A stretch of DNA of 64,000 bases from Symbiodinium sp. CCMP2592 (Eukaryota; Sar; Dinophyceae; Suessiales; Symbiodiniaceae): the NCBI GenBank assembly GCA_905221615.1, contig CAJNDT010002024.1, positions 735,357 to 799,356 of the forward strand, read 5' to 3'. The notes below the pieces were generated by a model. It saw only the letters and a program-made list of their open reading frames with translations, searched no databases and was not told the origin of the DNA. Positions 1-64,000 of this stretch are shown here, in pieces; position 1 is the first letter of the stretch, and each line of letters opens with the position of its first letter. The position numbers and the translations under genes are program-made.

Positions 1-310
1 GGTCTTCTATACGGCACAGTCGATAGTGTTGAACGGCAGTCGACGAGTGTTATTGCGTTTGCAGGGCTTGACACCCTAAACCCTAAATCCTAAACCCCCA
101 AGTCAGACTGGGAACCATTCAGCTGAGCTGAAACAGACACGCCTCCGTCCATCCAAAGCCCTATGCCCCCAAACCCCTGAACCCTACCCAAACCGCCAAA
201 CTCTAACCCAAATCAACAACATACTGCAGTCTTCTCCGTCGACGATGATCAGGTGACCTTCGACCGTGACGATGATTTCGTGCGAGGCTCCTCGCTGGCT
301 CATAGACAGT

Positions 311-625
311 TACACACACATGCACACATGCACACATATACACATACATACAAACATACAAACATACGTACATACATACATACATACATACACACATGTC
401 GTGTGTATGATGTATGTGTGTATGCATGTTTACACTTATATGTATGTGTGTGCATGTACGTACGTATGTATGTAAGCATGTATCTAAGTATGCATGTACG
501 TATGTATATGTATGTATGCATGCACGTATGTAGGCATGTATTCATGAATGTACACATGTGTGCATGTGCGTACGTATTTAGTTCAAGTATGTGTATATAT
601 ATATATATATATACATATATGTACA
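311..625. repeat. Palindromic microsatellite region (CATA/GTAT, then TA)
   Basis: The left part is made of ACACAT/ACATAC units and the right part of GTAT/TGTATG units, so the two halves are roughly complementary and could fold back. A pure (TA)n run lies near 594-612. Open frames over this stretch on both strands encode only His/Thr/Tyr/Val/Cys low-complexity strings and are not genes. The first 310 bases show only scattered CCCTAAA-like heptamers. Confidence 0.85.
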
Positions 626-775
626 TGTGTCTATGAAAGCACATTGTTGCTACTTCTCTTGTTTCATCCTTTTTGGTGCATCCTGGAACATCGACCCGCT
701 AGTCCTCATGACGGCTTGGCGAGAGAGCCCAAGATCCTCAAACGACCGTACACCAAAAACGGATGACGTTCATGA

Positions 776-866
776 CTTACCTTGGGTTAGGAGGGAATGG
801 AAGAACGGTGGTAATAGTAGTTATAGTTATACCCTATTCCCCCATTCCCTACTAACCAATGGTAAG
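776..866. repeat. Inverted-repeat element, family C (copy 1)
   Basis: The left end reads CTTACCTTGGGTTAGGAGG and the right end is close to its reverse complement (CCCTACTAACCAATGGTAAG). The short interior has GTAGTTATAG-type sequence. The same ends occur at 13779-14054 and 36938-37216, which have longer TAG-rich interiors. It is a non-coding MITE-like or introner-like element; no transposase is visible. Confidence 0.7.
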
Positions 867-2330
867 ATGAATGCCAAGGGTTTCGGGCAAGGCCTCTAAA
901 CTACCCCTTATAGAACCCTTATATTATAGATCCCTAAACCCTAAACCCTTTAAGGAGCCCTTTAAGGAACCCGAAGTCCCATGAGCCAGGGCCGAGGGCT
1001 TCGCTTACCCTGGCTTTCACTTCTGCTAGTGGTTTTCAAAATTAGGGTCCCTTTTGGGGTACCCTAAGTATTAGGTGCCGTATTATAGTCAGGACCCAAA
1101 AAGGGACTATAATTTTGTGAGGCTCCCACGTCTCAAGTGTTGTTTGTGACGGGATGTTGGTTGATTCTAGCATGCTTGGTGAGGCTTCTGCCTGCCTGGC
1201 TTCGGACTAACCGTTGAATTTGTGCCTGTTCTCGCAATGTTGTGTTGTCTTGATGATTACAGGGTACTAACGAAGGAATTGTAGGATAATTACCCAGTTA
1301 GGGCTTAGGAAGAGGTCCCTAAACCCTAAACTTGCCCGAAACCCCTCAGGAGTCTGCTCCCAAGCCACAGCCAGGCGTAGCTGACCATTTGGCCTCCCGA
1401 CTTGGCGAAGCCACCGGTCAGGCGCGGAACCCGCACATGTTCTTGAACCTTGAGGGCTCAGGGGATACTTATTGGCTTTGTTTTTTTACGGCCCCAATAA
1501 AAGACCCTATATATAATTTCGGCAAGCGCTTGAAGTTCACGAATTGGTGCCTAACCTGGCGTTCATTAGACTCGAGCGTGGCGGCATTCGACATTGATCC
1601 TGAAAGATATCTGCGGCTCGTTTAAATTCCATCATGCGTGTTTGGTGCAGGGCCGAGGGTCCTGTTGAGTCTTTTCTCTGTTATCGGATCATCGTGCAGC
1701 AGCAGGACGTCAGCCTGCCCCTGAAAGCCTCACACCTAACGCATCTTATTCAACTTTAGACCCCAAAAACCCTGCTGATTCTACGGCTTGAACCCTAATA
1801 CTAATACTTCCTTGCCTTTGAGCTCTAAACCCTGAATCTTGCCGAAGGACATTGCAAATCCTGTCACGGCGCTGATGCGCATGTGAGACTCAGCCGCAGC
1901 AGATCGCGATTGGCGCTGGGGGGTTGGCGGGTTTGTGGTATGGTATCATTTAGGGGTCTGGCTTTTTGCGTCTCTCTCAGTACAGGTCGTATTTGCACGG
2001 ACATGCGATCATTTAACCCTGTGACTGCACTGCCACAATAATTAGCAGCACAATAGACGCCCACGAATGATAGAGTGGAGACTTGGTCCCAGGCATTCCC
2101 CATGACCGGTTCTTCCGGACAGTGGCGTCCTTTATCACGAACCCGACGCTCGGATCAAAGAATTGCGAAATGTAGGTCGGATGCAAACCCCGAGCATTTA
2201 ATAGTAAGCCCTAAACCCTGCACCCTAAAGCCCTGAAGCCCTAAACCGACCCTCTTCGGCTGCAAGAGACCGCAGTGGTTTCGGCGTCGGCGGGCTTAGA
2301 GCTTTTGGGGAGGTCACCCAACTCTTGGAT

Positions 2331-2470
2331 CTGGAGTACCATGCTTGAATACTTCTTTTGGAGACCTGCTCCTTAAAGGAACCAGTATAAAATACAAGTC
2401 CTTTTTAAAGGACACCATTACGAAGTGGAAGTTTCTATGCTTTCTCCGCTGTTCTTTAAAGCCCACTGTA
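2331..2470. repeat. Dispersed repeat family F, copy 1
   Basis: This segment (GGAGTACCATGCTTGAATAC, later AAATACAAGT and TTTAAAGCCCA) shares its order of blocks with 40323-40414. The two copies are clearly homologous although diverged and of different length. No coding potential was found. Confidence 0.6.
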
Positions 2471-2783
2471 CACGGTCTCTTGGCCCAAAGCCCTGCCGTC
2501 ACGCCCAAAGACTCCTCCGGCCCTTAGGTCCCGGAGAGCGCTCCTAGTCTAGAGAAGCCTGAGTCGTTAGTCCTAGTATTGTTCTTTGGGTCCTTGTGGT
2601 AAGCCTGCTGGAAAAGAACTCAGAACCCTGTTCGAAATACCCAGGGCCCAGGCCCATGACCTTCCTCGGTCTCAAACCCTACACCCTAAGTCCCTAAACC
2701 GTAAACCCTAAACCCTCAGCACCTAAACCCTAAAGCTGCACAAAAATCACCCTCAATCTTTAAGCTCCTGAACCACTATACAC

Positions 2784-2890
2784 AATATAGGGGCCTTAAC
2801 AATTAGAATAGGGCTCTAGTGTATATTATTCTGTATTTGTAACAAGGAACCCCCCCAAATAGTATAGGTAATTATTGAGGCCCCTATATT
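2784..2890. repeat. Inverted-repeat element, family G (copy 1)
   Basis: The ends AATATAGGGGCCTTAACAAT and ATTGAGGCCCCTATATT are inverted repeats around a ~65 bp interior. The interior has the blocks TATTCTAATT, CCTATACTATTTGGGGGGGT and GGTTCCTT, read on one or the other strand. Related copies lie at about 4973-5089, 6221-6305, 9781-9868 and 24974-25073. Confidence 0.7.
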
Positions 2891-3569
2891 ACACCCTAAG
2901 CCCCTAAGCCCTGAACCCTAGGGGCTTGCAAACCTTGCTTCTCGCAGGCTCTCCTAGAAATGGCTGGGGTAGATTTCATGGCACTACTGATGATGCGGTT
3001 TTCATATCATCATAGTACATGATGAGCACGATCATTAGTATTATACTCATGCCTGTTGGTGTCATCGTTGTGGTTGTGATTAAGTGCAAAAAATGATGAT
3101 GACGACGAGCGTCGCTTTATCATGTTGATTGATGGCTTATATACAAGCCTGAATGGTTACCCTTAGTATATTCCTTAGGGCTCCAAGATACTATCATGTA
3201 CCCGGTACCCCAAAACCCGGTCGTCATGATTAGCTACTGTCAAAAGTATGTTGGTAATAGTCGTCATTTACTGTTGTTGTGAACATGACTACTAGTATTC
3301 AATATTTATGACAGTTCTCATGGTTGAAGACATCAAATGGCTATGACGATTCTTGCTATTGCATTGAAAGTATTCGTTGATTGTTATTTTTGTTCATTGT
3401 TCTTATGGGTATTGTTATGATGATTATTATAATTATTGTTGTATTAGTTCATTTTCCTTTTCTTATTTTTTGAGGTCCCTAGATTTCTCGAAGGAGCTCG
3501 CCCCTGCCTTTGCGAGACTTCACTCCGCAGGAGATCGCTCTTTGGCGCCTGATTGCCGGTTTAGGGGTT

Positions 3570-3673
3570 TACCCAGGGGCCCCAAAGTAGTTCCTTTTTG
3601 GGTGGGTCCTCTTTTTTGGTTAGGGGGCTTTAATATACTACCTACAAAGGAACTACTTTGGGGCCCCTGGGTA
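3570..3673. repeat. Inverted-repeat element, family E-like, near-perfect arms
   Basis: TACCCAGGGGCCCCAAAGTA at the left is repeated as its exact reverse complement at the right end, with the match extending through AGTTCCTTT to about 28 bp. The loop is about 45 bp. The CCCAAAGTA core also appears in the elements at 14527, 39871, 50943 and 53267. Confidence 0.75.
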
Positions 3674-3775
3674 GGGTTTGGGGTTTTGGGGGTTTGAGGG
3701 TTAGGGGTTGAGGGCCTGGGGTTGAGGGTTTAGGGCTTTGGGTTGGAGGGTTTAGGGGTTTTGGGTTGAGGGTAG

Positions 3776-3842
3776 CGAGCCCTAAGTAGTTATGGTCTTC
3801 TTTATAGCCCTGGCTACTAAGTCACATGATCATAGAAGTGGC
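3776..3842. repeat. Partial family B inverted-repeat element
   Basis: Only the right arm is recognisable (GGCTACTAAGTCACATGATC), matching the CTTACTAAGTCCCATGATCC arm of full-length family B copies such as 12292-12418. Confidence 0.5.
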
Positions 3843-4044
3843 TTTCCAGGAAGGGCCAACCCTAGGATTTGAAAGCCCTACACCCTAAACCCATCAGCCT
3901 AAACCCTAAGCTCTTGTCAGAATCTCAACAGCCGCAGCCATGGGTCCTTACAAGTCTTGTCACAACAGGGTCCAAGGGTCATTTTCAGACTTTGAGCGTG
4001 CACCGACAAGTATGGCCACCAGCAGAGTTTGATTTTGGGGGGCT

Positions 4045-4400
4045 GAAACAAATTCGCCCACCCTGAAGCTTGTTTTTGGCCGTCGAAACAAACTCGTCGA
4101 GCCGGAGTTTTTAGTTAGTTTGTCAGCCAGCGTGTGTTGTCCGCCGCCGAAACGAACTCACCTGGTGGGAGTTTGTTTTTCGGCCTCCGAAACAAACCGA
4201 AACAAACTGGCCAGGCCACACTTTGTTTTTCACCGTAGAGACAAACTTGTCGAGCCAGAGTTTCAGAGTTAGTTTCTTTTTCCCCAGCTTGCCCCCACCC
4301 CTCTACGTTTGCCATGGGCTGAGCCAACGAAAGCGAGTCTATCTCTGGCGAAACAAATTTCGACGCTTGAAGATTGTCTTCGAAAAACAAACTCAGCTGC
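4045..4400. repeat. Degenerate minisatellite with GAAACAAACTCG units
   Basis: GAAACAAACTCG-like blocks recur near 4046, 4085, 4150, 4191, 4238, 4351 and 4383. They alternate with GGAGTTTGTTTTTCGGCC blocks, which are roughly their complements. Spacing varies from ~40 to ~110 bases. Reading frames across it are by-products of the repeat. Confidence 0.65.
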
Positions 4401-5765
4401 CTCGGTCCTTATTGAGGGGTTTACGGTTTAGGGTTGAGGTGAATGTGCTATGGGGGGGCGATATTCACAAGGGAGCTGCACAGTCTACGTGCTTAGTCTT
4501 GTTGTCATTGTGTGGTGTGACATTCAGTTGAAGTAGCAGGCAACTATCACAACTGTGGCACTCCTAAACCCTATTGCAAACCCCCAAACCCTAAACCCCA
4601 AAGCTGGAGTGCTTACTGTAGGGCGTCTTGAGACTCCTGGAGTTCGCAGACCAAGCCGTACACCATGTCCTGCAACCAGGCTTTGGGACAATTTAGCGAC
4701 AATGGGACGTAAGAACTATAGGGCTAGAAATGAGGTACCTGTACGTAGAAGTACGTATCACCCTGACTAAGATACTTATATTATAGCCTTACTAAGTCCT
4801 CTGATCCTCCAAGTGGGGAGGTCCCCTGAACAGTTAAACAAGGCCTGTAGGGCGTGCTGCGCTGTAATTTTCCGACGTAACTTTTCAGGAAGGGTATGAC
4901 TACTTGTTCATGCTTCTGTTTTACCCCTGCATGGCCGCAACGAGAACCGCTAGTTCCCGTGTGCTTAATACAGGGGCTTTAAGATTTACCAATACTACTT
5001 TGGAGACTCCTTATTGTATCACTGATTAATGTATAGTATAATATACGCCCAAAACACTATTCTGATTATTAAGGCCCTGCATTACTCGTGAAGCCGAGGC
5101 AAACACCATATACGGCTTTGATGCCTTGCAGGCGATGCCCTCTGGTGTAGAGCGGGACATGCGACGACGCTTCGGTTCAGAAAGAACACTCAACATGGCG
5201 AAAGTAATTAAGAGTGAGAAACAGATAATCACAGCCAACAGCAATAGTATGGGCTGTGTTAACAGTGGGATTCAACGAGCAGCGAATAGGCAGACACCAG
5301 TGAAATTAAGCGGGCACCAGTGCGGAGTATTAGTTGGGGCCAAGGAACATTGTGGCTGTGGAACCCAACTGTGCACGTCTCGGGGCTCTGAGATGAACCG
5401 TAAAGCCCAAATCCAAGTTGAAACGTGGAGAGCCTGGTGGCGACTGGGTGGACCTGTTCTTGTAGAGTCATGTCTTTCAACCCGCAGCCTTACCGCCAAA
5501 CCGTGAACCATACACTCTAAACTGAGATCTGCACGATGAATCTGAACCCCGAAAACCCTAACCCTGTTTTTCGAACAGGTTTTCGATCACATCCTCTTTG
5601 AGCAGGCGGACCCTCAGGGTTTGTTTGTTCAGGGTCTGTATTATTATAGCCACGCAGCTTAGGGCTTCGAGCCTAAGGTTTGCTTTGCCCTAAGAACTAC
5701 ACTCTAAACCCCAAACCCTACAAGCCACATCCCAAACCGTAGGACCTAGACGCCAGCGAGAAAGA

Positions 5766-5803
<38 letters not shown>

Positions 5804-6814
5804 CCACCAAGGCAGAGATAGCCAGCGACCCTCAGCTAGCAATCTAAATCGAAGCCTTGCGGACTTAAGCACCAGGCCCAGCCCCAAAACCCCAAAGCCT
5901 CAAGCGCACATAGTAAGGGTTACTATATTCTAGACTATACGAAGGATTACCAGGCGAATTTCAATATTATTTTGTAACACAGATGATTCACTGCAAGCAT
6001 CCCTAAAGCCTAAGCCCCAGCAAGTACTGGGTAAAACCATGCAGCGGCGGCAGGTGAAGACCGAGACGTTGAAACGCGTCGAGGACCTGGTAACATAGGA
6101 GTCGGAATACTATAGGGGCCTCAAAAATTGCGGGTTCCTTTAAGGGTTCCTGTTAAAAGTGTCTATAATATAGAGTCTATAAGGATTACTATAAGGGGTG
6201 TCATTGGGGTTTAGAGTATGGGCCTTAATATTCACCTATACTATTTTGGTGGTTCCTTATTACACTTACAAATGGGCCCCAACCCTATTCTAATTATTAA
6301 GGCCCTGATGTGAATCGATTGTAGTCGCCCCCTAAAACCTGTTTGGAAGTGGTATCACTACTAGTTTTTGTCAGTGCAGGCTAGACATGGTAGCAGTGCC
6401 GACGCCACTTGCAGTCTTGCCTCCGACCAACCGACACGATCACAGTTCATGACAATACAAGTCTTTGCAACACTCACCACCATCTCCACCACCACCACCA
6501 CCATCACCACCACCACCACCACGACGACCACCGTCACCACAATCCGCATCACAGTCCTCATTATGCTGGTCGTGGCTCGTCGGCTTGAAGCTAAACCCGA
6601 AGCCCCCACAACCCCCCCAAGCCCTAAACCATACACGCTTGAATAGTAAACCCCAAGCCCTCATTTGCCCCTAAACCCGAAGCCTTAATTCCCAATCCAA
6701 GCCCTTAACCCGAAACCCTCAAGCCTAAACCCTAAACCGCTTACATCGAGAGGATTTCATCCCACAGGAAGCTGCCAACGTCCTCTGGGCCTGCGCGAAG
6801 CAAGGCCTTGGGTA

Positions 6815-6917
6815 CGGTTGATGATATAAATCCTGCATGACCTTAAGGACCCTAGACTATGGGAATTATGGTATATTCCTTATTATGGGTAATGCAGGAT
6901 TTATATCATCAGCAGTA
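6815..6917. repeat. Inverted-repeat element, family A (copy 1)
   Basis: The arms are CGGTTGATGATATAAATCCT at the left and AGGATTTATATCATCAGCAG at the right. The interior reads CCTTAAGGACCCTAGACTAT, then GGGAATTATGGTATATTCCT. Further copies lie at 13871, 15652, 26114, 37669 and 39006. The family is ~103 bp, non-autonomous and able to form a long hairpin. Confidence 0.85.
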
Positions 6918-7729
6918 GGATTCAGGTTTCAGGGTTTGGGGTCCGCGGTGCTTTGGGTTTAGGATTTAGCTTTAGGGTTCAGGGTTTAGGAGTTAGGAGT
7001 GTTTGGGGTTAATAAACGCCCGAGGGGTGATAAGGGGAGAATGGAGCCAGCACTCATTCTCTGTTCCAAACGTGCGATACGCCGACAAGAAACATGCCAG
7101 CAATATGTTACTCAAAGTAGTCGCTTTCTCCAACGACTCGTGACAATGTTCTGCTTGTTCTGTGAGCAGGACTGTAGATTTAACTTTCCTCAACCATCGG
7201 ATCGGTCCGAGTCACGGTTCCCTCAGTTGGAGTCTCCGGGTTTTGAAATGGTGAGCCACGCTGTCAAAACCAGGCTCGAACAGAATCCCAGGGCCTTTAA
7301 GTGCGAAGCAACCCAATCACGAAACCTTAAGCTTGAAATACCCGGAGCCCTAATCTCCGAAGCGGCTTGAACACATGACGCCTTATAGAGCCTTAGGGAA
7401 AATGTTTCGAGACCCCAAAACCCTAAACCCCAAACCCGAAACTGCGTCCCCCTGGCCAATGGCCTTTACCTGGGTCTGGGCGGGTGGAAAAAGGGGTTCC
7501 AAAAAAAAGCGCCTCAACTGCCCTGCGCGAGGCTTCGGGAACGTGGAGTTCTTTGAGGAGATCTTGGGTCGCTGCCTGCCCTTCGCGGAGGCGTCGCTTT
7601 TGGGAGAGCAAGGGTTCAGGGCTCCCACTGGGTTTAGGGTGTCTGGACTTAGAGTTTAGAGAGTTGGGATTTGGGGGGTTAGGGTTTAGGGCTTAGGGTT
7701 TAGGATTTAGGGGATTTAGGGGTTTAGGG

Positions 7730-7848
7730 TAGAAGCCAAAAAGTTGGAACATCATTGGCCTCATTCCCTTAGACTTAGAGTAAAGTATAGGGAATCCCGG
7801 CATGAATCATCCTAAATCTATGTTCCAACTTTCTGGGGTTCACTATAG
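7730..7848. repeat. Inverted-repeat element, family D (copy 1)
   Basis: AGAAGCCAAAAAGTTGGAAC on the left faces GTTCCAACTTTCTGGGGTTC on the right. The interior contains GGGAATCCCGGCATGAATCA. Related copies lie at 22235-22297 (short), 25530-25643, 39280-39396 and 52623-52733. Confidence 0.75.
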
Positions 7849-10800
7849 GGTCTCTGGAGATAGAGTTTAGGGAGTTGGGATTTGCGGTTTTCTAGTTAGG
7901 GTTTGGGGTTTGGAGTTGAGGTTTCGTGTAGCTTGGACCTTGATCTGGTACCTTATTCGTGTATAGGAATTGTAGTGTCTAGCTGGACCCCCAAAATATG
8001 TAGAATAATTGCCTTGTTATAGGTTTTGGGCCACGAATTTACCGGGTCTGGGCAGTTCTCGCAGGGTTCCAGGAGTTCCGATTGAAGTGGCCATGGCGTG
8101 CTCTTCTGGTTGATGGCTCGTACTTTGCAGTTCAATCTGTAGTCGTAAGATCAACCCGAAACCCTCAACCCTAATATAATATCCTAAACCCTAATACCGA
8201 TATAATGCCCTGCCCCTAAAGCCTGAAACCCTAAATCCCTAAGGCCCTAAACCCCTAGACCTTATAAGGCTTCGGGGCTTTGGTCTCGGCAAGCCCACTC
8301 TGCCGGCAGCCTGTGCATTCGTTTCCGCACAGGGCATCAGAGAACCTCCTGGACCAGAAGACTTGAAACACGACTTTCTAAGCCCACTCCCGTCGAAAGC
8401 GCGAAGTGCCGCAGTCTGAACCAGAACGCTTCAAGTCAGAGCAGTAGTCGTCACCATAGTTTGCCACATTGGGGGCTATGCCAGAGCTTCGACGCCAGAC
8501 CTCTAAATGTCCAGCTACAGTTTGTCGAAATTTACCACTTGGAGTCTTAGAGTGCATCTCTTGCTGTGGTCCTATCGTTGTTGTTCTTCTGGTCATGCTT
8601 ATACGTTTATGATTCTGTGCGCTTTCTGGTGTACCTAGCTTTCGTACGACGATGAAAACTGAGCTATGACTACGCTGTCGTGGTGATCCTACTTCAATTT
8701 CTTGTTCGTTTGAGCGACCCGTATCAATGCCAGTAGTAGTATTGTGACAGGGGATGTTAGCAGTATTGTCAAGGCCTTCGTTGCATCCGTTTTCCGGAAG
8801 TACTGCTCGCCTGCATTCAACCTCTCGGACCCTCGTGCTCGCCCCGAAACTGTAAATCTATGCTAATTGTTCGAATTGTGTGCTTGTCGAGGGGTCTTAG
8901 TACCTATCTGCGGGTACTTGCCCAAATCATAATAGAAATTTCTACTATAGAAACCTTACTGTCAACTATGTAGGTACTGAGGGCGCTTTGGGGTTAAGGT
9001 CTAAGTAGACTCGTTGAGGCCGTTAAGCCGACACCCGGTCGGCGTATGGCGGTGGAGTGGGCCGCGGAGGACGCATGATTGCTATTCCGGGCTTCAGGCC
9101 TCAAAGCCCTAAGCCCGAAACCCTGGAGAAAGGAGTTTTTTAAACACAAAAACCCTAATCCTGACCTTTCAACCCGAAGCCCTTCTTCTAAACCCCTAAA
9201 CTGGCCCTATCCTTCTCCAGCATGCCCTGCGCAAGATTCAGGGTCTACTGTTGAGCACGGGGAACTGGAGTTTAGGCTTTAGAATTTCTGCATCAACAGA
9301 ACTTCTGCGAACTTCTATTCCTGAAGTCATGAAGGCACACTTGCAATCTTACCCGGTCCGTCCATAACACCGAAGCCCACTTTCCCCGGCAACTACTTGG
9401 ATAGTCTACAAGTAGAGCTGTAAGTAACCTAAATGGAGTTGCCCCAAACATCACGCTACTTATAACCGACTTAATGAGTCCCTTGGGCCTCCAAGTAAGC
9501 ATCAGACAAAGGTCTTGTTTTTGAGGGGGAGTGGTTTAATTCCGTCGTTTATCTGGGTTCGTGTTAAGTAATTTGATTTAAGTTATACCATAATAAGGAA
9601 ACCATATCATTCACTATAGGCCCCTATATATACTGTACTAACTTCAACTAAACTCTTGAAAAGAAAACCCAGTTATAGAACCATTTCTTAAAAGGGACAG
9701 GGACCCACTTAGAGACACTGAAGCCGGAGCCTCGATGCCCAAAGCCGCTTACCCCAAATGACTAAACACGCGCAGCCTAACATAGGGGCCTTAATAGCTA
9801 CCAAGACTGTAATTACAGGATATAATGGTCCTCCAAACCCTATTCTAGTTATTAAGGCACTTATAGTATCTGTGAGGTTTGCAAACCCTGACCGAAGCAG
9901 GGAACCCAAAAGTTGTCAACGCCCTACACTCTGGGTTCTCTTCGGAGTGCGGATATGATGTGGGTCGAAAGGATCTCCAAGAAAAGGTCTCTACACCTCC
10001 GATCCCCCTGCCCCGAACCTTATATACTCAGCCTAAGCCCTAAACCCTAAACCCTAAGGGCTCTAAACCCTAAAGCCCTAAGAGCCCTGAACTCCTAAGC
10101 CAAAACCCTAGTAAGAGCTTTAACCTACTTCTAAGCCTGGAAAGGACTTAGAGAAACCTTAAACCCTAGACCCCTACAGCCTAAAGGACTTAGAGAAACC
10201 CTTGGCGGCCCTTCGGCCGTTTCGGCATCAACTCCCCTCCTATGCATCTGGGCTCTTAGGGCTTTAGGAGTTAGGGTTTAGGGTTTAGGGGTTTAGGGTT
10301 TAGGGTCTTCAGAAGTTAGGGTTTAGGGTTGTGGTCTTAGGAGTTAGGGCTCGCAGCCGCAGGGATTAGGGCCTAGGGCTTTCAGTGTTCCGCCTTTTGT
10401 GGTTGTGGATTCTAGGGCTCTTCGGGTTTAGGGTTTCGAGATCTCAAGGTTACGGGCCTCGTGGTCTTGGGGTTCAGATGCGTCTTGAAAGCACGGCGTA
10501 GGTTTGGGGATGTTGCCAGGCCTTCCTGTATCTTTGAAACAAAGGTCTCTGCAGTATTCGTGAGCTTATGGCTGAGTAGCTGAAGCTTACAACTCATGGC
10601 ACTGCGTCTTTAAACACGAGCAACAGTGACATCAGCGGCAACAGCATTCAAAGAATAACAACGACAAGAACAACGGATTCGTTGATGATCGCTGCTCGAA
10701 ACAGTGCTGCTTTTCGTGCTACAGATCGAATCCCCCATGGCACCAGGGAAAGGCTGCATGGCATGTTTAGCAGCTTTCGCAGATGAGACATTCAAGCAAC

Positions 10801-10979
10801 AACAACGCAAATTGTAGATTGTACCTGACCAGTGTCTGAAACCAACTGGCCCACCTGTGTTTAGGAGAAACTCTGGTTCAGCCTGCTGTCAATGGAGTCA
10901 GGTACGGATTGAGCAGGTGTTCCGACACCGTTTCTTGAGCAAGATCTCTGCCTTCCTGTCACTTGGAGCGCATGCCCAA

Positions 10980-11080
10980 AGAGCCCAATACCCCTTAATT
11001 AAGGAATATAGCTTAAATCAAAATATGAATCCCCTTATACTTTAAGGTATATTCCTTAATTAAGGGGTATTGGAGGCTCT
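10980..11080. repeat. Inverted-repeat element, family H
   Basis: AGAGCCCAATACCCCTTAAT and its extension TTAAGGAATAT are mirrored at the right end by ATATTCCTTAATTAAGGGGT and ATTGGAGGCTCT. Arms are ~30 bp and the interior ~40 bp. A degraded relative lies near 15060-15120. Confidence 0.75.
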
Positions 11081-12291
11081 CTGTGTGAAGCTGGCAGCCG
11101 CTCTGTTGATCACACGCTAGTCCTTGAGATTTAGAGTGCAGCCATCGCCTCGGTTGCTGCGTCTGACCTTGGGGGGTACTTAGAAACAATTTTTCAATTT
11201 TGGTTATTATAATCCCTAAGAAACAGCTAAAATAATTTTTGCTAGGGTTCTAAGTTCAGTATAGTGAGTGTAAGTGCAAGCTTTTGCCCCCTCCCTGCTG
11301 GGCTCGGGAATTTAAGAGGTGGTTTGGCCCCTTGTACGCTGCCACGGAACACCCTCGTGATACTTGGGCGCTGTTCGGAACTGTTTGAGATGCCGGCCTT
11401 GCAGCTCAAGAACATCATGTTGCAACGAAGAAGCCTCAAACACCACGCTACACCCTAAAACACTCGCCTCCAAACCCAAGCCCTAAGCCCTCAGTCAGTC
11501 TTAAACCTATCTGCAAATCCGGCTAACGCGCGAAGTCCCCCAACCGCAAGACCTAAACACAACGCCTCTGCATGATTGTGTCCGCCTCTGTTTCTTCAAT
11601 AGAATCCTTATACAAACCAGCCCTCTGCATAGAAATTCTTATAGAAGCCCGTAATGTAGAAACGCTTGTAGAATCCCTCTTTGCTTGGCCCCAACTTCTT
11701 CCAGGGTTTCCCTGGCCCCGGCCGTTGGCCGGCCGTCACCAGCAGACTACCAGAGCCTCGGAAGACTAGTACAGGGCCCGGCTTAGGGTTAAGATTCGAC
11801 ACTTGGGGTTGTCATTTGCTAAGACTGTACGACGAAGTAGTTTTAAACTGGTCATAACCGTTATGATCATGACGGTTGTATTTGTTTTTGTGTGTGTGTG
11901 TATTGTTCTTCTCGTTCTGATTCGTCCTACTATTCTCCTCCCTCTTGTCGCGACTAATGACAGCATTGTTATGATCATTCGTACTATGGTTCATATTGTT
12001 CTTGTCGATTTAATGTTGTTGTTTGTTCTTCTTCTTCTTAAATACCAGTTTATGTTCCTTGTTTCTCTGGCCGTTTCTCTGGTTATGTAATGTTATAACA
12101 AAGCGGATGCAGCAACATGTTGCATATTGTTTTACAGAGTTTTGTCTCAAGCATATCCAAGGCCAAGTCGATCACCAATGAACAAGGCCCCTCTCTTAGC
12201 AGCCTCAGGCTTGGAGGTTCACCACCAAGTGCACCGTTAGGGTTCGGGTTTAGGCTTCGAGGGGGCTAGCTGGAACCTAAGCCCTAAACCC

Positions 12292-12418
12292 TACTTGGAG
12301 GATCATGGGACTTAGTAAGTAAGGTTATAAGCCCCCTACTTGGGGTTATAAGCAATTATAAGTATATAGGTACCTTCATTTATAACCCTAGTTACTCAGT
12401 CCCATGATCCTTGAACTA
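12292..12418. repeat. Inverted-repeat element, family B (copy 1, full)
   Basis: The left arm TACTTGGAGGATCATGGGAC continues with TTAGTAAGTAAGGTTATAA. The right arm is TTATAACCCTAGTTACTCAG followed by TCCCATGATCCTTGAA. The interior has ATTATAAGTATATAGGTACC. A right-arm remnant follows at 12482-12509. This is the most numerous family in the window. Confidence 0.85.
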
Positions 12419-12999
12419 CCCTAAACCCCTATAGATCCCTTGTAGGAACCCTTTAAGGAACCCTTTAAGGAGCCCCTTAAAGTTACTAGGTCCCATGATC
12501 GTTTAAGTATGACGAGTTCCCAGGTTGCAGTCTGTAGGCCCGATGGTCTGAGGCTCGCCTGGCGAGTTGTTTTGTTTTTTTTTTTTTTTCTGAAACCCGG
12601 GCCAAACAACTACGTGGAGATCTCATGAACTAGTGATGCTGCTATGATCTACCCCGAAACCCGATTTTAACCATGAGAGCAGCTTTATTAGTACGGAAAC
12701 TGAAAGCCGGGACTTTTGTAAACCATGGTTGCTCAACTGCCATGGTAAGAAGAACTACTGGACCGTCGCTGTAGCCAGGTAGATGTCTGCTATACCCCCA
12801 TAGCTACGCCGGAGACTCCTCCCCAAACCTAAACCTCATACCCCAACCTCCAACCCTGACCCTGAAAGCTTAAGCAGCCGGTAACTGCACATCCTCACCC
12901 AAACCCGCAATGTTACACCCTGAACCCCTAAACCCCTAGACCCTAAACCCTAGGCCACTAAACACGAAACCCTAAACCCCTAAACCCCCAAGCCCTAAA

Positions 13000-13060
13000 T
13001 CCCTAAACCCTAAACCCTAAACCCTAAACCTTAAACCCTAAACCCTAAACCTTATAGGGT
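13000..13060. repeat. Interstitial telomere-type array (CCCTAAA)n
   Basis: Six or more heptamers CCCTAAA (some CCTTAAA) lie in tandem, at the end of a longer degenerate run that starts near 12910. Confidence 0.85.
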
Positions 13061-13778
13061 TTAACCCTAAGACCACGAAGGAAGGACTTTCAGGCCTGGG
13101 ATCTCTATCAGGCCGGGAATTTCAGCAGAAAATCCGCGGTTTGAGGTTTAGGGCTCAGGTGTTTAGAGTTAAGGGCTTAAAGCTTCAGGTTTTGGGGGGT
13201 GGAGATTGAAGGGTCAAAATCACAAGAACTCCAAAGTTAAGGCGGAAGGTTTAGCTGAACCGTGAACCCTGAACCCCGAAACCCTACACCTTATGCCAAA
13301 GGGTGTTCTTGATGGTTTCAGGGCCTGAGTGAGGTCCAGAAATTTTAGGACCTCCGACGGTTTAGGGTGGAAGCTTTCCACCGGCAGGTGGGCCCCGACT
13401 ACACCCAGGAACTCCTCGAGGCGGTGGGCGTGGAGCGCAGTGGCGCTAACGAGGCATCCCTGCGGTTTAGGGCTTATAGGTTTTAGGGCAGGCAAAATAT
13501 GTATAACACGTAGACGCGTTAGGGTGGTATTAGGGTTGTCGGGTTTGGGTTTCGGGTTTCATAACAAGTGGTATTTAGACCCACGATTATCAGATGCACG
13601 CGAGCCTTAAACCAGCTTGTTTAGATTTCAAGGACGCCTATCTCAAACTTTGCTGGTGGAGGGTGGTTTCTCAATCAGGGAACTGCATCAGCAGAGTTGC
13701 CGTGTCTATACTTCATCTTGTCAGCATTGCTTGTGCTGATACCCGGAGTATGTGGGCGTTCAATCAGAGGCAGCTTCG

Positions 13779-14054
13779 TACCTTTGGCTAGTAGGGAATG
13801 GAAGAATGGTACTAGTAATAGTAGTTATATGGTAGTAATATAGTAGTAATATGATAGTAACTAATATGATACGGTTGATGGTATAAAACCTGCATTACCC
13901 ATAATAAGGAATATACCATAATTCCCATAGTTTAGGGTCCTTAGGGTCATGCAAGATTTATATCATCAACCGTAGTAATATGGTAATACTATACTAGTAA
14001 AATAGTCGTTGTAATTGTACCCCATTCCTCCATTCCCTACTAACCAAAGGTAAG
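13779..14054. repeat. Family C inverted-repeat element (copy 2) interrupted by a family A copy
   Basis: The outer ends TACCTTTGGCTAGTAGGGAA and TTCCCTACTAACCAAAGGTA are inverted repeats. TAG/TAT-rich sequence fills the flanks of the interior. A complete family A hairpin (13871-13974) sits inside, so family A inserted after family C was in place. Confidence 0.8.
13871..13974. repeat. Inverted-repeat element, family A (copy 2, nested)
   Basis: The arms are ACGGTTGATGGTATAAAACC and GATTTATATCATCAACCGTA. The interior is in the opposite orientation to copy 1. It lies wholly inside the family C element at 13779-14054. Confidence 0.85.
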
Positions 14055-14137
14055 GCTTGAAACGAGGAGAGCAAGCGCCGAGGCCCAGGTCGAACATGTA
14101 AGCAACCTTGAGTTTGTTAAACCGATAGTATGCCATG

Positions 14138-14251
14138 TTAGAGTATATTATGTTAGATGTTATACTACATTATTAGAGTGTAGTTGATTCGATTTTAGAG
14201 TATATTCTGTTAGATACTATACTACATTATTAGAGTGTAGTTGATTCGATT
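14138..14251. repeat. 57-bp tandem duplication
   Basis: Two copies begin with TTAGAGTATATT at 14138 and 14195 and both end with AGTGTAGTTGATTCGATT. They differ at a few positions (TATG/TCTG, ATGT/ATAC). AT-rich, with no coding sense. Confidence 0.85.
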
Positions 14252-14526
14252 CTGTTCTGCTCGACTACTACATTGTGAATTATTTTTCATTTTCTAAGGC
14301 GAACCCCCCCCCTCTCTCACTACGGCGGAGCCGAAAACACCCCTCAAATGTGGCCTCCACTTCAGATAAGCATCTCCGCAATTGCACGAGGCCGCCGTGC
14401 AAAGTCTGATGGACCACTACATCGGAGAGGCTCAGGCAATGTCCTCAAACTCTGGAGTTCAAGAGTACTAACTTCGAAACCGTAGCTAAACGCCGAACGA
14501 ACTCCCTCAATTCCCTAAACCTTATC

Positions 14527-14613
14527 CCTAAGACTCCAAATAGCCCAAAGTAGGTAGTATTTATACACTTTAGACCCCAAAGTAGGTACTATTTGTATAC
14601 TTGGAGTCTTAGG
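14527..14613. repeat. Inverted-repeat element, family E (copy in + sense)
   Basis: CCTAAGACTCCAAATAGCCC on the left is mirrored by TACTTGGAGTCTTAGG on the right. CCCAAAGTAGGTAGTATTTA and CCCCAAAGTAGGTACTATTT lie between. The segment 39871-39958 is its reverse complement with only a few differences. Confidence 0.8.
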
Positions 14614-15651
14614 GTATTGCAGCACCTTAAACTCGAAGCCCAGTTATAGAACCCCCGTGCCCGAACCCCGAATGGAGTTTAGAGGGACTGTTGAGGCTCT
14701 CATGACTCACATCCCAAGGCTTAGCCTTAGGGTTTAGGGTATAGGACTTCCGGTTTAGGAGTTAGGTATCAGGAGGTTCAGGGTGTTGGGTGTAGGATTT
14801 CGGGTTTACGGACGAGGATTTAGGGTGCACACTTATCGTCTTAACGGTATCGACGATACCTGCCATTAGCAGCAACACCGTCGGCCCTCAGCCTCAAAAC
14901 CTCGGATTCTGTCTCATACCGTAAACCCTCACAAACCAAGCGTCAACGACCCCGTATGTCAAGGACACTCTTGTAAGTTCCCTTGACATAAGGAAGCTTG
15001 CAAGTGCAGTTACAGGAACCTGTATACACAAAAGTACGTCTAAACGAACCCTTATACCCGGAGAGCCCAATACACGTCAGTAATGTGAAGCCCTCTGTAT
15101 CTTGAGGTATATTTCCTTGAAACCTCAACTCAGGAATAGACGGTATTACATTTCAACTCATAATATAACCCTCTTCGTATTGTTTGAGGTACCTTCCTTG
15201 TGGGCATGCCCTAGAGGTAGGAACCTGCAAATCCGAAACCCCTGTTTGGGCGGAAGGATTCGTTGCTGTCGAGATATGGCGACAAGCTGCTCATCTCGGT
15301 GCGCTGACGATGACGTGGGTGTGCAGTTTCATTGGGAGTGGGCGGTTCAGCAGATTAGGGTTTCACGAGGGTTTGGGGGTTTGGGGCATTATGCTTTATT
15401 TCGGGTTGAGGGATTCAGGTTTGAAATAAGGTTTATAGGGTTTAGGGTTTGAACTGTAGGGTTTCTGCGGAAATGTGGGTTTCCTCTCCCAATGAATTCC
15501 GCATCGTCAGGTTGAGCCCCTTTCCCCAAGACTTCCGCCAGAACCACGGTCGGCGCGGAGGTGCTGCCTGCTGCCCGGTGGGTGTCGAGCCATCTAGCAC
15601 GTGGCTCAGAGGGTTCCCACAGACCCGAAGCCCTTTGGGAATCCCGGAAAG

Positions 15652-15756
15652 TACTGTTGATGATATAAATCCGGCATTACCCATAATAAGGAATATGCCA
15701 TAATTCCCATAGTTTAGGGTCCTTAAGGTAATGCAGGATTTATATCATCAACCGTA
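15652..15756. repeat. Inverted-repeat element, family A (copy 3)
   Basis: ACTGTTGATGATATAAATCC and GGATTTATATCATCAACCGT form the arms. The interior reads CATAATAAGGAATATGCCAT then AGTTTAGGGTCCTTAAGG, the same orientation as copy 2. Confidence 0.85.
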
Positions 15757-18700
15757 GTCCGGCTTTGGGTTGACGGTTCAGGGCGGGACTCCGACTAAGT
15801 TCTGGGTTAATTTAGGTTCATTTTGGCTTGAGGACGGGGATTAAGCCGATTAAGCTCTGGAAGTGTTCACCGGCAAGGCGTTCCGCATCTTCCCGGCATC
15901 TGGGGCAGCAGCGGTGGTGCAGGCCTCTCAATCCCGATGCTTTTTAATGCTTAGAATACCTGTCTCGGTACTGGTCGTGATCGATGATGATGGCGATGCT
16001 GATGCTGCTGCTGCTGCCGCTGCTGCTGCTGCTCCGGCTGCTGCTCATGACGACGGCGATGATGCTCAGCAGGGCAGACAGAAGTTCTTCTGTTGCAATC
16101 GTAATGAGGACAGACCGACTATTGCTGGTGTTGGTTACCACTGTCATGCTGACGATCGAGTGTCTGCCTCGTAGCCGTGCTTGTTGCCGTACCGTGGCTT
16201 CCATGCACCAGCTGACCAGTGTTTGTTACTATCAGAATTTCGATTGTCGAAGCCAGGAATCCTAAACCCTGCGCGAAGGACCATATATGCATATTATACA
16301 ACGGACTCACTGAGCGGTATCGTGCTAATGGCTTTAGAACCATGGACCTCCTCATGTTATGGGTATGCTCTCTGGCATTTGGGCCATTAGAGATTGGGCA
16401 TGGGAGTCCTTGCATGATGGAGTATTGGGGGTTTCACACCCGCAAGCTCTGAGACTCGAGCACCCACCACCCGTAGCCGTGGAATCCCAATCCGCCCGAA
16501 AGGACATCGGCGTCGTGGAGCCCGCGCATCCGAAAGGTGACGATGAGGCAGGGTTTAGGGTTTATATTATTCCAATTTCGTAAATATATGTAATGCTGTG
16601 CACCATGCGGCAAGCCTATCAAAAGCCTTCTTCACTAGAACTGTGATGACGGCAGCGACGAGAGCCACGATCCCGCGACACCACCGTCATCATCACCACC
16701 ATCAGCGCAGGCATCAGGCACGACAACGTCCACCACCGCTCTTGCATATCTCCCCCTGTGCCTGCTGGTGCTGCAGCAAAAGTCCTACGATGGCAAAGAC
16801 AACCCCTCCACCGACCACGATGCGGACGACGAGGACGAGTGCTGTTCCGTCCGCGAGGATGTGCCGATTGCTTGTCAGACGAACCAAGACGACATTACAA
16901 TAGTAAGGATACCATACTTGGGCAACTTAAACACTCTTCAACAGGAACCCGGTTTTGAAGGTTCGGCCGTCGGCGACCGAGTCCTTGTCATTATCATCGA
17001 GTCAAAAAGGTTTGGACTAAGGTGGAGAGGACCGTGCTCAAGCCGTCCGGTTTGGGACTCCCACTGCATCCCCCAACCCCGGACCACCTTTCTGAGCTTG
17101 CTTCAGAGTCGGCCGACATTGTAAGTCCCAAAGTTGTTGTTGCAGAACTTGTCTGGCTCAGAAGTGCTTCCATGGGCGTGAGCGAATTAGGCGTATCTGG
17201 CTTCTGTGATGGATTTCAAGGAGTTCCATGACAGACATCGCAGACGGTTAGGAGCGAGATTTCCGTTCAAACTGGCTTCCCATCATTCTGCAGGCAAACC
17301 AACGCCGCTACCGTGCAGATAGATGGCGCGAGGCCATGGTTCCGACTATACTTGTTCTCCGTAGCCTAGCTATGTTCTTTGCTTCAGATCATCTTTTTCC
17401 GTTCAACCATGTTTGCTTTTCTGGGTTCGGGTCTTGTTTGGACAGTCTTGGACTTGCAAACTGTGATGCTTAGTTGTCCTTGCCGTGTGCCGTCAGGCAG
17501 TTTCTCCGGTTGAAGCTCATGTGTATCTACAGTATTTGTTTTTGTGGGCGAGCATGTTTGGAACACGGAGTGGTTTTGAAATTCTGGCACCTCAGACGTT
17601 GAAACAGCAGCATCAGCGGACACCACCCCAACAACCGCAAGCACTTCCTCGACACCCAAGCAGCAACAGTAACAGCAACCAACACCAACAGCGCGAAGAA
17701 CGAAGAGAACTACAAACACATGTAACTGTAGCAAGCATGCCAGTACCAGAGATGCTCGAAGCAACCGAACTACTCGCGAAAGCCGCTTGAATGGCACCCT
17801 GACTCCAGACCTCTGAAGTGTTTGCGCTTGCAGGCGGTCGAGCCTGCACCTCCAGGCGGATCGCTCTGTGCACGCAAGTTTTCGGACATCTTTTCTCGAT
17901 CACTGCTTCAAGGTTTTGGGTTAAAGGATATTCGCTCAATTTACTACATGAGATCTGCTAGCCACTCTCAAACTCTCGGATACCTGAGGGAGTTCCAACT
18001 TTTTAGGCTTCGGGGTTTTGTGCCCACAGTCTACCGCTGGTAGGTCGCTGATTACTGAATGGTTCGTGTGTGGTCACTTCCGCATAGGCGTGACGAGATG
18101 CTGGCAATTACATGTGGCATCGTACCGCCACTGCAACGTGAAGCCAAACCCTAAACTCTAAACTCAAGTCACGTCTGTCATGTATTGTGTGTCGTGTCCG
18201 AGCGTTCACCCCTAGTTCACTCTTTCTAGGCCCAAAGCTGGGGTTTAGGGTTTTACGGTAGAACCTCGATCGCCGGATCCTTTTGAAATACGGCTTCCTC
18301 ACTAGCTTGAACAAGCTCCGCGTCAGTCGCGCTGAGCTGCATGGCTTGATGCACCCTCGCAGCGGTGCAGTGTGGGGTCAAGGCTTTGTCTTTAGCGTTT
18401 CGTTGTTTGTGGTTTTTTTTGGACCTTATATATACACCCTACTAAACACCAAGCCCCTAAATTCAAAACACCTATAACCCCTTAACTCCTGATGAAAAAT
18501 CTGGCCAAGCCAAGTCCCTCTGACCGAGCTCGGGAAGACGAGTTCCGGTTCTGGCTTGAACTTCAAGCCCGAGTGCGGCAGCCTCTCATATAATATTCTT
18601 TATAGTGAAATATAGATACTGTTTCATATAACGTATAGTATAACGTGATATATAATCATGTAATGTAACACACAATATCAGCCATCCTCTAGTGTGAAAT

Positions 18701-19157
18701 CCCAAGCCAAAAATCCTCCGAAGGCAGCAATGGTCATGCTCCCTTTCGCCCGGTGCTGCTGAGCACCTTCTTGGGCAACTGGAGGCGGCCGCTGTTATTG
18801 TTTGGTCTAGACTCTAATTAGCTTAGTTCAGCCCTAAGGAAACCAATGACAAAAGCCTACTAGTTTCAGGGTTGTCGCTCGTGGTCTTTGATCGCGTTCT
18901 GAAGAACCTTATGCCTGTTGGCACTTGCGGGTGGTAATGAGCATTCCAACGATGGGTTCGTTTTTCTGCTGACAAGCCTACTACACGGCTTAGGGGTTCG
19001 ACTTACTACGATCATCAGAATGTTTTTTCTTTCCTGTTACATCTGTTACCATCGCTGCTTTCTTGTTTTGTCCTTCCTCCTAGCCATCATTATCGTGACT
19101 TTTCAGATTCTTCTGTGCGGGATTTCAGAATCTGGCCTTGTATCGTTCTTCCGGGGA

Positions 19158-19205
19158 CACACGCACACACACACACACACTCACACACACACACACACAC
19201 ACACC
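19158..19205. repeat. (CA)n microsatellite
   Basis: About 22 CA dinucleotides with one CT interruption. Confidence 0.9.
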
Positions 19206-19209
19206 TGGC

Positions 19210-22200
19210 ACTGTGGCGCCAAGCTGCCCCTGGGTTGAAGCTGATCTCAGGCATCGGCACACAGAGCTTGTGGCCCTGGACACTGTCCCTTGGAAGCCGT
19301 TCGGGCCAAAGGCTTAGAGTCTAACCTTTAGGGTTTTTTTTAGGGGGTTTAGCGCTTTAAAGTTCAGGGCAGCTGCAGAGCAGTGGTCCCAAAAAGGAGA
19401 GGGAATGAAACATCTTGCCAAAGTTCCGGAAGAGTAGAACTTTAAGGGTCCACGTACCCATACTTTGGCTTAAAGGGCTTTCTATTCAAGTGTTCGGCAC
19501 TTTAAGGCCTAAGTGCATACTATATGGTTCTACAGGGGAAGCCACAAGAGCAGATCGCGCATATAGACAAGAACTAGCGCCTGATCCGAAACTCTTATTT
19601 GGAGGGTCTGACGACTTGGTAAGTAGTTAGTCTAGAGACTTATAGGTATCATAACCCCAATTAGGACGCCTTTTTCTTATCTACTTACGCGCCCCGGCCC
19701 TCCAAGTAATCCAATGAAGCAAGGACCCTAAACCGGAAGAGCGAAGACAGAAAAATATGGTTTTCCACTTATGCGTGGATCCCGCAGCTCCTGGCCCAGA
19801 ACCACGACACACCAACCCTAGACGCTGAACCTCTAAACCTCTAGACCCCAAAACATGAGCCCCCAGACCCAGAGAACATAAACCCTCAAAGAGTTAAACC
19901 TCTAAAAACTAAGCAGACCCGACCCGCTAAACCCCAGGTTGTTGATGCAGCTCTAAAGGCCGTGGCCGAGGGGAAGTGGAGGCACGCCAGCCGCGCCAGT
20001 GTACTGATCTGGGCTTTGGGGTTGAGGGTCAGAGTAATGCTGGACCCTGTTGACTTCTTATACCTGCGCAGTCCTGTAAACATAACAGAAGGTTGGTTCC
20101 CGCGTGACCTTGGCATAGTTGGTTTTCGCCCTGTTGATTACCCCTCTTGTCTGAATTGAGATCCCGGCTTCTGGGAGAACGACGTGGAGCCAGAGGCAGA
20201 GAAACTTGGATATCGTAGTGCCACATAGCTTGCTACAGTACATTATGGTGTTATGTGCATATATATATATATATATATATTCAACATCACCTGCACACCA
20301 AAGCCTCCGGCATCGTATGATTACCAGCTGTCCCCCTGAAGCTTATAACCCGATGACAACTTGAGCTGTGCTCCAGGGTATTTTGCTTGTAGTCAGGACG
20401 AGCCCTACAGGAGTCCGATCCGAGCGGTATGCTGTAAGTAAGCTGTAACGTCTCAACATGAAGCAATTGAGCCCTGAATCCTAAACCCTAAACGGCTCTA
20501 AGCCAATAAAGGAAACCCTAAACCCTAAGCCGATCTCAGGTTCGGCTTAGGGTCAGCTCTAGGTCCCTCCGTGTCCCTGGTTGTGATGCAAAGCACAGAG
20601 GGTTTAGGGCTTTAGGGTTTAGGGTTTAGAGACATCCTCGACCGTTTTGTAACTTCCACTTTGTTTTGGAGCTTTGGAGCTTCGTTAAACGAACGTTTTG
20701 AGTATGTAAAACGTCCCACTTTGCAATAGCCTTTTTATGACGATCTTGGCAGGTGGACTCCTGATTTCTGGGAGAGCCTATGTGGAGAGGTGCCAGATTT
20801 GTAAAGGTAAGGCGTCCTTGCCTTGTCACTTTAGTTCTGCTGCTGCAGTGGAAATCTGCAGGTGTGATGGCTGAATGCGGGGAGGATGGCGATGGAACGT
20901 GCTGAAGGTGATGCGGGCGGGGATGGTTTTTGCTGCTGGCGACGACGGTGATGATTAAGATCGTGGCCGTGGCGAAGGTGATGAGAAGGATATCTTCCGA
21001 TGGTGCTGATGATGACGAAGATCGTGATGCAGATGGCAGTGGTGATGACGAGGGCGAGGTTGAGGAGAAGCATGTGCAGGGGAAAAGTGGTGGCTCTTCT
21101 TTTGCTCTTCTGATGCTAGTTGTTATCGTAACAAATAGTTCTCACGACTCAAGCTTGGAGGTTGATGACTGTCATCATGGTGAAGATGCAGATCAGCGTC
21201 AGTATGATGTTCCAGATGGTCGCAATGCTGACGGTGTGTTGATGGCAATGCTGGATTCTGTGTTACACATGCATGCTGCATGGACCATGACCAGCCCAAA
21301 CCCTCAGCCCTTAAAGCTAGGCCCTGCCTACTAAGCTGTATCGGGTTGATGCAGTAGTTTTTTAGTGTTTGATACCCTTTAAGGTTTCCTTTATGGCCTC
21401 CTTTAAGGGTTTAGGGATTGATTTCTTTCGAGGTTCCTAGTTTTCTCCAGTTGGAGGTGGAGCTGGTGGTTCCGCACACACCATGCCTATCCTGTGTCCT
21501 GGCAGCAGCTTCCTGAGGATTGTGATATTGGAGTATTGCCCCTTAGGGTTCTCATGATGTGTGCAGTACAGTGCGCCCTTGGCTTCAGGATTTGGGGTTT
21601 GTGGGTCTTGGTTCTTGGTGCGGTATGATGCTTTAGGGTTCCTGATTCCTGACAGTCCTGATACTATAGTAGCAGAATATAGGGGTCGGACTAATTAGCA
21701 AGAATGTTCCTCAGGATTTCTCATGATAGCTGTGGCATTCCAGAACCGCCGTCTAATTCTGAAGGCACCTCACATAGGGTTTCAGGATTAGGGCTTCACG
21801 GCTGGAGGACATTGAAGGGTTAGGGTATTAGGGCTCTGGGGGTTCTAGGGGTTGAAGGTCAAACTTTGGACGAAAAGTTCAGGGATCAGGGATTATTGGA
21901 CCACTTCGAAATAGCATGGTCTTTCCAGCCCTGACATGCATAAACTCAAAGTGCCTCATTCCTCAAAGCCCCATTGCGACTGCCTTTGGAAACAAAGCAC
22001 CCGACTGCCAGCAGCAGCCCAGTCTGAGATGCCGCAACAAAAAGTGGGCTCCTAAGCCCCTACATCTGTCACAGTTTCGTATTTGTAATTTGGCCCTGCA
22101 ACTGCAAAGCGTCCTTTCAGAAGTGATAGAAATGCATTAAGCCGGGTTTAGGTATGCCTAGCTGCTCATGGCATTGGGGGTAGCGCTCTAGGGCTCCGGG

Positions 22201-24777
22201 GTTCCAGCTTTAGTTTTGCAGGTTTATGGTTTACAGGGAACTCCAGAAAATTGGAATATGGTAAATCATATTCCAACTTTCTGGCTTTTACTTTAGGGGC
22301 TGTTGAAAAATGTCGCAGAGCTTCGACATTCGGGAAGCTCTGGGCTGCAACCAGCAGCCAAATTCTGTAGTACCTACAGTCTCCGATCTAGTTCCTTTTC
22401 ATACTGTAGTTAACCAATCTTCTTAGGAACCTACGTGGAATGGTTGCTGAACCAAAGCAGCGAAACCCTAAACCCTAAAATCTCTTACATATTACGTAGC
22501 AGTAGTAGTAGTAGTAGTAGTAGCAGCAGTAGCAGCAGTAGTAGTAGTAGTAGTGGTGGTAGTAGTAGTAGAGCAGAGCCCCCTTTATCTCCTTGTATCT
22601 CTTGAGGCGTCGGAGCCCTGGCGCAGCTGCGGCGCTGGGCGCCCAAGCTGCAGCTGCGTGTCGCCTACCAGGACCGTGCCGGAAGCAGTGTGTTTTGCGT
22701 ACATGGGTATATGGTGCCGAGCATTTTGGGTGATAAAAATTTGGTATGTGTATACACACACATATATATATATATGCATGTATATTCACAGCGCCGTTGG
22801 GGTATAGGTGTTTGGATATATGGTGTAGAGCCTTATGGGTTGTAAGTATATGGGAACCCGGGTACAAGTACGGATGTGAGAGTCGTTACCTTCCCCGGCC
22901 ATGATGATGGAAAGCACTGCGAAGACACAGTAAGATTATTGAGGCGGCGATGTTCAACATGGATCTGGTTAGGGTGGTTTGCACGGGCTCGAAGTCTTCA
23001 TGTCACGAGGGTATTTACCCCATCCTTCGTCCCAGGAGACAGTGATAACCAACAAACTGTTGCAAGAACTTCTGCGTCGGCAACTGTGTCCTGATTTGCA
23101 AACCCTAGTCCCTGAACCCAAAACCCCTAAGCCCTAAACCCGGTGCATTTGATATGCCATCCGTTGGCACGCATCTTTGCACCGCGTCGAGCTCAACAAA
23201 ACACAAGCACCTAGACACTCAAGCCTAAGCCTTTTTGTTGTTTAAGCCCTTGAATTCGTATCGAAGCCCGAGGCCCCAAACTCCTATAAATCTTAAACCC
23301 TAAATTTAAACTTCCAAACCGTGTATACACTGCACACCGTGAAATCCGAATCAAAGGAAAAACGATCAGGAATTGCAAAAAGGCCCTTTCCACGGCCCCG
23401 TAGAGGACTGGCGTGAATGGCGCCGAGTGTTGCGAGAGCATGTGGCTGCGCGCCACGCCTGCGGTGGCGAACCGCGACCGCCTTGAGAAAAATAAAATAT
23501 GAGGTAAGGTTGCAGGGTTCATGCGGCGCGAGATAACGAGAGTTCAAGGACTTCAGGCGTTAGGGTGTATATAAAGGGCTCATGTCTATGGTAGCGCAGT
23601 CAGTATTCTTATAGACACCGTCATCAGTCTTGGCCCCATTGTCATGTATTCCATTTATGCAGCACTGGCGGTTGTAGCTCGATTACTGGCCATCTTTCAT
23701 GGGTGAGGTCCAGACCATTTTTCAGGCTGAGCTTGTGGCGCGTCCAGGCTTACAGATGAAAGCGCAGATTACTTAGAGGATCATGGGACTTAGTAAGTAG
23801 GTTATAATTGGGGTTATAAGTCCCCTAAGTGGGGTTATCCTAATTATAACCTACTTATAACCTGACTTACTAAGTCCCATGAGCCTTCAACTAGAAACCT
23901 AGTAAGGCTTTCTGAATGGTTGTCGCAGCAATTCAATCCGCGATCCCCTCAAAGGGCTGTCCATGACAAAGCCATATCTGCTTCGGCCTCCTCCATAGCT
24001 CGCTTCATGACATGAGTGGTGTTTGCGAACAGCTGCAAGCAACTAGATGTTTCCGATTCCGTCGGCCTTGCATCTCAATACATGCTGTCTGATGCAGGTG
24101 ACGGAGCCTGCGACGACGAGAGAGGCGACGATGTAGCAGCTTCGGAATTAGGGCTTAGAAGGTTCCTGGGATGTTGGTTACATTCGTTTAAGCCAGCTCA
24201 AAGCTTACGATTGCGCCAATCATGGCCATGAAAAAGGTAGTGGTGATGTTGTTCACGATGGTTATCGTGACAAAGCCGTTTATGATGATCCCCAAAGTAC
24301 AAAAGCAGGAGCAGGAGTAGGAGCATGAGCCGGAGCAGCATCGTGCTTGTAGTAGTGACGACCACTTAAACAGCTGCTCCATGAACCCTGACAAAACTCA
24401 CATTCACCCAAAAAGCATCGCTTTTCATCCCAATGCGTCCGACGTTTTAGGGTTTAGGGTTTAGACTTATGTCATGAACCCGCGGCCTGGGATTCAGAAG
24501 TTTTAAACCCCATGAACCCGTCCTGAACCCCTAAATCCCTGAACCCCGGAGCGCAAAGCCCCAAACATAACAAAGCCCTAAACACCTGCGCCTCAATTAA
24601 GCCCAAAATTCTCAGCCTCTAAGCCTTAACCATCCTTAACCCAAGACCTTATAAACCCTAACCCTATAAGCCTCGAACCCCTAAACCCCTCAACCACCAA
24701 ACTTCCGAAGCCTCAACCTTACCAGGCGTCCCGCTTCTCGCTGGTTTCGGCCTCCGCGGAGGCTGAGCTGAGCCTTG
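19210..24777. other. Non-coding stretch with scattered telomere-like DNA
   Basis: No gene is supported. It holds a divergent family B copy at about 19598-19711, a (TA)n run at 20258-20281, a trinucleotide AGT/GCA run at 22497-22570, a short family D hairpin at 22235-22297 and CCCTAAA-like heptamers at 20460-20640 and 24440-24720. The frame at 20930-21334 is rich in GAT/GAC repeats and has no family features. Confidence 0.55.
23771..23892. repeat. Inverted-repeat element, family B (copy 2, full)
   Basis: ACTTAGAGGATCATGGGACT with TAGTAAGTAGGTTATAA faces TTATAACCTGACTTACTAAG with TCCCATGAGCCTTCAA. Two GGGGTTAT blocks and TAATTATAACC form the interior. Confidence 0.85.
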
Positions 24778-24978
24778 AGGTTTCGGTTTCGGGTTTAGGG
24801 TTTAGGGTTTAGGGTTTAGGGTTTAGGGTTTAGGGTTTAGGGTTTAGGGTTTCGGGTTTAGGGTTTAGGGTGTAGGGTTTAGGGTTTCGGGTTTAGGGTT
24901 TAGGGTTTAGGGTGTTGGGTTTACTATGTAGGGTTTAGGGTTTAGGGTTTAGGGTTTAGGGTGTTGGGTTTACTATGG
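24778..24978. repeat. Interstitial telomere-type array (TTTAGGG)n
   Basis: About 20 heptamers TTTAGGG with variants TTTCGGG, TGTAGGG and TGTTGGG. A higher-order pattern is visible: TGTTGGGTTTACTATG occurs twice (near 24911 and 24960). It is the longest such array in the first 28 kb and abuts a family G copy. Confidence 0.9.
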
Positions 24979-25073
24979 GGGCCTAAATCATTACCAGTAC
25001 TATTGTGGAGGTTCCTTGCTCAAATTATAGTATAATGAGCCCCAACACCCTATTCTATTTATTACGGCCCCTA
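24974..25073. repeat. Inverted-repeat element, family G
   Basis: GGGGGCCTAAATCATTACC faces CTATTTATTACGGCCCCTA. The interior has ACTATTGTGGAGGTTCCTTG, matching the reverse complement of the copy at 2784-2890. Confidence 0.7.
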
Positions 25074-25529
25074 CCTTGGCGTGTTGCCCTAAACCCTAAA
25101 CCCTTGGGTTTAGGCGGGTTTCGGGTTTGGGGAGGTCTAGGGGTCAGAGTTGAGGATGTAGGGTTTTTAGTTTTTGGTTGAGGGGGGTTGAGAGTCCAGA
25201 GTTCAGGGGGGGTTGAGTGTTTTGGGTTCAGGGGGAGGGGTCCGGATGGGGCCTTTTCCTTTCGTTAGAACCGTATTTAGAATTAGTTTCTATACGGTTG
25301 CTTTAACTGGTCCTTTAGGGGTGACTTCCAGGGGTATGATGGGAGTCTTGTATATCGGCGGACTCGAAGGGAAACTTGTTATTGATAGCTCGGAGTTTGG
25401 AGTACAGCTGGGTTTGGGATTTTGACGTGAAGTGCCACTGCCACCCCTGATGCCCAGCCTCCACGGGGTGTTTGTGTGCAATAATTGTGAGTTTCAGCTT
25501 CTGGGGGGGGTGGGGGGGTCATCAACATA

Positions 25530-25643
25530 CAGTAGAAGCCAGAGAGTTGCAACATCCTTTTCCTGACGTTCTTCAGGGAAAGCAAAGGGAATCCCAGCAC
25601 TTATCATCCCAATTCCATGTTCCAACTTCCTGGGGTTCACCGC
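25530..25643. repeat. Inverted-repeat element, family D (copy 2)
   Basis: AGTAGAAGCCAGAGAGTTGC faces GTTCCAACTTCCTGGGGTTC. The interior GGGAATCCCAGCACTTATCA parallels 7730-7848. Confidence 0.75.
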
Positions 25644-26113
25644 AAGCAGCCAAGCCAGTAGAGCTTAGAAGCTCCCCCCACCCTGTATTAGTGACTATAA
25701 GGATTACAGTAGGGCCCTATTATATTCCTATCATACCACTATTACAGGGTGGCGGCCCCTTCTAAAGTAGACCCCAACTCCTACACCCTGAACCCAAGGA
25801 AGTAGATAGCGCTTGAGGCCCGGATGTACAACAGGAGTCCATCCTACAGCGCTGAAGCGGGGGTTTAAGCTGTGACATTTAGGGTTTAGGGTTCCGGGCT
25901 TATAACAGTTCAGGTTTATAGGGTTCAGATGTAACTTGGGTTTGGGGTTTAGGGGTGCTGCAGCCGTCGAACTCTAGGGAGCCAGTCTGCCCTAAGCCAG
26001 GATGTGTGTCTGACGTTTAGTCTTGTATTGGGTTTCTTTCAACTTTATGCCTATTCCCAAGCCCCAAACCAGAAGCTGGGAGTTCATAACCCGAAACCCT
26101 AAACTTGCCCTGA

Positions 26114-26219
26114 ACGGTTGATGATATGAATCCTGCATTACCTTATTAAGGACCCTAAACTATGGGAATTATGGTACATTCCTTAGTATGGGTAATGCAG
26201 GATTTATATCATAAACCGA
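26114..26219. repeat. Inverted-repeat element, family A (copy 4)
   Basis: ACGGTTGATGATATGAATCC faces GGATTTATATCATAAACCGA. The interior is in the same orientation as copy 1. Confidence 0.85.
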
Positions 26220-27768
26220 AGTATACCCAAAGCACTGATTTGTGGCAGGATTGGCGACTTGGCGTGCGGTGCCGAGCTGTTCTGTTCTCCACCTGATAGG
26301 GCATCCTATATCCTTGTGAAATCCCCAACCCGAAGTGCTTTGACTTGGGATTTGTCCAGTTCGGTTGTCTTTCAGATGGAGATGGGATTCATAGGTGTAC
26401 ATCTCGCTTTGGGAAATTGTTCTGCTCTTGCCGGTCGTATGTAGAAGACCGCGCAACTCCTGTAGTTTCGAGACGGTAACCTGAATGCCATGTACTAAAA
26501 TGGAGTTGAATGCACGGTTATGGACACCGGCAGTGCATGCGCACTCACTCGCACCCACGCCCGGCACACCCGCGCTTGACCTGCATTCATTGGCCCCTAC
26601 GAATCCCTACGAACACCCATGCACTCAGAATCTGTGCAATTAGTCGTCTACGTATCTATCTGACAGCCTTGCTTTAGATCTCGTCTTCTTTCCAAGTGTC
26701 TTATCCTGTCGGCCTACCTAACCAACTGATGAAGCAACAACTGGCTGAGAACAGGCATGGCTACAAGAGAAGTGGTCCGTCGCACGCGATCAAGTGCGAA
26801 GCTTAGAACCCTTTGTGGCTCAGGGCTCAGGTGGCAGCGCCACGTTTAGGATACCCCCACCGAGCCGATCTTATGTCTTCTGATGGCCGGCTCAGAGCGA
26901 TTGCTATCTCCAAGGCTTTATGAGGCAAGGTATGTAACTATGCCATACACTTACCCATCTATCTACCTATCCGGACTGTAAAAAACCAAGGAGGAGAAAC
27001 CAGTACAGACTGCGGATTCATAATCAGATGATGACCCAAGTAAAAAATGCTTAGCCCTTAAACCCTAAACCCTAAACCCCTAAACCCTAAACCCTCCCTT
27101 CTCCCCGACCCTCACTGCTCCGCTGGTCATGTCATGTGGAGGCTGTCTTTGCGAGCTGCTGTTCGGGCAAAGAGTTCAGGGTTTGGGCTTTTCAGAATCA
27201 ATCCGTTCGACATGTGGTTGCTGCAGTCATGAGTCTTGTGCAACCCCCCAGCTCCGAACCTTACGTAAAAGGATCATGGCACTATGCAAGCAGCGTTACA
27301 AAAATAATTGTAACTGCATGTGTAATTGCCTATGTCCCCAAATGACCTACCTATAACCTTACTTACGAAGTCCGAAGTCCCACGATCCTCCAAGTACGGC
27401 AAGTCTGTAAGGACTCACCCCCAGGACCCTCGACCGCTATCCTGTACCCAAAGTCCGAATCTATCTACCTAGTCGATTTGAACACGAGCCTCTTGTCGTG
27501 AACCGCTGGAATTTCCCAAAACTTAACCCTGGAGCCCAAAACCCTAAGCAACTAACCTCCAAAACCCTAAACCCCAAACCTTTCTCGGAATCTCCAAACC
27601 CTTATAGAGCCCTTTGAAGGAACTCTTATAGTACCCTTATGGAAACCCTTTAAAGGAACCTTAAGGTGCCCCTTCCCATTTCTGAAGCCCGCGCAAGTTC
27701 GAAGCTCCGATCCGAAACGGACGTCCAGGTGGTGAGCAGTGCCACACTGCGGAAGCCGGCCTGCGCCC

Positions 27769-27881
27769 TACTTGGAGGATCAGGGGACTTGGTAAGTAGC
27801 TTAATTGGGGTTAGAAGACATTATAAGTATAGTTACCTTATTTATAGCCCCAATTACTAAGTCCCATGATCCTTTAAGTAG
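27769..27881. repeat. Inverted-repeat element, family B (copy 3, full)
   Basis: TACTTGGAGGATCAGGGGAC faces TTACTAAGTCCCATGATCCT with TTAAGTA. The interior includes ATTATAAGTATAGTTACCTT. Confidence 0.85.
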
Positions 27882-28284
27882 ACCCTAAACGGGTTTGGGG
27901 CGGTTAAACCCCGCTTTATATAAGAATCTTGGGGGTCCGCGGGTCTTTAACCCGAAACCTTCTGGAATTTTGTTAGGGTCCAAAACTCTTTTAGAGGTTT
28001 CTGGCGTTCGGGGCTTTTGCCTTTAAACCCTGTAGAAGTGTGTGGGGTGTGGGGTGTGGGTTTTTTTTCGGAGATAAAGACCCTGGGGCTTTTTCTCAGT
28101 TGATGGGGCGCAAGCGCTGAGCCTGGATTTGTGGTGCCGAGGTAACATTATTCAAAGGATTATGGGACTTAGTACCTAGGGTTATAAATAAGGTGACTAT
28201 ACTCATATGTACTTCTAACCCAAACTAGGGTACTTATAACCTTGCTTACTGATGCCCTAAACCCTGCTAGAAACCCTGAACCCT

Positions 28285-28298
28285 AAACCCTACACCCT
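28285..28298. repeat. Candidate target-site duplication, 5' copy
   Basis: AAACCCTACACCCT here is identical to 36833-36846, immediately after the poly(A) of the LINE. Because three of the As may belong to the poly(A), the secure part is the 11 bases CCCTACACCCT. The flanks are telomere-like, so chance identity is possible. Confidence 0.55.
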
Positions 28299-28359
28299 GC
28301 CAAGCTCAAGAAAGGGTTCGTGCCCCCCCCTGTGGCCCTTGCCCCGAAAAGTCCTGATC

Positions 28360-29445
28360 ATGTCTTCGCGGGGGCGTCCCGGCGCGGCAGCTGACGGCAG
28401 CGGCGCGGACCTCATCGACTTGGGCACCCATGCGGCGACTCGGCCGAAAGCTTCGGGGCCGGCTCACATCCCTGTGCCCATCACCTACGACCCCGACCTC
28501 GACGCCGCCTACCCGGAGGCCCAGCAGGACATGGCCGTGGACGGCACGGACACCCACGCCCGCAGTAAGCGCCCGAGTCCCTCTGACGCTCCTTCTCCGG
28601 TGCGACCGAGAGCAGAACCGCGAGGGGTCACCTTCGACGACCTCAAGGATCTCCTCAACCTTCAAACACAACAGCTCCAAGAAAGCCACCAACAGGACCT
28701 ACTAGATCTTAAAACGGCGGCCTTTAAGGAGATTGGCAGCTTGAAGAAGGACGTACGGAAACAGGGCGACCACATCGAGCAGCTACGCGACTGTCAGGAC
28801 CGTATGGAAGCCCGACTCCGGGCCCTCGAGGATAAGGAGCGTGCTCCGTCGACCACAGCCTCAGACCAAGGAAGACCGAATCTACTCATCCTCGCTGGTT
28901 GGCCCCAGGACACCCCGAAGGCGGACCTCCTCGCCGAGCTCACGGACTGCCTCAAGCAACTGGGGTTGGACCAGGCCTTCGACGAGATTTTCTGCACAGG
29001 CCCCCGCCGGGGGTTCGCGATGGCCTTTATGAAGATGGACAGCGCAGAATCCGGAACCCAATTAAAGCGCCGCCTCATCCAGGTGGCCCAGCAGATCCAG
29101 CGAGCAGCCCTACACACAGCCTCAATGGAAGCTGGAAGGACCCTCAGGGCTACTCTGGGCAAATCGCGAGAGGAACGGTTAGTGTCCAACCATGCCGGAA
29201 AGACCAAGAGGCTGATACTTACGGCAAACCCATCTTACAAGCAGCACATCGAAACGGAATACTCGGCAGGGAGCGTATGGTGCAGGAACCAACTGGTGGC
29301 TTCAGCGAATCGCTCGCCGCCCCACTCAGACTGCACCGTTGGAAAGCTACCCCGCAGTTGGATCGATCTCGCTGCACTGGCCAACATGCTCCGCATCCCG
29401 GTCGCTGACCTTAGCAACCAATGGGCCGAGCTCATGTCGTACTGA
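28360..29445 (+). CDS. LINE ORF1: coiled-coil, nucleic-acid-binding-type protein
   Basis: 361 codons from the first ATG; the frame is open further upstream but without an earlier ATG. The N-terminus (residues 1-90) is Pro/Asp/Ala-rich and likely disordered. Residues ~92-162 form a charged heptad-like coiled coil (segments LLNLQTQQLQ and DRMEARLRALEDKE). Residues ~174-228 are a compact domain starting LLILAGWPQDTPKADLLAEL and ending in FAMAFMKM, which could be RRM-like as in other LINE ORF1 proteins. That last point is inference from position and pattern. Such proteins bind element RNA as multimers and chaperone integration. The frame ends at TGA (29443-29445), and the next stretch is open in the same frame into ORF2. 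Confidence 0.75.
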   Translation: MSSRGRPGAAADGSGADLIDLGTHAATRPKASGPAHIPVPITYDPDLDAAYPEAQQDMAVDGTDTHARSKRPSPSDAPSPVRPRAEPRGVTFDDLKDLLNLQTQQLQESHQQDLLDLKTAAFKEIGSLKKDVRKQGDHIEQLRDCQDRMEARLRALEDKERAPSTTASDQGRPNLLILAGWPQDTPKADLLAELTDCLKQLGLDQAFDEIFCTGPRRGFAMAFMKMDSAESGTQLKRRLIQVAQQIQRAALHTASMEAGRTLRATLGKSREERLVSNHAGKTKRLILTANPSYKQHIETEYSAGSVWCRNQLVASANRSPPHSDCTVGKLPRSWIDLAALANMLRIPVADLSNQWAELMSY

Positions 29446-29487
29446 GACGAACAAGAAGCCGAGCTGCAATTAGTCGAAGACTCTTGC

Positions 29488-32400
29488 ATGATGCCTACCC
29501 GGCAGGCCCCAGGGCCCACACATAATTCGCTACCGTCAGGGAGAAAATCTCCTGTGCACGCACATGTGCCTGATCTCGATCTAAGATCTGACCAAGACAC
29601 CCAAACTTCTAGGCCTGGTACGGATGTGAGCTCCACCACGCCCGTGCAGGGCCACACACTGCCTTTTCAAAACCCAGACACACGGGAGGCCGAAACGGCA
29701 CCCGAGTCCAGCACTGACACCCAACAGCTGCCCGGGCAATTTCAGCAAATCCATATTGCGAGCTGGAACATCGGAGGCACGAGCATCGAAGATGCCATTA
29801 AGTCGACCCGACTCGAGGCGGCTGGAAAACTAGACTGTCTATGCCTGCAGGAACTCCCCCGCAGGCCGGTGGGGTGGCACAGCGAGGTCAAGGAGGGCTA
29901 CACAGTGGTCCAGTACCGCCACGACGACACGCAATGGCGGGGCAACGGGATAGCCTTCTCCCCAGACTTCCAGATCATGCGAAGAAGGGGCGGCAAGTAC
30001 GGCCTGTGGCTCAGACTCCGACATTTGCTTACAACCAACGAGGTCTGGGTCGGGAGCCATAGACTCAGTACGGGTGTAACTAGTGACGTAACGGCTGACG
30101 AACTCCAGAGCCTTTGCGGACTGTTACCCCCAACCCTGTTGCCGGTAATCCTCCTGGGAGACTGGAACACCCAGCTCAAGTGGGCGCGAAGCTCAGGGAC
30201 CCGTGCGGACCTCAGACCGACTGAAGCGCGATCAGAGTATGTCCTGTCCCAACTGGGGAGCTGCGGCATGACCATGCAGGCACCTGCGGAAGCACAGTGG
30301 AACACCCCCACTAGCAGACCCCGTAGGGCGAGAGCCACAGGACGACAGATCGATGGGGTCGCATGCAAACAGATCAGACTTGATCCTGTGAGAATCCACG
30401 TAGACAGTCACAAGCAGATCCTCAAAGGGGACCATGAGCGCCTCTCCACCAGCTTCCTGCTCCGCATTGGGGAGCGGCCACCACCTCAGAGACCAACAAC
30501 TAGACCCAGAGTGCTGGTCAAACAGCCCCCGAAGCTCGAACATGTTAACCAAGAAGCCCTCCAGGAGCTAGCATCGGTATGCACGAAGCCCAAACCTAGT
30601 GAGCGATACCGTGACACCGCCCAGGTCCGACACCTCTACAAAACAGCCAAGCAAACAGGCACAGAGGAGGACTGGAAAACGGCACACAAGGCCCGGCGGA
30701 AAGCCCAGGTAGCATGGCGGACAAACAAGACGGAGAAAGCTGCCGAGGGCAACTGGCATGAGTACAAAGGTCTTAAAACTCAAGGAGGCACAGAATGGAC
30801 AGTACATTTTGTGCAGGCAGCGGAAGACGAAGGAAAGGACCCCATGAAGTGGACGGTCGCACATTTCCGCACCCTGTTCCAACAGCCTGCACCACGGAAC
30901 CCCCCGAGGTGGACTAAGGATCTTGACTCAGGCGACCATTTCTCTACCGAGGAGCTCCGCCAGGCACTCCAGCGAGGGCGCAGAAACAAGTCGGTGGGCG
31001 AGGACCTAGTGTCCTTCGAGCTCATCAATGCACTATGCGAGGACCCCCAAACCGAGGCCGCATTCCTTGACTGGATGGAACGCCTGAGATGCGGCGAAGA
31101 ACTACCACCACAATGGCTCAGAACGGTAGTGACACTGCTACCCAAAACGGAACAGCCACGTGGACCTGGTGACCTGCGACCTATCAGCGTCGGAGCAGCC
31201 GCCTCCAAGGTGTTCGGCACTATGCTCCTACTCAGGACGAGGCGGTTCATCCAACCACAGGGGCCTGCGCAATGCGCCCACAACGGGCGCCAAACATGCG
31301 ACTACCTCTTCTCTGCCGTGAAAACCTTCACCATGGACACAGAGTGGCACCTCGGCCTATGCTGGTGCAAATTAGATATCAGGAAGGCTTTCGACACATT
31401 GGCCCGAGACCGCACCCTGGCGATACTGAGAGACCGCCTACCTCCCCATATGTACCAGGAGTACCGATGTTGGGAAAGGCTCTTCTACCAGGGCACTGCA
31501 ATCCTCAAGACCCCGTGGGGGGACGCAGAGGTCCCGCAGGGACGCGGCATTCGCCAAGGAGCAGTAGAAAGCCCCTTCTTGTTTGCAATTGCCATTGAGA
31601 CTGCCCTCTACGATGCCATGAAGCACAGGGAATGGCCCGGGAGGATACAAGCGGCACCGGACCTGCCACTCTCGGAGCTTCTCTTCATGGATGGCAGCAT
31701 CTTCCAAAGAGGACATGACCAAGAAATACAACATCCTCAAGTCGGAACTAGCATCCTGGGGCCTGACCGTGAACCCGGAGAAAACTGCCTACTACCACTC
31801 CCCCTACTCGACGACACCGGGGGCGATTGTCTTGGACGGCAAGAATTCCCCTGGCAGTCTTCGGCATCCCACTCAGTGTCCCCTTCCGCCCTACAGCAAT
31901 TATGGACACTGCAGTGGCAAAAGCTACCCGCAAGTTTTACGCTAATAAGCATATCTTCCTTGCTGAGGCCCCGCTGAAGTCCAAACTGAGGATGTTCAGG
32001 TCGATTGTCGGAGGAAGTCTGCTTTGGTACAGCTCAGCGGTCTCGCCAAACCCCCATGCCATGAGTAGCATCAACACGCTTCAGGTTGAGCTAGTAGCCA
32101 AGATGGCAGGGTTCAGAAGGCGCACGGGAGAGACCTGGCTCGACTGGCGACTAAGGTCATTCAGAGCAGCCAGGAACATACTTCACACACACGGTGTGGA
32201 AAGATGGTCCACATGCTGGCTCAGGCGCTTCTGGGCCTACAAAGGCCACATCGCGCGAGCCCTCAGGAGAGAATTGCCACCCGCAAGCTCATACCTAGAT
32301 GCATGCAGAACCCTCACATGGTGGAGAGACCAACAGAGAATTACAGACGGAATTACGCATCCAGCAAGTTTCTACCCGTATCACACATACGAAGAGGAAG

Positions 32401-32543
32401 CACTCAACAAAGCCTCAGCGAGCACAGACTGGCGGCAAGTGGCCTTAGACCCCGCACAGTGGAAACGGCAGGAGGCCACATGGATCTCCAATATGGACGT
32501 CCGCTGGTCCTCCGGGCGACAGCTCTCTCTTACAGCACAGTAA
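29488..32543 (+). pseudogene. LINE ORF2: AP-endonuclease + reverse transcriptase, two frame breaks
   Basis: The first frame runs 29488-31977. Endonuclease landmarks are SWNIGG (~92), LQELP (E~122), LLGDWN (D225, N227), RQIDGVA and GDHE (D315, H316), the usual catalytic set of exonuclease-endonuclease-phosphatase folds. The reverse transcriptase follows, with LLPKTEQ, LRPIS, KLDIRKAFDT (D~630) and RQGAVESPFLF. The active-site box is F-M-D-G (733-736), where F/Y-x-D-D is expected. Similarity moves there to a second frame (about 31690-31845, containing SSKEDMTKKYNILKSEL) and then to a third (about 31846-32543, containing IPLAVFGIPL and YANKHIFLAEAPLKSK). So small indels lie near 31690 and 31845. 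No RNase H domain was seen. The copy is likely dead unless programmed shifts occur. Confidence 0.85.
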
Positions 32544-33413
32544 TAATTCTGCAATGGTGCGCAGTGAATGTCCCGCTTCGCTTTTCAGGTCGCCGAGGTG
32601 AAGCCCCCGGCTGAGCGACGACCTGAACCGATGAAACAAAACGACATTTCCCTAAGCCCCACCTCGACCCTATACACCTCTGTTGCACTGCCGCCGCATG
32701 CCAAATCCCACTGCAGCGCTGAGTGCGTGTCAGAACCTACAGGCCCCTCATAAGCCCTGTACCCCACGCCATGGCCATCTACAACCTCGTGACGATCTTG
32801 CAGATTGCCTACGCCCTAGCCGCAGAAACCTCCCCGGAGCTACCACGCTCCCACAGTGACAGCAACAACAGCGGACTAGGAGGCCGACTGACTCCAAAAT
32901 TCGAAGGCGGAGACGAGCTCGCTCGACTACCCCACGGTGCCCGGACGACAACAGGACAACGCCCTGCACCTCTACCGCACCGTGAACCTGATGAAGCATG
33001 CCGCCGACGCTCTTGCAGCCTCACCTTCACCAAGCAGGAGAACCTCTGGCCGAAGCCAAACGCCAAGGAACGTGCACACAAAGCTCCCCTGATCCATCAT
33101 CCGGGACCCCAGGAACGACCAGACCCTGCCCTACCTCAACGACCGGCCCAAGAACGACCTTGTGTGCATCTACGCCGCTCTCCGCCAGAACATGACCACG
33201 AAAGCGACCGAGACCTTCTACCATGCGACAAAGACGCGATAGCTGTGGAAACGGAATGCGCCCACCTGGCGCCCACACGGGGAGACCGAGACGATGAAGA
33301 GCCAAGGCTACCTCCACACCAATCTCGGAGAGCCCATGTCCTAGCCCACAGCCGCCCAGAAGACCTACGAATCACAAGCCATGGAGAACCACGTGAATCT
33401 CTAAAGGCGGCAG

Positions 33414-36332
33414 ATGCTGGACCCTTGCATGGAGCCGCTCTCCCCATCGCGCCCACCATGGACAATGCAGGACAAACGCACCCGGAACTACCACAACAGC
33501 GGCCTCTCCGGGATCCTCCTGCTGCCCTTGCGCAACCGAGCACTGCCACGGCACGACGACCGAGATCTACCACCGCCAAAAGCCGTCGTGACCAACTACG
33601 AGGACCGCGACTGCTCACAGGACGATCGGCAGAAGACCTTGTCTGCTGAGTGCCGGATCGTCCCATGCGCAAACCACACGGATGGCCCGTGTACCCGACA
33701 GCGCAAACCTGACACCGACGAGGAAATCAACAGCAAGGATAGGGCCCTACACCCGGACGTACGAGATCGCCCAGTACCTGAAGTAAGACGACCACCCCGC
33801 CGAGAACGCCCTTCTGCTGACCCACGACGTGCTGCCCAAGAACCACGCCACGACCGAGCTCCGGACCTACTACCCGAGACACGAGAAGCCACGACCACCG
33901 GACACGGTACGGCGGCCTGGGATGAGCCCTTCATGGCCCATGATGCACCAGACTGGTTTTGGCACTACTTCGACAAAGGAGTTGACCTCGTCAGGAGAGG
34001 AGCAGATGCCGTGCAGATGACCCGGAGCCTCGAAGCTACATTTCGGGCCCTGGCAGAGGCAGACACGGAGAGTGAGCCATTCTGGACGGAGACGGAACTC
34101 ATCCGAAACCACTTTGCGAAGAGATGGTGGGTCCACGCACAGCGGCTCCGAGACCAAGGAATACCTGCGACCGGCCCCAGAGTCATGGATGAAGAGCTCG
34201 AGGCCCTCATCCAGAAAGTCGGGGAAACAGTCCACAGAGCATGGTACCAAGAATGCCACACAACAATATCGGGAAACCCAATCCGGCCATGTGGATGTAT
34301 GGAGCTGGAGGATGCAATCACCTCGGACACTGAGCCGAACACCGACCCTGAGGACCAACCGCGAGACCGCTCACGTTCGCCACGGATGCCTCAACTTTTC
34401 CCTCAGATCCGGGCTGGCAAAGCAACGCTCGACATTGCGGACAAAGACGACGAAGCACTGGACCTCACCTCGCTTATGGCGTCCAAACCGAAGGATGTGC
34501 CCCTTAACCGAAGGAGCCCTACAAGGCTGTGGCGAGAACTCCCCGACGACAAGAAGACCCACACGGTACGAGCCCTACGACCTCCTTGGAAAAAGGGCGG
34601 CAATCCAGGCCTGCGACCGAGACCGCCCAGCAGTTCACCCAAGAGGACACCGCGCGCCAAACCACGGCCCAAAGCAAAGTGCCCGGCCGATATCCCAGCC
34701 CCGTCGACACCGGCAGCTTCCTCGGAGCAGGCCGCTGCCGCAGAACCCATGGAGGAAGCCATGACCGAAGAGGATGCTGTGGCCGTCTGGCAGGCGATGT
34801 TCGAGATGGAACCACAGGAAGCGATGGACGCGGCGGCCGCACCCATACTTCCCCAACATGTCGCAGACAGCATTGTGGAGACGCTCGCGGACAAAACCGA
34901 GGCAGAACACAACCTCCTCGTTGACTGCCTCCCTAGATTTATGGCGAGGCTCCAGGCCGATGTGGCAACAGCGATACGCAGGGCAAGATACCTCCGAGAA
35001 CAACAAATACACACCGGTGATGACCCACAGGAGGAAGAACCGGTGCCCAAGCCCAGAAATCCTGCATACGAGACCGAGGAGGACGACGAGACCGCCTACA
35101 TGCAGACAGCCAAAGTGGTACCACAGCAAAACCAACCGAGCGACAAGGGCGACAGCAACCTCCTCACCAAGCTCCAAGAAGCGTTCCAGGCCCTCAAGCC
35201 CGACCGAGCCACCAGCAGAGCCATCAGGATGATGCATCGTCTGCAGGAATGGGATGGACCACTCGCGGAGGACCGTGACCTGCTGGAGAGTCTCCTGGTG
35301 GCAGTCTCGGGGGACGTCCCGGCAGAGCCCGAAGGAGATGGACTCCTGCTGGAGATCGGCTGGGTGGGCACATGGTGGGACAGGCTCACTGGACGCCGCG
35401 AAGCTGGCCCGGAAGAGATTGACAAGGACCTCGAGTTCATGGAGAATCACGTTCCCAACCTCAGCACGCAAGAGGCAGAGGAGGCCGAGCAAGCAGCAAG
35501 GGAACACGCATACCAACAATGGGCGGAGGAAGCTGGCAGACAACACATGGCACAAAAGCGCGCGGCTGAAGCACAACAGGAAGACGACAAGGTGATGCAA
35601 ATGGCGGGCGGGTTCTCATACGAACCACCCAAGCGGCGCCTTTGTCTGGCCATCTGCATAGATGACGGCAGACGAGCCAGGGCCTGGGAGTGGGAACTGG
35701 ATCGCGGTGCTACAATCCAGTTGCACCTTAAGGCCGAAAAGAAGGACTTCGAAGGACGATGGCTCAAGGACGGCAAGCCTGTGGCCCCAAGCGAAGTCCC
35801 GGAATGCCTTCTGGACACCACCACCGCGGAGAAGATCGACCCTGAGGAGATCCCACCGAGAGCGTACGACCTAGAGAAGCCGGCGACAAGACAGCTCTAC
35901 GAGAGATGGAAAGCAGGCAAAATATCGGACCAGCTGGTGGTCCAAACAGCCTCGATAGACGTCCTCCGCTACTTCAAGAGCCAGAACCAGTTCCCAGACA
36001 TCCCTCAGGAATGCCTCGATGACCTGGACAAGCGAGACACCATGAACGTCTCCCGCTACACTGAGACACCTGTGCCATGTGCCCCAGCACAAAGCTCGCA
36101 GGACCAGGCGATACTTGGAGAAGTCCCCCCGCAACAGCACCCGACAGCTACGGCGCCACAGACCCTGGACACCAGCCAGGGCACCACGATCCTGGTCAAC
36201 CAGAACAACCAGGACAGCGAGGCCTCAGACATGTCGAATCAAGACAGCTACTACAACGGGCGAAAGTACTTCGAGAAGTATGGAGGACAAGATGAACAGC
36301 AAGATCACCTACCCAGTGACCGAAGCGACTGA
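33414..36332 (+). CDS. LINE third ORF: large protein of unknown function
   Basis: 972 codons, continuous, downstream of ORF2 on the same strand and before the poly(A). The first ~170 residues are Arg/Pro/Asp-rich and may be noise or a decayed start. A credible globular part begins near 33930 (DAPDWFWHYF, FWTETELIRNHFAKRWWVHA). A Pro/Arg/Lys-rich linker follows (~390-450), then acidic Ala-rich segments, a helical EEAEQAAREHAYQQWAEEAG stretch (~690-710), a compact domain from RRLCLAICIDDGRRARAWEW (~740), and a Gln/Asp-rich tail. I recognise no family. It has no protease, RNase H or zinc-knuckle signature. It might be a structural or RNA-binding protein of the element, or a host sequence carried by it. 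A second frame (32771-33649) is also open just upstream, so the true start is unclear. Confidence 0.55.
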   Translation: MLDPCMEPLSPSRPPWTMQDKRTRNYHNSGLSGILLLPLRNRALPRHDDRDLPPPKAVVTNYEDRDCSQDDRQKTLSAECRIVPCANHTDGPCTRQRKPDTDEEINSKDRALHPDVRDRPVPEVRRPPRRERPSADPRRAAQEPRHDRAPDLLPETREATTTGHGTAAWDEPFMAHDAPDWFWHYFDKGVDLVRRGADAVQMTRSLEATFRALAEADTESEPFWTETELIRNHFAKRWWVHAQRLRDQGIPATGPRVMDEELEALIQKVGETVHRAWYQECHTTISGNPIRPCGCMELEDAITSDTEPNTDPEDQPRDRSRSPRMPQLFPQIRAGKATLDIADKDDEALDLTSLMASKPKDVPLNRRSPTRLWRELPDDKKTHTVRALRPPWKKGGNPGLRPRPPSSSPKRTPRAKPRPKAKCPADIPAPSTPAASSEQAAAAEPMEEAMTEEDAVAVWQAMFEMEPQEAMDAAAAPILPQHVADSIVETLADKTEAEHNLLVDCLPRFMARLQADVATAIRRARYLREQQIHTGDDPQEEEPVPKPRNPAYETEEDDETAYMQTAKVVPQQNQPSDKGDSNLLTKLQEAFQALKPDRATSRAIRMMHRLQEWDGPLAEDRDLLESLLVAVSGDVPAEPEGDGLLLEIGWVGTWWDRLTGRREAGPEEIDKDLEFMENHVPNLSTQEAEEAEQAAREHAYQQWAEEAGRQHMAQKRAAEAQQEDDKVMQMAGGFSYEPPKRRLCLAICIDDGRRARAWEWELDRGATIQLHLKAEKKDFEGRWLKDGKPVAPSEVPECLLDTTTAEKIDPEEIPPRAYDLEKPATRQLYERWKAGKISDQLVVQTASIDVLRYFKSQNQFPDIPQECLDDLDKRDTMNVSRYTETPVPCAPAQSSQDQAILGEVPPQQHPTATAPQTLDTSQGTTILVNQNNQDSEASDMSNQDSYYNGRKYFEKYGGQDEQQDHLPSDRSD

Positions 36333-36820
36333 GCCCGTTAAGTAGATGCCATAGCTATGAAACGGCAGGCGGGAAGGCAGCAGATATTTCTACTGGGTGT
36401 AAGGTTTAATCGCAAGGCTTTGTTTACGGCATGTGTCGCCTGCTGCGTCTTTGATTGCGACATGTGTCGCCCTGCTGCGTGGAAAGCCTAAGCCAACCGG
36501 ACATGTACAGAAGGCAGTTTTGTGAGAACAGCTCTGACACCGAGGCTCAACATGCAAGGGTGCTTTCTGAGGCTATGTGAGGCCACACCCTGTTTTCATA
36601 CGAGGCAGGCTGCATGAAAGGGTTTTGATAAGACACACTCCATTTGCCAGAGCTCTGTCTGTACCACAGCACATCAGCGACGAACTGTTGCTGCTTTTGT
36701 CCGGGGCCTCAGAGGGGTTTACGGGTTGTATAAGATTAATCACTGCTCCACTTTGAGGCCCCACCATAGGCTCTACCTGGTAAGGTATTCTTGCTGTACT
36801 GCAGTTGGAAAAGGGCCCGC

Positions 36821-36835
36821 AAAAAAAAAAAAAAA
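36821..36835 (+). other. Poly(A) tract marking the LINE 3' end
   Basis: Fifteen consecutive As follow GGGCCCGC. Beyond them the sequence returns at once to CCCTACACCCTA-type telomere-like DNA. Confidence 0.85.
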
Positions 36836-36846
36836 CCCTACACCCT
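36833..36846. repeat. Candidate target-site duplication, 3' copy
   Basis: AAACCCTACACCCT, identical to 28285-28298. See the 5' copy for caveats. Confidence 0.55.
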
Positions 36847-36937
36847 ACTAGAAACCCTAAACCCCCAACCCTGAACCCTAAACCCTACTAGAAACCCTTG
36901 GGCGATCTTAGAGAGGTAGGGGTTCCGGATTCTGACT

Positions 36938-36971
36938 AGCTTACCTTTGGTTAGTACGGAATGGAAGAATG

Positions 36972-37011
<40 letters not shown>

Positions 37012-37014
37012 CAG

Positions 37015-37073
<59 letters not shown>

Positions 37074-37216
37074 TCATGGTAGTAATATGATTGTAATATG
37101 GTAGTAATACGGTAGTAATATGGTAGTAATATGATAGTAATATGATAGTAATATGGTAGCAATAGTAGTTATACTTGTACCCCATTCCTCCATTCCCTAC
37201 TAACCAAAGGTAAGCT
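36938..37216. repeat. Family C inverted-repeat element (copy 3) with (TAG)n interior
   Basis: AGCTTACCTTTGGTTAGTA at the left and TACTAACCAAAGGTAAGCT at the right are exact 19-bp inverted repeats. The interior is a (TAG)n tract (about 36975-37072) followed by irregular TAATATGG units. It lies about 100 bp past the LINE. Leu/Thr/Tyr-repeat frames here are repeat by-products. Confidence 0.9.
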
Positions 37217-37668
37217 GGCAAGTGGTCGCCGCTCCTCTGAGGCTTACGACTTCTACACCTACAGGTTCGTGCTCTTGCTAGGCGGGCGGTTTAGGAGTTT
37301 AAGGTTTAGGGGTTTGGGGGTTTGGGGGTTTAAGGTTTAGGGGTTAGGGTTTAAGGGTAGGTGGGTTGGCCGAAACACATGAAGTGGCCTCTGGTCCAGG
37401 GGTAGCCGATGTTGTGACAGGTACCGGTTAGGGAGGGATACTGTTTGAGTTCTGTTGGTGCTTAAGAAAGAGCCCGAACTCTACAAGGATTCCTAGGATT
37501 GTTACACCCTAAGCCTTCAAACCCCAAACCCCTACCCTAAGCCCATAAACCCTAGACCCTGAACCCCCTAAACCCTAAACCCCAATGACACCCATTTCAA
37601 GTAACTTGGGGGGATTGCCGCAGTGCGATTCAGGGCTGGGGCCCTGGAGGTCCGGTTATATCATCAAC

Positions 37669-37866
37669 ACGGTTGATGATATAAATTTTGGGGTTCCTTT
37701 AATGGATCTATAAGGGGTACCTTTAAGGGGCTCCTGTAAGGGATCTATAGGGTTTAGGGTTTAGGGTTGATGATATAAATCCTGCATGACCTTAAGGACC
37801 CTAAACTATGGGAATTATGGTATATCCATTATTATGGGTAATGCAGGATTTATATCATCTACCGTA
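37669..37866. repeat. Composite family A element with internal CTATAGATCC block (+ sense)
   Basis: ACGGTTGATGATATAAATTT opens the unit. A block GGGGTTCCTTTAATGGATCT plus TTTAGGG heptamers follows, then a complete family A hairpin (37765-37866). The whole ~200 bp unit is present in reverse complement at 39006-39206. Confidence 0.85.
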
Positions 37867-38317
37867 GGGTTTGGGGTTTCGGGGTTTAGGGGGTTTAGGG
37901 GTTTAGGTTTAAGGGTTTGAGGGTGAAGGGTTTCGGGGCTTAGGGTTTAGGGGTTTGGGGTTTAAGGGTTTGTAGGTTTCGGGTTTATCGTTTAGGGATG
38001 ATGTGTTTGGATGTTGTCCCAGCCCGGAAGAAGGAACTTCAAGACGCAGCAATTTAATTCTCAAGCCTCACTCAAACACCCTCAAAACCCACAAAGCCTA
38101 AGCCCTGAAACCCTAAAGCCCTAAACCCTAAGCCCCGAATCCCTTAACCCCGAAACCCTTAAACCCGGAAACCCCAGACCTCTATTCTCAAGCCTCACTC
38201 AAAATTCTACAAATCCTGAACCGCGAAAAACTTCGGGTGTGCAGACTCGAGAATGCCTTCACTCCGAATTCACAGCTACTAAACCCTAAACCCTACAGTA
38301 AAAGCTCTACTTAAAGG

Positions 38318-38447
38318 ATCTTGGGACTTAGTAACTAGGGTTATAATGAATACGGTAACTATCCTTGTGACTACTTATATCTCCACTTAGGGTACTTATA
38401 ACTTATAATAATACCTTACTTACTAAGTCCCCTGATCCTCCAAGTAG
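38318..38447. repeat. Inverted-repeat element, family B (copy 4, full)
   Basis: TACTTAAAGGATCTTGGGAC faces CTTACTAAGTCCCCTGATCC with TCCAAGTA. Confidence 0.85.
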
Positions 38448-38566
38448 ACCCTATAAACCCTAAACCCTATAGATCCCTTTAAGGGGCCCTCTATATATCC
38501 CTTTAAGGGGCCCCTGATCCTCTAAGTCGAAGCCCAGAGTCCCTCCAAATCCCGTCATCAACACGT

Positions 38567-38702
38567 GGTTTAGGGTTTAGGGTTTAGGGTCTAGGGTTTA
38601 GGGTTCAGGGTTTAGGGTTTAGGGTTTAGGGTTTAGGGTCTAGGATTTAGGGTTTAGGGTTTAGGGTTTAGGGTCTAGGGTTTAGGGTTTAGGGTTTAGG
38701 GG
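38567..38702. repeat. Interstitial telomere-type array (TTTAGGG)n
   Basis: About 18 near-perfect heptamers with variants TCTAGGG, TTCAGGG and TCTAGGA. Confidence 0.9.
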
Positions 38703-38750
38703 AACGACCGGTAGCCCCAACAGATCACCTAATGCGCGCGACGTCATATA

Positions 38751-38873
38751 CTTGCACGCTCAGGGGACTTAGAAAGCAAGGTTATAAGTACCCTAAGTGG
38801 GGTCATAAGTAGTTGTAAGTATAGGTACCTTGTTTATCACCCTAGTTACTAAGTCCCATGATCCTTTAAGTAG
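38751..38873. repeat. Inverted-repeat element, family B (copy 5)
   Basis: The left arm is shortened (CTCAGGGGACTTAGAAAGCA). The right arm TTACTAAGTCCCATGATCCT is intact. Confidence 0.75.
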
Positions 38874-39005
38874 AATACGGAGTACGCCCGCTTTTCTTTG
38901 GAGTGTTCGTATGAGGTCATGACCGTCATCAGGAGACCTTCGTTGCAAAGGTGCCCCCCAATCAAACACTTAACCCAAAACCCGAGCTCGCAATTAGACC
39001 CTTAT

Positions 39006-39206
39006 ACGGTTGATGATGTAAATCCTGCATAACCCATAATAAGGAAAATATACCAGAATTTCCCATAGTTTAGGGCCCTTAAGGTAATGCAGGATTTATA
39101 TCATCAACCCTAAACCCTAAACCCTATAGATCCCTTACAGGAGCCCCTTAAAGGTACCCCTTATAGATCCATTAAAGGAACCCCAGGATTTATATCATCA
39201 ACCGTA
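39006..39206. repeat. Composite family A element (- sense copy)
   Basis: Reverse complement of 37669-37866 with scattered differences, including both the hairpin and the CTATAGATCC/GGGGTTCC block. Confidence 0.85.
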
Positions 39207-39238
39207 GTAGCCCTCGTAGAACCCCGGAGCCGAAGCCC

Positions 39239-39451
39239 TACTTCAAGGATCATGGGACTTGGAAACTAGGGTTATGACTTACAGTAATCCCCATAAAGTT
39301 GGAAACCGGATTAAGGCCAAATCGTGCTGGGATTCCTTACACATTACTCTTAAGGACTGAGGCTATGGGGTTTCCAACTTTTGGGCTTCTACTGTACTCT
39401 ACTTATAGCTACTTAAACCCCACTTAATAGGGTAGCCTGATCCTCCAAGCA
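39239..39451. repeat. Family B element interrupted by a family D element
   Basis: TACTTCAAGGATCATGGGAC opens and CTGATCCTCCAAGCAGA closes the family B copy. A complete family D hairpin (39280-39396) sits in its left interior. Confidence 0.75.
39280..39396. repeat. Inverted-repeat element, family D (nested)
   Basis: TACAGTAATCCCCATAAAGT and TTGGAAAC face GTTTCCAACTTTTGGGCTTC with TACTGTA. The interior has GGGATTCCTTACACATTACT. Confidence 0.8.
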
Positions 39452-39870
39452 GACTCTAAACCCTATAGATCCCTTTAAGGAGCCCCTATAGATCCCTTTA
39501 AGGAGCCCCTATAGATCCCTTTAAGGAACCCCTATAGATCCCTTTAAGGAACCCTATCTGAACCCGAACTTGCTGTTGAAGGCTGCTTCTGCCTGCTGCT
39601 TCTCTGTTGGAACTCCCTTGCGGGGACCGGCCGTTCCTTCACGGCTGCTCTTTCGTGGGGCAACCCAGTTTCGGGAGCTGTTTTAGGGAGAAGGGATTAG
39701 GGTTCAGGATTTAGGGTTTAGGGTTTATGGGGATTAGGGTTTAGGGTTCAGAATTTTTGACCCCAGGCTTCAGGGTTTAGGATTTGGGGTTTGGGCTGTA
39801 GGCTCTACAGTAGGTTTGAGGCTTTGGGAAGCCCGACACTCTTCAAACCATAAGCCACAAGCCCTAACCC

Positions 39871-39958
39871 CAAGACTCCAAGCATACAAATAGTACGTAC
39901 TTTGGGGTCTAAAGTGTTTAAATACTACCTACTTTGGGCTATTTGGAGTCTTATAGGG
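39871..39958. repeat. Inverted-repeat element, family E (- sense copy)
   Basis: Near-identical reverse complement of 14527-14613 (CAAGACTCCAAGCATACAAA at the left, CTATTTGGAGTCTTATAGGG at the right). Confidence 0.8.
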
Positions 39959-40322
39959 TAAACCTACGGCAACACCCAAGAATGCAGCGTTGCAGAAGTG
40001 CATACGCAAGTCCTCTGCAGGGAGGCCGATGTTCCACAGCCGTTCAGTCTAAAGCTTCAGCAGTAGAATGATAATAAGTAAAGATGATAAAGATAGTAAA
40101 GTAGTGATTATAGTAGTAATGAAGACAAGAAAAATAAGTATTAGACATGTAACAGTTGTCATAAAAAAACAACTTACTAGTAGTAACAGCATGTGGTTTG
40201 CACTTCTCTGCGCTGCACTTGCTAGCAGTTCGCTTTTGGGAAAAGCATACTATGCTTCTAACAATAACCCCAAGGAATAATGTTGATAACACGAAGGGTC
40301 AGATCGGTGGAATGACCTGGGC

Positions 40323-40414
40323 TTCGGAGTACCATACCTTAATACTTTTTCTTAAAGTAACCATTATGAAATACAAGTTTATACTTTTTCTCCCCGGTTA
40401 CTTAAAAGCCCAGC
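40323..40414. repeat. Dispersed repeat family F, copy 2
   Basis: The blocks TTCGGAGTACCATACCTTAA, AACCATTATGAAATACAAGT and TTAAAAGCCCAGC follow the same order as in 2331-2470. Confidence 0.6.
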
Positions 40415-40840
40415 AACCGTAGTTAGCTCTCAGGGGAGCAAGGATCTGGATTTTGCCCGCCTAGTCATCACTGCTGGATGGTGCACCCCATGAAATCTTT
40501 GCAGAATGAGACTGCGTCTAACCCACTGAACGCTCTACCCATGAGGAAGAACCTTACAGAAGCTTGTCTAAAAGCGTCAACTTCTACAGAACCCTATACT
40601 CTAATTCTTGGGGCCCCATAATTCCCAGGGCCCATACAGTCGGCCCAGGTCCAACATCTTCAGTGGCACGCAGGTCGCTGCAAAAAGCTTGAAGGGCCGT
40701 CTGAACTAAATCGAGGTCAGGGCAGGGGATTGGTAGGGTTGATACGGTTTCGGGTTCAGAGGGCTAGGGGTTGGTAGTAGGGTTTGCAAGCACAAGTCTC
40801 CGCTTGGCTGCTCTCGCGCGCAAGACATGCAACCACTAGC

Positions 40841-41053
40841 AAAGGGCAGTAGAAAGAAGTAAAGGGCAATAAAAGGCTGTAAATGGCAGTAACGGACAGT
40901 ATAGGGCAGTACAGGGCAGCCACGGGCAGTAGAGATCAGTAAAGAGCACTAAACAGGCAGTAAAGGGCAGTAACGGTCAGTAGTGGGAAGTACAGGGCAG
41001 TCAAGGGCATTAAAGGGCAGCAAAAGGCAGTAACGGGCAGTAGAGGTCAGTAA
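40841..41053. repeat. 10-bp minisatellite, GGGCAGTAAA consensus
   Basis: About twenty imperfect decamers of the type AAAGGGCAGT (variants AACGGGCAGT, TAGGGCAGTA, AGAGGTCAGT). The array runs straight into a telomere-type (CCCTAAA)n array. Confidence 0.9.
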
Positions 41054-41120
41054 ACCCTAAACCCTAAACCCTAAACCCTAAACCCTAAACCCTAAACCCC
41101 TAAACCCCTAAACCCTAAAC
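41053..41120. repeat. Interstitial telomere-type array (CCCTAAA)n
   Basis: Six perfect CCCTAAA heptamers, then CCCCTAAA octamers, directly after the decamer minisatellite. Confidence 0.9.
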
Positions 41121-41890
41121 CGTGGGGAAACCCCGAAGGCCCAAAGGTTCCAAGCCTCGAAGCCTCAAGGCCCACACAAGAAAGACCTCTACATGCCTGG
41201 ATGCTCCAAAACCCAGAATCCCTAAACCCTAAACCCCGCCCTGAATTCTGAAAGCCTCAGGCCACAACCTGGAATACCGCCTATCGTATCCGTTATGCTA
41301 TGTACTGTATCTCCCTACTCTACAGCCGTGTGTCCTTGATTCCGCTAGCCAGGCCACGTAAAATGCACTTGCTGGTACTCCGAGTCCTCCGCCAAGCAAT
41401 GACATGTTAGTGCGACAAAGCTTTCATCCTGCTGATGTAGGCCGCAAATGCCAGCATCTTTCATCTAATGGTATGAAGACAAAAAATCTGTAGTTTGAAG
41501 CGTCCTTGCATGAGTTCTTTACCATGGTGAAGGTTGGCTTGGAAGGGACTGCAGCTGGTGCTTGCGCTTTTCGGGATGCGGAGGGAACATACGATTTCGG
41601 GGTCCCATTTTGCGGCAAGCTGCAGCACTATGCAAGAGTTCCGGTTTAGCTTCGGGCTCAGTCTTGCGTCGAAGCCCTAGTTCTACACTCTAAACCCTCT
41701 AAGCTCCAGCCCTAACGAGTTGGTAAGATGTGCAAAAGGAGCTGCAAGCCAGAAACGGAGCCTTGACTCATGTCGGGGCCAAATAATTTACTCCTACTAG
41801 CTGAGTACACTATACTATACTTTACTAATACTAATACTACACCATAACGACCTGAAAGGGGCGACAAAGAGACGAGGTAACGTAACCCTT

Positions 41891-41996
41891 AACCTGTGGG
41901 TTTACATAACCCCACTTAGGGGACTTATAGCCCCAATTATAACCTACTTACTAAGTCCCATGATCCTCTAAGTAACCTTTGGGTTTACATAACCCC
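41891..41996. repeat. Half family B element between 23-bp direct repeats
   Basis: AACCTGTGGGTTTACATAAC-CCC (41891-41913) recurs at 41974-41996 with one mismatch. Between them is a right half of family B (CTTACTAAGTCCCATGATCC). Confidence 0.7.
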
Positions 41997-42469
41997 TACC
42001 AAGAATTGAAAAATTAAACCTGTTTTAGGCTGAGGTACTCAGCCCCTCCGTCTCCTAAGGACTAGAATATTCATAGGCTCATACCCTACCCCTTTTTTAA
42101 GGTACCTACTTGTCTATATAGGAGATCGTAACCATAAAACTAGGCAACCTAAAACAGGGGTAGGGTATGACCCTCTAGGTACATCCGACAAGCCTATTCC
42201 GATAACAAAGGCCCTGAAACCAAGCTGTTTGTGCCCACCAGGTCATTGCCATCATAGCGCTGCTGGCGTGCATGATCGCCGATCGAGCGCCGCGGTCCCA
42301 GCTGTCTGCGTTAGGTTTGGTTTGTTTGTTTGTTGTGAATTGCGGTGGGGGTCCTCCATCAGAGTAATCAATACCATATCATGACCATGCAATTATCTGC
42401 TGCTACGGCCACTGATTGCTGCTGCTACTGCCACCACTGCTACTACAAGTCCTCCTCTTGCTGCTGCCT

Positions 42470-43064
<595 letters not shown>

Positions 43065-43365
43065 TCTGGAGGGGTGCTTGCGCATCAAAGCTTATCCTGC
43101 AACGCGGACAGTGGACGCCGCCTGCCGCGAAAGCCGCCCAAGTTCAAGGAAGGTGGTGTTAACAAAGCACTGTCGGACAAGATACTCGAAACACTGCTAT
43201 GTCGTATCATAAAGATCAGCCCATCGTAGTGTTGTATAATACGCCCCATGCGTTGCTGAGCCTTTGGCTCGACATTTCCCTGAGGGTCCGAGTGCTCAAA
43301 TGTTGCCACCTTGTCTTAACTTGTGCCCAGAAAGGAATTGTCCTCCAGGATGGTTTCGTGCTTTT

Positions 43366-43412
43366 CTGCTATTATGTATATATATATATATATATAATTA
43401 TATAATATAGCA
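43366..43412. repeat. AT-rich hairpin with (TA)n loop
   Basis: CTGCTATTATGTATA and its complement TATAATATAGCAG flank a (TA)n run. It may be a small fold-back element. Confidence 0.5.
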
Positions 43413-44550
43413 GTATTAATACTTATATAATAACATGGACATATATATATAGCTAGGTACATGCATGCTGGATATCGCACACATGAATAATTGGTCATGC
43501 TGCTTGTTCTTTCTCCGGGCCGATGCGATTTTGGGTTGATCTAGTTCGATTAGTTTCATGGGACACACCCCGGCAGAAAGCCTTGAATTCAATTCCCTTA
43601 TTATGCGATCCAGACCCCTGAACTCAACAATTAAACCCCGGCAGAAAGCCCTGAATTCAATAAACCCCATGCCCTTAAGCTATCCTGACCCCTCAACTGA
43701 AGAAACCCAGAGCGCTTAATTTAGGAGCTTGGGTGAAATCTATAAACATATGCCCTGAACTCAACAAACCCAGAACCCTTGACACCACATTAGACCAGAA
43801 CCACTGCTAACCAGTCTAGATAAACCACACCATTAATTGGTAATTAGTGCAATGCTGCGGGCATCCCTTCGCTTTCAGAAGCGGCATGGGAACTCGAAAG
43901 GTGCTCCCACCGTGCCGCCACTGTGTGTTCGGGGGGTCGTGCGATCGCGAAGCTGTGATGTGTCGATTGTCGAATTTGGTCGCAGCTTCGAAGCAATGCA
44001 GTGTGAGCTTGATGAGAGCTGTCATGTGGCATGCTTAGCAAAGCACTTTGCAAGCGGTACATATATATGCTACTCCCTACCTTCGACTATGCAAAACATT
44101 TCGTCACAGTCCCTTTTCGCATTTGTCCTCGACTACCTCTTCTAGCTACCTGGTGTGTGGTCAGCCATGGCTGGTGGGATTCAGCGGCAATTCAGTCAGC
44201 CGATGAAATATTTCCTGACGGATCCTAGCTGCATGTGGCTACATCTGTGCTATGCAAAATCATGTTGCAAAGTGTGTGTAGCTGTACATGGGTACATCTC
44301 TGACAAAGCAAAGGAAGGGGCCGAGATCGTGGCGAAGGGTGTCCGACCATATATGGACCAAATTATGGAGAGCCTGAGGGCCACGGAAGCACCTCGGCCC
44401 TGATCATGCACACTTAGCTGCAATATGCATCTAATCCGACACAGCTTCCTGCCGAGGCAAAGCAGCTGACCCGCGAATCTGAGGATGATAAGCATGGGAG
44501 CAGCAAGGTGAGATCCCGTGTGTAGGTGTGCGGGGATCCTCGAGTGGTGA

Positions 44551-45558
44551 TTGAATTCTAGTCTGCTGGCCGAGGTGTCTGATGCGGATTTCATTGCAAA
44601 TTACGATTTGATGAAGATCTTCATTGCCAACAGCATCACTCCGGAACTCGGGATTCCGGTGCTGAAAGACTTTAGAGTGTCTCGTCATTCTCGTTACGGC
44701 CCTTGTAGCTTTCAGGTATGGGAACATGTTAGATTCATCCAAGGTGGCACTGATCCATCTATCATGTGTCCACGGCCTGCACCCAGAAGTTCGCAAACGA
44801 GGGGGCAAACAGGTGGTCAAGGACGTGTGCTCGCCGCATGTTCGTAATTCGTGTGCTACGACTATCTATGCTTGATCTGGTATGCTTGTCCAGGACTGGG
44901 CTTTCGGTGAAGCTGGACGGCTCAGAGGGCTTTTGTCGGCCCTCTCAAGGGTCACTCTCAGGACTCTGAATGCTAAGATTTTCGGTTGCAAGTTTAGTTA
45001 CTATGGTCAGCTGTATTCATTCATATTGCATGTGTTCGTTTCCTTCCGCATGATCCTATATTCGATTCCAAGGTCGAAGAAAACAGCAGTGCTGAAAAAA
45101 ATGTTCGCCATCAAAATGCAGTGGGTGACGGAGGATGGAGATTGGATCCCCGGTATCGTTGCTTGCATGCATATACAGCTTATTATAGATGCAATTTTGC
45201 GAACATTAATCCCAATCGAGGTCTGCAAAGCTTGTCGGGTCCGTAGTTTGTTCATATATACTAGGTATAGCAGTAGCTGGTGATTGGATTTTGCTAGCTT
45301 CGAAGCTCCCCGAAAGCTTTCTCTTTTCGACTATCGCACTTGGCATCTGAGGTCGACGATGCCCCCGCCGATGAGCCTGATCAGGGATCCGGAGAGCCGG
45401 CCGACGACAGCGATCACGATGATGATGATAGCGGGGGTTCTGCATGTTCTGCTTCAAGGGGCGATGACAAGCTTGTTCCCCGAAGCCTAGAGGCTGCCAC
45501 TAGTCTTATACTTAAGCTGCATGTATGGCTGCAGAAACATGTCCCAGTCACCGTCTAG
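44551..45558 (+). CDS. Candidate upstream exons of the acidic/basic repeat-protein gene
   Basis: Several protein-like segments lie here in different frames. They include SLLAEVSDADFIANYDLMKI to GPCSFQ (44554-44715, followed by GTATGG), then HLSCVHGLHPEVRKRGGKQ (from 44744, followed by GTGGTC), DWAFGEAGRLRGLLSALS (from ~44893) and the acidic VDDAPADEPDQGSGEPADD to KLVPRSLE (from ~45352). Acceptor-like AG dinucleotides precede each. Their order and strand fit exons of the gene continuing at 45811, but phases were not fully resolved and a start codon was not fixed. An isolated terminal-looking segment, KAKEGAEIVAKGVRPYMDQ, ends at a TGA at 44401-44403 and may belong to another gene. Confidence 0.35.
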
Positions 45559-45810
45559 TTTGAGTTCGTTCAAATTCAGAACATGTTAACAGAATCCAAC
45601 ATACCGACTTGCAAGGACTTGGATCGCGAGATGCACCGGCTCTTATCCACTCAGTCCCTCAGCAAGGATGGAGACGATCTTCGGGGTTGTGCCAGCCCCA
45701 TTGTTACTAGGCATTATTATTGCATTTGGCTTCATTGACCAATGCATGTTCATGGCCATGGTCATCGTGGTGGTATATACCTAGCTAGCTGACATAGCTG
45801 GTGATCTCAG

Positions 45811-47739
45811 GATCTGCCGCCCGACTTGATGTCTGCCCTGGAGATGGAGATCGACGACGATGGACAATTTGCAGGGCCCGATGTGCCTAGATTAATTTTA
45901 ACATCGTTTGCAGTACCCAGTCTGAATCCGAATTTGCATATCTGCAGTGGCACAAGCTAGCTAGAGCCGTACCCTACGTATACCAAGGATGTGCCACATC
46001 CCTCGGATGTTCTGACGGCAAAGGAAATGGAGGAATTCGAGGCGCAGATCTCTATCCCGGCCAAACCCCAAGCCCCGAAACCAAAAGTAGGCCCAGGCAC
46101 CCGCTAGTTGGACAATGCCACCAGGACGAACTTCGCGATGCCCACGCTGCCAAGAAGAGCAAGGAACCGAAGGCGACCTGCAAGCAAGCTTGCTGGGGTT
46201 AAACCCGAGCATTTCAACCGTCAAGCCCGAACCCGAACACTGGTCCTAAACCCTAAACCTTTAACCTTAAGCTCTAAACCCCGGGCACCCTAGAACTTTC
46301 AATCCCTAAGCTCTAACACCGGGCTTAAACCCTAAACCTTGAACCTTAAGCTCTAAACCCCGGGGCTTACACCCTAGAACTTCTAAACCCTAACTCTAAC
46401 ACCTGGCTTAAACCCACCCTAAACCTTAACTTTAAAATCCCAAAACCCGAACACTGGGCTTAAACCCTTAACCTTCAACCTTAAACCCCCAGCCCTATAT
46501 GACTTAAACCCCAAGCCGCCTGATTATAAACCATTCAGGACCGGAAACCTCTGGTGCCAACTACGGCGGATCTTCCAGATGAGCTTAAGGACCTTCTTAA
46601 TATGGATGGGTTCAATGAAAGCGAGGAGGTCGAAGCAAACTCCACCCTCTTGAAGCAAAGGGAGATCAAGGCAGCAGAGGCAAAGAAGGCCCGATTAACA
46701 TAATTGCTACATATATAGAGCAGAGTACTGCTAGCTAGCGATTGTTCATCACAGTCTGTGCAGGCAGCTGCTCCAAAGTCAAAGGGCGGCAAGGGTGGCG
46801 GCAAGCTGAGGCGAAAGCTGTCAGTGCTTGAAGAGAAGGACCCCGTGGCTACGCCACCGGCAGCTGTAAGGGAGGCCCCAGGGAGTGATCCCCTTCAGAA
46901 GAAGCCTCGAGGAGCACGGGGTAAGGGGAAAGGCAAGGGCCGTGGGGCCCACAAGAAGGGTGAGCAGCACGAGGACAACAAGCCAGAGGAGTCCGCAGAC
47001 AAGGGTGAGCAGCACGAGGACGAGAAGCCAGAGGAGTCCGCAGACAAGGGTGAGCAGCACGACGAGGACGAGCCACAGGAGTCAGCAGACAAGGGTGAGC
47101 AGCAGGACGAGGACAAGCCAGAGGAGTCCGAAGACAAGGGTGAGCAGCAGGAGGACAAGCCAGAGGAGTCAGCAGACAAGGGTCAGCGGAGGGGACGTCG
47201 CAAGAAGCTGACTCCTGCACAGGAGGCAGCTAGTATCAAGTCCCAGGCCCTCGCAGACAAGAACCTGGCAATCGTGAGGTCCTTGTCCGTGAAGCACCCG
47301 GAGTTGCAACCACAGGTGGGATTTTCCGGTAAGACACTAGGCTACATAGTGAGCGACCACGACAGTTTATGTTGCAACCTGCGAAGATCGTGCTCGTCTT
47401 GCGAGTGGAAAACTCAACCTATCTAAGGAGCTATACTGTTTGGCCACCTCGTGGCGAAGTGGACAACCCCGAGATCAATCCAATCACAGTTGCTTTGTAC
47501 ACCGGGTGCTACTATGTGCAGCGATGTGTCAAGAAAAGCGATGCCAATGTTCGTGGTGCATCTCGACTTATAAATAGACATGATCAAATCATGATGTAAT
47601 TATCCGTACGATTAAAATAACCTATGATCATGATAGTATAGTTGCCTCCCAGGTGAACGTGGACACGAAGAAGGGAGGCTCCACGGTGTCCTGGTTGAAG
47701 CACAGAGGTGCCTCCAGGGCGCCACTGGACAGCAAGTGA
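45811..47739 (+). CDS. Intron-rich gene for an acidic/basic low-complexity repeat protein (3' part)
   Basis: A hand model of six exons joins without a stop: 45811-45882, 45961-46086, 46125-46172, 46539-46688, 46764-47315 and 47653-47739, all with phase-0 junctions. Donors are GT, GT, GC, GC, GT; acceptors are all AG. The 366-bp third intron is full of CCCTAAA heptamers. The protein begins with acidic segments (SALEMEIDDDGQF), then PYPTYTKDVPHPSDVLTAKE, LPDELKDLLNMDGFNESEEV, a Lys/Gly-rich basic stretch, and five repeats of about 15 residues with the core KGEQ-DE-KPEES-AD. It ends with KKLTPAQEAASIKSQALADK and STVSWLKHRGASR. The mix suggests a nuclear, disordered protein, but function is unknown to me. 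The 5' part is probably in 44551-45558. Confidence 0.55.
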
Positions 47740-50700
47740 GAAATGTTCAATAGATGCACATGTCTTGGGAAATAGATCTAGAGTAACCAGCTTCTGAAAC
47801 CAAGATGGCTGTTGGCTACCTTCCTGGCCGGGTGGCTTGGAGATGTGGACCCGCTGGACAGAAGAGGATCATGATGATGCTTGGTTGCATTTTGCTTGTT
47901 TCTAGTCGAGCCAGTGTGTGTCTGAACCCCAGACAACAAGCCTGAACCCAAATAGGCTTTGCTAAGTAATAAGTAATTAGAAATTTATGGTTTTCCTTAA
48001 AATGGGTTGGGTCATAATAATAGATAGTACGATCTATTATTATAATAATGTTAGAGGGAGGAAAGCAAAGCCTGGAATCAGTACGTATACCATACCGTGC
48101 ACAGTCTGGTTCAGGGCGCCGGCACTTATTTGTTAGTTGGGGAAATCCAATCTCAAGTCCCGTGCCACACCCATGCACGGTGTCACCGGATGGGTGCATG
48201 CCCCACTTTCGGGATTAGGGTTCTTTGTGCTATAATAAGATATATTCCTGACAATGACCCGTCATAACATAATTTTTAACCACTTATCTAGATCTACTTA
48301 GCCACAGTGGTTCTCTTTATTTCGGAGTCCAGGGTGCAAGAATCCATATGTCATATCAGGCCAGGCCAAGCTGTGCTCGTCAACAAACTTTCGGATCGAA
48401 GTTGCCTTCAGGGGCCTAACGCTCGGTTTAGGGCTTTAGGGTTTAATCGATTAAAGGAATATGGGGTATTAGGGGTCATACTGTTTAGGGGTCCGCTAAC
48501 CTGCAGGTCATTTTATTTAAATTATCCCACCCAGCCCTTTTGTTTCCCATGCCCCTCGTCGCCACTCCATGACCAGGCTGCTCCAAGCAAGAGGAGAAGG
48601 ACAAAATGAACGGCTCCAAGATCCTGACATGCGAAGCTTCGTACATTTTTGGGGTTGCCGGCATCTAGGGAAGCTGATGTGCTGGGCAGTGCGGGTCGTA
48701 AACTTATAGGTGTCGGGGCCAGCATAAATAATGGCTTGCTACAGTCGACGGAGACTCCACGAACTCACGTACACAGTAGAACTGCCTTCGTAACACATTG
48801 GCTGCCGGTACCCAGGATGTTGATGTTTCAACATCTACCTAGATGATCCAGATCTCGATGAAGCTGCCAGTTTAACCGCTTCTTAGGCTTGGGTTCACCA
48901 TGCAATAGTACCCTGTTTCTAGACCGAGCTTTCCCTGGAACAGATAAATATTCCCCATAATAGCGATCATAGGCTAGGTCTTCTTGGGTGAACAACTGTA
49001 TACACTTACGCATACATATTTGGGCTAGTATATAATATTTATACATACCTGATGCCTGACACAGTGGTGGCAGTAATTTGAAACATATGCAGCATTGGAA
49101 ATTCAATGCAGCCCCTAGCATGATCCGTGCGATCGCAACAATCCCGGCAAGTGGATGAAGCAACAGCTCCCGCAAGTGGATCAGAAACACACTGCGGGAA
49201 TTCTGGTGTTATTCGAGCTTCTGATGTGCTTGGGTGTTGTTGTCCGGCCACTGCAAAGACAAAACTCGATGGCTCAAAGTCTTGAAGATTTGCTGTGAAA
49301 CATCGTAGTTGTACTGCAGCAGCCTGTAATAGTGACAACAACAGTTCTAGGTTCTGGTCTGCTGTTGGGTCGGGGCCCGGGTCTTTAGGTTGGAGCTAAG
49401 TCTTCGCACACGGGTTGCAGGCCAGGGTTCACGCTGACCATGTCTGCCAACCCAGATGGGCAGAAACTCGAAGGGTCAACCAGGCCTCACGGTCTGCTAG
49501 TGTGTTGTGTGTGTGTGTGTTCGTGTACTGCTCGTCGGCTTCAGCAATAGTTGATTTGGTTTTAATTTCCTCAGTTCTTTCAAGCGAGGTATAATTACCA
49601 CATGCCTACAGTTCATTAAGCGGATTACTTTTTCAGTCAGGCTTGTTCAGGAATCGGTAGTGCTGCAGCAGTTGCAATTGAAGGGGTGGCTATAGAAGGA
49701 CAGCACGATTTATAAAGTTACCAGGCCAGGGCTCAAGGAAACTGTTGTGCTGGTCGTCGGTGACGAGGAATAGCGAAGATGATGATGATGATGATGGTTG
49801 TGATGATGAAGATTTTGACGACGGTGATGCGAGATGATTTAATCATGCTGCAACATAAGGTCGTGATGACGGCGATGCTGATGCAACATGAGGATGATGA
49901 TGATTGGTGCAGCCGGCTAGACATCTGTAGAATGTCAAATGACTTGATAGCACCTAACCTTGACTTAGTCCCTGGGCGATGTAGATATGCAATGCATTAT
50001 AAGTATTAACTGCGGTTGCACGGTTCCCTAATCCGTACCAGCCGGGAAGCCTTCACGCCCTCCTACCCCACAAGTCCGTCCTAAAGCCCTAAACCCAAAC
50101 ATCCCGAAAACCTGAAGCCCTAACTAAATTAATTCGCCAAAGACCTGAAGCCTTCAAGGCTTACTTCCTATGTGACCTGTATACATCTACAATTTTTATG
50201 CCAAATATGATTGAATGTGCTCTACTGTAAACGATCCGAAGAATAATGATACAGCCCCAACCGTCAGAGAAGTACGCAGCCCCAACCACCGAATACTGAA
50301 AAGACCAGGATCAGAGGGACGATGAAGATCTGCCCCATGGAGTCGCCAGACTCGCGATCGATCTATGTGTGCCTTGGTTCGTTAACTGGCTTATATGTTG
50401 AGATTATGACTTTCTTGTTGTTGCCTATTGCATTGGGTTTTTGGGGATCGGACTACAGACTTGCCTACTAACCACGTATACGGTACAGCAGTACAGTCAT
50501 GGTACTAGTGGCTCTTTCGTGAGCATCGATGAGCATTGTTCTGCCCCAGCACGACTGCACCGTCTTGAGGGTTTATGGTTCAAAAGCCAACCCCAGACTG
50601 ACCTCCGGCTTCAACAAGTCAATCATCCGGTTCGCTAAGTAAAACCCACAACCCTAATAAACCGACCACTCTAGGGCAAAAGAAATCAAACCCAAATAGC

Positions 50701-51850
50701 CCCACCGTCTCGGTAGTGAAGTCGTGCCTGCTAGCGGCCCCAAATCCTTAACCGTATCACCGGCAATGAACAATTCAGTGATCCTGATCGTAGCCTCCTA
50801 GGATCCAATATACTGACCTAGCAAGCCGAGCCCACAGGTTACGTGGACACATGCTCGAATCCAAGGCCGGGCTTAGTATAGCGGTTTAGATTTTAAAGGC
50901 TTTGGGACCAAAGTAGGAGTTAGGCTAGGGGTGTTATTATATAATTATTAAGATTACCAACCCAAAGGGCCCAAAGTACGTTTCTGGTAGAATATGTAGG
51001 GCTCCTGTACTCAGATGAATTAGGGGAAGTATCCCCGCCCCCATATAACAGTACTTTGGACCCTTTGGGCAATAAGGCTGCTGTGTAGGCTTTGGCTTGG
51101 GGACTAAGCTTTAGGGTTGTTAAATTTCTCGGTCGGATTTCAGTCAGGTGTAAGTACCCATATATACTATTAATTTGGGATGCTGGTGTCTCGATTTTCG
51201 TTGTTTAGTTAGGAGAGGCAAGTTTCGGCCAGGGAAGATGTGTTGGCTTGTCAGGGTTCCAGGTTTGATAGAATCGAACCTTGTAGCATGGCCATAGTTA
51301 GTCGATCTATAAAGAATCCTTTCGAATATTCTAGGCTTGCAAGGGTCTCAGCTGCATTAATTGCAGATATTGGAGCCCAAGGCCTTAAACCCGAAACCCT
51401 CCACCCTAAACCGTAAGGACCACAGAGTTTTCGATTATTATGGGATGTGCTAGTTTGGTGTATGCCTAGGGTGTTGAAACGTGCTGTGGTTTGCTTCCAC
51501 AGTTATTTAATATATAGCAATTCGAATAATTATAATAATTATAATTAAATTATAATTTAAGATATTGGCACATACTGGTGAGAATAGGAACTGGGCTGGC
51601 CATAGGGGTCAGATTTTTTTTTAGTTTAGTTTCCGCGGAATTAAGGTTTCGGGTACGTAGATCTAGGATCTAGGCTGGCAACTATAATTGATAGGTAGTT
51701 AGAGGTGAGCAATTAGTCGGTAGGTAGCTATATTGTTCCGGTCACTAGCTAGTGCTTGTAGAAACATGGGAAATCTTATTTTGGCCGAATATGTGGGTAG
51801 GTGTAGCGAGGGTCTGTAGTAGGTAGGTCTGTTCGTTGGCTGGATACCTT
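47740..51850. other. Intergenic or unresolved stretch
   Basis: Few telomere-like heptamers. One terminal-exon-like segment (AAPSKRRRTK then stop, about 48573-48609) follows an AG. Around 49040-49345 both strands are open (+ strand with LPQVDQKHTAGILVLFELL, - strand with QDFEPSSFVFAVAGQQHPST), so the coding strand cannot be chosen. A CAT/GAT-rich run lies at 49740-49900 and AT-rich DNA at 51500-51560. A fold-back with ACCCAAAGGGCCCAAAGTAC arms occupies about 50943-51075. Confidence 0.4.
50943..51075. repeat. Inverted-repeat element, family E-related (long)
   Basis: ACCCAAAGGGCCCAAAGTAC faces CAGTACTTTGGACCCTTTGG. Similar arms bound 53267-53383 and, more diverged, about 61033-61137. Confidence 0.7.
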
Positions 51851-51853
51851 CAT

Positions 51854-52153
51854 ATGGACTGGGCCGAGAGCTTCCAACGAGCATGGGACGAGCTGGCAGC
51901 CTGTGTCAGTCCGAAGCAGCTCTGGGCGGACACGTGTGACAGTTCGCACTCGCAATCACTTTCGCGATCGCTATCGCAGTCACTTTCCCAGTCCACTCCG
52001 TCGACATCGCGACTACACGATCCAGCCGACAGGGCCGATCAGATTCCGCGGTTGCGGAGAAGTGAGCCACTGCTGGCACCTGATCTTCAAGATGAAGCAT
52101 CACCCGGCCAAATCCGGGCATTGCCACCTCGCCCTATTCCCCTAACGGTTTAG
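51854..52153 (+). CDS. Possible small protein or first exon, Ser/Gln-rich
   Basis: 99 codons from ATG. It starts MDWAESFQRAWDELAACVSP, continues with an SLSRSLSQSLSQS repeat and ends with a Pro/Arg-rich tail. A competing frame is also open. Without homology it may be a real first exon or a chance frame. Confidence 0.25.
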   Translation: MDWAESFQRAWDELAACVSPKQLWADTCDSSHSQSLSRSLSQSLSQSTPSTSRLHDPADRADQIPRLRRSEPLLAPDLQDEASPGQIRALPPRPIPLTV

Positions 52154-52159
52154 TATACG

Positions 52160-53680
52160 ATCCATGCATCTAGTCGATCATGCTGCTCTAAACCCGGGCT
52201 GCACATTAGCTTCGTGACCAAAACTGTATGCAAAAGACACTAGGACTCTTAAGCATGCTGGAACCCAGCAGTTTCCATAAGCCCTGTAGCTTCAACCGCG
52301 GTCCATAGGCCCTGTAGCTTTTATAGCTTTATTTACACCGGCTAATTGTATACGATGTACAATTATGAATGCTGAGTCCCTGCTAACACCCAGCCCCACA
52401 GCTGAAGCCCTTAGCTCTTCTTCTTTTAAGTGCCAAGCCCAGAACGACGAAACCCTAGCACAATGCTCCGATCAAACCCAACAGCTAGAAATTAAGCTTC
52501 AAACCTCTTGGATCTAAGCAGATATAATATATCCAGTTTCCATGATCATGTCGGTCGACTCTACGATATAGTGATAGCTTATGATCATATTATAATTAGC
52601 TCTCGATCTAAACATCAGTCAACCCTATAAACTTGGAAACCGGCTTAAGGCCAAACGGAGCTGCGATTCCCTAGGCCTTATTACTCTTGGGGATTGAAGC
52701 TATTCGGTTTCCTTGTTGTTTTTGGGCTTTATACGTATACACTAGCGAATCTGTTTTACTCTAGATTTTATGCAACTATAATAATAAGCTTAAGCTATGC
52801 ACCCTCAGCTAACTCTATATATTATCCCATCCCTAGTGTCGACTAATGTTGAGGCGAAGTAAGGGTGGTCCGAAACCTTTGAAACCCGAAACATACCTGA
52901 AACTTATAACTGCCCAGTACCCCTTCTGCAGGTGGCAACATAGTTGCCGGCTCCGCCAGATTATCCCAGGTGTGCCGGTGCCAGGTGGTGCCAAGCTGCA
53001 ATTACCTGCAATTGATATCAGTTGAGGATAAAGTTAACTTGCACGCTAGCCCGAGGGTCTAGTGCTGATGTGAAGTTATCAGCAGCCAAGGTTCCGAAGA
53101 TGACTGGTTGTGATGCTGTTTGAGTGAGGCTCAGCTAGTAGAGCTACCGAGTGCATTCTCGTATGTTCCACCCGAAGCCCGCACGAAGCCCTCGATTCTG
53201 AGTTTGTTTGGGGCACTCGATAGTTGGTTTACGTTTATTTAGGGTACCGGGTATAGGGAATATAATATATTATTACCCAAAGGGTCCAAGTAGTAGTATA
53301 TATATATATATATATAGGATATACTTTGGGGCCCAAAATACTTCCTACGTAGCTACTATAATGGTACTTGGACCCTTTGGGTTAAGCTAGCTTCTATATA
53401 CGGGTCTGGTAATTCTGATGTGAACTGCTTGAATTTCCGTGGGGAGGCAGATCTGGCTTCCAGCTAGAGACCACATATGCGAAAATGGGGTGTGCTTTGC
53501 TGTACGCCTGCTTAAGCACACACACCGGATCGTGTTTGCCTGTGCCTGTGTGCCATCGGGTCCTTGTTATGGTGTCTTCCCGAGCATGTAGCTGTAGTTT
53601 CAATGCACTACCCCGTTGTAAGCTAATGTGCTAGGTACTCTATAGAGTACTTTCCCAGAAAGGGTTTTGGGATAAGGACA
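52160..53680. other. Intergenic stretch with fold-back elements
   Basis: A diverged family D copy at 52623-52733, an element at 53267-53383 and AT-rich DNA. No gene was recognised. Confidence 0.5.
53267..53383. repeat. Inverted-repeat element, family E-related with (TA)n
   Basis: ACCCAAAGGGTCCAAGTA faces TACTTGGACCCTTTGGGT exactly (18 bp). The interior holds a (TA)n run and TTTGGGGCCCAAAA. Confidence 0.8.
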
Positions 53681-53686
53681 CATATA

Positions 53687-53813
53687 GGGCGTAACTGGGC
53701 GTAAATTGGCGTAACTTTGCCGTAACTTTATATCCCCAAAGACCCTACCCGGAAAGGCTTTTCAGCATATAGGCCCGACTCCCCGTAACTCCGGCGTAAC
53801 TTTCCGTAACCCC
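53687..53813. repeat. Clustered GCGTAACTT-type decamers
   Basis: Seven copies of (G/C)CGTAACT(T) occur within ~125 bases in two clusters. GGAAAGG...TTTTCC-type motifs flank and separate them. They lie about 110 bases upstream of the ATG at 53919, so a promoter-proximal regulatory role is possible but unproven. Confidence 0.6.
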
Positions 53814-53918
53814 TTGAAATCAATACCGCCTGCCCTTTCTGCTGGAACCCTTCAGGGAAAGGTTTTTCCGAAAGGCCAGAGTGCTCTGGCTTCCTGGTAG
53901 TTTAGAGCGGATATAGTC

Positions 53919-54584
53919 ATGCCGAGCCTAAGCAAAAGTGCTCGCACAGAGCCCTATCCTGCTGTGAAGAAGCAACCTTCGAAACCGGCGAGGGTGTCTT
54001 GGATGTAATTATTGATTATGCCTTCGAAATTCAAGCTTGCAAGTACACATCGCCACCCTGGTTCATATACTCGAATCAATCTTCTGCCCAGGCTCCGTCC
54101 AGATCCTTGTCTGGAGCGGACCTCAGTGTGGACAAGGAGGTCGCAGCAGCTTTGGGGGCAGGCAATGGCAGCTTCATTGCGGTTCTAAATTAAATAAATA
54201 GAGTATGGTATGTAGATTATCGGTGATCTAGCATAGGTTTAAACAATTCCAATTTGCTACCCCTACCTATTCTTTATCTATGTACTTATATAGTACCGCC
54301 AATTATAAAGATGTGCGGGTACCCTGCTAGGCAAGACAACAGTTCGCTATCGGGCAACGACTCCTACTCCAGCAAGGGCACCTGGAACAATACCCCAGGC
54401 TGCCGGGCCAAGGGCAGCACCCGAAGTGCTCGCGACTGGTACCCCAATCAAGAGCCCGCCTATGAAGAAAACCAGGGGACACTCGATTCCTGTACGGAAG
54501 GATAGTGGGGTGTCAGTGGCAAGTTCGAAGTCTGGGAAGCCTCCTCGCCCGGGCTCTTCTACGAAAGGATGCCTGCCTGCTTAA
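53919..54584 (+). CDS. Small basic protein gene with introns
   Basis: Exon 1 (53919-53993) starts at ATG with MPSLSKSARTEPYPAVKKQP and ends AGG/GTGTCT. Exon 2 (from 54092) reads APSRSLSGADLSVDKEVAAA and could end at 54162 (GC donor) or 54181 (GT donor). The last exon, from about 54331, starts KTTVRYRATTPTPARAPG and ends STKGCLPA with TAA at 54582-54584. The GC donor gives a phase-consistent join. The product, ~130 residues, is Lys/Arg/Ser/Pro-rich and probably disordered, perhaps nuclear. It has the same strand as the gene starting 480 bases downstream and could be its 5' part. No homologue recognised. Confidence 0.4.
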
Positions 54585-54628
54585 GCTTCTAAGTGTTCCT
54601 AGTTTCCCTTTTATAAGTTTATTAGTCG

Positions 54629-54707
54629 AGCGAATACATCTGATCTGATCTGATCTAGTGATCAAATATATTATAATAATAGTATTATCTAGATAATATA
54701 TATATAT

Positions 54708-54744
<37 letters not shown>

Positions 54745-54778
54745 ATCACTAGATCAGATCAGATCAGATGTATTCGCT
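54629..54778. repeat. 150-bp fold-back with ~44-bp arms and AT-rich loop
   Basis: AGCGAATACATCTGATCTGA and the following TCTGATCTAGTGATCAAATA are exactly complemented at the right end, which closes with CAGATGTATTCGCT. The loop is (TA)n-rich. It starts 45 bases after the stop at 54582-54584, so it may lie in a 3' untranslated region. Confidence 0.9.
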
Positions 54779-55066
54779 ACAGTACTGCAAGCTTAAGCTT
54801 AAGTACTGTACACTAGCTAGTGTATATCGATGTAGATGTAGCTCGATCGTAACTAGATATACATGTACATGCATGTATAAGACTGAAGTTGATCTGCATG
54901 CAACTCTATTTCGATTTATAGTGTGCTTATATCTAGCTATACATACGTGTACCATGCAAATGGAGCTATAGTTTACGTATACATACTAATAATATAAATA
55001 ATGAATAACATGTATACATGCATGCACTGTACACAGGCATGTACTTGCGATTAAGGAGTGAAGCAC

Positions 55067-60172
<5,106 letters not shown>

Positions 60173-60840
60173 GTGACGTGGGCCACTCCTCAAGGGTTTT
60201 GTTCCGAAGCTGAGTGTGTGTGAGCTATCACATGCATCTAGATATGTGTCCCTCACCTCATTGGTCATGTGGCCGACGGCTATAGCATGATGTTGCATCT
60301 TCGCGAATTTAGGGTCTAGTTTGCATATTGCTGCCATGGGTCATCTAGAACTAAATATGCCAGTTCGGACGATACGGTGGGTGAAACTTGAAGCTAGCTC
60401 GCAAATCATTCTAGTCGTCGGTGAGTGGCCTTAGTACTGATGTGAGAGTTGCACATGTACATGCAAAATTATGTGGGTTCCAACTCGGGACATCCGAGAC
60501 AGGTGAGGATTCATGAGATCCTTAGCCTGTCATGTGAGACATGTGGGCAGCCACCTTCCGCTGGGTGTGGGAATCCTGCACTCGATCCCGGCATGTTCTC
60601 AACGAGAAAAATTAAACGGACCGTGCCATGGCATCGTGCACATAAAGCATGCATGTTATCATGGAAGAGCATGTCCGACGCAGGCACAGCTCATGATGGT
60701 AATCGCTTCGGCCGTGGATGTCTAAGCCAATGCCTACACTCGATGATCACATCAGGGGACTGCCATGTTGCAGTTGCAAGCCGACTACACATGATTCTTT
60801 TCGTGCAATAGATGATTGATGTATCTCGAATGAGCAGCAG
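60173..60840. other. Unresolved stretch between the two family gene halves
   Basis: A Cys-bearing open segment (SCETCGQPPSAGCGNPAL, about 60529-60582) and an open frame to 60811 are present, but no phase-consistent exon joining 60169 to 60841 was found by eye. Confidence 0.4.
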
Positions 60841-63800
60841 GAGATCAGCTATTCTTCCGCACAGCGGGTGGCTCACGCTGCAGTGGAGGACTGCAATGAG
60901 CTAAGGTACGATACCCGCGACTGCACTACCCTATGTAGTTGAACCTCTATCCCGTAAACCCTCAACATAAAACAACAAATCCTGGTTCCTAGTATGTCGC
61001 CTTATAATGATGGTATTCTCTGAGTTTGCAGTACTACCCCTAAGGGTCCAAGTACCTATAAGTATGCTATATACTCTCCCAAATAGTAACCTACATAACT
61101 ATATTATCCTAAAACCTAGTTTGGGCCCTTAGGACCCTATACCCTATTAAACCTTCGATGCCGGCAGGTTGCGAGCCCTAAATATTTCCCACCCACTCCA
61201 GCACCAGGACTACGATCACCACGACATCTGGCCTGACAGATCGCTGGCTGCTATGGCTAATGCTGGAGCAGAGGGCCGACACACGTCCAACATAGAGAGG
61301 GATGTCTTGAGAAACGAAGCCCCCTGCCAGGCCGGGCTCCAACTTGTTGATTCTAGCTTTCTAGGCAACAGTGTTGGCTTGTGTATGTTAAGTTTGTGCT
61401 TCCCCTGCTGTTCAGGTGCCCATACGAGCTGTTGTGGTGCCTGTCCGAACACGGGTCAAAGGTGTCTGGAAGGTGGAGCAAAGGATCCTTGACCACATTA
61501 ATTTTTATTGCAAAGGGATTTCGTAACGATTCTGAAATGATAATTATTATGTCCTTAAGCTTGCTACCTCTAGCTATAGGTGTCGGGCCCACTGCAACCT
61601 TCAGGGAAATGCCGGTGGTTTTGCCGCACGACATATTGAATGCTTTAGATTCATGTGGGCGGCTACGGCAACTATTCAGCGACAACGATCTTGATCACTA
61701 TTGGGATAACTTCAAGCAGCACGAGAGCTCTGTTGTGCAGTGGCCTGCAGAGGCCGAGCGGGGCATGATTCCAATCGGAATCCATGGGGATGACTTCCGG
61801 TACACCGAGCACGGCCAAAAGCTGATCTTGGTATCGATGAATATATCAGTGGATAACGAGATGCAGGACCGCTTCCCGATGTTTGCTGTTCGTGTTGCTG
61901 CTAGGCTTGACTGCTATTCTACATGCCCTAACCTTCAAGTTGAATTAGTGTCATGCTAGATGCAGCTGCACACTCACAAACCATCCTGGGGTGCCACAGC
62001 AAATCGTTGAGAGCTGAGGCTTTGAGCACGGGATTCCCGACGCTGCAAGCCTTCATGAGACCCGCCTCCAGACGCAAAGTTGGGCATGCCTACCTTACTA
62101 TGTTATACTATATTTTTGCAACTATGTCTAATATATATTTAGGCCGTAGGGAACAAGTTTGCAAGCAACTGAGATCGCTGCATCTTTCAATTACTGCTAT
62201 TTGGGAGTGGCTCCTATGTACCTGGACCCGAACAACATGATCCCGGAAGAGGTGGAGAGGTCAGCCGCTGATGTGATGGGTGAAAAAATTATGTTCCCCC
62301 GAGCTTACTTTTCGGAGTGCCGGGCGGATTGGAAGTTCATGAAGGACATCGGGGACATGTGATTGGAGTTTCGTACATGCACACTGATACTTTCAAGCTT
62401 CGGATGTAGGAGCTGCTATGCCTGGGTGCAGCCTGGAACTGCAAGCAGTTGTGTCACATGTGCCAAGCCAAAGACAACGACTACCTCAAGTTTCCTTCGC
62501 AACTACCGTTCCTTCCTCGACGAGGGTGGCAGGACTTCAAGTCAATCTGCAAACCCTACCAGGGCTTCCGAAGCTCCTTGTCTTCATGCATGTACACAAT
62601 CATGATCGCAAAAAAATGTTTACGGAATCGATCTTCAGCTTCATCCTGAGGCCATGTGCTGAGCATCAGGGGCTTTCATCATTCTGCACTTCGATGGTGC
62701 AGCATGCACAGCATAAATCTTGGCATATGCCACTGGGTGGTGGGATCGGTGATGCTCATGCTTTTGAAGAACGAGGACACTCGGGATTCATGTGCACACA
62801 CCTACAAAGCTAAACACGTGTGTACTGTTCAATTTCAATTGCTGCAGGACATCTGGCCGGCACCCGCCGGCACGCTTGCGAAGGAAAGGACGAACGTCAG
62901 ACTGAACATCGCACACTCGGAGTTCATGGAATGGACTCGGGCGAACAAGATCGAGCAACATGCTGCACAATATGTGTACATGTGTGCACAGCAGCAGATC
63001 ATGGCCTGCTAGGTGGCCTGCACATGTGTAGTTATCAAAAATAGCCAGGCACTCGCAGCCCGAATTTCACGCACGAAACCTTCGAGATTCTGTATCGGGC
63101 TATGCAGAGATGAGCATGAAGGCTCACAATGCCCCTTGGTTTGCATTAGGTTTCGACTTCGGCGCCTACATGTGCAATTTGTGCCACATACCATGTTGTG
63201 ACTTTAGGCTCGTGTCGTGACTGGATGGTTATGCCATCTACTGCTGAAGCTGTGCGACTCCCACGATTTTCGCTCGGACCGAGAGTTGTCTGAAATGGTG
63301 AAGACCGTGCAACATCGCTGCAAACAGATCGTTTATGGTTTGGAGCAGGGCTACGTTTTTTCAGGCCCTATACACCCTAACCCTGTAATTTGATGATCAG
63401 GTATTGGCTCAATGAGTTTTTCAACCGGATGGAAAAAAACGGGCGCTTTTTGAGCCCAAGTGGCAAAGCTGAGCTCGAGGAGGCATGCGAATCTTGGCAA
63501 AGGTTTTTTTGTTTTTAATGCTGTGCAGTGTGCACACATCAAACACGAACGTATGCTCAGGACAAATGCTGCATCAGCTATGCTGCACTTGCGACAATGG
63601 CAGCCCAAAGATCCGACCGATTGTGGCCACTGCGACCCAAGTTCCACGTGGCTTTCTGGCACTATCGATCATGTTAAGCATAGCATGGGTTGCAGCTCTA
63701 TTGCAGTATGTTGATCTGAGGCGTTTCAAGAAATTGTTTTCATGGCCATGATGGATGGCACCACGGCGGCACATATGAAAACTTATACAATGAATTCCAA

Positions 63801-63997
63801 CGCCTCAAAGTGCTATTTGCCAAGGTCAGAACCCGAAATATGGGCATACATTTAGAGATGAGGGGTACATGGGTGCGGCAAAAGGCAGGATGATGAAAGA
63901 ATCATGTCATCGGATCATGGCTGCATCGTTTGATCCACCCTTGCCCCCTGTGCGACAGCCATTGCTCGACGATGCCATCGAGCAACTCTGGAAATGA
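60841..63997 (+). CDS. 14-exon gene model, C-terminal half of a dinoflagellate multicopy protein family
   Basis: Exons: 60841-60905, 61240-61330, 61416-61516, 61605-61893, 62150-62353, 62410-62579, 62670-62775, 62848-62973, 63059-63130, 63208-63326, 63401-63502, 63578-63647, 63721-63824, 63856-63997. Phases agree at every junction and no stop occurs before TGA at 63995; total 1761 nt. Donors: GT, GC, GA, GT, GA, GT, GA, GT, GC, GA, GT, GT, GT. Motifs in order: NAGAEGRHTSNIERDVL, VVLPHDILNAL, IPIGIHGDDFRYTEHG (~61768), YFSECRADWKFM, LCHMCQAKD (C-x2-C), WCSMHSINLGICHWV (~62695), MEWTRANKIEQH, AHN/ARVVTGWL, LRPKFH (~63630) and PRDEGYMG. I recognise this order from unannotated proteins repeated in Symbiodiniaceae genomes. 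The D-rich GDD, Cys pair and MH-NLG blocks recall CACTA/Plavaka-type DDE transposases; that is speculation. A start at ATG 61253 or an upstream exon are both possible. Confidence 0.7.
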
Positions 63998-64000
63998 GCT

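Follow-up and report, generated by a model that had tools for sequence, protein, structure and literature searches.

Results

The window is the whole 64,000-nucleotide stretch of DNA that was analysed, and the contig carrying its copy of the element described below is labelled C2024; C1, C557, C5107 and similar labels denote other contigs. Exact spliced-leader 21-mers numbered 429, against 0 for the reversed control, which identifies the host as a dinoflagellate. The right-hand third of the window is occupied by a single large unit that carries four genes, and the features of this unit are listed in Table 1.

Table 1. Features of the window (strand given in brackets; a point indicates no strand).
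43275..43277 (.) target site duplication of 3 bp (TTT), left copy; right copy just past 64366
43278..64000 (+) giant DNA transposon, with its right end at 64366; from C557 alignment and C5107 collinearity
43278..43293 (+) left terminal inverted repeat CCCTGAGGGTCCGAGT; imperfect right-end partner CCCAGAGGCTCCTAAG on the other strand
43837..47865 (+) gene A, multi-exon, ends approximate, Lys/Glu-rich repetitive stretch near 46845-47339; blocks against C5107 and C5045
53276..53381 (.) nested MITE of 106 bp, ends CCCAAAGGGTCCAAGTA, target duplication TTA; sequence read
53913..58518 (+) gene B, multi-exon, ends uncertain, open frame of ~530 codons with short tandem repeats; from C5107 and C1
59409..60172 (+) gene C, small, start uncertain, Lys-rich tail at its end; conserved blocks
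60698..60766 (+) probable extra 5' exon E0 of gene D, ends approximate; modest support from three copies
60841..63997 (+) gene D, exon blocks E1-E15, putative transposase; blocks recur in other copies
61038..61133 (.) MITE-like element in the E1-E2 intron of gene D; none seen in the corresponding C5107 intron
61605..61902 (+) exon E4, first invariant Asp (GDD); family alignment
62171..62344 (+) exon E6, second invariant Asp (ExRxDWK); family alignment
62410..62580 (+) exon E7, invariant CxxC; family alignment
62651..62775 (+) exon E8, invariant CxxH (WCxMHxxNLG); family alignment
63811..63997 (+) last exon E15, RDE and stop codon, 5' end uncertain; family alignment

Extent, ends and copies of the unit

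Pairwise alignment of the window with C557 starts at 43278 and ends at 64366, and the flanks outside these positions are unrelated. In total the transposon spans 21,089 bp, from a left end 17.5 kb before 60841 to a right end 366 bases past the window edge. The 21-kb block is 98.5-99.5% identical between C2024 and C557. Because this near-identical block is found on both contigs between unrelated flanks, the window unit is, as judged by this comparison, one that has moved recently within the dinoflagellate genome. A diverged third copy on C5107 (21,610 bp) is collinear with the window unit from end to end, and the family as a whole comprises giant elements of 21-24 kb.

Terminal inverted repeats, short and imperfect (CCCTGAGGGTCC... 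on the left side and CCCAGAGG[G/C]TCC... on the right), are present at both ends and are common to C2024, C557, C5107 and C5045, the reading of the C5045 element covering its two ends. Matching right ends were also read in C1469, C3101 and C3001, the last of which is only 42% identical in E4 yet has the same right end. The region of C1 that was examined holds genes B and C of a duplicated part, and the left end of the C1 copy is absent from that region.

Target duplications of 3 bp were found in all four copies with both ends read, the triplets being TTT for the window copy, ACG for C557, TAC for C5107 and ATA for C5045; that of C5107 is weak, since it sits inside a repetitive CATACATAC run. 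At C557, where the empty site could be read, taking out the copy with one ACG restores a leucine-rich-repeat-like host unit that matches the neighbouring units, while the joined flanks of the window copy were uninformative.

A preliminary description of gene D had proposed an unusual mobile or domesticated element and suggested a genome-wide copy count and a search for terminal repeats. At least 91 matches and the short inverted repeats that bound the unit were the outcome, and the gene lies inside a recently moved element, which upholds mobility and lends no support to domestication in the case of the window copy. In the part of the window to the left of the unit (1-43277), a search for element genes found no block of genes A-D and, near 39300, a single weak match of 29 aa (E 6e-6). 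Terminus-like sequences occur at 5619 and 29149, with no element gene adjoining either.

Four conserved genes

Genes A, B, C and D share one direction in the unit, and D is the last of the four, at the right end, a four-gene setting that the preliminary description did not anticipate; in the conserved-block comparison 10 of the 46 best blocks fell on the minus strand. Between the window and C5107, dN/dS was 0.19 for A, 0.28 for B, 0.26 for C and 0.20 for D (over 576 codons), values that are lowered by the choice of blocks for conservation, and identity was 77%, 68%, 66% and 78%, respectively. The gene D blocks compared with C5107 contain no stops; gene C has one stop in the C5107 frame compared.

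In all 21 of the strongest D matches, which were compared by eye, gene B is found on the same strand at a distance of 5.7-7.4 kb upstream; no B was detected beside 70 of the 91 D matches, 91 being a lower bound for the genome. Gene A was found at the left end of C5045, and homologs of B and C in C1. At the level of sequence, all four genes are conserved and B travels with D. Searching Pfam with joined pieces of A-C gave sub-cut-off matches only (Caldesmon, 0.16; oligo_HPY, 0.057; PUF, 0.18).

Structure and invariant residues of gene D

The coding blocks of gene D at the positions in Table 1 are above chance, and six other copies (C1, C1469, C280, C1112, C3001 and C5107) contain all 15 in matching order. 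E8 was recovered only in part from C3001, and C280 has an additional weak second E8 match out of order (E 0.047). Upstream of E1 there is probably a further coding exon, E0, which was matched at the protein level in C1469 (E 0.045), C1112 (E 0.011) and C3001 (E 0.003) and at the DNA level in C1469 (E 1e-5). With E0 upstream, 60841 would follow a 3' splice site (cag/GAG) and would not be the start of the gene. Of the 14 junctions between E1 and E15, 13 could be joined in frame by a script as GT/GC/GA...AG, a result weak when taken alone, with many alternative joins at several junctions. The E12-E13 and E13-E14 joins were obtained only once the exon cores had been trimmed, and E14-E15 gave only poor GA-donor joins. 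The fourteen exons initially drawn over 60841..63997 are thus real as blocks, but their number becomes 15, with the probable E0 upstream.

The claims that the gene is multicopy and intron-bearing are both borne out, by the matches to a single exon used as query (at least 91 genome-wide) and by the 15 ordered blocks that recur across copies; for dinoflagellate data the copy searches covered this one genome. When the joined blocks were aligned in seven rows, the window protein shared 47-79% identity with the six copies. In a 12-member alignment, where rows without a given column were not counted, the first Asp (GDD) is present in 12/12 members, the E and the D of ExRxDWK are each invariant (11/11), and so are CxxC (C272/C275; 11/11), between the second D and the E, and CxxH (C328/H331; 11/11). 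The E of RME is found in 10/10 rows, and the D and E of RDE in 9/9. Among the landmarks first picked out in this gene, the first D of GDD, CxxC, RPKxH and RDE are conserved, and MHSINLG is largely so (LHTLNLG in C1112).

The invariant acidic residues of the family profile are, in order, D147, D251 and then E472 or E548, which may be catalytic. The DDE-like block order that had been proposed stands in so far as D...D...CxxC...CxxH...E fits a transposase with an insertion domain, and the RNase H fold stays a prediction. Because these residues are invariant, gene D is probably the transposase that moves the whole unit.

Searches for relatives of gene D

Pfam returned no family at E 10 for gene D in all seven members, and PF02992 (Transposase_21) had no gene D match among them; a genome-wide search for the PF02992 family was silent, as were the controls of the same search. 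Six pieces of remote D members gave only unrelated families below the cut-off (E 0.04 and 0.13). A PDB profile search with gene D yielded no matches, and a single-sequence PDB search yielded only three thrombin-type chance matches (E 0.55-0.79). A comparison of the D profile with a CACTA transposase by hhalign, a weak test that set a 12-row family profile against a single-sequence template, was not significant, 14 of 100 shuffles scoring as high; its best local match was an LL...RL stretch just after the MH motif. The profile search against CACTA that had been suggested at the outset gave that relationship no support, with gene D recognised by neither Pfam nor hhalign, and CACTA membership is unsupported by Pfam, PDB and hhalign alike. 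AlphaFold2 gave a poor model of exon E4 alone (pLDDT 49).

Discussion

We consider it highly probable that 43278-64366 is one copy of a giant (21-24 kb), four-gene transposon family, with D most likely its DDE-type transposase. It looks like an undescribed giant DNA transposon family, CACTA-like in behaviour and failing CACTA sequence tests. A literature search of titles and abstract openings, in which subscription journals were thinly covered and protein motifs were not queried, returned no description of this element. We infer that D is the catalyst, that it has an RNase H-like fold and that movement is by cut-and-paste. After binding to the CCC...GGG ends, the D product would release the element and insert it at a target opened by a cut with a 3-bp stagger. 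An accessory role, like that of the second ORFs of CACTA elements, would fall to the products of genes A-C, and MITEs whose ends are similar and whose duplications are 3 bp long could be moved in trans.

It is unlikely, though worth weighing, that the unit is a true CACTA/EnSpm (CMC) member diverged beyond sequence recognition. Tnp2 has the motif order D...D...CxxC...MHxxN...E, which the gene D blocks resemble, and the hhalign comparison aligned best just past the MH motif. The 3-bp duplication, the short inverted repeats and the existence of non-autonomous derivatives are likewise shared with CACTA/EnSpm elements, which can be large; a soybean CACTA element is put at 20.5 kb, close to the size seen here. 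Also shared are the CxxC after the second Asp and an intron-bearing transposase beside further ORFs (PMC4158355). However, the termini are CCC...GGG (CCCTGAGG.../...CCTCTGGG) rather than CACTA...TAGTG or CA...TG, gene D has neither a PF02992 nor a significant profile match, CxxH stands in place of the conserved H(3-4)H, and the unit has four conserved genes. Gene D has 15-16 exons, compared with one to six in 64 plant transposases, and up to eleven are reported in maize (PMC4158355).

According to part of PMC12730594, the CMCT clade makes 2-5-bp duplications, has CA...TG termini in most cases and carries C(2)C and H(3-4)H between the second D and the E. Gene D shares the C(2)C (C272/C275), and the 3-bp duplication is within that size range, but the termini are not CA...TG and there is no H(3-4)H pair among the conserved columns of gene D. 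Plavaka, ESTA, Lanisha and KDZ elements are, in the same part of that paper, DNA transposons able to carry genes besides the transposase. They have other ends or duplications, with TGT...ACA or CATCA...TGATG for Plavaka ends, a duplicated TA for ESTA, 8 bp for Zisupton and 7 bp for Kyakuja (PMC12730594). Gene D matched no Pfam family.

A transposon in which D has an accessory role and A, B or C supplies the catalyst appears rather improbable. The fold and homology tests do not identify D as a transposase, and constraint acts on A, B and C as well, the survey of invariant residues having covered gene D alone. Against this, D is among the best conserved of the four (78%, with A at 77%), occurs without a detectable B in most of its matches and has the D-D-CxxC-CxxH-E order. 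Gene B is rich in repeats, and gene C is a small Lys-rich gene.

There is very little room for an integrated virus or polinton-like element. Polinton-like elements carry capsid, polymerase or integrase genes. A multi-gene unit of 21-24 kb with terminal repeats would suit such an origin; polintons and polinton-like viruses, which span 14-40 kb in protist genomes, likewise carry several genes between terminal inverted repeats. No viral gene was recognised here: pieces of A-D from outside the 48-53.6 kb middle gave no above-cut-off Pfam match, and no relative of exon E4 was present in viral contigs or in prokaryote genome contigs, as expected for a dinoflagellate family. The short imperfect ends, 3-bp duplications and intron-dense, spliced genes also differ from polintons. 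Segmental duplication of the ordinary kind, affecting a host multigene region, could account for near-identical copies and for the tandem duplications on C1 and C2146, as could haplotypes left uncollapsed, but either is scarcely credible because diverged copies share termini and 3-bp duplications, and the flanks are unrelated and a host repeat is interrupted at C557.

Dinoflagellate genomes are large and contain many multicopy genes without known function. Should D prove to be the transposase, one of these families would turn out to encode a transposon enzyme, with the A, B and C families as its partners. The exact ends, the 3-bp duplication and the near-identical copies make the activity of the element directly testable.

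Short elements with related ends are abundant in the genome, the 18-base end CCCWAAGGGTCCAAGTAC having 1,862 exact occurrences and none in the reversed control. As far as part of the text of PMC9860276 describes it, a search for introner-mobilising elements paired ends within 10,000 bp, drew on RepeatModeler repeats as well and checked ORFs against known transposases. Because of this pairing limit and the recognition through known transposases, it could overlook an element of 21-24 kb whose transposase goes unrecognised. It is quite doubtful, as yet, that the D genes constitute a new DDE superfamily (so far from this one dinoflagellate genome) whose elements power CCC...GGG MITEs, some of which turned into introns; if so, they would be a source of new introns that the published search may have overlooked.

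Dinoflagellate introners resemble the short elements seen here in their inverted repeats and short duplications (parts of PMC9860276 and PMC7789003), and one MITE lies in an intron. The element at 61038..61133 takes up part of the E1-E2 intron of gene D and has no clear CCC-based duplication; C5107 has an intron at this same position but lacks the MITE, and on this ground an introner reading of the window element was rejected. It is also disfavoured by the duplications, which are 4 bp for Symbiodinium microadriaticum introners in the same parts of those papers and 3 bp in the MITE copies here. Three of the four distinct MITE copies that were read have 3-bp duplications, the exception being L007, which has no matching triplet (TTA/TAA), and a 3-bp duplication also flanks the window MITE at 53276.

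A mobile unit recurs in the genome

Gene D, the putative transposase gene, sits within a block at window positions 43278-64366 that DNA comparison finds again at 1141269-1162463 of contig C557 (C numbers denote contigs of one genome; 1,098,105,373 bases in 5,383 contigs were searched, the window being C2024:735357-799356). The host is a dinoflagellate, since the 21-base dinoflagellate spliced leader has 429 exact matches in this genome (217 + 212) against 0 for the reversed control.

The two blocks align as two pieces, one of 15,840 columns at 98.5% identity and one of 5,470 at 99.5%, and the C2024 and C557 stretches compared gave no further alignment >400 bases, their flanks being visibly unrelated. 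The element starts with CCCTGAGGGTCCGAGT and ends with ...GGAGCCTCTGGG, and is flanked by the triplets TTT/TTT on C2024 and ACG/ACG on C557. The C557 flanks encode a repeated leucine-rich-repeat-like unit, a label that is our own pattern reading; when they are joined with one ACG, the resulting sequence (...EAIGEALKCNFTLTSIDLNNNSIG^VEGGKARWASERSVLL...) matches the neighbouring unit EAIGEALKTNSTLTEISLLGNRIGDEGVKARWASERSVLL. Joining the flanks of the window copy gave no recognisable gene.

A 21,610-bp block on C5107 is collinear from first to last base, at 72-93% identity in aligned blocks, and has the same kind of ends with triplets TAC/TAC, a weak duplication because a CATACATAC run makes up the left flank. 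A subfamily with 59% protein identity in E4, the fourth gene D exon block, contributes four right ends that are almost identical to one another, one each on C1 and C5045 and two on C2146; these end ...CCTTTGGACCCTCTGGG, and their flanks differ except in the tandem C2146 pair. The left end of the C5045 copy, which was read at its two ends, lies 23.6 kb off, with triplets ATA/ATA. The right ends of C1469/C3101 and C3001 are of the same kind as that of the element, and C1112 has a candidate end farther away (...GGACCCTCAGGG). We regard the mobile unit as well established. No published description was found in the literature searched, within which the family appears to be undescribed.

Tandem duplications of ~14.8 and 17.2 kb lie inside or across element copies at C1 ~367000-394545 and C2146 ~517000-545600.

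Four genes are conserved between copies

Of the 46 best blocks from a comparison of stop-to-stop frames between the element and C5107, 10 are minus-strand; most of the 36 + blocks fall into four groups:

Genes of the element, from blocks conserved with C5107
43837-47865, + strand, gene A
53913-58518, + strand, gene B
59409-60172, + strand, gene C
60698-63997, + strand, gene D

Some minus-strand blocks overlap + exons; a few between genes A and B (near 51797 and at 53648-53898) do not. Over selected blocks, dN/dS was 0.19 for gene A (388 codons), 0.28 for B (541), 0.26 for C (113, with one stop) and 0.20 for D (576), values biased low because the blocks were picked for conservation. Pieces of genes A-D gave no Pfam match above cut-off.

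Homologs of gene A are found beside the C5045 left end, and C1 has homologs of B and C. Genome searches returned 23 matches for gene B (query, the first 218 codons of the frame from 55058) and at least 91 for E4, a lower bound with 150 of 210 candidates scored. When the two lists were compared by eye, a B match lay 5.7-7.4 kb upstream on the same strand in 21 of the 21 strongest listed E4 matches (≥40% identity), and none was detected at this sensitivity for the 70 weaker ones listed. The two extra B matches are on C1 and C4940, both of which also hold a B-D pair.

The B match at C4445:797036-797347 (minus strand) sits in an open frame given as 3,611 codons, which may reflect a large expansion of the internal repeats of gene B. 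Upstream of gene C the element carries a perfect 108-bp palindrome with 54-bp arms (59133-59240). A telomere-like TTTAGGG array lies between genes B and C (~58663-58740), and introns of the C5107 copy contain CCCTAA runs of a similar kind.

Exon structure of gene D

The coding blocks reported for gene D in the preliminary description were found in the window. The diverged C5107 copy aligns block by block, with mostly unrelated sequence between blocks, and all 15 blocks (E1-E15) are present in seven gene copies from the same genome (window, C5107, C1, C1469, C280, C1112 and C3001), in the same order wherever coordinates are listed. By coordinates, E6 and E7 run together in C1112 and C3001. An extra 5' exon at ~60698-60766 has modest support from C1469, C1112 and C3001, and the stop codon is at 63995-63997. 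An in-frame join exists for 13 of 14 junctions (in two of the 13 only after trimming of exon cores, and in many with alternatives), but E14-E15 is still weak. According to PMC4158355, 64 plant CACTA transposases have one to six exons, with up to eleven in maize studies.

Gene D as a putative transposase

Conserved residues were surveyed in 12 gene D members, five of them remote (29-38% E4 identity) and incomplete, using profile numbering and leaving uncounted any row that lacked the column. Invariant were D147 of the GDD block (12/12), E247 and D251 of ExRxDWK, C272/C275 and C328/H331 (each 11/11), E472 and H516 (each 10/10) and D547/E548 (9/9). The block order had been likened to a DDE transposase core; arranged as D, D, CxxC, CxxH, E, the residues agree with DDE transposases that carry an insertion domain. 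Sequence tests of gene D against Pfam, PDB and one validated CACTA transposase were negative. Of the CMCT features, gene D has C(2)C and a duplication of fitting length, but H(3-4)H is lacking and the termini differ. We therefore describe it as working like a transposase of this type and file it in neither CACTA nor CMCT. Gene D is likely to be the catalyst of the mobile unit.

For CACTA elements, PMC4158355 gives a duplication of 3 bp as well as a DDD/E triad, and a soybean element of 20.5 kb is on record (PMC2613891). In PMC9860276, introners of S. microadriaticum are reported to have duplications of 4 bp; the search made there for elements that mobilise them considered ends no more than 10,000 bp apart, drew on RepeatModeler repeats as well, and set ORFs against known transposases.

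The five remote relatives of gene D with 29-38% E4 identity are L040, L041, L042, L044 and L045; L042 has E4-E7 in a single open frame.

Short elements and stray termini

A MITE-like fragment with ends like CCCTAAGGGTCCAAGTACC lies in a gene D intron (61038), and a MITE at 53276-53381 has ends with CCCAAAGGGTCC and triplets TTA/TTA. Five of 41 matching MITE loci were read, two of them the same insertion in duplicate; among the four distinct MITEs, three have matching triplets (TAC, CCA, CTC) and the fourth is mismatched (TTA/TAA). The 18-mer CCCWAAGGGTCCAAGTAC occurs 1,862 times in the genome (922 + 940; reversed control 0), a number of ends and not of elements. Read inward from the tip, the right terminus begins CCCAGAGGGTCCAAAGG in the C1 subfamily and CCCTAAGGGTCCAAAGG in the MITEs; this likeness supports movement by the same transposase or a sister of it, but is no proof.

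Window positions 1-43277 contain no gene A-D block. Terminus sequences resembling CCCTGAGGGTCC occur at 5619 and 29149 (minus strand), the former continuing GCCTGCTCAAA, a sequence close to that of the element's left end. Also outside the element, two 4-kb bins at 28001-36000 combine an elevated GC content (0.58-0.59) with a strong AT skew (0.19 and 0.32).
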